From Sulfuricurvum sp. (GTDB lineage: Bacteria; Campylobacterota; Campylobacteria; Campylobacterales; Sulfurimonadaceae): a DNA stretch of 64,000 nt. Shown here in pieces: positions 1-64,000 of this stretch; position 1 is the first letter of the stretch; each line of letters opens with the position of its first letter. Location of the stretch: the NCBI GenBank assembly GCA_028718525.1, contig JAQULP010000011.1, forward strand, positions 1 through 64,000, read 5' to 3'. The notes beneath the pieces were generated by a model. That model was not told where the DNA came from, did not search any database, and saw only the letters and a program-made list of their open reading frames with translations. A program made the position numbers and the translations under genes.

Positions 1-119
1 GACCTAGAAAAATACTCGGATATAAAACACCGCATGAAGTGTTCTTTGCTAAAATTGCACAATGGATTGATGACTCGAAGCTACATTACAAAAATAACGT
101 TGTTGCACTTGAGGGTTGA
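1..119 (+). mobile_element. IS30-family transposase, C-terminal fragment cut by window edge
   Basis: The frame starting at base 3 is open for 38 codons to a TGA at 117-119. It reads PRKILGYKTPHEVFF near its start and ends NNVVALEG. The RPRKxLGYxTPxEVF signature and a final VAL segment are characteristic of the C-terminus of IS30-family DDE transposases. Only the tail is inside the window, so catalytic residues cannot be checked. The last codons (TTGCACTTGAGGGTTGAAT) look like an IS30-type terminal inverted repeat overlapping the gene end. The stop lies only 12 bases from the 3' end of the neighbouring tRNA-Ala gene. Confidence 0.72.
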
Positions 120-131
120 ATGGGCGAAAGA

Positions 132-207
132 TGGTGGACCCTAGCGGGATCGAACCGCTGACCTCGTCGCTGCCAGCGACGCGCTCTCCCAGCTGAGCTA
201 AGGGCCC
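132..207 (-). tRNA. tRNA-Ala (anticodon GGC)
   Basis: The minus strand folds into a complete cloverleaf. The 7-bp acceptor stem is GGGCCCT/AGGGTCC and includes the G3-U70 wobble that identifies tRNA-Ala. The D arm is GCTCAGCTGGGAGAGC, the anticodon stem CGTCG/CGACG has loop CTGGCAG (anticodon GGC), and the T arm is AGCGGTTCGATCCCGCT. Discriminator A and CCA are encoded. An ORF that can be read across this gene is an artefact. Confidence 0.97.
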
Positions 208-229
208 AAAATTAGGTTTTGGAAATGAG

Positions 230-235
230 ATTATA
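230..235 (-). promoter_or_regulatory. -10 box of tRNA-Ala
   Basis: TATAAT on the minus strand, about 22 bases upstream of the tRNA 5' end. This allows a start site around position 223. Confidence 0.6.
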
Positions 236-309
236 CGTCGGAGACTCTTAAATGTCAATGAGCAAAGATAACAGTAAAGTTTTTATCTTTCCGTGTCGAT
301 ATAGTCAGT

Positions 310-1008
310 ATGAAAAAGTTACCTCTAATTTTAAGTGTTGTCGGTATCGTGTTGGGCGCCGAGGAATATACTATCCAAACCATCAGTGCTCATAAAGAGG
401 GGTCCATCACCCCTGCATTTGTAAAAAAAGTTGAAAAAAGTACTCTCCCCTCGACAAAAATGCACGAGGGGAATTGTACGGTAATGACCGTAGGGCATTA
501 TAAGAGTTCCAAAGAGGCACACGGTGATTTGAAAAAGGGGAAGGCGATCAGTCCCGATGCGTTTGTCCGCATGATTAAGCGTCCCATTCCCAAAAGCTGT
601 GATGCCGGTCAGGATGAGGTGCGTTCTGCGGTAACGGTTTCGGAGGAAACCAATACCACAAAAACATTCCCCAAAAAAGAGGGTTCGGCAATGGATGCCT
701 CGAAGCCGAAAATAGACAATGGCGTTATGCAAAGCAATGCAAGCGTTAGCGTTCCAAAAGCGGCCTCGAGCACTAACGTTCCAAAAGCGGCCGCAAGTGT
801 CAGCTCTGTTCCGGTACAGCCGACGGAGATGAAGAGTTCCGAGAGACAGCAAGAGGCTCTCACGTCCCCCTCTTGTGAAAAAAAGACACCGGAAACATTA
901 CGTAACGAGCGCCTTGCGGAGCGGAAAAATGATATCCACGAAGCGATTGAGTATTATAAAAACTCCCCTTACTACACGTTTCGTCCCGTCATTGCTTTGG
1001 TCCGGTAA
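310..1008 (+). CDS. Secreted SPOR-like hypothetical protein with low-complexity linker
   Basis: The 232-residue protein has an N-terminal signal peptide (MKKLPLILSVVGIVLGA, cleavage near residue 17), so it is probably periplasmic. Residues about 18-100 (YTIQTISAHKEGSITPAF... and ...SPDAFVRMIKR) resemble the repeated beta-alpha units of SPOR-type peptidoglycan-binding domains, but the match is by eye. Residues about 100-190 are Ser/Thr/Ala/Lys-rich with a near-duplicated VPKAA unit, and the C-terminus is charged then aromatic (YYKNSPYYTFRPV). The gene has no Shine-Dalgarno; a TATAGT box at 300-305 lies 4 bases from the ATG. Its stop abuts that of the convergent gene. Function unknown. Confidence 0.7.
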   Translation: MKKLPLILSVVGIVLGAEEYTIQTISAHKEGSITPAFVKKVEKSTLPSTKMHEGNCTVMTVGHYKSSKEAHGDLKKGKAISPDAFVRMIKRPIPKSCDAGQDEVRSAVTVSEETNTTKTFPKKEGSAMDASKPKIDNGVMQSNASVSVPKAASSTNVPKAAASVSSVPVQPTEMKSSERQQEALTSPSCEKKTPETLRNERLAERKNDIHEAIEYYKNSPYYTFRPVIALVR

Positions 1009-1431
1009 TTAAGGGGCCTTATTCAAAGCGCTGTAGAGGCAATCCAGATCGATTCGGGTTGTTTTTTTCGCCTCAACGTGGAGTGATTCGAGAAGTTCGG
1101 TACTGTTCTCACCGTTTGAAGGATAACAGACGGCAGAGGAGGGGATGGATGTCGCAAAAAGCTCCTCAATCATCCGTTTAACAATTCCTGTCCCGTAGCG
1201 GTCCGTATAGGGCATAACGAAAAAGTAGTAGTGGTCACAATGGACGATCGAATCGGAAGTACGCAGAAGGCTCGGAAGGTTGGCATCAATCAACGCTTGC
1301 GGTACTTTAGTAAAATCGCAAAACAAGATGGTAAAACTCTCCGAACGATTCTCATCCAACCGATCGGCAATACCGATATTCAGATCGATTAACGATGCAA
1401 AATTATAGAATGAAAACATTACTCCCGCCAT
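1009..1431 (-). CDS. Degenerate GGDEF-like small protein
   Basis: 140 residues, with a good ribosome binding site (TAAGGAG) six bases before the ATG. Residues about 30-95 follow the outline of a GGDEF domain: FTILFCDFTKV, then LLRTSDSIVHCDHYYFFVMPYTD where active enzymes have LRxxDxxxRxGGDEFxxxLPxTD. The GGDEF loop is replaced by CDHYYFF, so no cyclase activity is expected. A binding or scaffold role inside the cell is possible. The gene is transcribed divergently from the large signalling operon starting at 1705, with a 273-bp AT-rich spacer. Fold assignment is by pattern only. Confidence 0.6.
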   Translation of the reverse strand: MAGVMFSFYNFASLIDLNIGIADRLDENRSESFTILFCDFTKVPQALIDANLPSLLRTSDSIVHCDHYYFFVMPYTDRYGTGIVKRMIEELFATSIPSSAVCYPSNGENSTELLESLHVEAKKTTRIDLDCLYSALNKAP

Positions 1432-1590
1432 TTTGACTCCTTAAAAAAATCATACTAAATTAGTATAGCGTTATTTTAGAAAAAACAAAAAGATAACTTC
1501 ATGCTTTTATAATATATTTTAATGCTATATGTCTAAAAATATTCATTAAAACGGCTATTGAAGGTTATATTGCTGATTTTATTCTCTGCC

Positions 1591-1608
1591 AATCCGCGCA
1601 ATCGGATT
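1591..1608. promoter_or_regulatory. Inverted repeat in front of the signalling operon
   Basis: AATCCG and CGGATT arms separated by six bases, in the AT-rich 1432-1704 spacer between the divergent genes. It could be an operator or a leader hairpin. A strong Shine-Dalgarno-like AAGGAGG at 1667-1673 lies 31 bases before the first gene and has no start codon at normal spacing. Confidence 0.25.
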
Positions 1609-1704
1609 TTGATAGACGGATCAAGGTTAAACTAATGAAGATTTAAAACATCAAAGAGTAGACTCTAAGGAGGATATTTCCGAGGATAGTTCTTAAGCAG
1701 GATA

Positions 1705-2817
1705 ATGCAGATGGAAAGCGTAAAAGTTTTGGCGGTTGATGATCAGGAATTCAATCTTGATCTTATTGAATTAGCATTTATGGAGATATCAGAAGTTAAG
1801 ATTACCCGTGCCGTCAACGGACAGGAAGGGCTTAATGTTCTCGAAGCGGATCCCGTTTACCATGTTGTTTTGCTCGATCTGGCAATGCCGGTCATGGATG
1901 GATTTGAAACGCTGTCACGGTTGAAATCCCATCCCTTATGGTCACAAATTCCCGTAATTGTGGTAACCGCGAACGCAGAAGAGAAGCATCGTGCGCTCCG
2001 TTCGGGAGCAAGTGATTTTTTGAGCAAGCCGATTGATGTTGAAGAGCTTAAACTCCGGACGCTGAATTATGCCAAGATCAAAGAGTATCAAGACAATTTG
2101 GCGGATATGAATCACCTTTTGGAAGAGAAAGTTCAACTTCGTACGGCGGAACTCCGGGATGCGCTAGCCTTTGCCAAAAAAACGGAGTATGAAATTTCAG
2201 CCCGTTTAGGGAAAGCATCCGAATACCGTGACCTTGAAACCGGAATGCATATTAAGCGGATGAGCCACTACTCCGCCAAGTTGGCTCAATTGTACGGCTT
2301 GGACCCCGAAGAGGTGGAGCTGGTTCTTTATGCCTCCCCTTTGCATGACATCGGGAAGGTGGGGATTCCTGATAATATTTTGTTGAAACCCGGACGTTTT
2401 AGCCCCGCAGAATTTGAAATCATGAAACTCCATTCGGCCATAGGGGCGAAAATGCTTGAAACCGACGGTAATTATCCGGTTATTGATGCCGGACGCATCA
2501 TTGCGTTGCAGCATCACGAAAAAATCGACGGTACGGGATATCCGAACGGACTCAAAGGGGATGAGATTCATATCCATGCACGGATCGTCTCGGTTGCCGA
2601 TGTCTTCGATGCCTTGAGCTCTGAGAGGGTCTATAAGAAGGCGTTTAGCATTGAAAAAACCATAGAGATCATGAAAGAGGGCTCCGGAACCCATTTTGAG
2701 CCTCAGCTTATTGATCTTCTCGTGCGCAATCTGGATGCATTTCTAGAGATCAAAGAGGCTTTTCCTGATGAGGAAGAGGTCCCTTCCATTATGAATTTAA
2801 TCAACCAGTTGCAATAA
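1705..2817 (+). CDS. Response regulator with HD-GYP domain (RpfG type)
   Basis: 370 residues. An N-terminal receiver (about 6-125) has phospho-acceptor Asp58 in LLDLAMPVMDG and Lys in LSKPID. A short coiled linker leads to an HD-GYP domain (about 170-360) with HD at 214-215 (PLHDIGKVGIP), the HHEKIDGTGYPNG box (GYP at 278-280) and DVFDALSS. HD-GYP proteins of this layout hydrolyse cyclic-di-GMP in the cytoplasm, and phosphorylation is expected to control the output. It is the first gene of a tightly packed eight-gene operon, and its receiver is an obvious target for the receiver-less kinases encoded downstream. The start at ATG 1705 follows a weak AGCAGGA. Confidence 0.93.
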   Translation: MQMESVKVLAVDDQEFNLDLIELAFMEISEVKITRAVNGQEGLNVLEADPVYHVVLLDLAMPVMDGFETLSRLKSHPLWSQIPVIVVTANAEEKHRALRSGASDFLSKPIDVEELKLRTLNYAKIKEYQDNLADMNHLLEEKVQLRTAELRDALAFAKKTEYEISARLGKASEYRDLETGMHIKRMSHYSAKLAQLYGLDPEEVELVLYASPLHDIGKVGIPDNILLKPGRFSPAEFEIMKLHSAIGAKMLETDGNYPVIDAGRIIALQHHEKIDGTGYPNGLKGDEIHIHARIVSVADVFDALSSERVYKKAFSIEKTIEIMKEGSGTHFEPQLIDLLVRNLDAFLEIKEAFPDEEEVPSIMNLINQLQ

Positions 2818-2826
2818 GGAGCAGAC

Positions 2827-3195
2827 GTGCGTATTTTAATAGCTGAAGACGAAGAATACAACCAGATGGTAGTACAGGCGATGATTGAGCTTCTTTATCC
2901 GGATATTGAGATCGAGATGGTCTCAAACGGGGCGGAAGCACTCGATAGACTCAAAAACGGGAGCTATGATCTCGTTTTATCCGATGTCGATATGCCGGTT
3001 ATGAACGGATACGATTTGTTGAGCGAAGCCAAAAAAATAGGAATAGCGATCCCGATGATCTGTGTAACCGCATTTGCTATCAGCGGTGACAAAGAAAAAC
3101 TGCTGATGCACGGATTTGAGCGCTATATCTCAAAACCGATCGATATGGATGATATGAAAGCGGTTTTAGACCCTTATTTATTGGGAGAGCACTAG
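2827..3195 (+). CDS. Single-domain response regulator (CheY-like receiver)
   Basis: 122 residues, all receiver. The acidic pair is AEDEEYN, the phospho-Asp is Asp53 in LSDVDMPVMNG, Thr lies in CVTAFA and Lys in YISKPIDM. There is no output domain, so it probably acts as a phosphate shuttle or through protein contacts. It starts at GTG 2827 behind AAGGAGCAGAC, nine bases after the HD-GYP gene, and ends one base before the hybrid kinase. Placement and lack of output suggest it serves the kinases at 3197, 7341 and 10473. Confidence 0.9.
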   Translation: MRILIAEDEEYNQMVVQAMIELLYPDIEIEMVSNGAEALDRLKNGSYDLVLSDVDMPVMNGYDLLSEAKKIGIAIPMICVTAFAISGDKEKLLMHGFERYISKPIDMDDMKAVLDPYLLGEH

Positions 3196-3196
3196 A

Positions 3197-5527
3197 ATGT
3201 ATCGTCCCCTTACGATAGAAGCCACGATTGAGATGTTCGCTCTTGATTCAGAATGGATGACGCGTCGGGCAGAGGTAGGCAATTATATTCACTCGTTTAG
3301 TGCGATGATTGCGGAGCGTCTTTACAACCATTATTTGCTGAAAGACGGTACTTTTCATAACTTTTTAACTTCTACCGATGTCCCTAGGCTGATGCGTATG
3401 TTCGGGGAATATTTCAGTTCCCTTTTTATCCATCCTATCGACGGAAGAATGTTTGAACGAACCCGACAGATCGGAGATATTCATATCGGGATCGGGATGA
3501 GTTCTGCACAGCTCAGCCGAGGGTTCGATATCGTCAGTGAAATCGTTATCGATTTGGCGGGAGTCAATACCCAGATTCGGGATGATTTGGCGATCATCTT
3601 GAAAATGATCCGGATTTCCGAGTTGATAATGCGTGAGAGTTATCGGGAACTTTATCTTGAGTATAACGAAGAGATGAAAAAAGAGAATGAAGTCTTAGGG
3701 CTTTTTGACAAGCTCTTTACTTCCCTCAACATTCATAAACAAAGCCAAAAAAAAGTGATCCATTTTTACTCGGAACACCAAAACATACACCGTTCGATCA
3801 ACGAAAAAATGGGGCTTTTCCATGATGAAATATCGTGCCCTTTCTCCCTTCTGATTGAAGAATTGGTTCCCCAAAAAGAGCTTTTGGAAAGTTTGGGGAT
3901 TGATCTGGATGAAATCCATTCGCTCCATCACCGCTACCATGAAAAATTGGATGAATTGCTGCAGAGTGACGGAGAGGAGGTTGATACCCTTTTCCAGGAG
4001 GTAGAATCAATCTCAAAAGAGCTTTATACGGTTATCGACACCCCTCTTAGCGATATTTCGACGACATCGTTTTTAGGGGTCCATTCGGGGATAGAGTTTT
4101 TACAGGCATGTACCCATTCGATCCACGACCGGGGGATGGGAGACGAGATTCATGGAGGGAAAATTTATGAACATCTGTACCAGATTCTTGAAAGAGCGCT
4201 TGGTTGGTGCATTGAAGAGATCTATGTAGGGAGAGAAACACCCAGTGAAATGATCGCGTACGATATCAATCGGGATATTACGCTGAAGGATGAACGCATC
4301 CATATTGCAGTGAAAATTAAAACGATACCGAATAAGACCTACATGATCGAGATTATTAAGATTTTATTGGAAGTAGTCAAGCAAAATCTTAAAAACAAAG
4401 AGCGTGAAAATGCACTGATACAGCTGGTCGATCAAGTGGAGAGGGCGAGTCAATCGAAAGATATGTTTTTGGCGAATATGTCTCATGAATTGCGTACCCC
4501 GCTGAATGCGATTATCGGATTTTCGCAAATTTTGGGGATGAACCAGACCCTTCCCCAGAATTTGAAACCATATATTGAAAAAATCGGGATCGCCGGCAAT
4601 AATCTTCTGACATTGGTGAATACCATCCTCGATTTTGCCAAGCTGGAAGCGGGAAAACTTACCTTTAAGCCCGAGGTAACGATTATTTCGGGATTGCTTC
4701 GCGATGTAGCTTCGATCATTGAGCCGATAGCGCTGAAAAAAAACATCCATTTCCGTTACAGTGAAATGATATCTCTGGGGCTCTATTTGGATCGTCAGTT
4801 GATTCATCAGGTACTTTTGAATTTATTGAGTAATGCCGTCAAGTTTACCCCGGAGGGGGGCGAAGTGATTATGTCGGTTGATTTTGATGAAGAGAAGAGG
4901 GTTTACCGTTTCGGTATATGCGATACCGGTATCGGGATTGAAGCCAAAGATATTGTGACGTTATTTGACCCGTTTACCCAAGTTGAAAACCCGTTCCAAA
5001 AATCCTCAAAAGGGACCGGGCTCGGATTGGCGATATCGAAACGGATTGTCGAAGATCTCCATGGGGGACGGTTGTGGGTTGAGAGCGAACCCGGTTCCGG
5101 TGCCTGTTTTTACTTTACCATCCCCGTTTCTCAAACCCAAAATACGCTGGAACGGTTTGTCGCTCCAAACGAGTATGCCAAACGGATGTTAATCGTTGAA
5201 GATGCTCCGGAATACCAAAAAATGTTGATCGATCGCTTATCGGAATCGTATCATTTGGTTGTGACCAATTCGGTCAACAAGGCAAAAGAGCTTTTAGAGA
5301 AAGAACAGTACGATTTTATTGTTTTAGATTTCTTCCTTGTGGACGGAATCAGTTCCGAGGTGCTTCAATTTATGGAACAAAACCGGGTGGAAATACCGGT
5401 GATTATCATCTCGGCCGAGGATGACAGTAAACTGATTTCGCATCTTCCGAATACGGAGAGCGTTGAGGGCATTTTCAATAAAGCCAATATTCAAGAGATA
5501 TGCGATTATTTAACCAAACGTATTTAA
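3197..5527 (+). CDS. Globin-coupled hybrid sensor histidine kinase
   Basis: 776 residues, no membrane segment. Residues about 10-160 resemble the globin-sensor/protoglobin domain: the segment ERTRQIGDIHIGIGMSSAQL matches the family's RxxxIGxxHxxIGL box, with His96 as candidate proximal heme ligand. Residues about 175-400 form a linker with no recognised domain. HisKA follows with His430 in MSHELRTPLNAIIGF, then HATPase_c with N box (LLNLLSNAVKFTPEGG), DTGIGI and [11 protein letters not shown]-terminal receiver has Asp711 in IVLDFFLVDG. Expected role: O2, CO or redox sensing by heme, with internal phosphorelay. Heme binding is inferred from one motif. Confidence 0.85.
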   Translation: MYRPLTIEATIEMFALDSEWMTRRAEVGNYIHSFSAMIAERLYNHYLLKDGTFHNFLTSTDVPRLMRMFGEYFSSLFIHPIDGRMFERTRQIGDIHIGIGMSSAQLSRGFDIVSEIVIDLAGVNTQIRDDLAIILKMIRISELIMRESYRELYLEYNEEMKKENEVLGLFDKLFTSLNIHKQSQKKVIHFYSEHQNIHRSINEKMGLFHDEISCPFSLLIEELVPQKELLESLGIDLDEIHSLHHRYHEKLDELLQSDGEEVDTLFQEVESISKELYTVIDTPLSDISTTSFLGVHSGIEFLQACTHSIHDRGMGDEIHGGKIYEHLYQILERALGWCIEEIYVGRETPSEMIAYDINRDITLKDERIHIAVKIKTIPNKTYMIEIIKILLEVVKQNLKNKERENALIQLVDQVERASQSKDMFLANMSHELRTPLNAIIGFSQILGMNQTLPQNLKPYIEKIGIAGNNLLTLVNTILDFAKLEAGKLTFKPEVTIISGLLRDVASIIEPIALKKNIHFRYSEMISLGLYLDRQLIHQVLLNLLSNAVKFTPEGGEVIMSVDFDEEKRVYRFGICDTGIGIEAKDIVTLFDPFTQVENPFQKSSKGTGLGLAISKRIVEDLHGGRLWVESEPGSGACFYFTIPVSQTQNTLERFVAPNEYAKRMLIVEDAPEYQKMLIDRLSESYHLVVTNSVNKAKELLEKEQYDFIVLDFFLVDGISSEVLQFMEQNRVEIPVIIISAEDDSKLISHLPNTESVEGIFNKANIQEICDYLTKRI

Positions 5528-5539
5528 CAGGAGATAACC

Positions 5540-6328
5540 ATGATAGATGAAATAAAAAGTTTGCCCCCGCTTCCGGCCTCGGTGGTCCGAATCCAAGAGC
5601 TGTGTATGAACAACGATACGAATATTGATGAACTTTCTCAGGTCATTGCGGGTGATCCGATGCTAAGTGCCAATATCTTAAAATCGGTCAATTCACCGTT
5701 ATACGGTATGAGTAAAGAGATATCGTCTATCCCTCAGGCGGTAATGCTTTTTGGGATTTCGATGATTCGCGGGTTTGCCGCAGCGAACGCGATTAAAAAA
5801 ACCGTTCCGATCGATTTGAGCCCGTATGGGAAAACGATTGATGATTTAACAAAGATATCGACTCTGCAGATGGCGTTGGTGCGTGAATGGTATCGTAATG
5901 TCGATAAATCGATGTTACCGTTATTGCTCAGCAGCGCATTTTTGATGGAACTGGGGAAATTGATTGCTGCCATCAAAGTGATCGCATCCTCAGAAGCGGA
6001 AAAATTTGCCGTAGAGGTATCGGAAGGGAAAGCTCTGGAGGAGATCGAACGGTGTTATTTGGGGATGAGCAGTTACGAAATTACGGCAATGATGTTTGCT
6101 CATTGGAATTTTGAAGATGCTTTGGTCGAAGTGTTGCGTAATATTTCGAATCCTGCAACCACAAATCGCTATGCACAGGTATTAAGCATTATTACCAGAG
6201 CGGTAACCCTCCGTGATGGACTGAGTGAAGCCGGGATTGCTTATGCCCTTGAGAAAATTGATGAGCTTGGGTTGAAACGGGGTCCCTTTGAAGAGGCGAT
6301 TATGTCCATAAAAGCGGCGCAAAAATAG
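5540..6328 (+). CDS. HDOD domain protein
   Basis: 262 residues, essentially a single HDOD domain. The start reads SLPPLPASVVRIQELCMN, followed by DPMLSANILKSVNSPLYG and IPQAVMLFGISMIRGF, which are the conserved HDOD blocks. HDOD is an HD-related fold that usually lacks the metal-binding residues and works as a signalling adaptor in c-di-GMP, chemotaxis or stress circuits. The ATG at 5540 follows an AGGAGATAACC site, 12 bases after the hybrid kinase. It lies between the kinase and the peroxidase of the same operon, suggesting a regulatory partner for the HD-GYP protein. Exact function unknown. Confidence 0.88.
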   Translation: MIDEIKSLPPLPASVVRIQELCMNNDTNIDELSQVIAGDPMLSANILKSVNSPLYGMSKEISSIPQAVMLFGISMIRGFAAANAIKKTVPIDLSPYGKTIDDLTKISTLQMALVREWYRNVDKSMLPLLLSSAFLMELGKLIAAIKVIASSEAEKFAVEVSEGKALEEIERCYLGMSSYEITAMMFAHWNFEDALVEVLRNISNPATTNRYAQVLSIITRAVTLRDGLSEAGIAYALEKIDELGLKRGPFEEAIMSIKAAQK

Positions 6329-6362
6329 ACAACGTATCGAGATATGCAATGAAGGGCGGACG

Positions 6363-7328
6363 ATGAAGAGAGATAGTATCAAAACGGATGGGTTTTTCCG
6401 AATGGGCTTGGCGATCGGTTTTTCAACACTTATGTCGCTTACTCCGGTTTTGGCTGAAGATCTGATCCGTCCGATTCCACCTCAAAATACGGTGCTCTCT
6501 CCAAAAGAGGCTCTCGGAAAACAGCTTTTTATGGATCCGCGTCTTTCAAAAGACGGTACGGTTGCTTGTGTATCCTGTCATAACCTTGCTTATGGGGGAG
6601 CTGACTCTGAAGCCGTTTCGACGGGAGTCGGGGGGAAGAAAGGGACCGTCAATTCACCGACGGTCTTTAATGCTGCAAACAATCTTGCCCAGTTTTGGGA
6701 TGGGAGAGCCAAAGATCTTAAAGCACAGGCAAGCGGTCCGATTATGAACCCGGTTGAAATGGCAAATACCCCCGAAACGGTGATAAACGTTCTCTCCAAA
6801 GACCCTCACTATCAAAAACGTTTTGGGGAAATTTATCCTAAAACGGGGCTAACAGTCGATACGATTACGGATGCCATTGCCGCATTTGAAAAGAAACTCA
6901 TGACCCCTAATGCCCGTTTTGATCGCTACCTCAAAGGCGATAGCAAAATGTTAAGCCCAAAAGAGAAAGAGGGGTATGCCCTTTTTAAAAACTATGGGTG
7001 TATCTCATGTCACAATGGTATGAATATCGGCGGAAACATGTATCAACGCTTTGGTGTCTTTATGCAGTATAAAGATCGTCACAATACCCTGGGCCGTTTT
7101 AGCGTTACCGGAAAAGAGGAAGACAAGTATTTTTTCAAAGTCCCGTCATTACGAAATATCGATAAAACAGCCCCCTACTTTCATGACGGCAGTGCCAAAA
7201 CGTTAGAAGAGGCGGTTCAAAAAATGGGTTATTATCAGCTTGGGCGTAAACTCTCCCGTGAGGATATCGACAAAATAACCGCTTTTTTGCGGACGCTTAG
7301 CGGCGAACTTCCCGATCATGTTAAATAA
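6363..7328 (+). CDS. Periplasmic di-heme cytochrome c peroxidase
   Basis: 321 residues with an N-terminal signal peptide (hydrophobic about 13-31, cleavage near VLAED). Two c-type heme sites are present: CVSCH at residues 69-73 and CISCH at 213-217. Other blocks match the bacterial CcP/MauG family: LGKQLFMDPRLSKDGTVAC, TVNSPTVFN, FWDGRA, VPSLRNIDKTAPYFHDGS. The family reduces H2O2 to water in the periplasm using electrons from cytochrome c. The gene starts 34 bases after the HDOD gene with AAGGGCGG upstream and is followed 12 bases later by a kinase gene. A peroxidase inside a run of signalling genes is unusual. Confidence 0.93.
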   Translation: MKRDSIKTDGFFRMGLAIGFSTLMSLTPVLAEDLIRPIPPQNTVLSPKEALGKQLFMDPRLSKDGTVACVSCHNLAYGGADSEAVSTGVGGKKGTVNSPTVFNAANNLAQFWDGRAKDLKAQASGPIMNPVEMANTPETVINVLSKDPHYQKRFGEIYPKTGLTVDTITDAIAAFEKKLMTPNARFDRYLKGDSKMLSPKEKEGYALFKNYGCISCHNGMNIGGNMYQRFGVFMQYKDRHNTLGRFSVTGKEEDKYFFKVPSLRNIDKTAPYFHDGSAKTLEEAVQKMGYYQLGRKLSREDIDKITAFLRTLSGELPDHVK

Positions 7329-7340
7329 CGAGGTGATGCC

Positions 7341-9329
7341 ATGAAAACAGAACGGATACGCATCCTCGCATTGATCGGTTTTTTCGTAGCGGTTATCCTG
7401 AGTGCTTTTATCAGTTTGTTCCGAAGTATTGAATATGAACAAAAAATTTACAATCTCACCGGAGCACTGCACAATCTGCGTATGCAAAATGAGATTATAA
7501 ATACGCAAATTACCCACGATTTCAAAAAACAAAATTATGATGAGGTACAGCAGAAGTGGAATGTTTTTGATGAAAACTGGCGAGCTTTTCGACAAAAGAC
7601 CTTTAGCGATATCCATAATGAACCTAAGATTGTTGAACAAATCGAGATACTTCAAAAAGCGATAGACTCTAAATATCAGCGAATTCTCCATTTTGAATCG
7701 GATAAAGCGGTATTAAACAACTCCCTCTTTTTTCTTTTGGACCTGAAACATGATATTCGGCAGCAGAATCGAAAAGAGACCGAGTTAATTGCCGATAAAC
7801 TGGGAGAACTTTTAAACAATGTGTTTTATTACAGCGTCAATCAAACGATTTTGGAAGAGGAGATTGCCGAACTTGCCGGTTTGCTTCAAACCCATTCGGC
7901 AACCCTTAGTGAAACGGATATTTTATTGGGGCATTTAAGGATGCTTGCGACTAAAAATCAAGAGATCACGACAACATTGAAAGGAATCAATGAGTTACAA
8001 GTGGCTCAACAATTTGAGTCGCTCGAGTCGGCTTTGATGGAAACCGTCAGCCGTGAGCGATCTTATTATCGGGTTGTCAATACGCTTATTGCCCTTTTTG
8101 TCGTGATAACCCTGATCGGATTTGTCAATACCTTTTTAAAAACGTATCGGGATAAGTACAAAATCCTCAAACTTCAAGAGGAAAATGATCAAAAACATTT
8201 GGAGGTTGTTCAAAAAATGCAGCTTCTGAATGAATATAAACGGGCACTGGATGAGAGCTCAATCGTCTCCAAAACCGATTTAAACGGGATTATTACCTAT
8301 GTCAATGAGCGGTTTTGTACTATTAGCGGCTATACGAAAGAGGAGCTGATCGGAGAACCGCATAATATTATTCGCCATCCCGATTTCCCGTCCTCGGTGT
8401 TTAAGGAGTTGTGGGGAGCGCTTCATAACCGGCAGGTTTTTCACGGCATCATCCGCAACCGGAAAAAGAGCGGTGAGGACTATTTTGTCGATTCAACCGT
8501 CGTTCCGATTGTGGATGAATATGATAACCCTATCGAATACATAGCGATCCGTAATGATGTTACGGAACTTATCCATGCAAAAGACAAGGCCATTGCCGCA
8601 GAACAGGCAAAAAGCGCTTTTTTTGCCAACATGAGTCATGAACTCCGGACTCCGCTGAATGCGATTATCGGTTTTTCGCAAATTTTAATGGCCAAATCCG
8701 ATACTCCTCCTGCGGTAAAAGTGTTTGTCGATAAAATCCATATAGCGGGAAAAAATCTTCTTGAGATGGTGAATACCATCCTGGACTTTTCAAAAATGGA
8801 ATCAGGGATGATGGAGGTCACGATCGATTCTTTCGAGATGCAGGATTTGATAAAAGAGGTCAAAATTTTAGTTGAATCGATGGCAGAGAAGAAAAATATT
8901 ACCCTTTTGATGGATTTGCCGGGGAGTATTTCACTCGATGCCGATCGGCAATTACTCAAACAGGTGCTAGTGAATCTGTTGAGCAACGCCATCAAATTCT
9001 CACCCGAATCCGGGTCGATTGTCTTGGAATTTCGCAAGGAAGAGGGGTGGAACATCGTGGGTGTCCGTGATTTCGGCCTGGGGATCAATCAAGATCAGAT
9101 TGAGACGTTATTTAATCCGTTTACCCAAATCCGCGAGCACCAAAAAGGGGCCGTCAAAGGGACAGGGTTAGGGCTGGCTATTGTGAAAAAAATTATTGAC
9201 CTTCATAATGGTAAGATTTGGGTAGAAAGTACCGTAGGGGAGGGGAGCTGTTTTTACATTGCCCTGCCGGATGGTAAATATAGAGTACATGCGCAAGAAC
9301 CGAGCGTTGAGAAACAAATCCGAACATAA
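7341..9329 (+). CDS. Membrane sensor kinase: DAHL-like periplasmic region, PAS, HisKA, HATPase
   Basis: 662 residues. A transmembrane segment at about 8-28 and a second near 250-270 flank a helical periplasmic region of about 220 residues. Its FESDKAVLNNSLFFLLDL box resembles the DAHL sensor family. A cytoplasmic coiled coil follows, then an Aer-type PAS (about 300-410; ITYVNERFCTISGYTKEELIG, IRHPDFP), HisKA with His433 in MSHELRTPLNAIIGF, and HATPase_c ([16 protein letters not shown]). There is no receiver, so phosphotransfer to the stand-alone receivers at 1705 or 2827 is likely. The gene lies directly after the peroxidase, which would share its periplasmic space. Confidence 0.88.
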   Translation: MKTERIRILALIGFFVAVILSAFISLFRSIEYEQKIYNLTGALHNLRMQNEIINTQITHDFKKQNYDEVQQKWNVFDENWRAFRQKTFSDIHNEPKIVEQIEILQKAIDSKYQRILHFESDKAVLNNSLFFLLDLKHDIRQQNRKETELIADKLGELLNNVFYYSVNQTILEEEIAELAGLLQTHSATLSETDILLGHLRMLATKNQEITTTLKGINELQVAQQFESLESALMETVSRERSYYRVVNTLIALFVVITLIGFVNTFLKTYRDKYKILKLQEENDQKHLEVVQKMQLLNEYKRALDESSIVSKTDLNGIITYVNERFCTISGYTKEELIGEPHNIIRHPDFPSSVFKELWGALHNRQVFHGIIRNRKKSGEDYFVDSTVVPIVDEYDNPIEYIAIRNDVTELIHAKDKAIAAEQAKSAFFANMSHELRTPLNAIIGFSQILMAKSDTPPAVKVFVDKIHIAGKNLLEMVNTILDFSKMESGMMEVTIDSFEMQDLIKEVKILVESMAEKKNITLLMDLPGSISLDADRQLLKQVLVNLLSNAIKFSPESGSIVLEFRKEEGWNIVGVRDFGLGINQDQIETLFNPFTQIREHQKGAVKGTGLGLAIVKKIIDLHNGKIWVESTVGEGSCFYIALPDGKYRVHAQEPSVEKQIRT

Positions 9330-9338
9330 AGGTAAATC

Positions 9339-10463
9339 ATGAAAAGCGAACAAATTCGGTGGAATGAAAAATCAGGATGGAGTGATTATGATGCACAGAG
9401 TGCTGGGGAGAGAGATTTAGTTTTGGTCTTTTTTGATCACCCCGCATGTCAAAATGCGGAGTGGTTCGAAACACTGAAGACGATGTACCCTAACGCCGTT
9501 ATTGCCGGGGCAAGCAGCTCGGGGAGTATTCTCGATACCGTTATCAGCGATGAGGATGTCGTCGTAACGGCGATTACCTTTGAACGTTCGAAGGTACAGT
9601 GTATCTCCAAAAAGATTGCCGATTATGATGATGTTAATCAACTCGGCGCGGCGTTAGGCGAAGCGTTGCTTGGGGAGTCGCTGAAGCATGTTTTAATCCT
9701 ATCGGATGGATTGGCGGTCAATGGAAGCGATCTTGCCCGGGGGTTTTCTCGGGTGCTTCCTGAAGGAATCACGATCACCGGCGGTTTAGCGGGGGATGGG
9801 ACCCGTTTTACGGCGAGTTACGTAATGGCACAAGGAGCGGCGCAAAGCGGTATGGTTGCCGCAATCGGATTTTACGGCGAGTCATTGCAGGCAAAAAGCG
9901 GATGTTACGCCGGATGGGACGAATTCGGTTCCGAACGGGTTATTACCCGATCAGAAGCCAATGTCCTCTATGAAATTGATAATCAGCCTGCATTGGAATT
10001 GTATAAGAGTTATTTGGGGGAATTTTCGGCCGATTTGCCCGGAAGCGGCCTGCGATTTCCTATGAATGTTCGAAAAAATACGGAATCGAGTCCTGTAATA
10101 CGGACACTGCTATCAGTAGATGAGACGGAGCAGAGTTTGACGTTTGCCGGAGATATGCCGCAGGGGTATCTTTGCCGATTAATGAAAACGGATATGGATT
10201 TGTTGATTGAACATGCCGGATTGGCCGCCGAAGCATCGAGACTCGATCAAGGAGAAGAATTTTTGGTTATTGCCGTCAGTTGTGTCGGCAGACGTCTGGT
10301 ATTGGGACAATTATGCGAAGAGGAGCTGGAAATTATCCGTGAAACGCTTGGGGAAAAAGCGGTAATAACCGGATTTTATTCGTATGGCGAATTATCGGAA
10401 AAAGGTGAGAGCCGCTGTACGTTGCATAATCAGACCATGACCCTTGTAAGCATTTACGAATAA
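9339..10463 (+). CDS. FIST (FIST_N + FIST_C) sensory protein
   Basis: 374 residues. FIST_N spans about 25-220 (NAVIAGASSSGSI, GGLAGDGTRF, AIGFYG) and FIST_C about 225-365 (YEIDNQPALELYKSYLGE, and the tail CVGRRLVLGQ ... ITGFYSYGELSEKG ... LHNQTMTLVSIYE). FIST proteins are predicted sensors of small ligands, possibly amino acids, and often sit beside kinases, chemoreceptors or cyclic-di-GMP enzymes. No signal peptide or membrane span is seen. It starts nine bases after one kinase and ends nine bases before the next, so it probably serves as their input subunit. A close paralogue is encoded at 55026. Confidence 0.92.
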   Translation: MKSEQIRWNEKSGWSDYDAQSAGERDLVLVFFDHPACQNAEWFETLKTMYPNAVIAGASSSGSILDTVISDEDVVVTAITFERSKVQCISKKIADYDDVNQLGAALGEALLGESLKHVLILSDGLAVNGSDLARGFSRVLPEGITITGGLAGDGTRFTASYVMAQGAAQSGMVAAIGFYGESLQAKSGCYAGWDEFGSERVITRSEANVLYEIDNQPALELYKSYLGEFSADLPGSGLRFPMNVRKNTESSPVIRTLLSVDETEQSLTFAGDMPQGYLCRLMKTDMDLLIEHAGLAAEASRLDQGEEFLVIAVSCVGRRLVLGQLCEEELEIIRETLGEKAVITGFYSYGELSEKGESRCTLHNQTMTLVSIYE

Positions 10464-10472
10464 GGAAAACGT

Positions 10473-12131
10473 GTGGCAAATTCATCCTATCATCGGTTAT
10501 TGGTGAGGCAGATTCGCCGATTCCTGAGACCGGAATTGATCGATGAAATAGCCCCTTTTCTGGAGAGTATCAGTACGGCCTACGATGAATCGGAGAAAGA
10601 GCGGCGTTTTTTGGAAAGGACGCTGGATGTCAACTCCAAAGAGCTGGAAGCCGCCAACCTTTCACTCAAGCGGCAGCATGAAGAGATGCACAATTCGATT
10701 CTTAATGCCCTGAATATCGGTCTCTTTGCCGTTAATCTGGAAGGGAATGTCATCTTTGCCAACGAAAGCGCCTGCTATATCCTTGGACGGAATGAAGCCG
10801 ATCTGGTCGGGCAGAGTATGAACGTCTTTATTGAGGATAATGACTTTGCCGACATTATTGAGTACGGTGTCGGAATCGGACGTAAAGAGGGTGAAACGAT
10901 TCTGGAAGACCGGTACGGAATGAGTATACCCATCCGCTATTCGGCCTATCCGATTTTGGAATCCGGCCTTCCCAAAGGGACCGTGTTCTCTTTTTCCGAT
11001 ATTTCGATGGAGCAAAAGCGTCAGGAACTGATTGATTTGCAGAAACTTGCCCTTGAATCGAGCGCAACGATGATGCTGATAGCCGACAGCGAGGGGGTTA
11101 TCCAATACGCAAATCAAGAATACCTCCGTTTTAGCGGTTATGCAGAAGAAGAGATCATCGGTGAAGGTTCCCGTTTAATTGCCAATGATGAACTTAATAA
11201 CCCCGAGGTAATTCAAGAGTGCTGGGAGAAGATCAAGCACGGGGAAATGTGGGAAGGGGAGCTCCTTGCACAGATAAAATCGGGAGATTTTTATTTTGAA
11301 GAGCTGACAATCACCCCGTTGATAGAGCGGGGAAAAGTGACCAATATCGTTGCGGTAAAAAAGAATATCAGTGAGAGGATACGATTCCAGGAGGAACTCA
11401 AATCGGCTCGTGATGAGGCAATAGCGGCGATGAACGAGGCGAATGAGGCCAACCGTGCAAAAGATATCTTTTTATCGAATATGTCACACGAACTCCGGAC
11501 TCCGCTGAATGCGATTATCGGATTTTCCCAAATTTTGATGGCCAAAAAAGATACCCCCGATTCAACGAAAATGTTTATCGAAAAGATCCAGATATCGGGT
11601 AAAAATCTCCTCTCTTTGGTCAATACCATCCTCGATTTCTCGAAAATTGAAGCGGGAAAAATGGAAATCGATAAAAAAACGTTCGTGATGAGTGAACTGT
11701 TGGCAGAGGTCAAGGTGCTGATTGAACCGATGGCCGATAAAAAGAGGTTGCGTTGCGCTGCCCATATTCCAGAAGAGATCAGTGTGCATGCCGACCGGCA
11801 GCTGATCAAACAGGTGCTTGTCAATCTTTTGAGCAATGCAATTAAATTTTCGCCTGAAGAAGAAGAGATCCAGATCCGTTACACCCATGAGGAAGATCGG
11901 GAAATATTCGGAATATGTGATCACGGGCACGGAATTCAAACGGATAAGATAGCGACCCTTTTTGATCCGTTTACCCAGATTCGTGAACACCAAAACAGTT
12001 CGATGAAGGGGACGGGGCTAGGTCTTAGCATAGTCAAAAAAATTATTGAGCTTCATGACGGGAAGATTTGGGTCGAGAGTGTCGTCGGAGAGGGGAGCTG
12101 TTTTTATTTCAGCTTGCCGTGCAGTGGTTAA
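10473..12131 (+). CDS. Cytoplasmic PAS-PAS histidine kinase
   Basis: 552 residues, no membrane span. An N-terminal helical region (1-70) is followed by PAS1 (about 75-185; NALNIGLFAVNLEGNVIFANESA) and PAS2 (about 195-310; SSATMMLIADSEGVIQYANQEY). HisKA has His339 in MSHELRTPLNAIIGF, and HATPase_c has LLSNAIKFSPEEE, DHGHGI and GTGLGLSIV. It starts at GTG 10473 behind AAGGAAAAC, next to the FIST gene. Like the 7341 kinase it lacks a receiver. It closes the operon, and its stop overlaps the stop of the convergent gene at 12128 by four bases. Confidence 0.92.
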   Translation: MANSSYHRLLVRQIRRFLRPELIDEIAPFLESISTAYDESEKERRFLERTLDVNSKELEAANLSLKRQHEEMHNSILNALNIGLFAVNLEGNVIFANESACYILGRNEADLVGQSMNVFIEDNDFADIIEYGVGIGRKEGETILEDRYGMSIPIRYSAYPILESGLPKGTVFSFSDISMEQKRQELIDLQKLALESSATMMLIADSEGVIQYANQEYLRFSGYAEEEIIGEGSRLIANDELNNPEVIQECWEKIKHGEMWEGELLAQIKSGDFYFEELTITPLIERGKVTNIVAVKKNISERIRFQEELKSARDEAIAAMNEANEANRAKDIFLSNMSHELRTPLNAIIGFSQILMAKKDTPDSTKMFIEKIQISGKNLLSLVNTILDFSKIEAGKMEIDKKTFVMSELLAEVKVLIEPMADKKRLRCAAHIPEEISVHADRQLIKQVLVNLLSNAIKFSPEEEEIQIRYTHEEDREIFGICDHGHGIQTDKIATLFDPFTQIREHQNSSMKGTGLGLSIVKKIIELHDGKIWVESVVGEGSCFYFSLPCSG

Positions 12132-12817
12132 ATCGGTAAATCGAAAAAGTAAGCCAATCCGTAATAGACACTGTAAAGGCCGTAAATGAGGATGGCCAAA
12201 GCTGCAAGCCGGTTCATCGTCTGTCGGAATGCAATCTCTTTGAAAAAGCTTACCGACTGCCCGAGCGCAAGGAGCGTCGGGACGGTTGCCAGACCGAAAG
12301 CCGCCATGATCAAGCCGCCATCAAGGACGGAAGCCGATGCCGCCGCTTTGGCCGCGAAAAAAAAGACAAACCCGCACGGGAAAAATCCGTTCATTACCCC
12401 CAGAGCGAAAAAGCTTCCGATCGTTTTACTTTTGATAAGGCGGGAGAAGAGGGTTTTAAAGAGGGGATTGGTCGAGAATGAACGTTCGAGCAGATGAATC
12501 AGTTTCGAGAGACCGAACATCCCCAATGCGGTAATGATCATTACGATACCGGCGAAGATAAAAAGTGCCCCGTGCATCTGCATGCTGAGGGCGAATAGCG
12601 AACCGATCCCTCCGAAAAACATCCCCAGAAGAATATAGGAGCTGACCCGTCCGACGTTATAGGCACCGTGTCGAAACAGTTGGGCGCTTTGACTCATGGA
12701 AGTATCAATTTTGGTGGAGCTGTAAGCGACAATAAACCCCCCGCACATCCCGATGCAGTGGCCGAAACTTCCGGCAAAAGCGATTGAGATGATGACCCAC
12801 CATTCGATACCATGCAT
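12128..12817 (-). CDS. TauE/SafE-like (UreH/DsbD_2) membrane protein
   Basis: 229 residues from the ATG at 12817, which has AAAGGTG five bases upstream; a TTG start eight codons earlier has no such site. About six hydrophobic segments are visible. The first contains FAGSFGHCIGMCGGFIVAY, the GHCxGMCGG motif typical of the UreH/DsbD_2-type sulfite exporter TauE/SafE family. In this phylum such genes often accompany copper handling or cbb3 oxidase maturation. Here it is divergent from a periplasmic metal-binding protein, so a role in metal transfer across the inner membrane is inferred. No transport substrate can be read from sequence. Confidence 0.85.
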   Translation of the reverse strand: MHGIEWWVIISIAFAGSFGHCIGMCGGFIVAYSSTKIDTSMSQSAQLFRHGAYNVGRVSSYILLGMFFGGIGSLFALSMQMHGALFIFAGIVMIITALGMFGLSKLIHLLERSFSTNPLFKTLFSRLIKSKTIGSFFALGVMNGFFPCGFVFFFAAKAAASASVLDGGLIMAAFGLATVPTLLALGQSVSFFKEIAFRQTMNRLAALAILIYGLYSVYYGLAYFFDLPI

Positions 12818-12867
12818 ATGAACACCTTTTACATTGAGCAATAGAGTATAGAAATTTTGTTACAGCA

Positions 12868-12883
12868 GTGTTAAACTTAACAC
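12868..12883. promoter_or_regulatory. Inverted repeat between divergent metal genes
   Basis: GTGTTAA and TTAACAC arms separated by AC, in the spacer between the TauE/SafE-like gene and the HMA gene. Its position suits an operator serving both promoters. No regulator is encoded beside it. Confidence 0.35.
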
Positions 12884-12936
12884 AAATTTAACAGTTCTAT
12901 GAAACAATAGCATGAAATCATTTAAAGGATTCGTGA

Positions 12937-13200
12937 ATGAAAAGATTTTTACTGGTTTTGGTTGCTTTGGCTGCGGCTGCAAGTGCCGACCAATTGGTGA
13001 ATTTAAAAATCGACGGGATGATGTGCCCGGCATGTGTGAAAAACGTTAAGGGCTCTTTGAATGAAGTAAAAGGGGTTAAAGAGACCAGTGTTTATCTTAA
13101 AGAGGGGAAAGCCGAGGTAAAAGCCGCTGAGGGGACCAAACCCGAAAGTATGTGCGATGCGGTTAAAAAAGCGGGATACGGCTGCTCGGTAGCCAAATAG
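12937..13200 (+). CDS. Periplasmic heavy-metal-associated (HMA) protein, MerP/CopZ-like
   Basis: 87 residues. A clear signal peptide (about 1-17, MKRFLLVLVALAAAASA) is followed by one HMA domain with the metal-binding loop IDGMMCPACVKNV (MxCxxC) and the second conserved block VYLKEGKAEVKA. A C-terminal AGYGCSV adds a third Cys. The family binds Cu(I), Hg(II) or similar soft metals through the paired cysteines. Export makes it a periplasmic binder rather than a cytoplasmic chaperone. AAAGGATTCGTGA precedes the ATG. A perfect hairpin follows. Confidence 0.92.
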   Translation: MKRFLLVLVALAAAASADQLVNLKIDGMMCPACVKNVKGSLNEVKGVKETSVYLKEGKAEVKAAEGTKPESMCDAVKKAGYGCSVAK

Positions 13201-13209
13201 AGGCTTCGG

Positions 13210-13233
13210 GTGAAAGATAACCCTATCTTTCAC
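13210..13233. terminator. Hairpin between convergent genes
   Basis: Perfect 10-bp stem GTGAAAGATA/TATCTTTCAC with a 4-base loop, between the HMA gene and the convergent PP-loop gene. There is no real T tract, so termination is inferred from position and stem strength. Confidence 0.55.
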
Positions 13234-13240
13234 TTAGGCC

Positions 13241-14212
13241 TTAGATGAAATATTTCTGCGCATCGCTGCGGCTGAGGTCGCTATGCACCCTGACCGCTGT
13301 TTCTTCAAACTGTAACGTTTGTTCCCCCTCGAATCCTGCTTTACAATAAGCCAATATCAGTTTTGCCGCTAATGTCGTATCTTTTTCGCTGGCATTTCGG
13401 GAGAGCATCGCATGCGGCCCTACCAGTTCGGTACGGATATGGATATATTTGGGATTTTCAATCCCTTCCAATACGGCATTATCCTCCGCATTACGCCCGA
13501 TGATGAGCTTCGCCCCATCGGGAAGACGAAGCTGACGGCCGTATTTGAGTGTCGGAATATCCGCAACGGTAAACGTATCGTGGGCAATGAAATCACGGAT
13601 TTTATTGGAGAAGTTTTCATCGGTGAGGAGACATCCCCCTCCCGGTGCCTCATAATCTTTGAGTCCGAACGATTCGGCCAGCTCCATTTGGCGCTCGCGG
13701 TTACGTCCGTTGATGTTTTCAAGCTTTTCACGGTCCACCCACCCCTTTGTTTCGGGAATGGTCGGGGTGAGAGATTTCGCACTGAGGGGACGGAGGAGAA
13801 GCCCTTCGCAATCGCTTAGATTGAGAACTTTTTGGAGCGATTCGCTGTTTTGACTCATGGGGCGTTGCCCTAAGACTTCACCGCTGATAAGAAAACTCGC
13901 CCCCCACTCGTCCATAAGCCGTTTGGCAACTTCGAACATTTTTGCATGGCAGTCGATGCAGGGGTTAAAGTTCTTGCCGTAGCCGTATTTAGGGGTAAAG
14001 AGGACTTCACGGATATATTCGTCACGGATGTCGACGCTGCGAAACTCGGCCCCGATTTGTCGGCACATATTATTCATATGTTCAAGCCGGTCTTTGGTCG
14101 AACCAAATCCGGTGTTGATGTTGCAGGCGATCACTTCGATCCCTTGATCAATGATAAGTTTCGCCGCGAGGGTAGAGTCGAGTCCGCCGCTGAATAAAGC
14201 GATTGCTTTCAT
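13241..14212 (-). CDS. PP-loop ATPase of MnmA/ThiI type fused to NFACT-R-like domain
   Basis: 323 residues. The N-terminal PP-loop is SGGLDSTLAAKL (8-19), an adenylating P-loop used by tRNA-thiolating enzymes. FNPCIDCHAKMF supplies a CxxC pair typical of the MnmA/ThiI-like branch, and EAPGGGCLL gives a further Cys. Residues about 215-290 (TLKYGRQLRLPDGAKLIIGRNAEDN ... IHIRTELVGPH, split here) look like the NFACT-R/DUF814 domain seen in RQC-type proteins. The likely role is sulfur transfer to tRNA, with the C-terminal domain contacting RNA. The specific modified base is not deducible. It is not MnmA itself: the domain order and length differ. Confidence 0.8.
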   Translation of the reverse strand: MKAIALFSGGLDSTLAAKLIIDQGIEVIACNINTGFGSTKDRLEHMNNMCRQIGAEFRSVDIRDEYIREVLFTPKYGYGKNFNPCIDCHAKMFEVAKRLMDEWGASFLISGEVLGQRPMSQNSESLQKVLNLSDCEGLLLRPLSAKSLTPTIPETKGWVDREKLENINGRNRERQMELAESFGLKDYEAPGGGCLLTDENFSNKIRDFIAHDTFTVADIPTLKYGRQLRLPDGAKLIIGRNAEDNAVLEGIENPKYIHIRTELVGPHAMLSRNASEKDTTLAAKLILAYCKAGFEGEQTLQFEETAVRVHSDLSRSDAQKYFI

Positions 14213-14267
14213 GAAATTCCTTTTTTATACATCGTGTCAACGCAACATACAAAGAGCGAGGTCGCGC

Positions 14268-14349
14268 GCAGAAGTGCGAACGCGTACCGACAGCGATTTG
14301 TTGCGGAAACGATTTTCTTTTGCTTACTTTTCTTGTTAACAAGAAAAGT
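14268..14349 (-). repeat. Dispersed intergenic repeat, copy 1 (after dnaG)
   Basis: Read on the minus strand, 11 bases after the dnaG stop: a perfect hairpin (ACTTTTCTTGTT/AACAAGAAAAGT, 14326-14349), then GCAAAAGAAAATC, then a second short palindromic box CGCACTTCTGCG. The same order of boxes occurs after typA at 45493-45573. The element lies in noncoding DNA, and ORFs read through it are artefacts. Confidence 0.6.
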
Positions 14350-14360
14350 ATGAAGTAGTT

Positions 14361-16004
14361 TTATCCAAGCGGAACCAATTCGCCTTTTTTAAGACGTTCA
14401 ATCTTGTCCCGAAATTGACGGATTAAATACGATTTTTGATCGAATGATACCGTATTTTGGGTAGAGATTTTCTTGAGTTCACGATTATAATGGGCGCTCA
14501 AGAAGGTAATAAGCTCTTGTTTAAGCCCCTCGTCCCCCTCAAACGTCCGGATGCGGTCATCCATCATCAACGCGCTGAGTCTGGGATCGTTGAATCGCCC
14601 CTGTAAAGCCGCTTCGAATTCTCCGGAGTGATATTGCAGAAGCGAACCGTCGATAAAGTTGAGGAGAGAATCGGTGATATGGGGACGTTCAATGAGGGTC
14701 TTGATAAAACTGAGTTCCCAGATATCGTGATGGGAAAAATTGATCGGTTGTGCCGCTGTGTTTTTGGTATGGCCGAGTTGTATCAAAGCCGGGGATATCC
14801 CGAGTTTGGAGGCGATAAACGGACGATACTCCTCCTGCAATAGCGGTGAGAGTGTTTTGAGAAATCCGATCCCCTCGTGCAGGGCACTCTCTTTGGCTTT
14901 GGGATCTTGGAGGTCATAGCTTTTAACCGTTTCGGAAATGACAAATTCAATAAAAGGGATAGGACGATGCAACAGTCCGTTGAGCGCTTCTATTTGGCCG
15001 TTTTTGATCATATCCGCCGGATCGAGCCCCCCCTCAAACAAGATGACCCCCCCGTCAAATCCTGAGATACTCAGAAGTTTAGAGGCTTTCAGCGCTGCGG
15101 CACGTCCGGCCTTGTCCCCGTCATAAGCCAAAAATACTTTCGGCTCCCCTTTACGCAGCAGCGGGAGATGCTCCGCAGTAAGAGCGGTTCCCAAGGTTGC
15201 TACGGCGTGGGTAAAGCCGGCCTGATGGAGCATGACGACGTCCAGATACCCCTCGGTAACGATGATTTCACGGCGGCGGTAAATGGTATCTCGGGCAAGG
15301 TGATAGGCATAAAGAAGGCGTGATTTATTAAAAATAGCACTTTGGGAAGAGTTGACGTATTTGGCCTGGTGTCCGGTAATCGTCCGACCTCCGAATCCGA
15401 CGAGTGCACCGCCTGGCGAGTGGATCGGGAAGGTAATCCGTTCGATAAAACGGGCGTAGAGCCTCCCCTCCTCCCCTTTTCCGATGGCCCCTTGCTCTAT
15501 GGCTTCATTTACGGGGAGCTTGCGCCGTTCTAAAAAACGGAGTGTCTCCGGAGAAGTTGGGGCATATCCGATTCCGAATCGTTCAATGCTTGAAGCGTAT
15601 ACCCCCCTTTCATGTAAATAGGTGAGGGCTTCGGGTTTCTCTTCGAGGAGTTTTTGGTACCATTCACTAAGTGTTTCAAGCAGATTGGAACGTTTTTTCT
15701 GTTGGGCGCTGTCGGTATAATGAAGGGTAAAATTGACCGATGCCGCCAGTTTTTCGATCGCTTCGGGATAGCTTAGCTTTTCGTATTCCATAACGAAGTT
15801 GATAGAGTCTCCTCCCGCTCCACAGCCGAAGCAGTGGTATTTTTGGCGTGAGGGATTGACGACAAAGCTGGGAGATTTTTCATCGTGAAACGGGCAGGGA
15901 GCCTTAAAGCTTGAACCGGCACGTTTGAGCTCGATGTACGAGCCGACGACATCGACAATATCAAGGCGGGCTTTGAGAGCTTCGATGGAGTCTTGGGTTA
16001 TCAT
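14361..16004 (-). CDS. dnaG: DNA primase DnaG
   Basis: 547 residues, a normal length for this phylum. The N-terminal CHC2 zinc-binding domain has CPFHDEKSPSF and YHCFGCGAGGDS. The core contains the RNAP-basal block (YLHERGVYASSIERFGIGYA, FPIHSPGGALVGFGGR) and the TOPRIM motifs IVTEGYLDVVML and VFLAYDGDKAGRAA. The enzyme makes RNA primers for replication. The C-terminal third is less conserved and would hold the DnaB-binding part. A strong hairpin separates it from the upstream chemoreceptor gene, and the repeat element follows it. Confidence 0.97.
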   Translation of the reverse strand: MITQDSIEALKARLDIVDVVGSYIELKRAGSSFKAPCPFHDEKSPSFVVNPSRQKYHCFGCGAGGDSINFVMEYEKLSYPEAIEKLAASVNFTLHYTDSAQQKKRSNLLETLSEWYQKLLEEKPEALTYLHERGVYASSIERFGIGYAPTSPETLRFLERRKLPVNEAIEQGAIGKGEEGRLYARFIERITFPIHSPGGALVGFGGRTITGHQAKYVNSSQSAIFNKSRLLYAYHLARDTIYRRREIIVTEGYLDVVMLHQAGFTHAVATLGTALTAEHLPLLRKGEPKVFLAYDGDKAGRAAALKASKLLSISGFDGGVILFEGGLDPADMIKNGQIEALNGLLHRPIPFIEFVISETVKSYDLQDPKAKESALHEGIGFLKTLSPLLQEEYRPFIASKLGISPALIQLGHTKNTAAQPINFSHHDIWELSFIKTLIERPHITDSLLNFIDGSLLQYHSGEFEAALQGRFNDPRLSALMMDDRIRTFEGDEGLKQELITFLSAHYNRELKKISTQNTVSFDQKSYLIRQFRDKIERLKKGELVPLG

Positions 16005-16097
16005 AAAGCTATTTTAGCGAAAAAGAGCTTTTATGCCGTTTGAGCGTTGAAACGGAGAGACGGGAGAAGGGGCTTTGTGTCGATGAAAACAGAACGT

Positions 16098-16131
16098 GCC
16101 CTGACCATCGGGTGTATCCGATGGTCAGGGC
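16098..16131 (-). terminator. Strong hairpin after the chemoreceptor gene
   Basis: A perfect 14-bp stem (16098-16111 with 16118-16131, arms GCCCTGACCATCGG and its complement) with a 6-base loop begins four bases beyond the stop of the minus-strand chemoreceptor gene. The minus-strand tail is only weakly T-rich. Confidence 0.7.
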
Positions 16132-16135
16132 TAAT

Positions 16136-17800
16136 TTAATGGGTAGTGAATTGCCCCAGCTGCGTGTTAAGGGCATCGGCGGATGAAGCGATGGTGTGGA
16201 CAATCGCTGAGAGCTCTTGCATAGAAGCCTCGTCCCCGGTCGTAATCGACTCCAACCCGTCCATCTGTAAAAGCATTGAGTCGATATGATCGGCTATGGT
16301 TTGTGAGTTGGTGACGCTTTGGCTCGTCAGGGCATTGGTCTGCTCCATGGCGCCGACACTTTCGCTGATATCTTTATCGACCCGCTCGGAGATGGCGGTG
16401 ACGTTTCTCATCGCATCGCTGTTATGGCGCATCTGATCGGTTGCGTCGGAGATGCTCTGGACGATGATGTTAATCGTGGCGTTGATCTCGGTAAGGCTAT
16501 GCTGCGTTTTTTCCGCCAGTTTGCGAACTTCATCGGCCACCACCGCAAACCCCCGTCCGTGTTCTCCCGCCCGGGCCGCTTCGATAGCTGCGTTCAAGGC
16601 TAATAGGTTGGTCTGATCGGCAATATCGCCGATAATGGAAAGAACGTGTTTCACCTGCGAGGCTTCGGCATTGAGTTGATCCAGTTTGTTACCCAGTTCC
16701 GCTTCGAGCTGAGTACTGTGAAATATGGTCTCCAAGAGGGTAGAGAGCTCTTTTTTCCCGTGATGGAGCTGTTCCAGGGCACTGTTCATCGTATCCAGAG
16801 TCATCGTAAAATTGGCAACCCCTTTATCCACGATCACCTGGACAGAACGTGCCTGTTCGGAAGTCGTATGGGTGATCTGATGGCTCTCATGTACCCGTTT
16901 TTTGATCTGCGTGTTAATCGTGTCAAGTTTACGGGCAGCGTCCAGATTGGCTTTGGCAATCTCTTTGGCATGGGCGATAGAGTGTTCGATTTCCGCGACA
17001 AACCGGTTGAGGGTATTCATCATCATACCCGACTCGTCCCGGGTGAAGCCGCAAAAAGATTTGGTCAAATCGAAAAGGTCGGTTTTCAGTTTATCGGTAA
17101 GGTTTTTGACCGGACGGGTAACCTGCGCGACAAGAAGGGTGATATTGACGGCAGAGATGGTAATGCCGATCAGGGCAACGGTAATGTTTTTTGTCAGCAA
17201 GGTTTCCAAGTCGAGATTCGCAATGGAGGTGTAGAGTATGGCATTGAGTAAAACCAGCAGGATAATATTACCGATGATGGTGGTGAAAATAGCGAGAGCC
17301 ATTTTTTTCCCGAAAGAGATAAACGGGAAACGCTCACTGAGCGGAACGCGGATAACCCACTCTTCCAGACGGATGACGAAGAGGATAAATACCGGGATGA
17401 TGAACAATAACAGCAGTGGAAGTACGGCCAGCTGGGCCATGATAAAACGATCAAAGGCAATAAACGGTTTCCCCCATAAGACGACTGTCGGCCCGAGGGA
17501 GGTATAGAGAAACTGTCCGATTAAAAAGCGATAGGGGAGTTTGGAGATGATGGAGGCCGTCTCTTCGTAGGCCGTCGGATTTTTCATCATCGTTTCAATA
17601 CGGCTGAGGGCATGGTTGAACCCAAAAATCATTGCCCCCGTCGCAATAGCCATATACAGGGCCATCGGAATCGAAAACAAGATGGATAGTAATTCATCGA
17701 CGGAAAAAAGGTGCGAAAAGGCGAGTAAAAAAATCCATACCATCGGCGGAATCATCATTCCGATAAACACCAGCCACATTAATTTTTTCCGCGGGCTCAT
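16136..17800 (-). CDS. Methyl-accepting chemotaxis protein with multi-span membrane region
   Basis: 554 residues from ATG 17800, which has AAAGGA upstream; an in-frame ATG seven codons earlier has none. The first 230 residues hold about six hydrophobic stretches and almost no periplasmic domain, so the input is probably membrane-associated. A HAMP-like segment ([13 protein letters not shown]) follows, then the cytoplasmic signalling coil with the highly conserved hairpin [20 protein letters not shown] and [17 protein letters not shown]. It should act on CheA/CheW. No methylation-enzyme C-terminal pentapeptide is visible. The ligand is unknown. Confidence 0.92.
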
Positions 17801-17921
17801 ACAGTATCCTTTCAGGGTCATTCAATAATGATAACAGATATTAGGGTAAAAAATACCTTATATTCGAAAAATTATGGTAGAATGCGATTTCAAAAATTTT
17901 AAATAGAAAGTAGGTGATTGC

Positions 17922-18134
17922 ATGCCTGGTATCGTTCTTAGACAAGATGATAACTTTGATGCTGCTTACCGCCGTTTCAAAAAACAAACAGATCGTAATC
18001 TGATTGTTACTGAAGCTCGTGCTCGTCGTAACCACGTTACAGAGACCGAAAAGCGTAAACAATTCAAAATCAGCGCTCGCAAAAAGATGTTAAAACGTCT
18101 CTATATGATGCGACGTTACGAATCTCGCCTGTAA
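17922..18134 (+). CDS. rpsU: 30S ribosomal protein S21
   Basis: 70 residues: [20 protein letters not shown] opens the protein, followed by basic helices ([20 protein letters not shown]) and the arginine-rich end MMRRYESRL. This matches bS21, a small-subunit protein near the 3' end of 16S rRNA involved in initiation. AGGTG precedes the ATG, and a TAGAAT -10 box lies about 45 bases upstream. A hairpin follows the stop. Confidence 0.97.
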
Positions 18135-18137
18135 TTT

Positions 18138-18155
18138 CAAGCGCTTTGGCGCTTG
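18138..18155 (+). terminator. Hairpin after rpsU
   Basis: A CAAGCGC/GCGCTTG 7-bp stem with TTTG loop starts four bases after the rpsU stop. A second, weaker stem (GTGCCC/GGGTAC) and a pyrimidine-rich run follow. Confidence 0.6.
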
Positions 18156-18268
18156 GGTTACATGTGCCCTTTGGGTACAACCCTCCTCCCGTAATTTTCC
18201 CTTTCTAACAAAACCTTTACTAACCCTATGATAAACTTAGCCTAATAATTTCTGCACAAGGCTTATCT

Positions 18269-19432
18269 ATGCTTTTTAGCGCACCACTGAAAAATAATTC
18301 CAAAAAAATCATGTTATTAGGTTCCGGCGAGCTCGGCAAAGAAGTGGCTATCGAGGCACAGCGTTTGGGGATCGAAGTGGTTGCGGTTGACCGTTACGCG
18401 CACGCTCCCGCCCATTTGGTTGCCAACCGCTCCCATGTGGTAAACATGCAGGATAAAGAGGCGGTATTAAAGCTGATCCGCAAAGAGAAACCCGATTATA
18501 TCCTTCCGGAGATTGAGGCAATCAGTATCGATGCGTTGTTTGATGCCGAAGCGGAGGGGTTTTGTGTCATCCCGAATGCCGAAGCGGTTAACAAAACGAT
18601 GAACCGTAAAAATATCCGCCGTTTTGCTGCGGAAGAGTTAGGGCTTAAAACCAGCCGTTACCATTTTGTTACTACCTATGAAGAGATGTGCACTGCAGCG
18701 GAAGATGTAGGGTTTCCGTGTGTTATCAAACCGGTAATGAGCTCTTCGGGGCATGGACAAAGTATTGCGCGGACGCGTGAAGATTTGGAAAACTCCTGGG
18801 AGATTGCCAAAGAGGCTCGGGGCGATGCAAGTGAACTGATTGTGGAGGAGTTTATCCGCTTTGATTACGAAATCACGTTATTAACGGCACGTAACGGTGT
18901 CGAAACCGTATTTTGTGAGCCGATCGGCCATATCCAAAAAGACGGAGATTATATCTACAGCTGGCAGCCGATGGAGATGTCGAAAAAAGCCCTCAGACGT
19001 TCCCAAAAAATAGCCAAAGCGATTACCGACGGGCTGGGCGGCAAAGGGCTCTTCGGTGTTGAGCTGTTTGTGGCGGGTGATGAGGTTTATTTCAGCGAAG
19101 TAAGCCCGAGACCGCACGATACGGGGATGGTGACGCTGATTACCCAAAGCCAAAGCGAATTTGCCCTCCACGTACGGGCCGTTTTAGGGCTTCCTCTCGG
19201 ATTTACGTTTTACGGAGACGGAGCGAGTGCGGCATTCAAATCGGGTGTTGAATCGCATGAGCCGGTAGTCGATGTCGCCGATGAGGTATTTGACCATAAC
19301 AGTTTTGTCCGTGTATTCGGTAAACCCGAAGCCCATGTCGGACGACGCATGGCGGTGGTATTGGTCTTTGATAAAGTGAACAAAGCACTTAAAAAAGCGA
19401 AAAAATTGATTAAGAAAATTCAAGACGCATGA
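18269..19432 (+). CDS. purT: Formate-dependent phosphoribosylglycinamide formyltransferase PurT
   Basis: 387 residues, normal for PurT. The pre-ATP-grasp start is [20 protein letters not shown], followed by [16 protein letters not shown], and the ATP-grasp part contains [32 protein letters not shown] and [20 protein letters not shown] (purine ATP-grasp signature). It converts GAR, formate and ATP to formyl-GAR in purine synthesis. Its stop overlaps the next gene's start (ATGA). Transcription probably begins from the AT-rich region after the rpsU terminator. Confidence 0.97.
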
Positions 19433-20349
19433 AAATAGTTATACTCGATGCCCTCACGTTTGGGGATACCCCGTTAGAAGGTTTTAACGCGTTAGGCGAA
19501 GTGAGCATTTATATGACCACTTCCTCCGATGAAACGGCACTGCGTGTCCGTGATGCGGATGTGATCGTTACAAACAAGGTTGTGGTTAACGATGCGGTTA
19601 TGGAAGCCGCCGTCAACCTCAAACTTATCTGTGTCGCGGCGACGGGGACGAATATCATTGATCATGAAGCCGCGGAGCGCCGTGGCATCACCGTTAAAAA
19701 CGTTGCGGGATATTCGACGGATGCGGTTGTCCAGCACACTTTTTCGATGCTTTTTTACCTGATGGGGCACTCACGCTATTATGATGAGTACGTCAAACGG
19801 GGCGATTGGCAGCGTGAAGCGGCATTTACCCATATCGGCCCCTCATTTCATGAGCTTCGGGGCAAAACATGGGGCGTTATCGGACTGGGTGAGATAGGGA
19901 GAAGTGTCGCTACGGTAGCGCAGGCATTTGGCGCTAACGTCTGTTATTACTCAACTTCAGGAAAAAACGACAACGGGGCATTTGAAAAAACGACGCTCAG
20001 CCGTCTGATTGAGAACAGCGATATTATTTCGATCCACGCCCCTTTGAACCGTTCTACCGAAAATCTAATCTCCCATTCCGAATTGCTGCAGATGAAAGAC
20101 GGTGCCGTTTTACTGAACTTGGGCCGCGGAGGAATCGTGGATGAGGATGCGTTATCGGTTATTATCGACGTAAAGCCGATTTATGTCGGATTGGACGTTT
20201 TGGTAAAAGAACCGATGAAAACGCCGCACCCTCTTTTGAACATTAAGTATCCTGAACGGCTCTATGTCACTCCTCATATCGCGTGGACATCCATTGAAGC
20301 CCGCGAACGGCTGATCGCGGCAACAATAGAGAATATCCGCTCGTTTTAA
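19429..20349 (+). CDS. D-2-hydroxyacid dehydrogenase (HprA/glycerate dehydrogenase-like)
   Basis: 306 residues with the usual two-domain layout. The substrate domain carries [20 protein letters not shown] and the Rossmann domain the NAD motif [16 protein letters not shown]. Catalytic residues are Arg in [15 protein letters not shown], Glu in [13 protein letters not shown] and His in VTPHIAWTS. The family reduces hydroxypyruvate, glyoxylate or similar 2-oxoacids with NAD(P)H. The four-base overlap with purT implies translational coupling and could link it to glycine/C1 supply, but the substrate is not fixed by sequence. Confidence 0.93.
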
Positions 20350-20393
20350 ACGTTTCCTATACACCAGCATGCCGGCAGGAATGGGGCGGAATG

Positions 20394-20425
20394 AAAACCG
20401 TATCGGGGTGTCAACGACCGGTTTT
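20394..20425. terminator. Possible hairpin between convergent genes
   Basis: AAAACCG and CGGTTTT arms with an 18-base loop, between the convergent dehydrogenase and AEC transporter genes. The A/T-flanked symmetric form would suit a bidirectional terminator, but the loop is long. Confidence 0.35.
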
Positions 20426-20436
20426 AACCGTTTTGA

Positions 20437-21348
20437 TTACAGCCGTTGTAATAAGGTCGGTAGTATGAAGGCGATTCCCAGAAATAAGAAAGAGGTTACA
20501 AAGACCTGAACCGTAACTGTACGGGGCGAACAGTTATAGAGCGATGCAAGATTGACATTGGCGACGGCCAGCGGAACGATCAGTTCCAAAAACAAGATCC
20601 CTTTCACGATAGGATCCATATCGACATAGTGTAATACCGCAAACGCTATCAACGGTATGAGGATAAATTTCGTCCCGTTGACCCATGCGGTGAGGCGTAA
20701 ATTGATTTCTCCCAGTGTAATCCCGTAGAGATAAATCCCAAATAACACCAGCTGCATGGTCATCGAGGCATATGCCCCCATCATGAGGGTTTTGTCGACG
20801 GCGGGGCTGGGGACGTATCCGATAAGATTCAGTGCGATGGCTACCATCGCCGCCCAAAGGACGGGGAGTTTGAGGATATTTATCAACGAACCCCGAACAC
20901 TGAACTCGCCGCGTGAATAATAAAATACCCCGAGCGTATAGACAACGAATACGTTAACGAGATTGATGAGGGTGGTGTAGGGGATGCTCATCTCTCCGAA
21001 CAAGGCGATCCCCAGAGGAATGCCGAGATTTCCGGTGTTGCCGATCAAAGCTGCAACGGTTGCGATAGAGCGCTCTTTTGGATTGTGAAAGAGCATAGCG
21101 GAGAGCGGAATCATCAGTAATAGCGCTAACAGGGATATCCCCAAATAAAGCGAAGGGGCGAAGAGGAGTTCGGTATCGATAGGGCGTTTGAGAAGACCCC
21201 AAAACGTGAGGAAAATCTGCAAAAAATAAACGCTTAGAAGGGTAATCGTACGGTCGTCAATTTTCTCTTTAAAGCTCCATTTGGCACCGAAACCGACAGC
21301 GATAAAGAGGTAAATACCTATAATGGAGAATAAAGTTTGCATAGTCAC
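20437..21348 (-). CDS. AEC (auxin efflux carrier) family transporter
   Basis: 303 residues with about ten hydrophobic segments. Typical AEC blocks are present: NTGNLGIPLGIALFGE (the family's GNxGxxG motif), a central loop, and VPLAVANVNLASLYNCSPR near the C-terminus. Bacterial members export or exchange small organic acids such as malonate or malate. The substrate is unknown here. The gene is divergent from the flavoprotein gene at 21568, with a 219-bp spacer holding two hairpins. Confidence 0.9.
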   Translation of the reverse strand: MTMQTLFSIIGIYLFIAVGFGAKWSFKEKIDDRTITLLSVYFLQIFLTFWGLLKRPIDTELLFAPSLYLGISLLALLLMIPLSAMLFHNPKERSIATVAALIGNTGNLGIPLGIALFGEMSIPYTTLINLVNVFVVYTLGVFYYSRGEFSVRGSLINILKLPVLWAAMVAIALNLIGYVPSPAVDKTLMMGAYASMTMQLVLFGIYLYGITLGEINLRLTAWVNGTKFILIPLIAFAVLHYVDMDPIVKGILFLELIVPLAVANVNLASLYNCSPRTVTVQVFVTSFLFLGIAFILPTLLQRL

Positions 21349-21567
21349 TTTGATGTTAAACGCATAGGGAGCAAAGCCCCCTATGCTGCGCTAGCCGCAA
21401 TGGCACAAAACAAGCGAAGCGTTTGGCTCCGCCCATGTTTCCCCGAAACGCTTGTCTCTGCCGAGGCAGAATTTCTGAATGCTATTCTATCCTAAAAATT
21501 AGTCAATCTTTTTGAGTGAGAGCTAACAATCTATGGGATACAATCGCATAATTAAGGAGTCACTATT
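21349..21567. other. Intergenic spacer with two hairpins and the flavoprotein promoter
   Basis: Contains a perfect 8-bp stem GCATAGGG/CCCTATGC (21362-21386) and a larger imperfect hairpin with ACAAGCG...CGTTT against AAACGCTTGT (21410-21455). A TACAAT -10 box at 21539-21544 and the ribosome binding site AAGGAG (21554-21559) belong to the gene at 21568. The hairpins may be another type of dispersed noncoding repeat. Confidence 0.5.
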
Positions 21568-23169
21568 ATGGCGAAAGTATTGATTATCGGCAGCGGCGGT
21601 GCGGGATTGGTGAGCGCGTTAGCGGCACGGGAAGCAGGTGCAGAGGTCATTGTCGCATCAAAAACCCTGCCGACCCGTTCCCAGACGTCGATGGCTCAGG
21701 GGGGGATGAATGCGGTTTTGGGCGGTGACGATACCGTTTTACAGCACATCGAGGATACCCTAAAATCATCGGGCGGGCTTGGAGATGAAGCGAGAATCGC
21801 ATTTTTATGCGAGAACGGACCTGAGGCGGTTGCATGGTGCAACGGTATCGGATTGCCGTTTAGCCGAAATGGCGAAGGGGAGATTGCACGCAGACGGCTG
21901 GGCGGAGCAAGTGCTCCACGGGCATGTTATGCGCAAGATTATACGGGGTTGAAACTGCTTCATACCCTTTTTGACCAATGCCTCAAAGCGGGGATTACGT
22001 TTTATAACGAGCGGTTTTTACTGAATCTTATCAAAGATGAAGAGGCAAACCGTGTGTTAGGGGCAACCTTTTTGGATATCGCCCGAGGGGAAGTAGAAGA
22101 GATTCGTGCCGATGCGGTGATTTTGGCGACGGGAGGGTACGGTGCCCTTTATGGAAAACATTCGACCAATTCGGTTCAAGCCAGCGGGGACGGACTCGCC
22201 GCTGCGGTACGCGCCGGGGCAAAGCTTGCGGATATGGAGTTTATCCAGTTTCACCCAACGGCACTGAAAAACTCTTCCATCTTGATCAGCGAAAGTGCCC
22301 GCGGTGCGGGGGGATATCTTGTAGACGGATCGGGGGAACGGTTTACCGACGAACTCGCCCCGCGCGATGTTGTGGCACGCTCTATCCACGATGAGATCGC
22401 TAAAAGCGGAGCCGTTTATCTCGATATCCGCCATTTGGGAGAGGCGTTTATCGATCATGAACTTCCGCAAGAACGCAAGCTGGCCAAGATATATGAGGGG
22501 ATTGATCCGGTGAGTGAGCTGATTCCGATCAAACCTGCCGCCCACTACAGCATGGGGGGGATTGAAGTCAATGAGGGGTGCATGAGCAGCGTTAACGGGT
22601 TGTTTGCCGTGGGTGAGTGCGCTAACCACAAAACACACGGAGCCAACCGTCTTGGGGGAAATTCCCTGTTGGAATTGGTGGTGTTCGGTCGTCATGCCGG
22701 AGCAAAAGCCGCTGAATACGGCAATAAATCTCCGGCGTACCCGTGTGAGAATCCGCAATGTGTAAAAGATAGCAACTTTATCCGCGGTGTGATGTATTTT
22801 ACCAATCAGATCGATTTTTATCAAAAGCAGGAGATGTTGGCCAATATTTTCTATAACAACGTCGGTTTGGTCCGTGATGATATGGGGCTCAAAGCGGTGC
22901 TGGGTGCTATCCGGCAAATGCAAAAAGAGCTTCCGTTTATGGGACCTCGGGACAAATCGAAAATCTGCAATACCAATCTGGTCGAATTTATCGAATTCGG
23001 CAATAAAATCGAATTGGCGGAAATCATTGTGGTGAGCGCGATCAGCCGCGTCGAGAGCCGCGGAGCCCATTATCGTATCGATGCCCCTGAGAGGAACGAC
23101 CGAATGTTTGGAGCCCATACAATCACATGGAAAGAGGATGGGGTATTATGCGCCGATTTTATACGATAG
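21568..23169 (+). CDS. Fumarate reductase/succinate dehydrogenase-type flavoprotein, atypical
   Basis: 533 residues. The FAD-binding start is VLIIGSGGAGLVSALAAREA. Catalytic and FAD blocks of the SdhA/FrdA family follow: MEFIQFHPTAL, ISESARGAGGYLVDGSGERF, APRDVVARSI, HYSMGGIEVN and GANRLGGNSLLELVVFGR. Two features differ from membrane SDH/QFR. The position that normally carries the covalent FAD histidine (RSHT in the family) reads RSQT, with Gln39, so FAD should be non-covalent. There is also no Tat or Sec signal, so it is cytoplasmic, unlike periplasmic MfrA. The iron-sulfur partner is encoded downstream. The reaction direction is inferred, not shown. Confidence 0.88.
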   Translation: MAKVLIIGSGGAGLVSALAAREAGAEVIVASKTLPTRSQTSMAQGGMNAVLGGDDTVLQHIEDTLKSSGGLGDEARIAFLCENGPEAVAWCNGIGLPFSRNGEGEIARRRLGGASAPRACYAQDYTGLKLLHTLFDQCLKAGITFYNERFLLNLIKDEEANRVLGATFLDIARGEVEEIRADAVILATGGYGALYGKHSTNSVQASGDGLAAAVRAGAKLADMEFIQFHPTALKNSSILISESARGAGGYLVDGSGERFTDELAPRDVVARSIHDEIAKSGAVYLDIRHLGEAFIDHELPQERKLAKIYEGIDPVSELIPIKPAAHYSMGGIEVNEGCMSSVNGLFAVGECANHKTHGANRLGGNSLLELVVFGRHAGAKAAEYGNKSPAYPCENPQCVKDSNFIRGVMYFTNQIDFYQKQEMLANIFYNNVGLVRDDMGLKAVLGAIRQMQKELPFMGPRDKSKICNTNLVEFIEFGNKIELAEIIVVSAISRVESRGAHYRIDAPERNDRMFGAHTITWKEDGVLCADFIR

Positions 23170-23276
23170 ACGTTTTGGGTGATGATAAATCATGGGAAGA
23201 GGATCAGGATACCGAGGGGTGCTGCGAAGATCCCTACGATGATGAAGACGATAATGAAAGAGAGTGGTGCGACTGA
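23148..23276 (+). CDS. Small acidic Cys-containing ORF between flavoprotein and iron-sulfur genes
   Basis: A 42-codon ORF starting at ATG 23148 behind GAGGATGGGG. It overlaps the last 22 bases of the flavoprotein gene and ends TGATG, sharing a base with the ATG of the iron-sulfur gene at 23276. The product begins MRRFYTIDVLGDDKSWEEDQ, has a CC pair and a final EWCD, and is very acidic. Tight overlap at both ends suggests translational coupling and a real small subunit or coupling peptide. It has no recognised family. Confidence 0.5.
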   Translation: MRRFYTIDVLGDDKSWEEDQDTEGCCEDPYDDEDDNEREWCD

Positions 23277-23977
23277 TGGAAATTAAAATAGTACGCGGCA
23301 GTGAGACACAAAGTTATAACGTCGAGTTAGAAAAGGTTACCCTCTTGACTCTTCTCAACCATATCAAAACCAAAATCGATCCTACCCTAACCTATTCACA
23401 GGGGTGCCGAAGCGGCGTCTGCGGAAGCTGCGCGGTTCGCGTCAACGGCCGGGAGCAGTTGATGTGCGAATACAAACCTTCCGACGGGGATACGGTTGAG
23501 CCGATTCGTAATGCACGCGTGATTCGGGATCTGGTTGTTGACTCCGGTATGGTTGAACATTTCACCCGAGCGGCTAATGCATGGAGCGAAGGTTCACACG
23601 AGGGAAACGTGAGCGAAGAAGATGCAGCCCGTATCGAGACGCAAAGCGACTGTATCTTGTGCACGTCGTGTTACAGCGCCTGCCCGGTGTATGCGGTAAA
23701 CCCTGATTTTATCGGTCCGTATGCGCTTACGCGGGTATGGCGTTACGTCAATGATACCCGGGAGGAGAGCAGCGCTGCCAAAATTGCGGCGGTTCAAACG
23801 AACGGCATCTGGGACTGTACCCTCTGCGGCGAATGCGTACCGGTATGTCCCCAAAATATTGCTCCGAAGCAAGACATTACGATGCTCCGGATGAAAAGTG
23901 CGATGATGGGATACAATGACCCCAACGCCGCTGCCGCATTTGGCGGAGGGCTCGATTTCGGAGGAAGTTTTTTCTGA
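23276..23977 (+). CDS. Fumarate reductase-type iron-sulfur subunit with extra cluster cysteine
   Basis: 233 residues from ATG 23276, chosen over the GTG four codons upstream because of TGATG coupling with the small ORF. The N-terminal [2Fe-2S] domain has CRSGVCGSCAVRVNG and a later LMC. The C-terminal ferredoxin part has CILCTSCYSACP and CTLCGECVPVCP. In SdhB/FrdB the second motif lacks the second Cys and holds [3Fe-4S]; here all four are present, so two [4Fe-4S] clusters are predicted, as in Tfr/Mfr-type enzymes. No CCG-domain (MfrE/SdhE) or cytochrome b anchor gene follows. Confidence 0.9.
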   Translation: MEIKIVRGSETQSYNVELEKVTLLTLLNHIKTKIDPTLTYSQGCRSGVCGSCAVRVNGREQLMCEYKPSDGDTVEPIRNARVIRDLVVDSGMVEHFTRAANAWSEGSHEGNVSEEDAARIETQSDCILCTSCYSACPVYAVNPDFIGPYALTRVWRYVNDTREESSAAKIAAVQTNGIWDCTLCGECVPVCPQNIAPKQDITMLRMKSAMMGYNDPNAAAAFGGGLDFGGSFF

Positions 23978-24045
23978 GCCGATGGGGATAAACGCTTATC
24001 CGATCGGATGAACTCTCGCACGATTTTTCAAACATTAAGGTTTGG

Positions 24046-24159
24046 ATGTGTTATACTAACCCTTATAAAAAATACGCCATCAATCGTGTAACGAACGCTT
24101 CGGAAGAGGAGATAAGTTCTGACCCGGATCGGTTCACAAGGCGTATCATCAAGGAATAG
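24046..24159 (+). CDS. Possible 37-residue ORF directly upstream of yajQ
   Basis: ATG 24046 follows TAAGG with five bases of spacing, and the ORF ends at TAG 24157-24159, one base before the yajQ ATG. The product contains NPYKKYAINRVTNASEEEI and ends RRIIKE. The spacing NPYxxYxxNxVxxAS resembles the start of the flagellin chaperone FliS, which may be coincidence. Against it, a TATACT box at 24052-24057 inside the ORF could be the yajQ promoter, in which case the ORF start would not be transcribed. Confidence 0.3.
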   Translation: MCYTNPYKKYAINRVTNASEEEISSDPDRFTRRIIKE

Positions 24160-24160
24160 T

Positions 24161-24658
24161 ATGGCATCTGAACACTCACTCGATATCTCCGCAAAAATTG
24201 ATCTTCAAGCTTTTAAAGACGCGATAGCCCAATCTGAAAAAGAGGTAATCGGCCGTTACGATTTTAAAGGGATCACCTACGAGATCAACTACCGCGAAAA
24301 AGAGAAACAGCTTATTTTACTGGCTTCCAGCGATAACAAACTCGACGCCCTCAAAGATATCGTAATCGGGAAGCTGATAAAACGGGGACTCTCTTCCAAG
24401 GCATTGAATGAACTCAAAACCGAAGATGCCAGCGGCGGAAGCCGAAAAGCTACCTATAAAATCGTTGATACGATTGATTCCAAAGAGGCGAAAAAAATTG
24501 TTGCCGAGATCAAAAATCTAAAAACCAAAGCAACGGCGGCGATCGAGGGGGAACATATCCGTGTCAAATCCAAACAGATCGATGAACTTCAAAAAATAAT
24601 GGCAGCGATCAAGGCGATGGAGTGGGAAGCCCCTTTGGTGTTCGATAATTTCAGATAA
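24161..24658 (+). CDS. YajQ family nucleotide-binding protein
   Basis: 165 residues, the family's normal length. Conserved blocks are SLDISAKIDLQAFKDAIAQS at the start, IGRYDFKGITYEI, and a C-terminal repeat of the RNP-like fold (IKNLKTKATAAIEGEHIRV, VKSKQIDELQKIMA). YajQ proteins bind nucleotides, and some bind cyclic-di-GMP and influence transcription. AAGGA stands before the ATG. A HD-GYP gene follows 12 bases later, a context that fits cyclic-di-GMP biology. Confidence 0.93.
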   Translation: MASEHSLDISAKIDLQAFKDAIAQSEKEVIGRYDFKGITYEINYREKEKQLILLASSDNKLDALKDIVIGKLIKRGLSSKALNELKTEDASGGSRKATYKIVDTIDSKEAKKIVAEIKNLKTKATAAIEGEHIRVKSKQIDELQKIMAAIKAMEWEAPLVFDNFR

Positions 24659-24670
24659 AAAGGATTGGGT

Positions 24671-25627
24671 ATGTCTCAGAAGCGGTATAAAGCGATCGAT
24701 AAACGGCTTATCACCGAAGGGTCCCAAATTGATTTCAACCTTTATCTAACTGACGACACCAAGACACACATGACCGTTTTCCTCCAAAGCGACACGGCGG
24801 TTGATGGCAATACGAAAATAAAGCTTCGTGAAATTGAAATGGTTTACATCAGTGAAGCCGAAGAGACTAAATATAAAGAGTATGTAGAACGTCACATCCA
24901 AACGATCGCAAAAAACAGTGAAATACCGACCGAACAAAAGGCCCGTTTGGTTTATGAAAAAGCAGCCGAAGCGATTGATGCGATGTTTAAAAATCCCGAA
25001 TCGCTTGAAAACGTAAAAAATGCACAGCCGGTGGTGAACAGTTTTATCGATATTATTCTCCATGATAAAAGTGCAGTCGAATCGTTGATGAAAATTACGG
25101 CGCATGACTACTATACCCATACCCATTCGATCAACGTGAGTATCTATACGTTGAGCCTTGGATCTTTTTTGGGAATTAAGGGGAAAGATTTGGAAGATTT
25201 GGGGATGGCGGCGATTTTACATGATCTGGGCAAAAGCAAGGTCGATTATGACATTATCAATAAGAACGGGAAACTTACCGATGAGGAGTTTTCCAAAATG
25301 AAGCACCACCCCGCACTCGGACATGCGATCGCATTAAAACTGGGAATTACCGACAAGGAGATTCTCAGTGCGATTCGTCATCATCATGAGAAACTCGACG
25401 GCGGAGGGTATCCTGACGGGATTAAAGGGGAAAGAATCAGCCGATACGCCCGGATCATCGGTGTGTGCGATGTTTTCGACGCCCTCTCTACCAAACGTTC
25501 CTATAAAGATCCGATGAGCTCGTTTGAAGCACTGAAACTGATGAAAGAACATATGGCCGGGCATTTGGATATGAGTATCGTGGATGCTTTTATCAAGATG
25601 CTGCGTAAGCGGGAAGAGGAAAAATGA
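24671..25627 (+). CDS. HD-GYP domain protein with PilZ-like/unknown N-terminus
   Basis: 318 residues from ATG 24671, which has AAAAAGGATT upstream; the in-frame TTG two codons earlier is poorly spaced. Residues 1-130 carry no recognised domain but contain short beta-type stretches (LYLTDDTKTHMTVFLQS). The HD-GYP domain (about 140-310) has the expected ILHDLGKSKVDYDI, HHPALGH, HHHEKLDGGGYPDG and CDVFDALSTKRSY. It should hydrolyse cyclic-di-GMP. The ATGA overlap with the next gene couples it to an HTH protein. Confidence 0.9.
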   Translation: MSQKRYKAIDKRLITEGSQIDFNLYLTDDTKTHMTVFLQSDTAVDGNTKIKLREIEMVYISEAEETKYKEYVERHIQTIAKNSEIPTEQKARLVYEKAAEAIDAMFKNPESLENVKNAQPVVNSFIDIILHDKSAVESLMKITAHDYYTHTHSINVSIYTLSLGSFLGIKGKDLEDLGMAAILHDLGKSKVDYDIINKNGKLTDEEFSKMKHHPALGHAIALKLGITDKEILSAIRHHHEKLDGGGYPDGIKGERISRYARIIGVCDVFDALSTKRSYKDPMSSFEALKLMKEHMAGHLDMSIVDAFIKMLRKREEEK

Positions 25628-26232
25628 GAAAAATGACGATTGCCGAAGCGGCGGAATATTTCAACGTATCGAAAGAGGCAATACATAACCGTATCCGGCG
25701 GGGGAGTTTGGATTGTATCGTAGAGAACGGGGTTAAATACGTTGCTGTAGAATCGGCCAAAGGGACGTCATCGGCTAACGCGGTGAGTGACAGCCGTTAT
25801 ACCCAATACATCGAACAGGAAAATGTACGATTGAGGGAGAAAGTGGATATTCTCGAAAAAGAGACCACGCGTCTGCGTGATCAGCGTGAGCAGATGCTTA
25901 TTGACGAACGGATCAAAATTGAACAGGTATATAAGGAGCGCGATGCCCAGCTGCGGAGCGTTTTACACGTCGTTGCGACCAAGTTCCTCTCACATGTCAA
26001 TACCGATACCGTGATGGAGGAGGCGATCAATGCCGATATCGTCGATACTGAAATCGAAGAATGGGTGACCCTCAAGTCGTTTTTGAAACTCAAACGGCTG
26101 AAAGAGAAAGAGAAAAAACAGATCAAAAACCGCTTTAAATCGGCAGCGCAATCGGAAGACGAACGCCTGTGCATACGTGAAGATAAGATCTATTTAAATC
26201 CGTCTCAATACGATTACACGGATTTGTTGTAA
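25624..26232 (+). CDS. Helix-turn-helix protein with central coiled coil
   Basis: 202 residues. The first 45 form an excisionase/MerR-like winged HTH (MTIAEAAEYFNVSKEAIHNR, IRRGSLDCIVENGVKYV). Residues about 60-120 are a strong coiled coil rich in Glu, Arg and Lys, and the C-terminus is charged and ends YTDLL. It is likely a DNA-binding or adaptor protein, perhaps dimeric through the coil. The four-base overlap with the HD-GYP gene suggests a joint role, for example an output for cyclic-di-GMP changes. Targets are unknown. Confidence 0.75.
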   Translation: MRKMTIAEAAEYFNVSKEAIHNRIRRGSLDCIVENGVKYVAVESAKGTSSANAVSDSRYTQYIEQENVRLREKVDILEKETTRLRDQREQMLIDERIKIEQVYKERDAQLRSVLHVVATKFLSHVNTDTVMEEAINADIVDTEIEEWVTLKSFLKLKRLKEKEKKQIKNRFKSAAQSEDERLCIREDKIYLNPSQYDYTDLL

Positions 26233-26239
26233 ACCCCTT

Positions 26240-29077
26240 TTAGCGTTTACTCCGTTTCGGCGGTGTCGAAGAGCGTAAAGGGGGGCGTTTAGCCGGTTCT
26301 CTCATCCCCTGTTTGGCCCGATTGAGATTGTGAAAACAACTTTGGCAAATAGCGAATTCGGCATTCGGCGCCAGCGGTTTTCCGCAGGTTTTGCACCGTG
26401 GAACGAAATGGCTTTGCTGGAGAGAGTTTTCGATAAAACGGTTCAGCTCCCCTCGGAAGGTTCGGGCTTTTTCCGCATCGACAAAAAACTCCCCCATCCG
26501 ATACGACAGCCAGAGGTAGAGGCTGATCTCTTTGATCCGGTCTTCGGCTTCCTGAAGTTCCTCCATCGAGAGGGCATAGTGGCCTAAACGGTGCGGCGGA
26601 ATATAGGCAATCGGTTTTTTCTGCTCCAGCGCACGGACATAGCGTTCAAAGGCTGCCATCACCAGAGGTGAGGAGGTGGATAACGGTGCGGTGGCAAGGG
26701 TATACTTGGTCCGCATATCCAGGTCATAATGGTCGACGATTGCCGATGCCTCTTGCATCGATTCGAGATTGGCGGCACGAAACGGCCCTTCGAATTTCAT
26801 GTTTTGAACGAAAAAATCGACAATGGCTGAGAGGGATTTCTCTTCCAGAATCGTGGAGACAAGCCGGATGTGGTCGAAATTGGCCATGACGTTAAACGGC
26901 AGGGCGATCGGTTCGATGTTTTTGGTAAAAAGGGAGGTGACGGTTTTTAAAACATCGTGTGTCAGCGCTCCAACGTATCCCTTTTCGCTTAGGCCGTAAC
27001 GTCCGGCGCGCCCCGAAATTTGCCGTACTTCGGTAGCGGTCAGATTTCGCTGGTTTTGACCGTCAAATTTGTCGGCTTTTGAGAATAACAGTGTTTTTAT
27101 CGGAAGATTTAAACCCATGCTGATTGCATCGGTAGCGACCAGGATATCGGTCTCCCCTTCACGAAATCGGCGAGCCTCTTCACGGCGCACTTCGGGGCTG
27201 AGGTTTCCGTAAATGACACTGGTGCGGTAGGTTTTGGAGAGCTGTTGTTTGAGCCTCAGGGCGTTGGCACGGGTAAACGCGATAACGGCTGTTTTAGGCT
27301 CAATCGCATCTATCGGGGTTGGGGATTTGAGAAGTTCCAGGGGATTTTTGCGTTCGAATTCAATAATCTCCAACGGTTCACCCAGATATTCGGCCAAAGC
27401 CGCAACCGCGTCGCGGGCATTGGGGGAGCCGGTCATAATGACGGTCTTGGCGGGAGCCCCGATAATTGCATTCGCCCATGCCCAACCGCGGTCGCGGTCA
27501 TCGATCATCTGCACCTCATCGATAACGCAGCAATCGACTTCTACTTCGAAATTAAGCATCTCAATGGTGGAGCTGATGTGGGTGGCATCATCGTCAAGGA
27601 GCTGCTCTTCACCGGTAATCAGCGAAGCGCTAACGCCGTGTTCGCGCAGATCTTCATATCCTTCGAGCGCTAACAGGCGTAACGGGGCGAGGTAATATCC
27701 GGTACCGGCGCGCTGGAGATGTTGGAACGCCGTATAGGTTTTACCGCTATTGGTGGGGCCGGTATGGAAAATAAGGCGGCGGCGGAGCGAACGGGCGAGG
27801 GGAAAAAGGTTTTTGAAATCGCGGATGCTTCGGGCGAGAAGCTCTTGGCGCTGGCGTTTGAGGAGTTCACCCGCGATACGCTGATCAAATCCGAAGAGGA
27901 CTCTGCGCGATGTTTTGGCGCTGATATGCGGAGTGTGGGTGAGGTAGGGCAGAAGGAGCTCGTAAACAAAACCATATAGGTGTTCGTCGTTCATCTCCAA
28001 GAGTTTCGATCGGATGCGGCACTCTTCGACGAGATGATTAAGCTCATCTAAAAAAGCCCTCTCTTCGTGAATGCTCTGCTCTTCAACCATCGATGCAATG
28101 TTAAGATCTTCTTCATTCCAAATCTGACGGCTCAACTCACCCGCATCCAAATGGATCGAGAGGGTATATTTCAGCATTTCCTGACGGTGCGGCAGGGGAA
28201 GCTGCTTATCGATTTCGATGATTAGATCCTCATCGGTAGCTGAATTCAGGGGGGTGTGGAGATGACGGTCCAAAACGTCCTGCACGATGTCCAAACTAAG
28301 GGTTCCGTAGGTTTGAACCGACGGAGGAGCACTTTTAAGGGTCGAGATGATTTGTGCCCGGGTGAGATAGCGGTGATTATCGACATGAAGCGAAGACAAA
28401 AACAAAGAGGTTTGCTCCTGTTTTTGGCGTGTTAGTGCTGTTTTAAGGTCGCTAATTTCAGGAACCAAAATCTCCAGACTCTCTTCATGGAGTCGCTTTT
28501 CATTGAGGGGGGGAGTTTTGAGTATATGTATTTTAGAAAAGCTCTCTTCCCCTAAGCGGTAGGAGATCGGCGCGTAATATTCAAGCGCGTCGTCAAAGCT
28601 GAATTTTCCCTCCAGCGCTTTTTCCAGTGCCTCGCGTTTGCGGGTATAACGGATATGCTCCAGTTTGGCGGCAATCTTATCCGGGGTGATTTTGCGGGTA
28701 CGGATATCGATAAAGGAGGCGTGAAGCGCTCGGCGTTCATCCGGGGAAATCTCAAAAGCTTCCAACAGTTCATCGATCTTCTCTTCCCGTTCATGGGGTT
28801 TTTCACGGGGCTTCGGATTCGGGTAGATTTTCCCCTCGTGTCGAAAAAAGTCGACGATGAGAGAACGGTTGTCGCTGTCCCCTTCGGACCATAAGCGGCG
28901 GAAGGTTTTGATGAGCGAGGGTTTATCGGTTGTTCCGTTAAAAATTCCAAGTGTATGGGAAAGGGCGATAAGTACGTCCGTAGGGACTCTCTCTATCCCC
29001 TCGTCAAATCCCTCGTCGCCGAAAAAATGGCGGATGGACTGGTTGAGTTTGATCATTTTTTTCTTTTTCTTTGCCAT
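26240..29077 (-). CDS. SUV3-like ATP-dependent RNA helicase
   Basis: 945 residues. About 400 N-terminal residues show no known domain but are rich in charged helices. The helicase core follows: Walker A FHTGPTNSGKTYTAF, APLRLLALEG (Ia), SSTIEML, DEVQ box in VIDEVQMIDDRDRG, TGSPNA, then helicase C with AIAFTRANALRL, DAISMGLNLPI and motif VI QISGRAGRYG. GPTNSGKT and the DEVQ box are typical of SUV3-type helicases. A C-terminal zinc ribbon has CKTCGKP and CQSCF, followed by a basic tail. The probable role is RNA turnover or ribosome-linked RNA remodelling. Long relatives occur in Campylobacter and Helicobacter. Confidence 0.9.
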   Translation of the reverse strand: MAKKKKKMIKLNQSIRHFFGDEGFDEGIERVPTDVLIALSHTLGIFNGTTDKPSLIKTFRRLWSEGDSDNRSLIVDFFRHEGKIYPNPKPREKPHEREEKIDELLEAFEISPDERRALHASFIDIRTRKITPDKIAAKLEHIRYTRKREALEKALEGKFSFDDALEYYAPISYRLGEESFSKIHILKTPPLNEKRLHEESLEILVPEISDLKTALTRQKQEQTSLFLSSLHVDNHRYLTRAQIISTLKSAPPSVQTYGTLSLDIVQDVLDRHLHTPLNSATDEDLIIEIDKQLPLPHRQEMLKYTLSIHLDAGELSRQIWNEEDLNIASMVEEQSIHEERAFLDELNHLVEECRIRSKLLEMNDEHLYGFVYELLLPYLTHTPHISAKTSRRVLFGFDQRIAGELLKRQRQELLARSIRDFKNLFPLARSLRRRLIFHTGPTNSGKTYTAFQHLQRAGTGYYLAPLRLLALEGYEDLREHGVSASLITGEEQLLDDDATHISSTIEMLNFEVEVDCCVIDEVQMIDDRDRGWAWANAIIGAPAKTVIMTGSPNARDAVAALAEYLGEPLEIIEFERKNPLELLKSPTPIDAIEPKTAVIAFTRANALRLKQQLSKTYRTSVIYGNLSPEVRREEARRFREGETDILVATDAISMGLNLPIKTLLFSKADKFDGQNQRNLTATEVRQISGRAGRYGLSEKGYVGALTHDVLKTVTSLFTKNIEPIALPFNVMANFDHIRLVSTILEEKSLSAIVDFFVQNMKFEGPFRAANLESMQEASAIVDHYDLDMRTKYTLATAPLSTSSPLVMAAFERYVRALEQKKPIAYIPPHRLGHYALSMEELQEAEDRIKEISLYLWLSYRMGEFFVDAEKARTFRGELNRFIENSLQQSHFVPRCKTCGKPLAPNAEFAICQSCFHNLNRAKQGMREPAKRPPLRSSTPPKRSKR

Positions 29078-29154
29078 AGCGTAAGTGTAGCTAAAAAGAG
29101 CGATTTAGGCGAACCTATTCTTGTGTTGAGGCTACCGCAACCATAACGGTAGCA

Positions 29155-30318
29155 TTATTTTCGTATATACCCGTCACTCAAGGTTTTAAGAAAGGCAACG
29201 ATGGCATCTTCTTCCCCGTTCGTCAGTTTTAAATCACCGATAAAATCTTTATTGACGTTTTCAGCTACTTCAGGCTCTCCCCACCTTGCAGGATCCGAGT
29301 CACGGGTATTGTAAAAGGAGACGACTTGTTTAAGGGTTGAAAATACGCCGTTATGCATGTACGGGGCGGTTAGCTCCACATTGCGAAGGGTCGGGGTTTT
29401 GAATTTTCCTCTGCTTTGCGCAGCACGCCCCTGTGCGATTACCTGCGGATTGCGTGCCAGCCCGATGTCTACAAAGTGTGCACCGTCGGGATTGTACTCG
29501 CTTGCAAGGGTGTAAAATGCATTATTCGGATTTTTCGGAACACCGATGTTTTCATAATCATACTCGGTAAAGAGTGCCGGCACCGTCGTCAAATCTTCAT
29601 TGGTAACAGGATGGCATACAAAACATTTGGCTTTGCCGATAAAAAGGTCCAACCCTAATTTCTCCTGAGCCGTTAGGTTGGCGTCACCTTTTTGGAAAGC
29701 ATCAAATTTTGAGCTAAATTGTGAGAGTTCCGATGTCCGTTCATACGTTGCAAGGGCGTCGCCGATAGCCGCATAGGTTTTGTTTGTATCGGCAAAAATG
29801 TTCTGACCGTATACCCGTTTAAATTCATCGGCATATGAAGCTTGGGCAATTTTGCCGATATAGCTCTCTTTGGAGCTATTGTGCATTTCGAGGGGATTGA
29901 GAGGCGGCCCTCCGGCCTGTAGTTCCAATGTCGCTGCACGCCCGTCTAAAAACTCTCCTCCGACATACCCCGTCCCGTCATAATAAAATTCGGGTGAATA
30001 TTGGGAGTACGCGATGGTAGGGGCATTACGTTCTGCGAATAATCCGGCAACGGCCCCCTCAGAGGTCGGAAATGCGTGATTCGGATTCGCAAATCCCATC
30101 TCAGGCGAATGGCATGACGCGCACGACTGGCCTACCGGATCGGAGAGATGGGTATCAAAAAAGATTGCCTTGCCCAAAGCAATTTTTTCGGCTTCGGTAA
30201 TTTTGACCTCTTGGATCATTGTCGGGGTAGTTGTATCCGACGTTGCATCGCTTTGGCACCCTACGACAATACACAATGCAATGACACCCAATGTCCCTAT
30301 GATATAGCGCTGTTTCAT
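29155..30318 (-). CDS. Di-heme cytochrome c peroxidase/MauG-family lipoprotein
   Basis: 387 residues. The signal peptide ends in a lipobox-like IVVGCQS, so it is probably membrane-anchored in the periplasm. Two heme c sites are visible, SCASCHSPEMGF and CFVCHPV, with family blocks NAPTIAYSQYSPEF, FLDGRAATLELQAGGPPLNP and TPTLRNVELTAPYMHNG. The insertion-bearing second half differs from classical CcpA, so oxidase or MauG-like activity is possible. It is encoded downstream of PhoX with an intrinsic terminator between, and may have its own promoter. It is a different branch from the peroxidase at 6363. Confidence 0.88.
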   Translation of the reverse strand: MKQRYIIGTLGVIALCIVVGCQSDATSDTTTPTMIQEVKITEAEKIALGKAIFFDTHLSDPVGQSCASCHSPEMGFANPNHAFPTSEGAVAGLFAERNAPTIAYSQYSPEFYYDGTGYVGGEFLDGRAATLELQAGGPPLNPLEMHNSSKESYIGKIAQASYADEFKRVYGQNIFADTNKTYAAIGDALATYERTSELSQFSSKFDAFQKGDANLTAQEKLGLDLFIGKAKCFVCHPVTNEDLTTVPALFTEYDYENIGVPKNPNNAFYTLASEYNPDGAHFVDIGLARNPQVIAQGRAAQSRGKFKTPTLRNVELTAPYMHNGVFSTLKQVVSFYNTRDSDPARWGEPEVAENVNKDFIGDLKLTNGEEDAIVAFLKTLSDGYIRK

Positions 30319-30370
30319 CTGTTTGATCTATGACTCCTCTTCTTTGACCGACAATCGACGAAGGATTATC

Positions 30371-30397
30371 GGTAAAAAAAGAGTCCCCGAAAGGGGA
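30371..30397 (-). terminator. Intrinsic terminator after phoX
   Basis: On the minus strand, stem GTCCCC/GGGGAC with loop TTTC is followed by TCTTTTTTTAC, directly after the phoX stop. Classic rho-independent form. Confidence 0.85.
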
Positions 30398-30406
30398 CGT
30401 TGAGAT

Positions 30407-32698
30407 TTAGCGGATAACCGGCAGTTTCATATAGCCGATGCCCGCTTTTTTCTTATCGACGCTGTTTAGGGCTTGTTGTACGGTTGCATTGGTAGTCGTC
30501 CAATCACCCGGATGTTGAATACTCGACATCACATACCCGTGTCCACCGAGGTTCTCAATGGCCTGAAGACCTGTAGCTTCAGCTCCGACAGTCGTAGAAA
30601 GGATACGGGAAAGTTTTTTCGTATCGACGTTGTAGGCCCAGACAAAGTTGTTGACATGCAAACCGCTGTCTTCACCGACGAAGAGCGTTCTCATTTTCTC
30701 CGAGTATCTGAGGTTATCCGGATTGGCGATTTTATTCACATCACCGGTATTACCGAATGCGTCTTTGGCAATCGTCAATCCGGTCAAAACAGGCATTGCA
30801 TTCATGCTTGCAGCCACATAATCACTGGAAATCGTCGCATTTTGTGTATCTTTTTGTCCGCCGGTTAAGGCAAGTTCGAACACCGCACCCGCTTTTTCAA
30901 CCGGAACATGGATATCATCCACCGGATCAGATGCGCTTGTCGCCATCCCTTTTTCCATATAGGAGATCGCTACGTAGACTTTTTTGTCTTTGGCGTTGAC
31001 CGTTACCCCTTCCATTTTATTGAATTCGCTGGTTGCCCCCAAAAGTGCTCCATAACGGCGAGATTCGAGGAAAGCGGCTGCGAATTCCATTCCGGCTTTA
31101 ACCTTGAGGTATTCCGTCCCTTTATACGTTTTGATTTTGGTATATCCGGCGGTTGCAGCTCCTGCCGTATCAAAAATATCGCTAAATTTTGTTTTATTAT
31201 CGATCAGCGTTTTAACCGCCGCATCGGTAGCATGACCGAGTTTAACCCATGTTAGGTTTGCTTTGACCGCACGATCGGTTGAAGTACTGAGTTGATTCCA
31301 TTTCGCTGCATAAAGGGTACCTGCACTCAAATCTCCGGCTTTGTCCGCAACATACATAAAGAGCATCGTGTAATCGCCGTCATCCCCGAAATAAACCGTT
31401 TTGTTATCCGGCATAACTTCCGCCAGCTCATGAGAGAATCGCCCCATGCTGTAGTGTTTTTTGACGGTTGTTTTTCCTGCCGCATCGACGGTGGTTTCAT
31501 GGATAAATCCATAATTATAAGCGTTGGCGGTAGTCGTATCGCCGAAGTAGGCATTTGGTCCGTTGAGTGCGTCCGTACCGGATCCTGTCCCTAATTCAAT
31601 TTTATAGGCATTGGGTTCATACTCTTCGCTTCCGAGGTGAGTCGTCCATGGAGACAGACTTGCCGCACAGGTAATCCATAACCCGCCGACGTCTTTGGTA
31701 TCGATGTTTTTGATTGACGTCACACTCAAATTACCGTTCGCGTCTTGCGCGAGTTGGCTAAGATTCATCATCGCCGGTAAAACACCGTATCGGCTCGCAC
31801 CGCTCGCATCGGAAGTTACGTATTCAAATTGTGAAACCATTTGAATCGTATTTCCGATCTGCATGACGCTTTGCCCGTCCGGGGTATCGGAGATAAAGGG
31901 AATCGATCCACCGGTACTGCTATCGGTGATCGGATTTCCGTTGACATCCAATATGGCCCCTACCGTAGTTCCGCCGATGACGTCGCCCGTGCTCATGAGC
32001 GTTTTATACTCGATAGGGCGGATAATGCGTGTTCCGTCGCTGTATTGGACCGCAACGTAGGCTTCCGAATAGATATGATTCATTTTCTCAGCTGTGGTCG
32101 GAGCTTCCATACCGATAAACTCGGTGCTCACAACGGTTGCGTTTGCCGGAATTGTCCCTTTGGTCGAGAGTGCGAGCAACGTATCGCGGAAATGACTTTT
32201 GGCGGTATCGGAATTTTTGAATTTCATACCGGCTACGGAGGAGAGTACGTTGGTGAGGTTGGCATCATCGAGGCTAAATGTTTTAAATGATCCCGTCATA
32301 GTGCTGTCGAGTTCGATCCCGTTAGAGGCATTGCTGTCTTTATCGAGTGATTGAAGCAACTGCAGCAATGCGGCTGTTTTCGTTCCATCTATTCCGTCGT
32401 TACTCAAATCCAACGGGGTTACCAAGGTCGAACCGTTTGTCTCGCCCAAAAGCATACCGTTTTCGCCCAAATAAAATTTGACGGTTTTACCCGCTTCAAA
32501 TTTAAAGGTACCGTTTTCATCGGTCAACCCTTTTTGGTCGCCGCTGACGTAATAGAGCCCTTTAACGGCACTGTCGACGAAAGTACCCGTCTGCACCGAC
32601 GAAGCAGATGGACTGGATGAATCACTATTACATCCGACTAATAACGATGTTCCTAGAACAGCCGAAAGAGCTGCTAGAGAATAAGTCCGTAAACGCAT
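30407..32698 (-). CDS. phoX: PhoX-family secreted lipoprotein (alkaline phosphatase-like)
   Basis: 763 residues from ATG 32698 with AAAGGGA upstream; an in-frame start 13 codons earlier lacks a site. The N-terminus is a lipoprotein signal (LSAVLGTSLLVGC). Residues about 30-200 look like an added domain of secreted proteins. The rest is the PhoX/DUF839 beta-propeller: WITCAASLSPWTTHLGSEEY, GRFSHELAEVMPDNKTVYFG, DDGDYTMLFMYVAD, LRYSEKMRTLFVGEDS. PhoX enzymes are Ca/Fe-dependent phosphatases releasing phosphate outside the cytoplasm. No perfect Pho box is seen in the 190-bp upstream region. Confidence 0.85.
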   Translation of the reverse strand: MRLRTYSLAALSAVLGTSLLVGCNSDSSSPSASSVQTGTFVDSAVKGLYYVSGDQKGLTDENGTFKFEAGKTVKFYLGENGMLLGETNGSTLVTPLDLSNDGIDGTKTAALLQLLQSLDKDSNASNGIELDSTMTGSFKTFSLDDANLTNVLSSVAGMKFKNSDTAKSHFRDTLLALSTKGTIPANATVVSTEFIGMEAPTTAEKMNHIYSEAYVAVQYSDGTRIIRPIEYKTLMSTGDVIGGTTVGAILDVNGNPITDSSTGGSIPFISDTPDGQSVMQIGNTIQMVSQFEYVTSDASGASRYGVLPAMMNLSQLAQDANGNLSVTSIKNIDTKDVGGLWITCAASLSPWTTHLGSEEYEPNAYKIELGTGSGTDALNGPNAYFGDTTTANAYNYGFIHETTVDAAGKTTVKKHYSMGRFSHELAEVMPDNKTVYFGDDGDYTMLFMYVADKAGDLSAGTLYAAKWNQLSTSTDRAVKANLTWVKLGHATDAAVKTLIDNKTKFSDIFDTAGAATAGYTKIKTYKGTEYLKVKAGMEFAAAFLESRRYGALLGATSEFNKMEGVTVNAKDKKVYVAISYMEKGMATSASDPVDDIHVPVEKAGAVFELALTGGQKDTQNATISSDYVAASMNAMPVLTGLTIAKDAFGNTGDVNKIANPDNLRYSEKMRTLFVGEDSGLHVNNFVWAYNVDTKKLSRILSTTVGAEATGLQAIENLGGHGYVMSSIQHPGDWTTTNATVQQALNSVDKKKAGIGYMKLPVIR

Positions 32699-32929
32699 AA
32701 GAAATCCCTTTGTTGGTGTGTGTTCATAACGGCGCAATGGTAGTGAGCAAGGATTTCGGAATGATTACTGTAATGAAATCAATCGGTAACCCTTTTCGAT
32801 TAAACTATACCCCTCAAGGGTTCAAAAGTTAAAAAACAATCGGGAGAACACCTTTATTCTGTTTATCTCAACTCCTTTCAACGCTACAATGGATACACTT
32901 TCTTAAAACAATACTATACGGATAACATT

Positions 32930-33238
32930 ATGCTCGATTACGATGTCGATGAATGGACGCAGGAAGAGTATCTTCGGAACAAACAGGCGTTAGAATCACA
33001 AGGGGTTAAAGTCCTGCTGATCGATACGATTTTAAACCCCATAGAAGGGACCGAAACCGTTGTTTATGCCCCGCCGCTGTTAAAAAACGAACCTGCGGGA
33101 AGCGTTTTCGTTTTTTACTGCGATACCGGCAAAAGCACGAAAGAACGGTTAAAAGAGTTTCGTACCAAATTTCCTAACCATGTTTGTATCAGTTTGCGGG
33201 GAGGACGCGGATATTGGCGCAAGAACTTACGGGTATAA
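32930..33238 (+). CDS. Rhodanese-like small protein
   Basis: 102 residues. The C-terminal half matches the rhodanese active-site layout: VFVFYCDTGKSTKERLKEF (Cys loop CDTGKST), then HVCISLRGGRGYWRKNL, the GGxxxW block. The N-terminal half is short for a full rhodanese domain, so it may be a truncated or divergent member. Rhodaneses carry persulfide sulfur on the loop Cys. No Shine-Dalgarno precedes the ATG, and a TACTAT -10 box lies about 20 bases upstream. The 3' end overlaps the DUF309 gene by 25 bases. Confidence 0.65.
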   Translation: MLDYDVDEWTQEEYLRNKQALESQGVKVLLIDTILNPIEGTETVVYAPPLLKNEPAGSVFVFYCDTGKSTKERLKEFRTKFPNHVCISLRGGRGYWRKNLRV

Positions 33239-33570
33239 CAAAGGCGTGTGATGCGTTTGTCCTTTCAATTACCCAAGGGCGTTATTATGATGCGCATGAA
33301 GATTTGGAGTGTTTATGGTATCCCCGACGTTTTGAGGATAATGATGAGGTGCGCCTCTGGAAAGGTTTTATCAATGCGGCGGTAAGTTTTGAACTGATTG
33401 GGAGGGGGCGGCCGAACCCTTCGGCGGTTGCATGGAAAACGTATCTCAAATATCGGGTAATTTTGGATCATCTTATTAGTCCGCATAAAGAACTCTACGT
33501 TAAAATAGCGGCTTTAGTAGAAGAACATTACGGTGTGATGGCGCGGGGTGTAGCGCTCTATGCCGAATAG
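33214..33570 (+). CDS. DUF309 family protein
   Basis: 118 residues from TTG 33214, with GGGGAGGA eight bases upstream inside the preceding gene; a TTG ten codons earlier is less well placed. The helical core AFVLSITQGRYYDAHEDLECLW with later VRLWKGFINAAVSFELIGRG is typical of DUF309, small all-alpha proteins of unknown activity. The 25-base overlap with the rhodanese-like gene suggests the two products work together. No transmembrane segment. Confidence 0.8.
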   Translation: MAQELTGITKACDAFVLSITQGRYYDAHEDLECLWYPRRFEDNDEVRLWKGFINAAVSFELIGRGRPNPSAVAWKTYLKYRVILDHLISPHKELYVKIAALVEEHYGVMARGVALYAE

Positions 33571-33613
33571 AGAGGGCTATGGATGACCCTCAAACGATAC
33601 AAAAGGATATTTT

Positions 33614-34234
33614 ATGTCTGAATTTTTAAAAGCAATGGCTTTTCGTCATGCATGCAAACGGTTTGATGCCGCTAAAGCGATCCCCGCAGAAGCGTTCGAA
33701 TCTCTTTTGGAAGTTGCCCGCACTTCCCCCTCATCGTTCGGGATGGAGCCGTGGCGATTGATTGTCGTCCGCAACCCGAATCTGCGAAAAGCGTTGAAAT
33801 CCTCATGCTGGAATCAAAATCAGATTACGGAAGCCTCTGAACTCGTCATTTTTACGACGGATAACAATGTCGTCCGCAGCGGTACCCCGTATGTTCGTAA
33901 AATGTTTGAACGTCGCGGACTTCCCGGCGAAGCGGTCGATACCTATATGGGGGTTTACAAAAATTATCTCGCCCCGATTGAATCGGATGAGGTATTGCTG
34001 GAAAATTGGACGGCCAAACAGTGTTATATTGCCTGTGCCAATATGATGACCTATGCGGCAACGCTGGAGATTGACAGCTGCCCGATCGAAGGATTCGACA
34101 AGGAAGAGGTCGAAGCGATCTTAGACCTTCCCGAAGGGCACTCCGTAGCCCTTTTGTGTGCGTTCGGCTATCGGGTGAATCCGCAAAGTGAGCAAAAGCG
34201 GCTTGAACTAAAACAGATCGTAGAGTATCGTTAA
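33614..34234 (+). CDS. Nitroreductase-family NAD(P)H oxidoreductase
   Basis: 206 residues. FMN-binding blocks of the nitroreductase fold are present: FRHACKRFDAAK at the start, ARTSPSSFGMEPWRLIVV, and near the end EGHSVALLCAFGYRVNP. Residues 145-175 (ANMMTYAATLEIDSCPIEGF) form the second flavin-contact block. Such enzymes reduce nitroaromatics, quinones or flavin in the cytoplasm using NAD(P)H. AAGGATATTTT precedes the ATG. The gene follows DUF309 by 43 bases and precedes mscS by 10, probably in one transcript. Confidence 0.92.
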   Translation: MSEFLKAMAFRHACKRFDAAKAIPAEAFESLLEVARTSPSSFGMEPWRLIVVRNPNLRKALKSSCWNQNQITEASELVIFTTDNNVVRSGTPYVRKMFERRGLPGEAVDTYMGVYKNYLAPIESDEVLLENWTAKQCYIACANMMTYAATLEIDSCPIEGFDKEEVEAILDLPEGHSVALLCAFGYRVNPQSEQKRLELKQIVEYR

Positions 34235-34244
34235 AAGGGGATCC

Positions 34245-35090
34245 ATGCTGCAAAAAATCGAGCATTACGAAGACGCGATGACCCACTATACCGATCTGGC
34301 GATTCGTTACGGGACGGAGTACGGTTTAAAAGTTATCGGTTCCCTCCTTATTTTCCTGATAGGACGATGGGTTGCGGGGAAAGTTGTCAGTTTGCTTAAA
34401 AAAGGGATGAGCAAGGCCCATGTCGATCCCACTCTCGTCTCTTTTGCGGCGAATGCCACATACGTCGGGCTGATTGTCATTATCGTGATTGCCGCGATCA
34501 GCAATCTCGGGGTAGAGACCACCTCGTTCGTTGCCGTATTCGGAGCGGCAGGATTGGCAATCGGTTTGGCGTTGAAAGATACCCTCTCCAATGTCGGCGC
34601 CGCCGTTTTGATCATCTTTTTCCGACCGTTTAAGGTGGGTGATTTTATCGAGACCTCCGGAGTGATGGGGACGGTCAAAGCGATTAACCTTTTCTCGACC
34701 ACTTTGACGACCTCCGATAACCGCTCCATCATTATCCCTAACGGGACGTTGGTTGGGGGGAATATTATCAACTATACGGGAAATGACACACGCCGTATCG
34801 ATATGGTTTTTGATATCGATTATAAAGATGATCTGAAATTGGCCAAAGAGGTTATTATGGAGGTTCTCCTCGCAAATCCAAAGGTGTTAAAAGAGCCTAT
34901 GCCTGTGGTAGCGGTAGGGGCACTGGCCCAAAATTCGGTACAAATCTTTGCCCGTCCTTGGGTTGCGGTCGAGGATTATTGGGATGGAATGTTTGAAGTG
35001 ACCGAAGCGGTAAAACTTGAATTTGACAAGCATCATATATCGATTCCGTTCCCGCAGATGGATTTGCATGTGCGCAAGGGGGAACTGTGA
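34245..35090 (+). CDS. mscS: Small-conductance mechanosensitive channel MscS
   Basis: 281 residues with three N-terminal transmembrane helices. TM3 has the glycine/alanine-rich pore-lining motif FVAVFGAAGLAIGLALKDTL. The cytoplasmic beta domain starts GAAVLIIFFRPFKVGDFIET, then TLTTSDNRSIIIPNGTLVGG and NYTGNDTRR. The family relieves osmotic down-shock by opening on membrane tension. A short RBS (GGGG) precedes the ATG. The stop overlaps the next gene's GTG start by four bases. Confidence 0.96.
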   Translation: MLQKIEHYEDAMTHYTDLAIRYGTEYGLKVIGSLLIFLIGRWVAGKVVSLLKKGMSKAHVDPTLVSFAANATYVGLIVIIVIAAISNLGVETTSFVAVFGAAGLAIGLALKDTLSNVGAAVLIIFFRPFKVGDFIETSGVMGTVKAINLFSTTLTTSDNRSIIIPNGTLVGGNIINYTGNDTRRIDMVFDIDYKDDLKLAKEVIMEVLLANPKVLKEPMPVVAVGALAQNSVQIFARPWVAVEDYWDGMFEVTEAVKLEFDKHHISIPFPQMDLHVRKGEL

Positions 35091-35791
35091 TACACAAGAG
35101 GTGGATTCCTCTGGTACTCTGTACATCTCTCATGGCAAACGAGGGGGAGATCATAACCCACAGCGAGTTTTCGTATATCAATACCAAAGGGAATACGAAT
35201 ACCACCTCCCTTGCATTTGAGGGGACGATTAAAGAGGAGTGGGAACATCATCGTCTTCGCTTGCGCGGGGATGCATACCGATCTACGGCGAATTCGTTGG
35301 TCTCCAAAGATAAATGGTCGGCCGAAGTGAACTACGATTTCCCCCTCTGTTCACGGGTCTCTATGAACTATCTTACCGGCTATAAAGACGACCGTTTCAG
35401 CGGATTTAATTATCAGTTTTATACGGGACCGGGAATGGGGATAAAAATTATCAACGATACCGACTATAAGCTTGATTTGCAGGGGAATCTTCTTTACGAT
35501 GTCGACAAACCCAATGACCTCCCTTCCTATCACTACCTTTCGAGCAAACTCGGGGCAATATACAATTGGAAGATTCAAAACAATTTGAAATTTATCCAAG
35601 AAGCGACCTTTAGAATGAATCTCAAAGAGACCCAATACAACTTCTTTTACAGCAAAACCGCTTTTGAAAATAAAATCAACTCCTCCCTTTCGATGGGGGT
35701 CAGTTATAAAATCGATTACGTCAATACCCCTCCTGAGTTATCCTTCCGATCGGATAGGACCTTTTTAGTCTCGTTGATTGTGGATTATTGA
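35087..35791 (+). CDS. DUF481 (YdiY-like) putative outer-membrane protein
   Basis: 234 residues from GTG 35087, which overlaps the mscS stop (GTGA). A short signal peptide (1-17, ending LMA) is followed by beta-strand-rich sequence typical of DUF481: HSEFSYINTKGNTNTTSLAF, WSAEVNYDFPLCSRVSMNYL, FNYQFYTGPGMGIKIINDTD. The last residue after LIVDY is aromatic-rich, as in porin-like barrels. Its end overlaps the convergent MFS gene by 27 bases. Function unknown. A second DUF481-like protein is encoded at 61492. Confidence 0.85.
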   Translation: MIHKRWIPLVLCTSLMANEGEIITHSEFSYINTKGNTNTTSLAFEGTIKEEWEHHRLRLRGDAYRSTANSLVSKDKWSAEVNYDFPLCSRVSMNYLTGYKDDRFSGFNYQFYTGPGMGIKIINDTDYKLDLQGNLLYDVDKPNDLPSYHYLSSKLGAIYNWKIQNNLKFIQEATFRMNLKETQYNFFYSKTAFENKINSSLSMGVSYKIDYVNTPPELSFRSDRTFLVSLIVDY

Positions 35792-36889
35792 TCGTTTATT
35801 CGTGATTTTAAATGCAATAGCCGCACCGAGTGCCGCTACCGCACCCCCCACGAATACAAAGGGGGGGAGATATTGATAGAGCGCTCCTGCACCCAATGCA
35901 CCCAAAAATCCCCCTAATCCGTACGAAATACCGAAGAAAAACTGCTGGGAGAGGCGGCGTGCACTGTAAAGTTCAAAAAGGATCGCAATGGCGGTCGTAT
36001 GGAAGAGGGCAAAGCTAAAAGCATGCAGACTTTGTGCGGCGAAGAGCATAAGGGTGGATTCCGGAAAGAGAGCGACGATGAACCACCGCAAAGCGGTAAT
36101 CAATGCCGTTAGCTGAAGCAGTTTCGGCAGATTTCCCCGCAAAAGGGGACCTTGAAAATAGAACATGATGATTTCGGCAATAACTCCGAAACTCCAAAGC
36201 CATACCGTCGTCTCCAAAGAGATGCCGTGATCGGTGGTATAGATGGTGAAAAAGTTGTAAAAGGGGCCGAAACTGACCTGCATCAGAAAAAACCCGATCC
36301 ATAAAGGGATATGTCCGCGGATGGAAAAAGAGCAGCGGGGGTCGGAAGCGTTGCATTCGTTTTCGGTATCGGCATGCTGGCGCACAGCGATCAATCCCCC
36401 GAAGAGGAGGGTAATCAAGGCCATAACGATCAAATAGGTGATTCCGACATAAGGGGTCGTAAGGTAATGGACCAGTACAAGGGAGACGGCGATAAATCCT
36501 AGGGAGCCGAAGAGGCGTATACGCCCGTATCGCTCCCGTCCGATCTCTTCGAGGGAAATGACTTCGATATAGGGGAGGATGAGCGAAATTCCGATTCCGA
36601 AGAGGATATTGACGATCAAAAGGGGCCAAAAATGTTCCAGAGCCCCGTAAAAGCCAAGAGCACTCAATCCCATAAGCGCCAGTGCGGTAAAAAAAGTTTT
36701 TTGACTCAGCCGGAACCCTTTTAGAAAGAGAAACGGGATGGCAAACCGGACTAACGGTGCCGAGGCAAAAATGATCCCGATATGAATCGGATCATACCCC
36801 ACCTGCGAGAGAATTTTGGGGACAAAGATGATATGTACGCCGATCAGGGCAAAATAGAAAAAATAGAAAGAGGAGATTAAAACGGCCAC
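35765..36889 (-). CDS. MFS transporter, HcaT/PPP-like
   Basis: 374 residues, about 12 hydrophobic segments. The N-terminus begins FYFFYFALIGVHIIFVPKIL, and the loop between the second and third spans (ASAPLVRFAIPFLFLKG) plus VISLEEIGRERYGRIRLFGSLGFI are typical of the MFS_1_like/3-phenylpropionate transporter branch. It probably moves a small aromatic or organic compound. The gene lies one base after the RDD gene in the same direction and overlaps the convergent DUF481 gene at its end. Confidence 0.88.
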   Translation of the reverse strand: MAVLISSFYFFYFALIGVHIIFVPKILSQVGYDPIHIGIIFASAPLVRFAIPFLFLKGFRLSQKTFFTALALMGLSALGFYGALEHFWPLLIVNILFGIGISLILPYIEVISLEEIGRERYGRIRLFGSLGFIAVSLVLVHYLTTPYVGITYLIVMALITLLFGGLIAVRQHADTENECNASDPRCSFSIRGHIPLWIGFFLMQVSFGPFYNFFTIYTTDHGISLETTVWLWSFGVIAEIIMFYFQGPLLRGNLPKLLQLTALITALRWFIVALFPESTLMLFAAQSLHAFSFALFHTTAIAILFELYSARRLSQQFFFGISYGLGGFLGALGAGALYQYLPPFVFVGGAVAALGAAIAFKITNKRSIIHNQRD

Positions 36890-36890
36890 G

Positions 36891-37403
36891 TTAAGGGACG
36901 CGAATCACGGCTGTGCCGCTGAGGAGATCATGGAGTGCCCGTTTGTCTTTTCGTAATAATCCGGTAAAAAATCCGACCAGGGTAATCAGAGAGATAAAAT
37001 AACCGATAAAACGCAAAATGAGTTTCCAATACGGCGCATTCCCCAACGTTTTGGCATCGACGACACGGATCTGAGCCAGTTTTTTTCCCGGCGTCTGACC
37101 GCTTTTATGCCACAACCAGACATAGATACCGAGAAAAAGGGTGATCTGCATTAGGGATGCAACGGGGCTTGGAGGGTTGTTTTGGGCGTTTGCGTCATGG
37201 ACGAGAAGATCCATGCCGCTGGCGGTATGCATTTGATCGTAACCGAAGATGATCATCATTACCAGAGATATTGGCAACCCGATCATAAAAATATCGGTTA
37301 GGAATCCGAGTAGACGGGGCCAAAACGGAGCATAATCGACTTTAGGCTTGGACGAGAGAACGGGTTTGGTATGCTTTTTTGTTTTGATTGTTCGCCATCG
37401 CAT
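36891..37403 (-). CDS. RDD family membrane protein
   Basis: 170 residues. A basic N-terminus is followed by the RDD domain with its characteristic Arg/Asp-rich first helix (FWPRLLGFLTDIFMIGLPIS), SGQTPGKKLAQIRVVDAKTL, and two further hydrophobic stretches (LRFIGYFISLITLVGFF), ending KDKRALHDLLSGTAVIR. RDD proteins are small inner-membrane proteins, some with ion-exchange roles. The gene lies one base before the MFS transporter on the same strand. A tiny ORF (37478-37540) precedes it. Confidence 0.9.
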   Translation of the reverse strand: MRWRTIKTKKHTKPVLSSKPKVDYAPFWPRLLGFLTDIFMIGLPISLVMMIIFGYDQMHTASGMDLLVHDANAQNNPPSPVASLMQITLFLGIYVWLWHKSGQTPGKKLAQIRVVDAKTLGNAPYWKLILRFIGYFISLITLVGFFTGLLRKDKRALHDLLSGTAVIRVP

Positions 37404-37477
37404 GGGGTGCAGCCTGCCAGTCTGGGATAAAATGTAGAAGAATTATAACGTTATTACTGTTTGTTTACTAATTTGTT

Positions 37478-37540
37478 TCATAATTCATTTACCCCGATTG
37501 ACGGCAGCAGGTCAAACGGAGAGCCTTTTTGATTCATCAT
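37478..37540 (-). CDS. Candidate 20-residue ORF between flgE and the RDD gene
   Basis: ATG at 37540 with a second ATG immediately after it. AAGGAG ends three bases before the first ATG and six before the second. The product is MMNQKGSPFDLLPSIGVNEL, then TGA. The near-ideal ribosome binding site in an otherwise noncoding spacer makes translation plausible. It could be a leader peptide for the RDD gene 75 bases downstream or a stand-alone micro-protein. Confidence 0.35.
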   Translation of the reverse strand: MMNQKGSPFDLLPSIGVNEL

Positions 37541-37561
37541 TTACTCCTTAAGTTTCAAAGC

Positions 37562-37586
37562 GCGGCAGTCCATTCGTGACTGTCGC
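37562..37586 (-). terminator. Hairpin after flgE
   Basis: GCGGCAGTC/GACTGTCGC, a 9-bp stem with one G-U pair and a 7-base loop, 63 bases after the flgE stop and just ahead of the AAGGAG site of the 20-residue ORF. No T tract follows, so it could instead be a leader structure. A 12-base palindrome TTAACGCGTTAA at 37634-37645 lies close to the flgE stop. Confidence 0.4.
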
Positions 37587-37648
37587 CTCTTCTACACAAA
37601 TAATCAAAAAACAATGACAAAAAAGCAGATAGGTTAACGCGTTAAGCG

Positions 37649-39826
37649 CTAACGTTTGATACCCAATAGGGTTTCAAGAAGGGTATCTGAAGTGGTGATG
37701 GTTTTTCCGTTGGCCTGATAACCGCGTTGAATAATGATGAGGTTGGTCAGTGATTTGGATAAATCGACGTTCGATGCTTCCAGTGCCGATGATTGCATAA
37801 ATCCGCGCCCTGCGGTAGCCGCCGTCCCAATGATCGGGTCACCGGAGTTTGCCGACTGGAGGTAGACGTTTCCGCCATCACTCATAAGCCCCTCATTATT
37901 GGTAAATTTTGCCATAGCGATTTGTGCCAATCCAAACGATCTACCGTTGGAGAACGAACCGATAATGGTACCGCTTTGGTCGATACGCATACCGACCAAA
38001 TCCCCTCCCGGGAAACCGTCTTGGCTGATTCCGCTGGTTCCTGAGGTCGCATCGAAACTGGTCATCCCGTCAAAACCGTTAGAGGTACCGAAAGAGATAT
38101 TGACGTTTTGGTTCGGCATCGAACCGTTTCCGGCGGTAAAGTTGATATTGGTCGGTGTATAAGAAGACAAAGCACCGTCGGCCGTAAAGCGGATTTGCCC
38201 GTTATACTCGTTTAGCGGAGCAACCGTATTGATTTCTCCCGGTTCCGGAACGCTCAGCCTGACGCTCCATGTCGAACCGGCAACGGCATCAACGGAGGTT
38301 TTGCGAAATTCCATTCGAAGGGTGTGTTTACTTCCGAGCGAGTCGAAGATATCGATACTTCCGGAATGGGTAGCCGCAGTAAGCCCCTGAGAAATACGTT
38401 GACCGGTACTCCCCTCTACGAGAACGCCGTTAAGGGCTTGCATGACGTCTGTGATCTTTTGATTGGCGCTGATGTTATTGGCCGGATCCCGATACGAGGT
38501 AACCTGCAGTTTGACATTCTCTTGGACACCGTCGGCGTCGTCGTAACTGATGACTTTAAATTGTCCGCGGTCATTGATCGTTACTTCGGTATTGACGGCT
38601 CCGGTTACCACTCGGGCATGGGTTTCGATCATCAGACGAAGCTGTTCGGTTGTGGTAAACCGTCCGTCTTGGGCGATGGTAGGATCATTGATGTCGAGAG
38701 CGTTGGTCGCATACTGGTATTTAAAGGCGGTGACGCTGTTTGGCTCGGTCAGAATATCGGTATCGGCGATGGTTCCGGTCGAGTTGGTAATGACGATATT
38801 TTTCGTCTCTGCCAAATCGCTGATGCGGCTGTTGTCGTTGACGAGGGTAATTCCTCCGCCTCCGCCTCCGACCGGTATTGCCAATACTCCGGTCAAGCTT
38901 GTTTTGGCATTGATTTGTTGTGCGATGTAAGCGGCATTTTCATCGGCGCTGGTATTGGGAGGGGTGATATTAAACGCGGTCCCGTTGATTTCAAACGTTG
39001 CCGGAGATTCCGTATCGGTAACGGTTCGTGAAACCGTTGCGTCCTTATAACTGATCCATACCCCCTGATCCGGCTGTAAAACGAGTGACTGCCCCTGATC
39101 GTTGAACATGACGTTCATATCTTCGGCTTTATTGGTATTGGCCGTACGGAAATTATAAGCTGCCTGTTCCTGCGGTGTCGGAGTTCCTCCCCCTACAATA
39201 ACGTTATTGAGGTAGCTGAGATAATCCGCAAGATTATAGGTATCCATCGCATTGGTGACGCTGAAGGTTTCGACGGTAGCTCCGGAGTCCAGATTTGCTT
39301 TGAGCGTGACGTCGGTTGTCGCATTGGCCGGTGTTGTGAGTCCCGGTGACACGGTAATATTGCTGATAGGGGTACTTGAGTCTACTTGCCCCGTATCCGC
39401 ATTACGGACCCACCCCTGGACGACGTTACCGCTGTTGTCGACGAGGTTTCCGCTTGCATCAAATTTAAAGTCACCGGATCGGCTGTATTTATAGGTACTA
39501 CCGCCGTCTGCACTGACAATGAAGAATCCATCCCCCTGAATCGCGACGTCGGTATTCTTATCGGTATTTTGTATCGACCCCTGCGTCATGATTTTCGTCA
39601 CCGAACCGATAGAAGATCCCAACCCGATTTGTACGGCATTTTTACCCCCGATTGAACCCTGCGGTGCGGTGGCAATTTGGTTGGTTTGCGCCAGCAGATC
39701 GGCAAAATTCGCACGCGAATATTTATAACCGATGGTATTAACGTTGGCAATATTATTGGATTCAATGTCCATCGCAACTTGGTGCGCTTGCAATCCGGTG
39801 ACGCCGGCAAATAGTGATCGTAACAT
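37649..39826 (-). CDS. flgE: Flagellar hook protein FlgE (long form)
   Basis: 725 residues. The N-terminal rod/hook motif is LRSLFAGVTGLQAHQVAMDI, then NNIANVNTIGYKYSRANFAD. A long variable central region (about 180-500) carries the surface domains. The C-terminal block is SSALEASNVDLSKSLTNLII and QRGYQANGKTITTSDTLLET, which forms the helical core of the hook. Length well above E. coli FlgE matches the extended hook proteins of Campylobacterota. A sigma-54 promoter at 39861-39876 lies just upstream. AAAGGACTTACT precedes the ATG. Confidence 0.95.
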   Translation of the reverse strand: MLRSLFAGVTGLQAHQVAMDIESNNIANVNTIGYKYSRANFADLLAQTNQIATAPQGSIGGKNAVQIGLGSSIGSVTKIMTQGSIQNTDKNTDVAIQGDGFFIVSADGGSTYKYSRSGDFKFDASGNLVDNSGNVVQGWVRNADTGQVDSSTPISNITVSPGLTTPANATTDVTLKANLDSGATVETFSVTNAMDTYNLADYLSYLNNVIVGGGTPTPQEQAAYNFRTANTNKAEDMNVMFNDQGQSLVLQPDQGVWISYKDATVSRTVTDTESPATFEINGTAFNITPPNTSADENAAYIAQQINAKTSLTGVLAIPVGGGGGGITLVNDNSRISDLAETKNIVITNSTGTIADTDILTEPNSVTAFKYQYATNALDINDPTIAQDGRFTTTEQLRLMIETHARVVTGAVNTEVTINDRGQFKVISYDDADGVQENVKLQVTSYRDPANNISANQKITDVMQALNGVLVEGSTGQRISQGLTAATHSGSIDIFDSLGSKHTLRMEFRKTSVDAVAGSTWSVRLSVPEPGEINTVAPLNEYNGQIRFTADGALSSYTPTNINFTAGNGSMPNQNVNISFGTSNGFDGMTSFDATSGTSGISQDGFPGGDLVGMRIDQSGTIIGSFSNGRSFGLAQIAMAKFTNNEGLMSDGGNVYLQSANSGDPIIGTAATAGRGFMQSSALEASNVDLSKSLTNLIIIQRGYQANGKTITTSDTLLETLLGIKR

Positions 39827-39860
39827 AGTAAGTCCTTTTTATCACATAGTAAAAACGAAT

Positions 39861-39876
39861 AGCAAAAAATGTACCA
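39861..39876 (-). promoter_or_regulatory. Sigma-54 promoter of flgE
   Basis: On the minus strand TGGTACATTTTTTGCT: GG and GC separated by exactly ten bases, against the consensus TGGCAC-N5-TTGCW. The -12 GC lies about 36 bases before the ATG. RpoN control of hook genes is established in Campylobacter and Helicobacter. Confidence 0.85.
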
Positions 39877-39879
39877 AAA

Positions 39880-41220
39880 TCAACGGTGCATCTGCAACGC
39901 TTTTTGAATCATTTCATCGACGGTGGTGATTGTTTTGGCATTCGCCTGATATGCCCGCTGCATGACGATCATATCGGTTAACCCTACCTCTATCCGGACA
40001 TTGGACGCTTCCAAATATCCGCTTTTCACCACGGCGCCGGTAATGGTATTGCCATTGGCATCATTCCAGAACATAGGTTTGCCGCTGTTGGAGGTTTCGG
40101 TGAAATAGGTTCCGCCGTCGCGATTGAGCCCTTGATCATTTTGAAAATGGTAGACGGCAATTCTGCCGATTGCACTTTGGCGCCCGTTGGTAAAGTCGGC
40201 AATGATGACACCGTCTGTATTGATGGCATATTTCGTCAGGTTCCCTCCGATATAGCCGTCACTTTGGGAACCGCCGCTGATGGCAACCCCGTTATTGGAA
40301 ATCACGCCGGCGTACCCTTTTCCAAAATCGATGGTGACCGGCGAACCGTTATTATCGACTGTGGGGATAGTGAAACTGAGGATAGCGCCGTTGCTGTCAA
40401 ACAGCGCCTGGCCGTTTTGGGTGTCATAGACCGTATTTCCGTCTTTGGACATTACCGAAGCGGTAACATCCCATGAGACCCCTTCCGTGGGCTGTGTAGC
40501 ACTTTTGGTAAAAACGAGTTTGATTTGATTGGTTTCGTTCAGGGCATTGATCGCTTCGCCGTTCATAACTCGTTGAACATCATCAATACCGAGATTCCCC
40601 ATAAAATTGATTTTGGTCGTCGGTACTACAGGATAGGCGAGACGTGTCGGGAGGGCTATCGAGGTTTGTTTATCGGTTGTCCCCAAAGTGGCGGTTCCGG
40701 TCGGATCGGTGATGACGTAGGCACCGCTTGTTTTCATGGAAGCAAGATCACCGTAATCAAAGGTCGCATCGTACGCAAAATTGTTGAGGACCGTTCCGGT
40801 AACGTACATTCCGTCTGCGGTCACCAAGCGTGCGGCAGACGAGTTGATATCACCGTCTACTTCCTGAGTTACATCGAAGCTGAAATGGCCGTCGCGTGTA
40901 AAGTACGTTTTGTCTTGTGCGGTGACGCCGAACCATCCGTTTCCGTCGATTGCAAGATCGCTGTAGCGCTCAGAGGGGGAAAATTCACCCTGCTGCAATT
41001 GGTAGCTGGTCGTTTGAAGATTGACACCGTAACCGATATCATCGGATGTCGGTGTTTTGACGGTGTCTCCGGCCATGTTTTTGCTTAAGAGATCCGAAAA
41101 CTCGGCTACGGCACCTTTGAAACCGACGGTTCCGATATTGGCCAGATTATCGGAAATGACATCGAGCCCATACTGGTGCGTTTGAATTCCGGAGATCCCT
41201 GCATAATACCCTTGCGTCAC
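39880..41220 (-). CDS. FlgE-family hook/basal-body protein (short form, after flgD)
   Basis: 446 residues from GTG 41220. The N-terminus MTQGYYAGISGIQTHQYGLD and NLANIGTVGFKGAVAEFSDL, and the C-terminus VKSGYLEASNVRIEVGLTDM with QRAYQANAKTITTVDEMIQK, define the FlgE/F/G family. It lies one gene after flgD, where Campylobacter jejuni has its flgE, while the longer paralogue at 37649 resembles C. jejuni FlgE2. Which of the two builds the hook shaft cannot be decided from this sequence. The start is two bases after the flgD stop, with GGGGG as a possible ribosome binding site. Confidence 0.9.
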   Translation of the reverse strand: MTQGYYAGISGIQTHQYGLDVISDNLANIGTVGFKGAVAEFSDLLSKNMAGDTVKTPTSDDIGYGVNLQTTSYQLQQGEFSPSERYSDLAIDGNGWFGVTAQDKTYFTRDGHFSFDVTQEVDGDINSSAARLVTADGMYVTGTVLNNFAYDATFDYGDLASMKTSGAYVITDPTGTATLGTTDKQTSIALPTRLAYPVVPTTKINFMGNLGIDDVQRVMNGEAINALNETNQIKLVFTKSATQPTEGVSWDVTASVMSKDGNTVYDTQNGQALFDSNGAILSFTIPTVDNNGSPVTIDFGKGYAGVISNNGVAISGGSQSDGYIGGNLTKYAINTDGVIIADFTNGRQSAIGRIAVYHFQNDQGLNRDGGTYFTETSNSGKPMFWNDANGNTITGAVVKSGYLEASNVRIEVGLTDMIVMQRAYQANAKTITTVDEMIQKALQMHR

Positions 41221-41222
41221 AA

Positions 41223-41891
41223 TCAGCCCCCTACAATCTCTTTGATCGAACTAAACGGTACATAATTAGACCCCATTTTTACCGAGGCAACGCCGTTATC
41301 AAAGCGAACCGATTCAATCGGGTAGGTACCTACGCGGGTTTTAAGGGTCTGACCGTTGGAATCGGTATACGACGATTCGACGTAATAGGTTCCGTCTTTT
41401 ACGGTATCCCCGGCATTATTGGAACCGTTCCACTGAAATGCATGCACTCCGCTGTTCATCGCTTCCATCGGGATGTTTTTGATCGTATTCCCATTGACGT
41501 CCAAAATATTGACGGAACCGTTTTGAACATTTTCAGGGAAATAGATTTCAAAATCGGATGTTTTCCCTTTTTCAAAAACGACGGCATTGCTCCCCGTATC
41601 GGCAATTTTCCCGATTGCGGAGATACTCGAATATTGCATAGACGACGTGAGGCTGTTCGCCAAAGTCTCCAGGGATTTATTCGTATTCTCGGTTGATTCG
41701 AGAGTTGCGAGCTGTGAGGTTTGGGCCAGAATCTTTTCGGTATCCATCGGAGATGTCGGATCTTGGTATTTGAGTTCGAGTAACAGAAGTTTTAGAAAAT
41801 CGTCTTTGCCCAAAATACCGTTTGGATTGGTTGTTGTCGATGCGGTTGCTGTCGTTGTGCCGGTTGATGTTACACCTGATGTCGTTGCCAT
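41223..41891 (-). CDS. flgD: Flagellar hook assembly (capping) protein FlgD
   Basis: 222 residues. A Ser/Thr-rich start leads to the FlgD core: GILGKDDFLKLLLLELKYQD, PTSPMDTEKILAQTSQLATL, then VDNGTYYVESSYTD-like beta region and NGVASVKMGSNYVPFSSIKE at the C-terminus. FlgD caps the growing hook and guides FlgE subunits. It is preceded by AGGAG and lies 16 bases after fliK. The two hook genes follow on the same strand. Confidence 0.95.
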   Translation of the reverse strand: MATTSGVTSTGTTTATASTTTNPNGILGKDDFLKLLLLELKYQDPTSPMDTEKILAQTSQLATLESTENTNKSLETLANSLTSSMQYSSISAIGKIADTGSNAVVFEKGKTSDFEIYFPENVQNGSVNILDVNGNTIKNIPMEAMNSGVHAFQWNGSNNAGDTVKDGTYYVESSYTDSNGQTLKTRVGTYPIESVRFDNGVASVKMGSNYVPFSSIKEIVGG

Positions 41892-41907
41892 GATATTCTC
41901 CTAGGGG

Positions 41908-43524
41908 TTATGCGTAATGTGGAATAATGATTTCAAGCGCGCTGAGCTGCTCGTCGTTTAATTCAAGCTCTTTGAGCGATTCGTAGCTTTGAAAGCGGCT
42001 GTGACGCTGTTCATGCTGCTGTTGATTCGAGGATTGTTGACCTTGAGAATCGCCTCCGGACATAAAATTCATGGTCGTATTGGTAATCCCCTGATTCGCT
42101 AGCTGCGTTTTAAGTTCGGTAGCGTTATGGGCCAAAAAAGCGATGCTGTTGGCATTGGAGGATTGGATATTGACATGGACGTTATTGCCCCGCTGGATGA
42201 GGGTCACTTCGACTTCACCGAGTTTTTCGGGATTGAGTTTCATCGTAAGGCGGGTGAAGGGAGGCTTATAGTTTTCGGCCGCTTCCTTGAGATCGGTTGC
42301 GAAAAGACGCATGCTTTGTTGTGCCTCTTTGGTTTTGACTTCAAACGCATCGGCTTGCGGCACCTGGATCCCTTTGGTTGGGGTATGAATATCTTTCACA
42401 TTGTTTCCCGTCTCTTCGGAACGGCCCTCTTTTGCGGCGGGATCACCTTGCAAAAGGGCAATAAGCCCATCTATTTTTGAGTTTCCGGAAGCAGGGAGGG
42501 GTTTGTTCTCTTCGGGCTTCATCTCAAACGGCTTGGTTTCGGCTGTTTTATTGTCCAGGGGCTTGATATCGGATGGTTTTAAATCCGCAGTTTTGAAATC
42601 GGGCCGTTTGGTTTCGGTACTTTTAGCTTCAGCAGAATTGACATCGGTTGCCACGGCTGCGGAAAACGGTTTCTCAGGAGCTTTTATTCCTGCGGATTTG
42701 GTCGACTCATCCTCTTTCTGAGCGGCAGCGAGGGTCGCTGCATGCGCTTTTTTGGTATCTCCGCTGTCGGATTCTTGTTTTTCCATTTGCAAGAGTGCTT
42801 TGAGCGGCTGGGTTTCGGTTTTTCCCGCCGTTTCTTTGGAAGAGGCTTCTTCTGATGGGGCAGATGTTTCGGAAACCGTTTTCGTATTTTTGGAATCTTT
42901 GTTTTTGAGTTCGCTTAAAAGCTGTGTAATCGATTCTAGCGGTGACGGATTGGGAGACGTTGCCGGTAAAGCAGCGATTTTTTTGGCATCAAAGAGGGGC
43001 TTGGAAAGCAGTTCCGGAGCAAAAGCCTTTTGTTCTTCAGGATCGGAGATGAGAGTCGTTAACGTAATTGACTGAGGTTCCAACCCCAGTTTGCCGGCGA
43101 GCTGAATCAATCCGGATAAGGTTTTCGGCAGTGTTTTGGGATCGGCCTGGTATTCGGGAGATTTTGCCGTGATCTCATTTTTAAGGTAGTTTTTTGCCCG
43201 ATACATCAGGGTACGAACCTGATCGTTCGTGAGGGAATCAAGAAGCGTATTGGAAACGAGATTCGGTTCCTCTTCACTGTTGCCCAGAAGCATTTGCAGC
43301 TCTTTGAGGGGGGATGTTTTGGTATTAGCGCTGTTTTTAGGATCGATCACCGCTTTAAAATCGGCTGATGGCGTGATTTTGGAGTCATCTCCTTTGTTCT
43401 GCATCCCGAACGAAGCTAAAAGTTTTGAAAACAACTCACTGTTTTTGGAGGAAGTTTTGTTGTTTCCCCCCAACAAATCGATAAGAGAAGGTTGCGTTTT
43501 CGTCTCATTGCTTTGGATGATCAT
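41908..43524 (-). CDS. fliK: Flagellar hook-length control protein FliK
   Basis: 538 residues from ATG 43524 with AAGGATCACC upstream; the ORF extends 12 codons further without a site. The N-terminal three quarters are low-complexity, rich in Lys, Glu, Ser and Thr with repeated TKxxDFKTADLKPSDIKP-type runs, as expected for the molecular ruler part. The C-terminal Flg_hook domain has RLTMKLNPEKLGEVEVTLIQ and LAHNATELKTQLANQGI. FliK sets hook length and triggers the export switch. A sigma-54 promoter lies at 43556-43571. Confidence 0.9.
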   Translation of the reverse strand: MIIQSNETKTQPSLIDLLGGNNKTSSKNSELFSKLLASFGMQNKGDDSKITPSADFKAVIDPKNSANTKTSPLKELQMLLGNSEEEPNLVSNTLLDSLTNDQVRTLMYRAKNYLKNEITAKSPEYQADPKTLPKTLSGLIQLAGKLGLEPQSITLTTLISDPEEQKAFAPELLSKPLFDAKKIAALPATSPNPSPLESITQLLSELKNKDSKNTKTVSETSAPSEEASSKETAGKTETQPLKALLQMEKQESDSGDTKKAHAATLAAAQKEDESTKSAGIKAPEKPFSAAVATDVNSAEAKSTETKRPDFKTADLKPSDIKPLDNKTAETKPFEMKPEENKPLPASGNSKIDGLIALLQGDPAAKEGRSEETGNNVKDIHTPTKGIQVPQADAFEVKTKEAQQSMRLFATDLKEAAENYKPPFTRLTMKLNPEKLGEVEVTLIQRGNNVHVNIQSSNANSIAFLAHNATELKTQLANQGITNTTMNFMSGGDSQGQQSSNQQQHEQRHSRFQSYESLKELELNDEQLSALEIIIPHYA

Positions 43525-43555
43525 AAGGTGATCCTTGAATAAAGTAATAAGATAA

Positions 43556-43571
43556 AGCAAAAAACATTCCA
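43556..43571 (-). promoter_or_regulatory. Sigma-54 promoter of fliK-flgD
   Basis: On the minus strand TGGAATGTTTTTTGCT, with the invariant GG and GC ten bases apart. The -12 element lies about 34 bases before the fliK ATG. It is nearly the same string as the flgE promoter at 39861. Confidence 0.8.
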
Positions 43572-43638
43572 GTAGGAAAAAGTAATCGAACGGTAATAAT
43601 ACTATTGTGCCTTAACACTTCCTTAACCTTATATAAGA

Positions 43639-43644
43639 TATAAT
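43639..43644 (+). promoter_or_regulatory. -10 box of typA
   Basis: TATAAT about 37 bases before the typA ATG, preceded by an AT-rich stretch and followed by the AAGGAC ribosome binding site at 43671. Confidence 0.55.
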
Positions 43645-43680
43645 CCGCGAAAATCTTTGCCCTATTCATGAAGGACAGCA

Positions 43681-45483
43681 ATGCAAAAAATTCGTAATAT
43701 CGCCGTAATCGCGCACGTTGACCACGGTAAAACGACTCTAGTTGACGGATTGCTTAAGCAATCTGGAACGTTCGGAACCCACGAACAAGTAAATGAAAGA
43801 GCGATGGACTCTAACGCACTTGAAAAAGAGCGCGGGATCACCATTCTTTCTAAAAATACCGCGATCCGTTACGGAGAGCACAAAATTAACATTATCGATA
43901 CTCCGGGCCACGCCGACTTCGGCGGTGAGGTTGAGCGTGTTTTGAAAATGGTTGACGGTGCGTTATTGCTCGTTGATGCTTATGAAGGGGTTATGCCTCA
44001 AACCAAATTCGTTGTTAAAAAAATGCTCGGTCTGGGAATCAAACCGATCGTTGTTATCAACAAAATCGATAAACCTTCTGCGGATCCTGAGCGCGTAGTC
44101 GATGAAGTATTCGACCTTTTCGTTGCGATGGATGCGACCGAGGATCAACTTGACTTCCCGATCATTTACGCTGCGGCGCGTGACGGTATCGCAAAACTTG
44201 ATATGTCTGAACCGGATGGTGACTTTACCTGTATGTTCAACACGATCTTGGAAAAAGTACCTGAGCCTACCGGTGACCCTGAAAATCCGACTCAATTGCA
44301 AGTTTTCACCCTTGACTACGATAACTATGTCGGTAAAATCGGTATTGCCCGTATTTTCAACGGTAAAATCGCCAAAGGGGATAATATCCTCCTTGCCAAA
44401 GCGGACGGCGAAATGGTCAAAGGGCGTATCTCTAAATTGATCGGATTCATGGGTCTTAACCGTATGGAGATCCAAGAAGCGGAAGCGGGAGATATCGTTG
44501 CCGTTGCCGGTATCGAAACGGTAGACGTTGGGGATACGATCTGTGATCCACAAAATCCAATGCCACTTGATCCGATGCACATCGAAGAGCCGACGTTGAC
44601 CGTTGTTTTCTCGGTAAATGACTCTCCGCTTGCAGGTCAAGAAGGTAAACACGTTACGGCAAACAAAATCCGTGAACGTTTGGATGCAGAGATGAACACC
44701 AACGTAGCGATGCGTTATGAAACGGTTGGAGAGGGTAAATTTATCGTTTCCGGTCGTGGTGAGCTTCAAATCACGATCCTTGCCGAAAACATGCGCCGTG
44801 AGGGGTATGAGTTCGGTATCGGACGTCCTGAAGTTATCGTTAAAGAGATCGAAGGGGTTAAATGTGAACCGTTCGAGCATCTTGTTGTCGACCTTCCGGC
44901 AGATTTCGCAGGAACCATCATCGAGCGTCTTGGCCGCCGTAAAGCGGAAATGAAAGCGATGGTACCGATGGGTGAGGGCTTTACCCGCGTAGAGTTCGAA
45001 ATCCCGGCACGTGGATTGATCGGTTTCCGTGGGCAATTTTTGACCGATACCAAAGGGGAAGGGGTAATGAACCACTCATTCCTTGAGTTCCGTCCTTACA
45101 CCGGAAACGTTGAGAGCCGCCAATACGGAGCGTTGATCTCTATGGAAGACGGTGTTGCCCTTGCGTACTCACTGTTCAACCTCCAAGATCGCGGTGTCCT
45201 TTTCGTAGCACCTCAAACGAAAGTGTACAAAGGGATGATCATCGGTGAGCATAGCCGTTCAAACGACCTTGACGTTAACCCGATCAAAGGGAAAGCGCAA
45301 TCAAACGTCCGTTCTTCAGGAGCTGACGAAGCGATCAAACTGGTTCCGCCACGCGATATGAACCTTGAGCGTGCATTGGAATGGATCGAAGATGATGAAC
45401 TTCTTGAAGTTACTCCTCTTAACATCCGTATGCGTAAAAAATGGTTGGATCCGACCGATCGTAAACGTTACGCGAAAAAATAA
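43681..45483 (+). CDS. typA: Translational GTPase TypA/BipA
   Basis: 600 residues. G1 [15 protein letters not shown], the RGITILSK switch I region, G3 [12 protein letters not shown]4 NKID are all present. Domain II, the EF-G-like region and the BipA-specific C-terminus ([32 protein letters not shown]) follow. TypA binds ribosomes and aids 50S assembly and stress responses. Codon use is unusually uniform (AAA, GGT, GTT preference), as expected for high expression. A repeat hairpin begins nine bases after its stop. Confidence 0.97.
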
Positions 45484-45492
45484 TCACTCTTC

Positions 45493-45603
45493 GTACTTTT
45501 CTGTTGAGTCAGAAAAGTACCAAAAGATCATCCTCTGATCCAAGAGCGCTTCGCTCCTCTCGGCACTTCTGCCTTCGGAGCGGCTTTGGGTATTGGATCA
45601 GAG
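45493..45603 (+). repeat. Dispersed intergenic repeat, copy 2 (after typA)
   Basis: Begins with a perfect 11-bp hairpin GTACTTTTCTG/CAGAAAAGTAC (45493-45520), then CCAAAAGATC, then the palindromic box GGCACTTCTGCC (45562-45573). An outer pair CTCTGATCC (45533-45541) and GGATCAGAG (45595-45603) encloses the second half. It starts nine bases after the stop codon in the same orientation relative to the gene as the dnaG copy. Confidence 0.6.
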
Positions 45604-45618
45604 AATTTATAAATAATA

Positions 45619-46839
45619 CTATTTCGCCATCTCTTTTCCCGCGATCATTCCGCTAGCCCACGCAAAGTTAAAATTATAGCCTCCGCGACGTCCGACGATA
45701 TCGAGTACCTCTCCCGCAAAATAGAGACCCTTTATGAGTTTTGATTCCATTGTTTTATTATTGATTTGGGCTGTTGATACGCCGCCGCCGCTTACTTCGG
45801 CATGTTTAAACCCATGGGTATCGGTCACGTCGAATTTCCATTCTCCGATCAGGTGGGAGAGTTTTTTAATCTCTTTCGGATTAAGTGCGGATACGGTTGT
45901 CGAAAGGGCAATGCCCGCATCCTCGAGGAGGTAGGTCGCTATTTTGGCGGGGATGATACCGCAGAGTGCCGTATGAACGTCATGTTTCGGAACGGAAGCA
46001 AACAATTTCTCAACTATGGTTACAAGAGTCTGACGATCGTAACGGGGAAGCAGGTTGAGGGAAATACTAACACGTTGTTTGTTCAAAAGAGCATACGAGG
46101 CTTTTTGACTGATATCGAGGATGGCCAGACCTGAAATTCCATAATTGGCAAACAGGATGTCCCCCTCTATTTTTTCTTTGGATTTGCCGTCGATAATGAG
46201 GGTTACTTCGGCCGTTGTTTTGACCCCCGCCATTTTAGGGTGATTTTTTGAGTTTAAATGGAGCTGTACCAATGAAGGGTACGTCGGAAGGATTTCGTGC
46301 CCGAAACTTTTGGCAAATCGATAGCCCTCCGCTGATGCACCCAGTTGAGGGGCTGCTTCGCTTCCTGTGGCAATTAAAACTTTGCTATACCGTTGTTTGC
46401 TCTGTTGTGTTTGGACGGTGAAATGGGTATCATCTTTTGTAATAGCTATGACTTTAGCATCGGTGAGAATTTTAGTGCCGGATTCGCTCACGGCACTCTT
46501 AAGTGCGATCAAGACCGATTTGGCTTCATTGGAGAGGGGATAGCATCTGCCGTCATCTTTGATGTCGAGAATCAGTCCTATGGAGTGGCAGAACTTTTCA
46601 AAATAATGAAAATTGAGCTGTTTGAGGGCATAGGTAACAAAGTGGGGGTCATTGCCGGCATAATCGTCGGCCGATGCGGTGGTGTTAATGATGTTGCACC
46701 GGCCGTTGCCCGAGGCCAGAATTTTTTTTCCGACACCGGAATTGTGTTCATAAAGGGTGACATCTGCACCGGAACGGGAGGCAAAAAGTGCCGCCATCAG
46801 TCCGCTTGCGCCGCCGCCGATAATTGCTATTGTATTCAT
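45619..46839 (-). CDS. HI0933/YhiN-family FAD-dependent oxidoreductase
   Basis: 406 residues from ATG 46839. The start is the dinucleotide fold TIAIIGGGASGLMAALFASR with the acidic end YEH. GVGKKILASGNGRCNIINTT is the family signature. Later blocks include VLIATGSEAAPQLGASAEGY and the C-terminal AEVSGGGVSTAQINNKTMES with LYFAGEVLDIVGRRGGYNFN. The reaction is unknown for this widespread family. A TATAAT box ends six bases before the ATG with no ribosome binding site, so the mRNA may be leaderless. Confidence 0.92.
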   Translation of the reverse strand: MNTIAIIGGGASGLMAALFASRSGADVTLYEHNSGVGKKILASGNGRCNIINTTASADDYAGNDPHFVTYALKQLNFHYFEKFCHSIGLILDIKDDGRCYPLSNEAKSVLIALKSAVSESGTKILTDAKVIAITKDDTHFTVQTQQSKQRYSKVLIATGSEAAPQLGASAEGYRFAKSFGHEILPTYPSLVQLHLNSKNHPKMAGVKTTAEVTLIIDGKSKEKIEGDILFANYGISGLAILDISQKASYALLNKQRVSISLNLLPRYDRQTLVTIVEKLFASVPKHDVHTALCGIIPAKIATYLLEDAGIALSTTVSALNPKEIKKLSHLIGEWKFDVTDTHGFKHAEVSGGGVSTAQINNKTMESKLIKGLYFAGEVLDIVGRRGGYNFNFAWASGMIAGKEMAK

Positions 46840-46845
46840 AACCGT

Positions 46846-46851
46846 ATTATA
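46846..46851 (-). promoter_or_regulatory. -10 box touching the HI0933-family start
   Basis: TATAAT on the minus strand followed by ACGGTT then ATG. Transcription would start at or within a base of the ATG. The -35 region has only a partial TTTACC match at 18 bases. Confidence 0.5.
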
Positions 46852-46887
46852 CCCGCTTGGTATCGTGTCGGTAAACCAAACGGGCGA

Positions 46888-46893
46888 TATAAT
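46888..46893 (+). promoter_or_regulatory. -10 box for the SHOCT gene
   Basis: TATAAT 33 bases before the TTG start at 46921, with GAGGAG between. It forms a divergent promoter pair with the TATAAT at 46846-46851. Confidence 0.5.
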
Positions 46894-46920
46894 GCCTTTT
46901 AACATAATGAGGAGCAACAA

Positions 46921-47259
46921 TTGGGTATGGATAATTTTTTTATGATGTTTTGGATGGGGGGACTCTTATTTACAATAGCCATTTTTGCGTTGTGGATATG
47001 GGCGCTTGTCGATATCGTCAAATCCGAGTTTAAAGATGTGGGGATAAAAGTCATCTGGTTTGTTTTCGTCTTTTTCATTCCGTTTTTGGGATTCGTACTC
47101 TACGCCATTTTGGGCAAATCAACCAAAATCGTGCAAAGCGGATCCGATTCGAATCAAAAATACGATGATCTCGAACGGATTAAACAGCTCTACGACAACG
47201 GAGCCCTGAGCGAAGCGGAGTTTGAAAGCGAGAAGAAAAAAATTATGGAGAGGAATTAA
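46921..47259 (+). CDS. PLDc_N/SHOCT-domain small membrane protein
   Basis: 112 residues. Two hydrophobic segments (about 8-30 and 41-62) with the WIWALVDIVKSEF and VIWFVFVFFIPFLGFVLYAI blocks match the PLDc_N-type membrane anchor. A linker leads to a C-terminal SHOCT motif (ERIKQLYDNGALSEAEFESE). The TTG start at 46921 is chosen because GAGGAG stands six bases upstream, whereas the ATG two codons later is 12 bases away. Function unknown. SHOCT motifs often mediate oligomerisation. Confidence 0.85.
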   Translation: MGMDNFFMMFWMGGLLFTIAIFALWIWALVDIVKSEFKDVGIKVIWFVFVFFIPFLGFVLYAILGKSTKIVQSGSDSNQKYDDLERIKQLYDNGALSEAEFESEKKKIMERN

Positions 47260-47271
47260 CGCAAGAGGGGA

Positions 47272-48372
47272 TTACCCCTCTCTTCCATAGAGTTCGTTAT
47301 AAAGCTTCATTGCGTATCGATCCGACATGCTGGCGATATAGTCGCTGATAACACGGTGTTTGTTCCGACGTTCGCACTGTTCGAGATAGTAGCGAGGGAG
47401 CATCTTCGGCTCTTCCATCAACGCATTGAATAGGCCGATAATCGCCTGTTTCCCCGAAAACATCTTCCGAACAATCTGTTTATGCTGGTAGAGTTCCTGA
47501 AAGAGAATCTTTTTGAGTTTTTTAATCTGTGTCTCCAGTTCCGGCTCAAAACCGATTCCGACCGGTTCGGAGGCGGGGATAACCGAGGCTAACACCCGTG
47601 TGTTATCAACGGTGTCTCGTGAGTGCTCGAGGAGAGAATAGACGAGGTGATTGATCAGGTGGGAGCTGAAGCGGTAGCGGAACATTTCGTCTTCGTCTTC
47701 CCGAATCCCCTCATCATATACTTTTGCCAGGATGATTTGGATGAGTTCGGACGATTTCAGCGTATCGAAGGTAATGAGCCCCGAAGCGACCCCGTCATCG
47801 ATATCGTGGCTGATATAGGCGATTTCGTCCGCACGGTCGACGATCATTGCTTCGATACTGGGGTGGGTATCGAGGGAAAAGGTCTCTTTGATCGGATCCG
47901 GCAAAAACGGTTTGTTATAGGGATACGAGTGTTTGAGAATCCCCTCGAGCGTGGCATAAGTGAGATTAAGCCCTAAAAATGCCTTATAACGCTGTTCAAG
48001 TTTTGTGACGACACGAAAGCTTTGAAAATTGTGTTCAAAGCCGCTCGTAAATCCCCGTTCCCTGAGGCACTCATCGAGCGTATCGCCGCCGATATGCCCA
48101 AACGGGGTATGGCCCAGATCGTGAGCGAGTGCGATACTTTCGGCAAGAGCCTCTTCCAATCCTAAATGGGAGGAGATGGATCGGGCGATTTGGCTTACCT
48201 CGATACTGTGGGTGAGACGGGTACGGAAAAAATCACCCTGAGAGTTGAGAAACACCTGCGTTTTGTACTCCAACCGCCGAAAGCTTCCCGAATGGATAAT
48301 ACGGTCGCGGTCACGGGCATAGGGGGAGCGGAAATCGTCATTAATCTGGTGAAATCGTTGATAGGGGAACAC
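47272..48372 (-). CDS. dgt: dGTP triphosphohydrolase-like protein (Dgt)
   Basis: 366 residues. The N-terminal block HQINDDFRSPYARDRDRIIH and RLEYKTQVFLN are typical of Dgt. The HD metal motif is ALAHDLGHTPFGHIGGDTL, with the later IVDRADEIAYISHDIDDG. The family hydrolyses dGTP or other dNTPs to nucleoside and triphosphate, balancing the precursor pool. About 280 noncoding bases separate it from the tRNA-Ser gene. The stop lies 12 bases from the convergent SHOCT gene. Confidence 0.93.
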   Translation of the reverse strand: MFPYQRFHQINDDFRSPYARDRDRIIHSGSFRRLEYKTQVFLNSQGDFFRTRLTHSIEVSQIARSISSHLGLEEALAESIALAHDLGHTPFGHIGGDTLDECLRERGFTSGFEHNFQSFRVVTKLEQRYKAFLGLNLTYATLEGILKHSYPYNKPFLPDPIKETFSLDTHPSIEAMIVDRADEIAYISHDIDDGVASGLITFDTLKSSELIQIILAKVYDEGIREDEDEMFRYRFSSHLINHLVYSLLEHSRDTVDNTRVLASVIPASEPVGIGFEPELETQIKKLKKILFQELYQHKQIVRKMFSGKQAIIGLFNALMEEPKMLPRYYLEQCERRNKHRVISDYIASMSDRYAMKLYNELYGREG

Positions 48373-48496
48373 GGGAACCCTTTTTTTGGTATTGTACTAT
48401 TATAACCACCGATGGGTGATTCAAAAATTAGAATTCTTTACACTAAATTAACACTTCTTTTCTACAATGATGGTTCGATTCTCCTTCGATAGTTTG

Positions 48497-48526
48497 ACCG
48501 AAACATCTTCTCCTTCATGTTTCGGT
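48497..48526 (+). terminator. Hairpin upstream of tRNA-Ser
   Basis: ACCGAAACAT/ATGTTTCGGT, a perfect 10-bp stem with a 10-base loop, followed by TTAC. No gene on either strand ends next to it, so it could end an unannotated transcript. Confidence 0.35.
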
Positions 48527-48623
48527 TTACTAAAACCTCCCTTGTGCATCCGTAAAAAAATCCTTTCATCCCTAATCTTATGCCGAAGCGCGAAAATCTT
48601 CAATGATTTTAAGTTATATCCGA

Positions 48624-48629
48624 TATAAT
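48624..48629 (+). promoter_or_regulatory. -10 box of tRNA-Ser
   Basis: TATAAT 20 bases upstream of the tRNA 5' end, placing the start site around 48636. Confidence 0.6.
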
Positions 48630-48649
48630 TCCAACTCTTTCTTGATTAT

Positions 48650-48737
48650 GGACAGCTGGCCGAGTGGTCGATGGCGCACGCCTGGAACGCGTGTATAGGG
48701 CAACCTATCTAGGGTTCGAATCCCTAGCTGTCCGCCA
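48650..48737 (+). tRNA. tRNA-Ser (anticodon GGA)
   Basis: Acceptor stem GGACAGC/GCTGTCC, D arm with GCC/GGC stem, anticodon stem CACGC/GCGTG with loop CTGGAAC (anticodon GGA, reading UCC/UCU), and a long class II variable arm TAGG-GCAA-CCTA as required for serine. T arm TAGGG/CCCTA with loop TTCGAAT. Discriminator G and CCA are encoded. Confidence 0.97.
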
Positions 48738-48939
48738 TACATCAAATCAATCCCCTTTTTTACCATTCAAACCAACCCTGAAAACCCCTATAAATATGCT
48801 TTCCTCTATGTTGTTAGTCTCTTTTGGTCCAAAAGAAGCTATCTCATTAATGTACCTTTTTTTGCCGATCCACCCGATTTGGCCGTCTTTATTGTCCATG
48901 AGGAAATTCTTTTAAGCTCATCCAATCTACACTATCGTT

Positions 48940-49038
48940 ATGAAAGATATCATCTCTTACTTCATAACCGCTGCAATCGGTTTTATGCTTCCGATCGTCG
49001 TGGGAATAACGCTAATTTGGATCATCTGGGTAAGGTAG
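48940..49038 (+). CDS. Possible 32-residue single-span membrane peptide
   Basis: ATG 48940 to TAG 49036-49038. The product starts MKDIISYFITAAIGFMLPIV and ends IWIIWVR, one hydrophobic helix with a basic end as in many bacterial micro-proteins. There is no Shine-Dalgarno upstream, and chance hydrophobic ORFs of this size are common. Confidence 0.25.
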   Translation: MKDIISYFITAAIGFMLPIVVGITLIWIIWVR

Positions 49039-49312
49039 AAGAGTGTAAAGCAGCAGCGAAACTCTCCCTTTTTTACATATATGCTCTATTCAAGTCATGC
49101 AACCCTAGCTTTCCGCTATGCCTTGTTAGCCCCCTGTTTTTCTGACTTCTCGAAGGGTGCCTCTATCACTCTTCCCAACTCGTATCCATTACCATTATTT
49201 CATCTGATACAATATAGCTCTTTTTTGATTGGTGTGGGTATTTGGCATTAACTTCGGACGTCGCAGAGCGCGTGTTGCTAAAGTGAAAAAACGTATTTTT
49301 TATCGGTTGAGG

Positions 49313-49318
49313 TATAAT
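49313..49318 (+). promoter_or_regulatory. -10 box touching the hybrid kinase start
   Basis: TATAAT followed by TTTTGA then ATG 49325, the same six-base spacing as at 46839. There is no ribosome binding site. The expected start site coincides with the ATG. Confidence 0.5.
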
Positions 49319-49324
49319 TTTTGA

Positions 49325-52300
49325 ATGATAAAAAAAGCTGATACTGCAAAAATCAATGTAATCTTACCGATCGTCGGATTGGCCGTTATATATTTTATTT
49401 TCGGGCGTTTAGGATTGGTCTTAAACAACCCAACCGGATATGTATCCCCCATATGGCCGGCAGCCGGTTTTGCCCTGGCCGGATTGCTTTTCTTTGGTTA
49501 TCGGATCTGGCCGGGCATATTCATCGGTTCGTTTATGACGAATCTTCCGGCCGGTTTTGGCATCTTTAGCATCGATCCCGATACCCAATCGTATGTTATT
49601 CCGCTCAGTATTGCTATTGGATCAACATTGCAGGGCGTTGTCGGCGCTTTTTTGATCAACCGGTACGTGGAGCTAACGAATGGGTTGATCAAATCCAAAG
49701 ATATCGTTTTATTTTATCTGTTCTCAGGGATACTCTCTTGCACTATCAGCCCTTTGTGGGGTGTGAATACCCTGTACCTATCCGGAATCATTACCCAAAA
49801 TGATTATTTATTCAGCCTGCTTACGTGGTGGGTCGGGGATACTATCGGAGTCCTCATCATCGTTCCGCTGATATTTATTGTGTTTGCTGAGCCAAAGATA
49901 ATTTGGCAGCAAAGAAGGATAAGTGTAGGTTTGCCAATGATCCTGATGCTTATCTTGATTGTTATTCTTTCCTATTTTAACAGCAAACAAGAAAATAACC
50001 GCATAGCAAGCAAAGCCAATGAGCAAACGGTATTGATCGCTAATTCAATCCATATGAATTTGGAAAAAAATGGGGAAGTGCTTTATTCCGTCCGAAATTT
50101 TTTTAATGTTTCAGAAAATATAGATTCTGAAACATTCAGAACATTTTTGAGCAATACCCTTCAGAGTCATCCATCCATCCATGCCATCTCTTGGAATGCC
50201 GTCCTATACGGATCACAAAGGGGAGCTTACGAGGAAAAAATCAGGAAGGAGGGGCACCCCGGTTTTATGATTAAAGAGGGGTCAAAAGACTCAATGGTTC
50301 CGGCAAAAAAGCGTGATAAATATGTAGTTGTCACGTATATAGAGCCCTATATCGGGAATCAAAATGCCATCGGGTATGATGTCTATTCGAATGATACCCG
50401 ACGTCTTGCCTTGGATACCGCATCCACGTCCGCGAAGCTGATAGCTACGGGTCCGATCATTCTGGTTCAGGAAAAATCTACGCAATCGGGGGTGTTGTTT
50501 TTTCTACCGGTATACCAAAACATGGAGATCCCTTCCATCGTATCTGAACGGAATCGTCACGTCAGGGGATACGTCGTAGGCGTCTATCAGACCGGTGAGC
50601 TTTTGCTGGAATCATTAAAAAAGTTTCCATTGAAGAATGTGGCTATCTCCCTAAGCGACCAAACGGATCCAAACACCATATTGCCTCTGTCCGCGTACGC
50701 TTTTGATAGTAATGGAAAGAGTAAGACGATAGAGGATTTACACTCTTTGAATGACTACCCGTTTCAAACAAAAAGTACCATTTCGGTCGGAGAGAAAAAA
50801 TGGGTATTGACACTATACGTATCACCGGAATACATTACTGAACATTTGTCGGTTTTTTCATGGGGGATTTTAACTGCGAGTCTTCTGTTTGCAACATTAT
50901 TGGAACTGTTTTTATTGCTGTTGACCGGGCGCACCATACTGTTCAAAAATATGTCTCAAACGTTATCGGTAGAGATTGAGCGCAGCAAGATTCTGGAAGA
51001 AAATTTAAAGCATTCCAATGAAGATTTGGAAAATCGCGTCCATGAACGTACTCAGAGCCTGTCTGAAATGAACAGTGCCCTTAAAAAAGCGGAAGAGAAG
51101 TTTAAAGGCTATCTCGAACTGGCCAGCGACGGTATCCATATCCTTGATCAGGACGGCAATGTCGTCGAGTGCAGCCGGTCGTTTGCCGAATCAATTGGGT
51201 ACAGTTATGAGGAAGCCCTCCGGCTCAATGTCAAAGATTGGGACGCTGTGATTGCTCCGGATCAGTTGATACCGACGATTAGGGAACTGTTTGTATCGCC
51301 AAGAACATTTGAGACAAAACATAAACGCAAAGACGGTACCTTCATTGATGTACAGATTAATGCCAAAGGGATTGAACTTGATGGAGAAACGTATTTATAC
51401 GCATCGGCTAGAGATATTTCCGAATTGATTCTGGCAGAGAACAAATTTCATACGATATTCGAGGAGTCTTTGGATGGTATCGCACTGCTTGATATCGACA
51501 CCCAGACGTTTATCGATTGTAATACCAAAACACTTCAGATGTACGGGTACAGTGAGGAAGAATTCAAACGTATTACCCCGAAAGAGATGGATGTGCTGCA
51601 TGACGAAGAACAAATTCGTAGCTCCCAACAAAAGATCCTAGAACAGGGATGGGACCGATTTACCACCCGGCATAAAACGAAATCGGGAGATATCCTCGAT
51701 ATCGTGGTAAGTGCACGACCGATCGAATTGGGAAAACAGAAAGTCCTCTATATTTCATTTCACGATATTACCGAACTCAAAGAACTCGAGGAGAGTTATA
51801 AAGACTTTTTCAATTCCGTCAAGCATGCAATGTATGTACAGGATTTCGAAGGGAGATTCATTGATGTCAATGATGGCTTCTTGAAAATGCACGGATACAA
51901 TCGAGATGAAATTCTCGGTCGCAGTATTGACATGATAGTCTCTTCTGAAGATACGCCGTTGCTCCATGAACACTTTGCCTCGGCTGTTTCCGGTACGCCT
52001 CAGCGTTTTGAAATAATGTCAACGAAGAAAAATGGGGAGATATTTCCCAAAGAGATTTCGTTCGTCCGAGGCAAATATCTCAATACGGAAGCGATTATTG
52101 CGGTTGGAATCGATATTACAGAACGCAAGCGCCTTGAACAAGATCTGGTGGAAGCCAAAGAGAGTGCTGAGAAAGCCGCAAATGCGAAGAGCGAATTCCT
52201 CGCCAATATGTCGCATGAAATCCGTACGCCGCTCAACGGAGTGACAGGAATGATCGACCTTGCATTAAGAACCCGACTGGATGATAAACCAAAAGAGTAT

Positions 52301-53902
52301 CTCAACAAAGCACACCAGTCTTCCAAAGCGCTGCTCAACGTCATTAACGACATCCTTGATTTTTCAAAGATCGAAGCGGGTAAACTCGATATCGAAACGC
52401 GTCCGTTTGTGTTAATGGAGACGCTGGAATCTATCAGGGTGATGTTCGAATACCCGATGGGTGAAAAATCGATTCATTTTGCCATTCAGGTGCATCCGGA
52501 TGTACCAGAGGTATTGAACGGTGATTCTCTGCGGTTGACCCAGATTCTGAACAATCTTATCGGAAATGCCGTGAAGTTCTCCCAAAACGGTGCCATCACG
52601 CTGGGGATAAAACCGATTGCTTTCCAAAACGGTTCACTCAAACTCCTCTTTTCAGTCCGAGATACGGGAATCGGAATGAGCAAGGAGACCCAGGAAAAAC
52701 TTTTCCGCTCGTTTACGCAATCGGATGCCTCGACTACCCGAAAATACGGAGGGACCGGTTTAGGGCTGGCTATCACCAAACATCTGGTGGAGTTGATGGG
52801 GGGTGACATTTGGGTCGAGAGTACCCTGGGAGAGGGCTCGACATTCAGCTTTACTCTCCAAATGGAGCTTCCAAGCGAAACGGAAAAAACTGAAGTACTC
52901 GGTGAATTGTCCCAAAGTACTGAAGCTCAGGGGCGTTTCAATGCCAGCGTTTTGCTTGTCGATGACAACGAGATCAATCTGCTCGTCGGAGAAGAGATAC
53001 TCAAAGAGTACGGACTGAGTGTCGATATGGCCAAAGACGGCATCGAAGCGGTCGAAAAAGTCCGATCGACACCGTATGCCATGGTCTTTATGGACTTGCA
53101 TATGCCCAATATGGACGGGTTCGAGGCAAGCCGACAAATCCGGCATTTTAATCCGGATATTCCAATCATTGCTTTAAGTGCTGCGGTCATGGAAAATGAC
53201 CGAAAAATGGCCAATGATGCAGGGATGAACAACCACCTATGCAAGCCGATCGAAACAAAGGCCCTCGAAGAGATACTGGGGCGTTATCTGCAACAAAATG
53301 GGGTCATATTACGAGAAAGAGGATCTCAGACGTATGGTATTGAAGGGGTTGATATGCAACAGCTTGAGCGTCAGTTCAATCCAAAAAAGATTCCGGGATT
53401 TCTAAAAACATTCGCAGCTACTAAACGCGATTTTTGCCAACATCTCAAAAACACTCAAATTTTTAGCCGTGAATTTAAAAATATGATCCATTCTATCAAG
53501 GGGGTTAGTGCCAATCTCGCGGTCACCAAAGTTTACGAACTTTCCCAGGCAATCGAGAAATCGGTGAGTATAGACGAAGCCGAGCAAATGGTGCAGGAAC
53601 TTTGTAGGGAACTGGAAAAAACCATGATTTCTATCAATACGATATTTCCTTCGGAAAGAAAAGAAGTTCAGCCCCTTTCTCTATCACACGAAGAGACACG
53701 GGCATGGATCGATAGGGTCCTTGGTACTCTCAAATCCAACGGTATCGTAGAGGAAGAAGAACTCGATACGTTTATGGAAGCGATCCGAATGTACACATCT
53801 CAGGGCATGAGCAGAGATATTTATGAAGCAATCGAAACGTTTGATTTTAAAAAAGCTATTATGCTTGTCGAAACCGTCAGAGAGGGGATGGATGAACACT
53901 AA
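49325..53902 (+). CDS. Large hybrid sensor kinase: MASE1-CHASE-PAS3-HisKA-HATPase-REC-HPt
   Basis: 1525 residues. MASE1-type multi-span membrane region (about 10-225; [20 protein letters not shown]), a CHASE periplasmic domain (about 270-470; [40 protein letters not shown]), a final transmembrane helix near 515-540, a coiled coil, then three PAS domains (about 590-945). HisKA has His964 in [20 protein letters not shown], HATPase_c has DTGIGMS and GTGLGLAIT, the receiver has Asp1257 in [10 protein letters not shown], and HPt has His1389 in [15 protein letters not shown] complete internal phosphorelay is encoded. The output partner is not adjacent. Confidence 0.93.
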
Positions 53903-54020
53903 AAGCTTTATCCTGATTGCTGTATGAGTGGAGATAGAGAGGCACGGAGTGCCGCCGCCTCTGGCGATGAGGTATTAGGCGGGTGTGCGAAGCGTCGTTA
54001 AATGAGGAACAATAAAAAGA

Positions 54021-54752
54021 TTACTTTTTGTGTTCCTCGACAAAATGCTGAATGGCCCCTTTGATATTGGAAAGTTTATTCGGGTTACCCTGAAGATTTT
54101 GAAAATAGAGCGTGGCGTCGTTTTCTTCATCGATAGGTAACGATCCGATTTTTGCACAAATTTGCAAAAACACTTCATAGGGGACATCATCTCCCCGTTT
54201 TAAAAAGTAAATGGCCCGCTGCAGCGATACAAAGGGGTTGATACTGACTTTGGACAAACGGTTGACGCGGGTATTGATATAGTTGACGAATTCGATTCGC
54301 ATGTCGCATCGGACAATGGTAAAGAGCCGTTTAAGCGTATCGTAATGGCATTCGAAAGCAATTTTTGTCGAATCAAAATCAAACCCGTCAACCAGCTCTT
54401 CGAGTGTCGCGTCTTTAAATCTTTCCCGATAGACCAGCTGGTAGATATCATTTTTATATTTATAGGTATAAGAGTTGTTTTCGTACTCGAAATAGTCTTT
54501 ATTCATGGCATTATGGATCAACTCCTGGTCTTCTTTCGAAGGAAAGAAGAGGTCGAGATCCCTGAAGGTATCGGCCTTAATGCATGAACCGGCCAAATAA
54601 AAATGGATAGTCCGTTTCTCTATGTGTTCAATAATCAGTCTTTGAAAAAAGATGTTCAGTTTGATGGCAATGCTGTCTAGCCTATAATCAAGCAAAGAGG
54701 CTTGATCGTATGAAAGCAACACGTCATAATCTTTCCAAAAATCGTAAATCAA
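54021..54752 (-). CDS. Nucleotidyltransferase-fold protein
   Basis: 243 residues from TTG 54752, with GGAGGGGG upstream. Residues about 50-72 (IHFYLAGSCIKADTFRDLDL) match the polymerase-beta-type nucleotidyltransferase motif GS...DxD, with Asp residues in RDLDLF. The C-terminal half is helical with ECHYDTLKRLFTIVRCDMRI and PFVSLQRAIYFLKRGDDVPY. Relatives add nucleotides to proteins, RNA or small molecules, and some are toxins. The partner gene expected of a MNT/HEPN pair was not seen. Function unknown. Confidence 0.65.
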   Translation of the reverse strand: MIYDFWKDYDVLLSYDQASLLDYRLDSIAIKLNIFFQRLIIEHIEKRTIHFYLAGSCIKADTFRDLDLFFPSKEDQELIHNAMNKDYFEYENNSYTYKYKNDIYQLVYRERFKDATLEELVDGFDFDSTKIAFECHYDTLKRLFTIVRCDMRIEFVNYINTRVNRLSKVSINPFVSLQRAIYFLKRGDDVPYEVFLQICAKIGSLPIDEENDATLYFQNLQGNPNKLSNIKGAIQHFVEEHKK

Positions 54753-54896
54753 GGTTCCCCCTCCTCTTTTAGTGATTGAAAATAATACGATTAAGGCGTA
54801 TGGATAAACAGAGCTATTGTAACTCCTTTATTCAAAAGATAAGGAGCTATTGAAGAGAGAAATTTTTAGAATCTCTGTTGCGTCGAAATACTATCG

Positions 54897-54955
54897 ACCG
54901 TTGATCAACGGTAGGAACTACGTGGCTTGAACGGATCCTACAATCATTTTTTTAA
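54897..54955 (+). promoter_or_regulatory. Structured leader or terminator upstream of the second FIST gene
   Basis: A perfect 16-base palindrome ACCGTTGATCAACGGT (54897-54912) overlaps a second stem GTAGGA/TCCTAC (54911-54916 with 54936-54941) that is followed by AATCATTTTTTTAAT. The two stems are mutually exclusive at their junction, as in attenuators. It could instead be an operator plus an unrelated terminator. The FIST ATG is at 55026. Confidence 0.4.
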
Positions 54956-55025
54956 TACTTTCCAGAATATATCTGCTAAACTTAGGTACAGACACACACT
55001 ATTCTAACATCAAAAGTGGGAAGCA

Positions 55026-56156
55026 ATGAAGATTGAAGAGCAGGTTTGGGATGAAAATACTTGGGTTGTGAACAATAGTTTTCCGATAGATTGTCTGGAA
55101 GTGCAGCTTATTTTTTTATTTGGCGATATTGATGAAATCGCCAATACAGCGCATATCGAACATTTTAGATCGCTCTATCCAAGGGCTAAGATAGTCGGTG
55201 CTTCAACTACGGGAACGCTTGAATCGGGGATTTTAAGCGAGCACTCTTTAGTGGCTACCCTGATCGCATTTGATAAGGGCTGGGTTGAAGTGGCTTATAT
55301 CGATGACCTTGACAATACTACCCTTGAAAACCGTTCTCACGAATTAATGAGCCAGCTCCCGGTCGCAGGATTGAAACATGTTTTCGTATTGATGGAAGGA
55401 TTGACGCTCAATGGCTCGCTGCTGGTAAAAGGGGTCAATAATTTAGGGATGAATATACCGATGACGGGCGGATTGGCGGGTGATGGGTATCTATTTCATC
55501 ATACCTTGGTCATCGCTAATGATACGGCGAAACAAAACCGGGCGGTGGCCATCGGATTTTACGGAGATTCTCTCTCGATCAAATCGGGGTGCGGAGTGGG
55601 CTGGCAAGAGTTTGGAGCGGAACGGGTCGTAACCCGTTCGGAAGGTAATGTGATTTATGAAATAGATCATAAGCCGGTTCTGAAGTTTTATGAGGACTAT
55701 ATGGGAGAATACATTAACGATCTTCCGGGGAGTGCCCTCGCGTTTCCCCTCAATATTCATGAATACGATGGGGATAACGAGGTTGTCCGGGTATTGATGG
55801 GGATCAATGCCGATAACTCTATGTCTTTTGCCGGAGATATTCCGCAAGGTTCCAAGGTGAGGCTGATGAAAACCTCTTCGATTGATCTGATCGAAGGAGC
55901 CGAGACGGTTGGTCGCAATGTCGCGGAGAATTCGGATAAACCGGCGCTTGTCATTGCGGTAAGCTGCAGCGGAAGAAGAAGCGTATTAAAAGAATTTGCG
56001 AGCGAAGAGATTCAGGCGTTGCATGAACAATTGGGCGAGAATACCCATATATGCGGATTCTATTCGTATGGGGAATTGGCTCCGTTTGCGGATAATATCT
56101 TCGACTGCAAACTCCATAATCAGACGATGACCATTACGGCAATTTATGAAAAATAA
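55026..56156 (+). CDS. FIST (FIST_N + FIST_C) sensory protein, second copy
   Basis: 376 residues, colinear with the protein at 9339: KIVGASTTGTLESGIL, MTGGLAGDGYLFHHTLV, IAIGFYGDSLSIKSG-type block, GAERVVTRSEGNVIYEIDHK, and the tail SCSGRRSVLKE ... ICGFYSYGELAPF ... LHNQTMTITAIYEK. A predicted small-ligand sensor of the cytoplasm. It stands alone (215 bases to the next gene), in front of a PAS protein and a chemoreceptor. Together these suggest that it feeds taxis rather than the kinases used by copy 1. Confidence 0.9.
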   Translation: MKIEEQVWDENTWVVNNSFPIDCLEVQLIFLFGDIDEIANTAHIEHFRSLYPRAKIVGASTTGTLESGILSEHSLVATLIAFDKGWVEVAYIDDLDNTTLENRSHELMSQLPVAGLKHVFVLMEGLTLNGSLLVKGVNNLGMNIPMTGGLAGDGYLFHHTLVIANDTAKQNRAVAIGFYGDSLSIKSGCGVGWQEFGAERVVTRSEGNVIYEIDHKPVLKFYEDYMGEYINDLPGSALAFPLNIHEYDGDNEVVRVLMGINADNSMSFAGDIPQGSKVRLMKTSSIDLIEGAETVGRNVAENSDKPALVIAVSCSGRRSVLKEFASEEIQALHEQLGENTHICGFYSYGELAPFADNIFDCKLHNQTMTITAIYEK

Positions 56157-56371
56157 TTTTATTTAAAATATAAATAGTAAAATCCGTATCGCACTATTTT
56201 TCTCACATCCATCCGTTTGAGGGTCATTGCAACAGACGGTTACGTTTGGTGAGCTCTATTTAAGGATATTAACAGGCTCTTAACACCTTATATACACTTA
56301 TCATGATAAAATGGTTTATATTTATGCATATTTTTAACCTACGATAAAACATACAATGGAGATGAGGTAAT

Positions 56372-56752
56372 ATGGAACAAACGCTGCAAGATACTGATTT
56401 CTTGGTATCGCAAACCGACTCAAAAGGGATTATCCTTTTTGCCAATGAAGATTTCTGCAAAATCGCCGGATATACGCTTGAGGAAATGATCGGTAAGCCG
56501 CACAATATTGTCCGTCATCCGGATATGCCCAAAGCCGCCTTTAAAGATTTATGGGACACGGTAAAAAGTGGGAAAGTGTGGAAAGGGTACGTCAAAAACG
56601 CAACGAAAAACGGTGGATTTTATTGGGTTTTTGCAACGGTTTATCCGAATATTGCTTGCGGTGACGGTGGCGGCGGATATATGTCATGCCGTCGTAAGGC
56701 GTCACCGGCCGAAATTCAAAAAGCCGAAGCGCTTTACAAAACATTGCGTTAA
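56372..56752 (+). CDS. PAS protein, CetB/Aer-like energy-taxis sensor
   Basis: 126 residues, one PAS domain. LVSQTDSKGIILFANEDFCK, IAGYTLEEMIGKPHNIVRHP, DMPKAAFKDLWDTVKSGKVW and KGYVKNATKNGGFYWVFATV are the Aer/CetB pattern, in which the PAS fold binds FAD. The last 20 residues are helical. In Campylobacter, CetB senses redox or energy state and signals through the separate receptor CetA. The next gene is a chemoreceptor 18 bases downstream, so a bipartite receptor is likely. Confidence 0.9.
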   Translation: MEQTLQDTDFLVSQTDSKGIILFANEDFCKIAGYTLEEMIGKPHNIVRHPDMPKAAFKDLWDTVKSGKVWKGYVKNATKNGGFYWVFATVYPNIACGDGGGGYMSCRRKASPAEIQKAEALYKTLR

Positions 56753-56770
56753 GAGAAGGATAGGTAAAAG

Positions 56771-57877
56771 ATGCAAAACAGCACAAAGATGATGATTTTA
56801 TCACTATCCGGTATTTTAGGGCTAGTATTGGCTGTCACGGTTAATTCGGCATGGGTGAGTGCGGGTGTTATTGTTGTTCTGATGGGGATAGCCATGTTAA
56901 GTGCGTCGGCATCGTCGCATTCAGAACCTTTATCGCAACAGATGCGCCATTTTGAAGAGCTGTTGCAATTCAAACGTAATCAGCTCGAAGATATTTCTGC
57001 CGAACCAAACAGTATCGAAGAGCAGCTGAACCGTTTGGCAAAAACACATGCGGCTATATTGGAACAAGATACGAAAGTAGCGGGTGAAATGGTTCTTCTC
57101 GCGGATAAAGTTCGAAGAGGCCACTATATGTGCCGTGTTGCCAGTGATTCGAAAACTCCCCATGTGCACATCCTGAGAAAAACCATGAATGCGATGATCG
57201 ATGCAACCGAAAAAAATCTTGACCAGGCCATCAGTGTTTTGGAAGGTTTGAGTGAGGGTAAATTTTCGACGCGTGCTACGATAGACGTAGAGGGCAAAAT
57301 GGGACAAATGCTGGAGAAAATCAATGAATTGGCAATGGCGCTTCAATCGATGGAATTGCAAAACATTGAAGGTAAAGAGATACTGAACAACAATACGAAG
57401 CAGTTGAAGGAGACGATTGAAAATCTCCGTTCCAACCAGTTCGTTGAACTCAACGGTATGATCAATACGACGGTGGAACGTATATCCAATGTCGCTAACA
57501 AAGAACATGAACTCTCGATCAATCTTCAGTCTTTGGCGGGAAATGCGCAGGAGACGAAACAGATTCTGACCACCATCGGCGATATTGCCGATCAGACCAA
57601 CCTGCTTGCCCTCAATGCGGCGATTGAGGCAGCGCGTGCCGGTGAACACGGCCGAGGATTCGCCGTTGTGGCCGATGAGGTTCGAAAGCTTGCCGAGCGG
57701 ACTCAAAAAAGTTTAGCGGAGACTTCCGCAACCATAAACGTGCTGATTCAGGCCATCACGGACAACAGTGATTCGCTGAATAAGAATATGGACGAGATGA
57801 TGGATTTGACCCAATTTGTCGGGAGTGTCGATCAAAAAATGGAAGAGCTGCTTCATACCATGGACCGATTAAGCTAA
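56771..57877 (+). CDS. CetA-like methyl-accepting chemotaxis protein
   Basis: 368 residues. Two short N-terminal hydrophobic stretches (about 8-24 and 28-46) with a minimal periplasmic loop, then a long cytoplasmic coiled region, HAMP-like sequence around 110-170, and the signalling tip [20 protein letters not shown] with [17 protein letters not shown]. There is no periplasmic ligand domain, which fits CetA, where the partner PAS protein supplies sensing. The C-terminus ends soon after the tip, so the adaptation region is short. A bidirectional terminator follows. Confidence 0.9.
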
Positions 57878-57903
57878 AAACGGATTAGAATGGATCCGTT
57901 TTT
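57876..57903. terminator. Bidirectional intrinsic terminator
   Basis: AAAAACGGAT/ATCCGTTTTT, a 10-bp stem with an 8-base loop and T or A tracts on both sides, between the convergent chemoreceptor and diguanylate cyclase genes. Confidence 0.85.
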
Positions 57904-57919
57904 GCCTTATTTATACGGT

Positions 57920-59779
57920 TTAAATAACAACCGATTGGTTCCGCCCCTGGCTTTTGGCAATGTATAAGGCATCGTCGCATTTTTTAATCAGTGTAATAAT
58001 ATTATCGTCCCGCTCAAACGAAGAGATACCCAAGCTGATGGTCAGTGAATTGATTCTTTCAAAGGGATAGGTTTCGACCGCCTGTCGGATTTGCTCCGCA
58101 AGGGTAAAAGCCCCCTCTTTGGTAGTTTCCGGACACATGACGACAAACTCTTCTCCTCCGAATCTTCCGCAACAGTCGCTTTTACGCGTATGATTGGAAA
58201 TAATATTAGCGACTTTCTGAAGAACCGTATCGCCGAGTTGATGACCGTAGGTATCGTTGATATGTTTGAAATGGTCGATATCAATCATGATAATGGAGAG
58301 CGCTTTCTGATAGCGTTTGGACTTTTCAATTTCAAGATAGAGACACTCGTCGACCTTTCTTCGGTTGTAAAGGTTGGTAAGCTTATCAACCAATGCCAAC
58401 GTCTCCAACTCTTTTTTCGCACTGTTGTCGATACCGACCGACATAAAAGAGGTAGGCACCCCTTGTTCGTCATTAATCGGGATGATTGTCTGCTCAAGCC
58501 AATACGATGTCTCTTGTTTTGTCTGATTTTGAATTTCTCCGTGCCATTGTTTCCCTTGGAGGATCGTATTCCATAACTCTTTGAAAAGCTCTTTCGGGGT
58601 ATCGGGATGACGGATCATATTCATTTTTTGTCCGATCAGTTCCTCTTTCGAAAAACCGCTGATCGTTGCAAATGCGGTACTGATGCTGGTGATGATACCG
58701 CTTGTTTTAGTGGTTGCGGTGATGACATAACGATCGATGATATCGCTGAATCGCTGCAGCTCGGTATTGGAATTTTGCAAGGCACGCTGTAATTTAATGG
58801 GGGAACGCGATGCGTAGAACGCCAACGGAATACTGATGAGAAGGCTTAATACGGTCACAATGACGGTTGCAATGAGGTTTCCTGCTTTTAGCGAATTGAC
58901 CAGAGTCTCTTTCGGTTTGAGGAGTAAAATCGCATCGTCATCATTAACCAGAATCGAATCAAGTGGATAGGCAAAAAAAGCTTTTCCTGAGGATTCACCT
59001 GCGAGAATAGAGGAAGCGTCTTCGGGGAAGTCCTCATAAAGGTCGTGTTTGACTCCGGTATAGCGGTTCCATGAAAATCGGTTGTCGGGGTGGAGGATAT
59101 AGTGTCCGTCTTTATCGATTATGTAGAGGTTAAACAGAGGGGAATTTTCGACGGACTGCAGTAATTCGTTGGAGAGGAGATTGCAGATAACCATCCCTGA
59201 AAAGACCCCTTTGTAAAAGAGCGGGACGGCGATTCGGATGGTCGGCCGATAAGGGACTTCTATCTTCCCCTGTTCGATATTCAGATCCAGTTTGGAGTGC
59301 CAGATTTCGGATGTCGTCATTTGACTGACGATTTGGAAATAATCACGGCCGCTTTTATCCTGAAGAGCGGACTCCGGGACGATATACGGGAGGCTTTGTA
59401 TATTGTCGCGGTTAACACGGATCACTTCTTGACCGGTCTCATCGATAAGTCGTGTCTGCATAATCGATTTATTGGAGTTTGAGATCGTCAGAAAGAGATT
59501 TTGAAGCTCCCGTTTTTTGATCGGGTCTTTGTTATGGATAAAGTCCCGTAATATCTGATCGTCTGCCAAAGCCATAACCAGATCGTCCATCTGATTGATT
59601 TGGGGCTTCAGGATATAGCTTTGTCGGCTCAGAGAGACCTCTTGGGCATATTTTTTAATGGTGCTTTCGATATCGACCATATGGATTTTATAGCTGATGG
59701 AGGAACTTAAGAGGGTTATGACGATTCCGAAGACGATAAAGTAACCCAGAAAGTAAGAGGTGTAATTTTTAGTGTTCAT
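57920..59779 (-). CDS. Membrane diguanylate cyclase: Cache-like, PAS, GGDEF
   Basis: 619 residues from ATG 59779; a TTG ten codons upstream (59809) has a better ribosome binding site (AAAGG) and may be the true start. Transmembrane helix near 8-30, then a dCache-type periplasmic domain to about 305 (LFNLYIIDKDGHYILHPDNR), a second span, an Aer-type PAS (about 345-450; ITSISTAFATISGFSKEELI, MIRHPDTPKELF) and GGDEF with active site GRFGGEEFVVMCPET. The intact GGEEF predicts cyclic-di-GMP synthesis. It lies beyond the convergent taxis genes and faces a second cyclase gene. Confidence 0.9.
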   Translation of the reverse strand: MNTKNYTSYFLGYFIVFGIVITLLSSSISYKIHMVDIESTIKKYAQEVSLSRQSYILKPQINQMDDLVMALADDQILRDFIHNKDPIKKRELQNLFLTISNSNKSIMQTRLIDETGQEVIRVNRDNIQSLPYIVPESALQDKSGRDYFQIVSQMTTSEIWHSKLDLNIEQGKIEVPYRPTIRIAVPLFYKGVFSGMVICNLLSNELLQSVENSPLFNLYIIDKDGHYILHPDNRFSWNRYTGVKHDLYEDFPEDASSILAGESSGKAFFAYPLDSILVNDDDAILLLKPKETLVNSLKAGNLIATVIVTVLSLLISIPLAFYASRSPIKLQRALQNSNTELQRFSDIIDRYVITATTKTSGIITSISTAFATISGFSKEELIGQKMNMIRHPDTPKELFKELWNTILQGKQWHGEIQNQTKQETSYWLEQTIIPINDEQGVPTSFMSVGIDNSAKKELETLALVDKLTNLYNRRKVDECLYLEIEKSKRYQKALSIIMIDIDHFKHINDTYGHQLGDTVLQKVANIISNHTRKSDCCGRFGGEEFVVMCPETTKEGAFTLAEQIRQAVETYPFERINSLTISLGISSFERDDNIITLIKKCDDALYIAKSQGRNQSVVI

Positions 59780-59933
59780 GCATGTGCCAATCTCTAACGT
59801 AATGGTCAAAGTAACCTTTGAGACATTGTTATGAACATTATAACATAAAATAATATCAACATTTTATCACAATGGAGTAAATAAGAGTCAATATCAATCT
59901 AGTGAGCGATAAAGGGTTGATTTCGAAAGGGGT

Positions 59934-61328
59934 TTAGTTCTCTTCGGTGCGGTTACGACCGTTTTCTTTGGCTGTATAGAGGGCACTATCGGCACGTGAA
60001 AGGGGTGAATTAATATCCGCATCGTCGGATCGAAGGAGGGTTAGGCCGATGCTCACCGTAAACGTAATCTTTTCCCCCGCGCAATCTTCAGTATGATATA
60101 AAACATTTTCTCGGATCCGCTCCGCCAGAGCCAGTGCATTGTTTCTATCGGTATCGGGGAGAATCAAAGCGAACTCTTCTCCGCCGATTCTTCCGGCGAT
60201 ATCGCTTTTGCGTAAATTGTTTTTGATGATGTCGGAGAAGGTTTTGAGGATTCTATCCCCGGTTAAATGGCCGAAGGTGTCATTAATGGATTTGAATTTA
60301 TCCAAGTCAAACATCAGTAACGAACCGGTGATATGCCGATAGCGTTTAATGCGGGAGAGCTCCTCTTCAAGCCGCTGTGTAAAATGGCGTCGATTATAAA
60401 GGCCGGTAAGGTAATCGGTAATGGCCTGTTCCTCCAGTTTTTGCTGAAGTTTTTTCTGAGTGGTGATATCCAGAATACTCCAGACGACGGAGGTGTGATT
60501 TTCGGAGAGGTCCATAGGGGAACCGAAAAATTTGCAGATGATGGTTTGGCCGTCCTTACGTTTTAATTCGTAATCAATTGTAGTATTTGACCCTTGTTGT
60601 ACATCGATAAAATGGTGTATGAACGTATCATAGGCCGTTGTATCGGTATGGATGATCCGGGCATTTTCCCCGATAAGTTCCTCTTTCGAGTAGCCGGAAA
60701 TCGCACAAAAACGTTTATTGCACATCTGTATCAAACGGTTTGCATCAACCACCAAAATTCCCGACGCATTATTTTCGAAAACGAGTTCAAACCGTTTTTT
60801 GGCGAGAGATAACTCATCGAGTGCGAATTGTCGTTCCAAAAAGGATCCGGCCCATCGAGCCAGAAGGCGCATAAACTCATAGTCGGTTTTATCGTATTCC
60901 AAACGGCGCGCCGTAGGCGACGAAAAATTGACGGTACCGTAAACCTGGCCGTTTACCCTGACGGGGGCACCGATGTAGGAGACGAGTGCGAATTCTTTGT
61001 GACAGGGGTGTCCGACGTATTTTGATCGGGTGACATCGGTGATGGCTAGGACATCATCGATCTCCAAAGTGGTTTTGCAGTAGGTAGAACCGAGGGGAAA
61101 CAGCTGCCCGTCATAAAGCGTTTCGGTAGGTGCGGATTGAACGACGATGGTATAATCTTCTCCGACGATGTGGCTGACGATGGCGAATTCCAGCCCGAAG
61201 AACTCTTTGCCGACAATCAGCGCTTCTCTCAGCGTCTCTTTGGGATCAAGCTTGGAGATAGCGGCGATTTCATTCAGTTTCTGGAGCGCATTGTTTTGGC
61301 GTTCAACGCTTTCGAGCTTGTTTAACAA
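59934..61328 (-). CDS. Cytoplasmic diguanylate cyclase: GAF, PAS, GGDEF
   Basis: 464 residues from TTG 61328 with GGGAG upstream. A GAF domain (about 20-165; DVLAITDVTRSKYVGHPCHK, VSYIGAPVRVNGQVYGTVNF) is followed by PAS (about 175-295; VFENNASGILVVDANRLIQM, SGYSKEELIGENARIIH) and GGDEF with GRIGGEEFALILPDTD. All catalytic residues look intact. No membrane helix. It should raise cyclic-di-GMP, opposed by the HD-GYP proteins at 1705 and 24671. GAF and PAS inputs are unknown. Confidence 0.93.
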   Translation of the reverse strand: MLNKLESVERQNNALQKLNEIAAISKLDPKETLREALIVGKEFFGLEFAIVSHIVGEDYTIVVQSAPTETLYDGQLFPLGSTYCKTTLEIDDVLAITDVTRSKYVGHPCHKEFALVSYIGAPVRVNGQVYGTVNFSSPTARRLEYDKTDYEFMRLLARWAGSFLERQFALDELSLAKKRFELVFENNASGILVVDANRLIQMCNKRFCAISGYSKEELIGENARIIHTDTTAYDTFIHHFIDVQQGSNTTIDYELKRKDGQTIICKFFGSPMDLSENHTSVVWSILDITTQKKLQQKLEEQAITDYLTGLYNRRHFTQRLEEELSRIKRYRHITGSLLMFDLDKFKSINDTFGHLTGDRILKTFSDIIKNNLRKSDIAGRIGGEEFALILPDTDRNNALALAERIRENVLYHTEDCAGEKITFTVSIGLTLLRSDDADINSPLSRADSALYTAKENGRNRTEEN

Positions 61329-61491
61329 AACTGACTCCCTCTTCTGTGTAAATCAATCTGATTCATATTTGTATTATGAACGAGTATAGCCAAAATCTTG
61401 ATAAGAAAAGGGGCTTTTTCCCCTATTTTCAGTAGAAATGAGACGATATTAAAGATATGATTCTTTTTTGTAATAACCTAAAGGGGTCTCT

Positions 61492-62244
61492 TTGCCGATT
61501 ATTGTTTTATTGAGCTTTTTTCTTTCCACATCCTTGTTTGCCCTGGTGAGTATCGCACCGATCGATATCGGCGCATCACCGGGATTCAGCGGCAACGTAT
61601 CGGGAACTCTGAATTCCAAAAGCGGAAATACCGATAAAAAAGAGTATCAGGCCGGGGTACGCGTACAATACGATCAGGGGAGTGATTATGGGGTATGGGG
61701 GACGCTGACGTATAGTTACGGCGAGGTAAAAGGGTTGGAAAATGAGAACAAGATTTATGCCCATATACGTTACATTCACGCTCTGTACGGGGAGGAGTGG
61801 TGTGGAGAACTGTTTGTCCAATCAGAGCAGGACCGATTTAAAGAGATTAACGAACGCTCATTGGGAGGAGCGGGGTTGAGATGGCGTTTTTTTAATTCTC
61901 CGGAGTGGGGGAAAGGGTATTTTGGAGCGGGAGGGATGCTGGAACGGATCGATTATTCCCACCCTGCCGTTAACCGTGCCGAAAACAACCGACGGGTGAA
62001 CAGTTATCTGGCCTATACGAAAAAATTTCCTAATGCCTCCAAGCTTACCTACATCGGCTACTATCAGCCGAAATTCGATGCGGCATCGGATTACGTTACG
62101 TCACAGACGCTGGAGCTGATTGTTCCGATATACGGAAAATTGAGCTTGAGTATTTCGGCTAAATACCTTTTCGACACGGTTCCTATCGGAGGGATCGAGA
62201 AACGGGATACGGCCTATACGACCTATGTGCTCTGGGACTTTTGA
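61492..62244 (+). CDS. DUF481-like putative outer-membrane protein
   Basis: 250 residues from TTG 61492, seven bases after AAAGGGG. Signal peptide about 1-16 (MPIIVLLSFFLSTSLFA). Beta-rich repeats with NVSGTLNSKSGNTDKKEYQA and RVQYDQGSDYGVWGTLTYSY resemble DUF481/YdiY barrels, and the protein ends in an aromatic pair (LWDF). It is a paralogue-like partner of the protein at 35087. The stop lies three bases from that of the convergent MgtC/DUF4010 gene. Function unknown. Confidence 0.8.
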   Translation: MPIIVLLSFFLSTSLFALVSIAPIDIGASPGFSGNVSGTLNSKSGNTDKKEYQAGVRVQYDQGSDYGVWGTLTYSYGEVKGLENENKIYAHIRYIHALYGEEWCGELFVQSEQDRFKEINERSLGGAGLRWRFFNSPEWGKGYFGAGGMLERIDYSHPAVNRAENNRRVNSYLAYTKKFPNASKLTYIGYYQPKFDAASDYVTSQTLELIVPIYGKLSLSISAKYLFDTVPIGGIEKRDTAYTTYVLWDF

Positions 62245-62247
62245 CGC

Positions 62248-63498
62248 TCAGAGTACCATGAGCGCCGTGAGGGTGAAGGTACCGATTGAGATCAGGTAGT
62301 AGGTAAAAACCATGCGGAACAATGCCGTATTCCCCAGGACAAGAACCAGTGCGGTTTTGGTTAAAGAGTTGGTGACGATCGCGATAATAACGGCATGGAG
62401 CGCCGTATTCGGGTTCAAAGAATTCTTAGCCAGAGAGGAGAGGGAGAGGATGATGGCATCGACATCGGCAATTCCCGAAACGGATGCGACGGCGTACACC
62501 CCCATATGACCCGTATACTGATCCGCCAGTTTGATCAGTGCAAGGGTGGCCCCGAAAATGATCCCCATCAAGAGCGCCTCTTTCAGATCAAACGGATTTT
62601 TAAATTCAATTTTTTGGGTAATGGTTTCCCGTTTTGAGGTAAAGTACATCATCCCGATGTATCCGAACCCGGCCACTGATCCGACACCGATCGGGAGGAA
62701 AAACGTGCGTGCCAGAGAGGGATTGATCACCCACATCTCGATACCGGCGCGGATAAGCATCATAGACGAGGCCAACGCGATGGCAATCGCCAGATTTTTA
62801 GTCAAACTGCCGTTTTCATGAACTTTGCGTGCCATACTCATAGCTACGGCGGTAGAGGAGATGAGCCCGCCGAACAGGCCCGCTATACCGATTCCGTGAG
62901 CCGTCCCCATGATTCTGACGGCGATGTAGCCGAAAAAAGAGATTCCCGCTACCAGCAATACCATGATCCAAATGCGGTAAAGGTTGATCAACCCCATCGA
63001 ATCGATCGGTTTGTCGGGGAGAATCGGGAGGATAACAAACGTCATTAACATAAACAAGATAGCGGCACCGAGATCTTGTTTGGTGATCGTTTGTTCATAC
63101 TCTTGTATTTTCTCTTTGAGATTTAGGAGAAACAAAACGATAATCGCGATAAATACGGGCAAGATAGGAGGCGCTACCTGAAACATCCCTCCGATGAGAA
63201 AAGTGATCAGGGCGGCAAATTCGGTGGTCGACCCTTTTTCGGATACGGATATGCTGTTGACAACGTAAGCGGTGATAAGGAGCAACCCGGCAACGGCCGA
63301 AGCGACGACGAAAAAGTAGGGGGAAAATTCACTAAACCAGGATGCGAGGTAGCCGAACAGGGCAATCATCGAAAAGGTGCGCGCTCCCCCGAAATCCCTG
63401 CTTTTATGGGAATAGATCGTATGCATTTCACGCTGCAATCCGATCAAAAAACCAAGCAATAGAGAGAGGACACTGTTTTGAATAAAGAGCGAATCCAT
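62248..63498 (-). CDS. MgtC/SapB and DUF4010 membrane protein
   Basis: 416 residues with about ten hydrophobic segments. The N-terminal part is MgtC-like (SLLLGFLIGLQREMHTIYSH, GGARTFSMIALFGYLASWF), with the conserved GARTF block. The C-terminal half is the DUF4010 domain (LFGGLISSTAVAMSMARKVH, VASVSGIADVDAIILSLSSL). Such proteins are linked to Mg2+ or membrane-potential homeostasis, but the activity of the fused form is not known. Confidence 0.88.
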   Translation of the reverse strand: MDSLFIQNSVLSLLLGFLIGLQREMHTIYSHKSRDFGGARTFSMIALFGYLASWFSEFSPYFFVVASAVAGLLLITAYVVNSISVSEKGSTTEFAALITFLIGGMFQVAPPILPVFIAIIVLFLLNLKEKIQEYEQTITKQDLGAAILFMLMTFVILPILPDKPIDSMGLINLYRIWIMVLLVAGISFFGYIAVRIMGTAHGIGIAGLFGGLISSTAVAMSMARKVHENGSLTKNLAIAIALASSMMLIRAGIEMWVINPSLARTFFLPIGVGSVAGFGYIGMMYFTSKRETITQKIEFKNPFDLKEALLMGIIFGATLALIKLADQYTGHMGVYAVASVSGIADVDAIILSLSSLAKNSLNPNTALHAVIIAIVTNSLTKTALVLVLGNTALFRMVFTYYLISIGTFTLTALMVL

Positions 63499-63591
63499 GC
63501 CGATACCTTCTGTTCTACGATCCGTTGAAGATTATAGCGTAGATGAAATTGATGCTACAATAAACCAGAAGATGGACAGAGGAGGAACGAG

Positions 63592-64000
63592 ATGAAAAAA
63601 TGGATCGCCATAGCGGTGTTGCCGGTGTTGGCTTGTGCTCAGATGACGATAACGGTTACGGAGCGGGTAGAGCGTGTCGTTACGCCTGACGTTTTACACG
63701 GAAGTATGAATTTTGAAGAGCAGAATAAACATTCACAAACTATCCAAGCTGACCTCAGTGCGATTACTGCTGCGGTGAAACGGTTTGATCCCGAAGCGAA
63801 AATCTGTCGTGGCGGAGGGTATTATCTCTCGCCCCAGTACAGCTACAAAGAGCAAAAACGGGAATTTGCAGGTTACGTCGGCAGTCTCAATTTCGAATGT
63901 GAGTTTAAGGGGATCGAGGGGTATAACACCCTGAGTTCCGCCATCGACAAGGCGATTGCACCCAGTGTCCGAAAGAGTCAAAGCCCGTTGGAATGGCGAA
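63592..64000 (+). CDS. SIMPL (DUF541) domain protein, truncated by window edge
   Basis: Starts at ATG 63592 behind GGAGGAACGAG and is open to the last base (136 codons in the window). A signal peptide (about 1-15, ending LACA) is followed by MTITVTERVERVVTPDVLHG and the SIMPL-type fold (QADLSAITAAVKRFDPEAKI, GYVGSLNFECEFKGIEGYN). SIMPL proteins are periplasmic or membrane-associated, and some are tied to oxidative stress or receptor signalling. The C-terminal half is outside the window. Confidence 0.75.
   Translation, partial: MKKWIAIAVLPVLACAQMTITVTERVERVVTPDVLHGSMNFEEQNKHSQTIQADLSAITAAVKRFDPEAKICRGGGYYLSPQYSYKEQKREFAGYVGSLNFECEFKGIEGYNTLSSAIDKAIAPSVRKSQSPLEWR

Follow-up and report, generated by a model that had tools for sequence, protein, structure and literature searches.

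The closest described relatives of the locus examined here are operons that pair a FIST protein with a histidine kinase. In the nosRPK operon of Burkholderia pseudomallei, as reported, NosP controls NosK, which in turn phosphorylates NosR, and NosK begins with ~130 N-terminal residues in which no recognised sensory domain is described (PMC12570481). NosP homologs of this species (PMC12570481) and of Legionella (PMC8846402, PMC11237717) are reported to respond to NO. A review names NO and/or heme as possible ligands of FIST and describes the FIST domain of V. cholerae CdpA as responsive to heme; the NosP of B. thailandensis has likewise been termed heme-responsive. For the Pseudomonas NosP-NahK pair, a figure legend presents an AlphaFold 3 model of a kinase dimer with the FIST protein (PMC12997753). 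The FIST-linked segment described below offers a direct handle on how NosP signals to its kinase.

The window analysed in this study is a 64,000-nucleotide stretch of a Sulfuricurvum draft genome that is 83% complete. Eight genes on its + strand, g1 to g8, follow one another with gaps of 9, 1, 12, 34, 12, 9 and 9 nt, and the ORF coordinates and Pfam domains bear out the arrangement proposed in an initial annotation of this DNA, including kinases that lack receivers next to two receivers. Over positions 1430-12400, promoter-like sites (14, versus 19.7 +/- 4.8 after shuffling) and terminator-like sites (11, versus 10.6 +/- 3.2) are at chance level, and therefore no division of the block by either is visible. 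A probable promoter region lies at 1625..1672 (+), where an alignment of the upstream regions from the window and eight relatives, judged by eye and without a significance test, contains a loosely conserved block of AAACTAAT, TTTAAAA and a AAGAGTACACTC-like element. At the other end, a convergent DsbD_2 gene (12128-12841, -) shares 4 nt with the end of g8. The sole Rfam match over positions 1-13300 is a tRNA at 135-207.

The predicted output of the block is cyclic-di-GMP turnover. The first gene, g1 (1705..2817, +), places a response regulator with REC and HD_5 domains in the same run as the kinases; its HD-GYP motifs, HDIGK and HHEKIDGTGYP, are intact, and they are present in 10 of 10 orthologs checked, which supports the c-di-GMP output suggested earlier. 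The best NCBIfam family of g1 is NosR (NF053512) at 162.3 bits, ahead of the next family at 83.7 and far below the 400-bit cut-off of the curated model; we refer to it as NosR-like. The stand-alone receiver g2 (2827..3195, +; Pfam REC), which adjoins NosR in the core loci, may be a second phosphoryl target or a sink. Two related loci, L034 (18531-19991) and L055 (13076-13975), have additional receiver-like ORFs after the run.

The gene order NosR-REC-globin kinase-(HDOD)-NosP-NosK recurs in all nine long same-genus loci, and outside the genus the run of every one of the 11 readable globin-kinase loci also contains NosR (58-63%) and REC (46-51%); the co-directional block thus has synteny well above chance. 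The HDOD protein g4 (5540..6328, +; Pfam) is present in eight of the nine and in six of the 11. The distribution of the operon is patchy: in a draw of 121 genomes, the globin kinase occurs in 10 of the same genus, the present one included. Three loci outside the genus (L235-L237), which encode a globin-like protein without a kinase core and have no operon, count against breadth; the globin query also matched G018, G040, G151, G153, G158 and G328, and the synteny counts do not include their flanks. The nosR-, nosP- and nosK-like genes are contiguous in L044, L048, L052, L053, L058, L059 and L063; in the window, five genes separate g1 and g7. The sensors seen with the companion kinase comprise NosP plus NosK, FIST fused to the kinase, NIT, Tll0287-like and PAS. 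The companion kinase of G063 and G052 joins FIST and a g8-like core in one protein, and in other genera NIT or FIST-kinase fusions fill its slot. The conserved core consists of NosR, REC and globin hybrid kinase, with or without HDOD, together with a companion kinase in which one sensor is swapped for another.

Two genes of the window appear to have been inserted into this arrangement. The predicted peroxidase g5 (6363..7328, +) has a CCP_MauG domain and two CXXCH motifs, as in di-heme CcP enzymes; CcP-type peroxidases are exported, and a hydropathy scan found no strong hydrophobic segment in g5. The membrane kinase g6 (7341..9329, +) has a DAHL sensor flanked by hydrophobic segments (8-26 and 248-266), a PAS domain and a NosK-like HK core. 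CcP and the DAHL kinase are missing from the operon in all nine long same-genus loci, each of which retains FIST. The DAHL sensor part of g6 occurs in one of 41 genus genomes, and CcP relatives occur in 40 of the 41, none of them inside the nine operons read. As judged by these comparisons, the eight-gene block is a conserved core with a genome-specific insertion of two genes, found among the loci read in this genome's operon only, a point that the initial annotation missed. Peroxide, which had been assigned to the core circuit, is therefore rejected as a core input. That the g5 peroxidase serves as a sensing subunit of g6 in this genome is very doubtful.

The hybrid kinase g3 (3197..5527, +) is ordered as protoglobin, divergent CZB-like site, HisKA, HATPase_c and REC. 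Its Protoglobin match in Pfam is weak (31.7 bits versus a cut-off of 25), and the AfGcHK globin sensor is the top fold match (probability 1.00) of the globin part, on a low-confidence model; both structure models are of low confidence (pLDDT 58.9 and 60.0). All 10 same-genus sequences retain the proximal histidine, H96, and the heme histidine is missing in five of 10 distant homologs. Taken together, the domain and fold matches point to the globin sensor claimed previously, a predicted globin fold with a proximal histidine as in globin-coupled sensors. In addition, three histidines and one cysteine (H180, C214, H244 and H248) do not vary among all 20 distinct sequences, the most remote at 22% identity, of an alignment whose 21 rows contain the window twice (also as L136). 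The CZB motif CX(L/F)GXW(Y/L) is not matched by CPFSLLI of the window g3, in which Ser replaces the near-universal Gly and Trp is missing; the Gly is kept in five of 10 distant homologs and the Trp in none of the alignment rows. Pfam CZB has no match in the window's own g3 segment; with E values up to 1 admitted, it matches six of 13 homologs, the best at 2.7e-4. In another scan, four of six sequences score 17.6-20.2 bits versus a cut-off of 29.4. PDB profile searches with the g3 segment found no CZB. The g3 kinase thus carries a divergent CZB-like site, which the initial annotation overlooked.

The product of g7 (9339..10463, +) is a stand-alone FIST-FIST_C sensor protein. Its only NCBIfam match, NosP (NF041558), scores 62.5 bits, far under the equivalog cut-off of 450, and g7 is therefore called NosP-like and not placed in the curated equivalog. 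A sequence search found no structure of FIST. By analogy with described NosP proteins, NO or heme is the likely signal of g7, which the initial annotation did not recognise. A search for NirS in this genome, which is 83% complete, gave no match, and in the NosZ search no control gave a signal. In two related operons, the place of FIST is taken by NIT, which Pfam describes as nitrate and nitrite sensing.

Directly after g7, with a gap of 9 nt, lies g8 (10473..12131, +), a NosK/NahK-like PAS-PAS-HK protein with no membrane segment (no 19-residue window above 1.6); position and lack of a membrane segment are those of a partner kinase. It begins with a ~61-residue segment (10473..10670, +; profile match 10482-10670) that has no Pfam match in the proteins scanned and that the initial annotation overlooked. 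By a six-frame count of the loci read, this FIST-partner segment is directly downstream of 97 of 103 FIST matches, one FIST being counted double since L036 and L054 are one contig, and upstream of one. Nearly all segment matches adjoin FIST: 98 of 99 in the loci and 38 of 39 in 36 whole genomes, both samples having been chosen because FIST is present, and, in family genomes, 33 of the 35 that lie clear of contig edges. The segment is found across many phyla, before kinases, GGDEF-EAL enzymes and SpoIIE phosphatases. No such segment accompanies the second FIST of the window, and the FIST-kinase fusions L207 and L208 give sub-threshold, partial scores only. Because the segment is fixed beside FIST in many phyla and stands ahead of three kinds of output, the coupling is directly testable. 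We judge it somewhat probable that the segment is a transferable NosP coupling module at which FIST docks. The broader idea, that NosP/FIST proteins plug into unrelated outputs through a short N-terminal module and that the NosR-REC-globin/CZB core is a socket for swapped sensor kinases, is tentative; the socket refers to relatives of Sulfuricurvum, the module spans bacterial phyla.

The kinases of the operon are closely related. The cores of g3, g6 and g8 group with those of extra operon kinases and of one outside kinase in a single clade (100/97), set against 15 others. The operon kinases without C2_111023 form no clade in the best tree, and such a clade is not rejected (p-AU 0.241). In L034, the extra kinase and the g8 of the same locus are sisters in the 51-row tree (100/99) and in a reduced tree from which 11 long-branch kinases were dropped (100/98), and therefore duplication does occur. 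Of the genome's 41 HisKA matches, 13 were left out of the trees, as were three distant nosK sequences that lack HELRTP.

From the gene content, the conserved core, the close relation of the kinase cores and the intact HD-GYP motifs, all of which are observed, we propose, with a probability of roughly 0.6, that the eight genes form an expanded nosRPK-type operon acting as a multi-sensor c-di-GMP switch, in which g7, g8 and g1 would correspond to NosP, NosK and NosR. The NosP-like g7 would bind heme, sense NO (or heme) and control g8 activity by docking to the N-terminal segment of that kinase. In parallel, g3 would sense O2 or another heme ligand, with its CZB-like site possibly adding zinc or oxidant sensing, and in this genome g6, beside the CcP, may supply an extra periplasmic input. 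The kinases would converge on g1 and the lone receiver g2, and HDOD g4 may be an accessory or a second output. Phosphorylated g1 would alter c-di-GMP hydrolysis, so that electron-acceptor and stress cues might decide between attachment and motility. Read in this manner, the operon offers a natural series of swapped sensors on one c-di-GMP output, which would show the cues that these bacteria treat as equivalent.

Other readings of the wiring differ in the signal or in the connections. FIST domains bind amino acids, and g7 might sense these, heme or another small molecule and not NO, with the wiring unchanged. The low score of g7 to the NosP model and the NirS result agree with this, as do the possible heme binding of FIST named in the review and the heme responses reported for CdpA and the B. 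thailandensis NosP; the NO responses reported for the Legionella and B. pseudomallei homologs and the substitution of FIST by NIT speak against it, and we consider it rather unlikely. An oxygen, redox and peroxide circuit centred on CcP and the globin kinase, without NO, was the initial proposal. Both proteins are truly present, and the Tll0287-like domains of related operons presumably fit redox sensing; nevertheless, the operon lacks CcP and the DAHL kinase in all nine long same-genus loci while retaining FIST, and NIT or FIST-kinase fusions occupy the slot in other genera, which makes such a circuit improbable.

The units might instead be insulated two-component systems on one transcript, with core likeness resulting from recent duplication and CcP being a plain detoxification enzyme. 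The sister pair in L034, the receiver-like ORFs after the run in L034 and L055, and the CcP relatives lying outside the operons read are in keeping with this, but only NosR and REC are constant over the readable core loci while the kinases vary, and we regard insulation as having little likelihood. As for the g8 segment, it appears helical by eye and has just three invariant columns in 25 diverse sequences, L10, Q13 and Y37 by alignment numbering, as a generic helical spacer without a FIST docking site might; the near-constant adjacency to FIST, and the sub-threshold partial scores that are all the FIST-kinase fusions give, render a spacer unlikely.

Of the circuit put forward in the initial annotation, the block, its synteny, the c-di-GMP output, the kinases and receivers and the globin stand; the peroxide core does not, nor does the view that no system with such content had been described, since nosRPK of Burkholderia and NosP-NahK-NarR of Legionella are known. 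The B. pseudomallei operon resembles the present one in joining a REC-HD-GYP protein, a stand-alone FIST protein and a soluble kinase (PMC12570481). The described operon has three genes, and its HD-GYP is degenerate (HG-GTP), whereas the motifs here are intact and an extra receiver, a globin hybrid kinase and HDOD are added, with CcP and the DAHL kinase in this genome. The L. pneumophila operon also combines a FIST sensor, a partner kinase and a c-di-GMP response regulator; NarR, however, is a cyclase plus phosphodiesterase, unlike the REC-HD-GYP g1, and neither a globin kinase nor HDOD nor CcP is mentioned in the descriptions of the operon (PMC8846402, PMC11237717). In Pseudomonas the FIST gene adjoins a kinase as well, there a hybrid, and the signal is reported to pass to HptB, unlike the g1/g2 route proposed here (PMC12997753). 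The globin sensor of AfGcHK is joined to a histidine kinase (PMC8697598), as in g3, which additionally has a receiver at its C-terminus and, between its globin and kinase parts, a CZB-like site. The CZB proteins DgcZ and TlpD share the 3His/1Cys pattern with g3, which does not retain the motif Gly and Trp, and no histidine kinase is among the seven architecture groups described (PMC8262984); to these the operon would add a histidine kinase with a CZB-like site after a globin.

The initial annotation placed eight genes, here g1 to g8, at 1705..12131, and we recovered them at those coordinates on a single strand, separated by 1 to 34 nt, each of the eight families being confirmed by Pfam: REC-HD-GYP (g1), REC (g2), globin hybrid kinase (g3), HDOD (g4), di-heme CcP (g5), DAHL/PAS kinase (g6), FIST (g7) and PAS-PAS kinase (g8). 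We saw nothing that divides the block, promoter-like and terminator-like sites inside it occurring at chance level. The g3 globin gives a weak Pfam match (1.8e-7, above the cut-off), and residues 1-410 of g3, modelled at low confidence (mean pLDDT 58.9), have as their best fold match the globin domain of AfGcHK, an oxygen sensor kinase (probability 1.00, E 7.6e-4). A divergent 140-residue gene upstream (1009-1431, minus strand) is kept in relatives; Pfam gives no match for it, a low-confidence model of its product (pLDDT 60.0) has a GGDEF domain as top match (probability 0.96, E 0.014), and it possibly encodes a degenerate GGDEF-like protein.

Counterparts of the g7 FIST, 71-80% identical, occur in ten other same-genus genomes of a 121-genome family draw. 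Ten same-genus loci were taken, nine of them long enough to read, the other (L042) being a 3.8-kb contig. Synteny holds for a core: REC-HD-GYP, REC, globin hybrid kinase, FIST and a g8-type kinase form a single run in 9/9 long loci, with HDOD in eight, but CcP and the DAHL kinase are in none of the nine operons. The DAHL sensor part of g6 was found in 1/41 genus genomes, namely the window's own, and CcP relatives in 40/41, the best full-length match being 52% identical. Because they are missing from all nine operons, and the DAHL sensor is in only one of the 41 genus genomes, g5 and g6 appear to have been inserted locally. Another extra kinase stands behind g8 in L034, L037 and L038, that of L034 being sister to the locus's own g8 (100/98 in the tree). 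The operon is patchy, with the globin kinase in 10 same-genus genomes of the family draw, including the window's own.

In the family draw as a whole, 28/121 genomes matched the globin query, six of them by short weak matches only, and flanks were taken for nine of the 12 other matching genomes outside the genus; in a 298-genome phylum draw 13 genomes matched and six loci were taken. In all 11 globin-kinase loci with readable flanks, NosR, at 58-63% identity, and a lone REC, at 46-51%, lie in the same run, and HDOD does so in six. Locus L233 starts 469 bases from its contig end, and L235, L236 and L237 hold a globin-like protein without a kinase core and no operon around it. The companion kinase differs from locus to locus: it carries a NIT sensor (L205, L209), a Tll0287-like sensor (L203, L206, L211) or PAS (L204, L210), is a FIST fused to a kinase (L207, L208), or is a PAS kinase beside a separate FIST (L234); L232 combines a PAS kinase with a second kinase and a gene for a solute-binding protein. 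Its core is 46-55% identical to that of g8 in L203-L211, 52% in L232 and 40% in L234. Additional outputs of the operon are possible, as L034 and L055 have more receiver-like ORFs close to the run, and L203 and L206 an HD-GYP-like ORF next to it.

Between globin and kinase, g3 carries H180, C214, H244 and H248, invariant in 21/21 aligned rows (20 distinct, ten of them only 22-29% identical to the window) with constant spacing in every row (C-to-H 30, H-to-H 4). In a 13-sequence set the only invariant residues are L12, H19, C53, H83 and H87; six members match Pfam CZB at E up to 1 (best 2.7e-4), and the window's g3 has no match in that search. Since the Gly and Trp of the CZB motif, as given in the accessible part of PMC8262984, are also not retained in the window, we term the predicted site divergent CZB-like. 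The globin proximal His is replaced in 5/10 distant homologs, in which these four residues stay.

The FIST-partner segment, g8 residues ~5-66, recurs beside distant FISTs and is unmatched by Pfam in g8 and in ten further segment proteins scanned. A six-frame recount over the window and L034-L133 gave 103 FIST hits, one doubled (L036 and L054 being one contig). For 97 of them the segment is on the same strand and no more than 250 nt downstream, and in L071 it is in the gene immediately upstream; the five without it are the window's second FIST (55026), L086, L092, L132, where FIST is at the locus end, and L048, where it is inside a 749-residue frame. Conversely, 98/99 segment hits adjoin a FIST, the exception being in L132. 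An earlier called-ORF tally had the segment in 86/88 genes lying downstream, with 7 hits across the 1,312 other ORFs. The 121 family genomes hold 39 segment hits, of which 33 directly follow FIST by coordinates, four are at contig edges (G023, G026, G060, G065; the first three 139-531 bases from the contig start) and two have no FIST nearby (G038, G012). In 36 whole genomes selected for holding a FIST, 38/39 segment hits have one adjoining: 29 of one 30-hit subset directly follow it, the thirtieth (L257) being the L071 case, and of the remaining nine only the weak L270 hit lacks it. Because loci were sampled by FIST similarity, the proportion of FISTs that carry the segment is inflated, but this bias does not account for how rare stray hits are.

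Among the proteins with the segment at their N terminus are kinases, GGDEF-EAL enzymes (L047, L060, L072) and, right behind FIST, SpoIIE-type phosphatases (L075:11142-12128, L090:11137-12141) whose best NCBIfam family is SiaA, below cut-off. Behind the window's second stand-alone FIST come a 126-residue PAS protein and an MCP-domain chemoreceptor (all at 55026-57877, plus strand), a possible coupling of FIST sensing to taxis. In G074:C14 and G078:C55, FISTs with similar scores had no segment match.

Kinase core identity is 64% for g6-g8, 54% for g3-g8 and 47% for g3-g6, and 6/300 other kinase pairs reach 50%. The genome's nearest other kinase, C2_111023 (L212:6553-7935, minus strand; G000:C2:111023), lies outside the operon, belongs to the same core subfamily and is 47-50% identical to each. 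In a tree from which 11 long-branch rows were dropped, the operon kinases group with C2_111023 in a single clade (100/97) relative to 15 other kinases; when C2_111023 is left out they form none in the best tree, though such a clade is not rejected (p-AU 0.241). The phospho-acceptor stretch HELRTPLNAIIGFSQIL is identical in these four and occurs in 0/24 other genome kinases aligned. This likeness fits convergence on common receivers, and duplication would give the same pattern. C2_111023 is a possible further input to those receivers.

We observe the operon's content, synteny, motifs and kinase relatedness directly, whereas NosP-type kinase control and a NosR-type output would carry over from described families. 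In the proposed mechanism, NO or heme would be the signal at g7, docking would proceed through the FIST-partner segment, the operon kinases would converge, and CcP-DAHL could add an input. The L232 solute-binding protein gene (SBP_bac_11, 10233-11030), which adjoins a kinase (8293-10197) within that related operon, parallels the CcP and DAHL kinase pair by analogy only. NirS was not found in the window's genome, which is incomplete (31 contigs, 83%). Searches of open-access literature covering NosP, NahK and FIST (also in Campylobacterota), CZB with globin and kinase, NO or cyclic-di-GMP in Sulfuricurvum, and operons with HDOD, HD-GYP and globin brought up no description of the operon or segment, which is not proof of absence.

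Among NCBIfam families, NosR is best for g1 (162.3 bits; next 83.7) and NosP is the sole family for g7 (62.5 bits); both scores are far below the curated cut-offs, hence NosR-like and NosP-like. In L044, L048, L052, L053, L058, L059 and L063 the genes for NosR, NosP and NosK lie side by side. In B. pseudomallei nosRPK, according to the accessible part of PMC12570481, NosP binds NosK and exerts NO-dependent control of its autophosphorylation, and NosK phosphorylates NosR. The NosK layout there resembles g8 in 4/9 long same-genus loci (L034:13124-14104, L036:9090-10061, L040:5936-6916, L041:13151-14125), which lacks both PAS domains and retains the partner segment and kinase core. In contrast to the HD-GYP of B. 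pseudomallei NosR, described in the same part as degenerate, the HDIGK and HHExxDGxGYP motifs are intact in g1 and in 10/10 orthologs checked.
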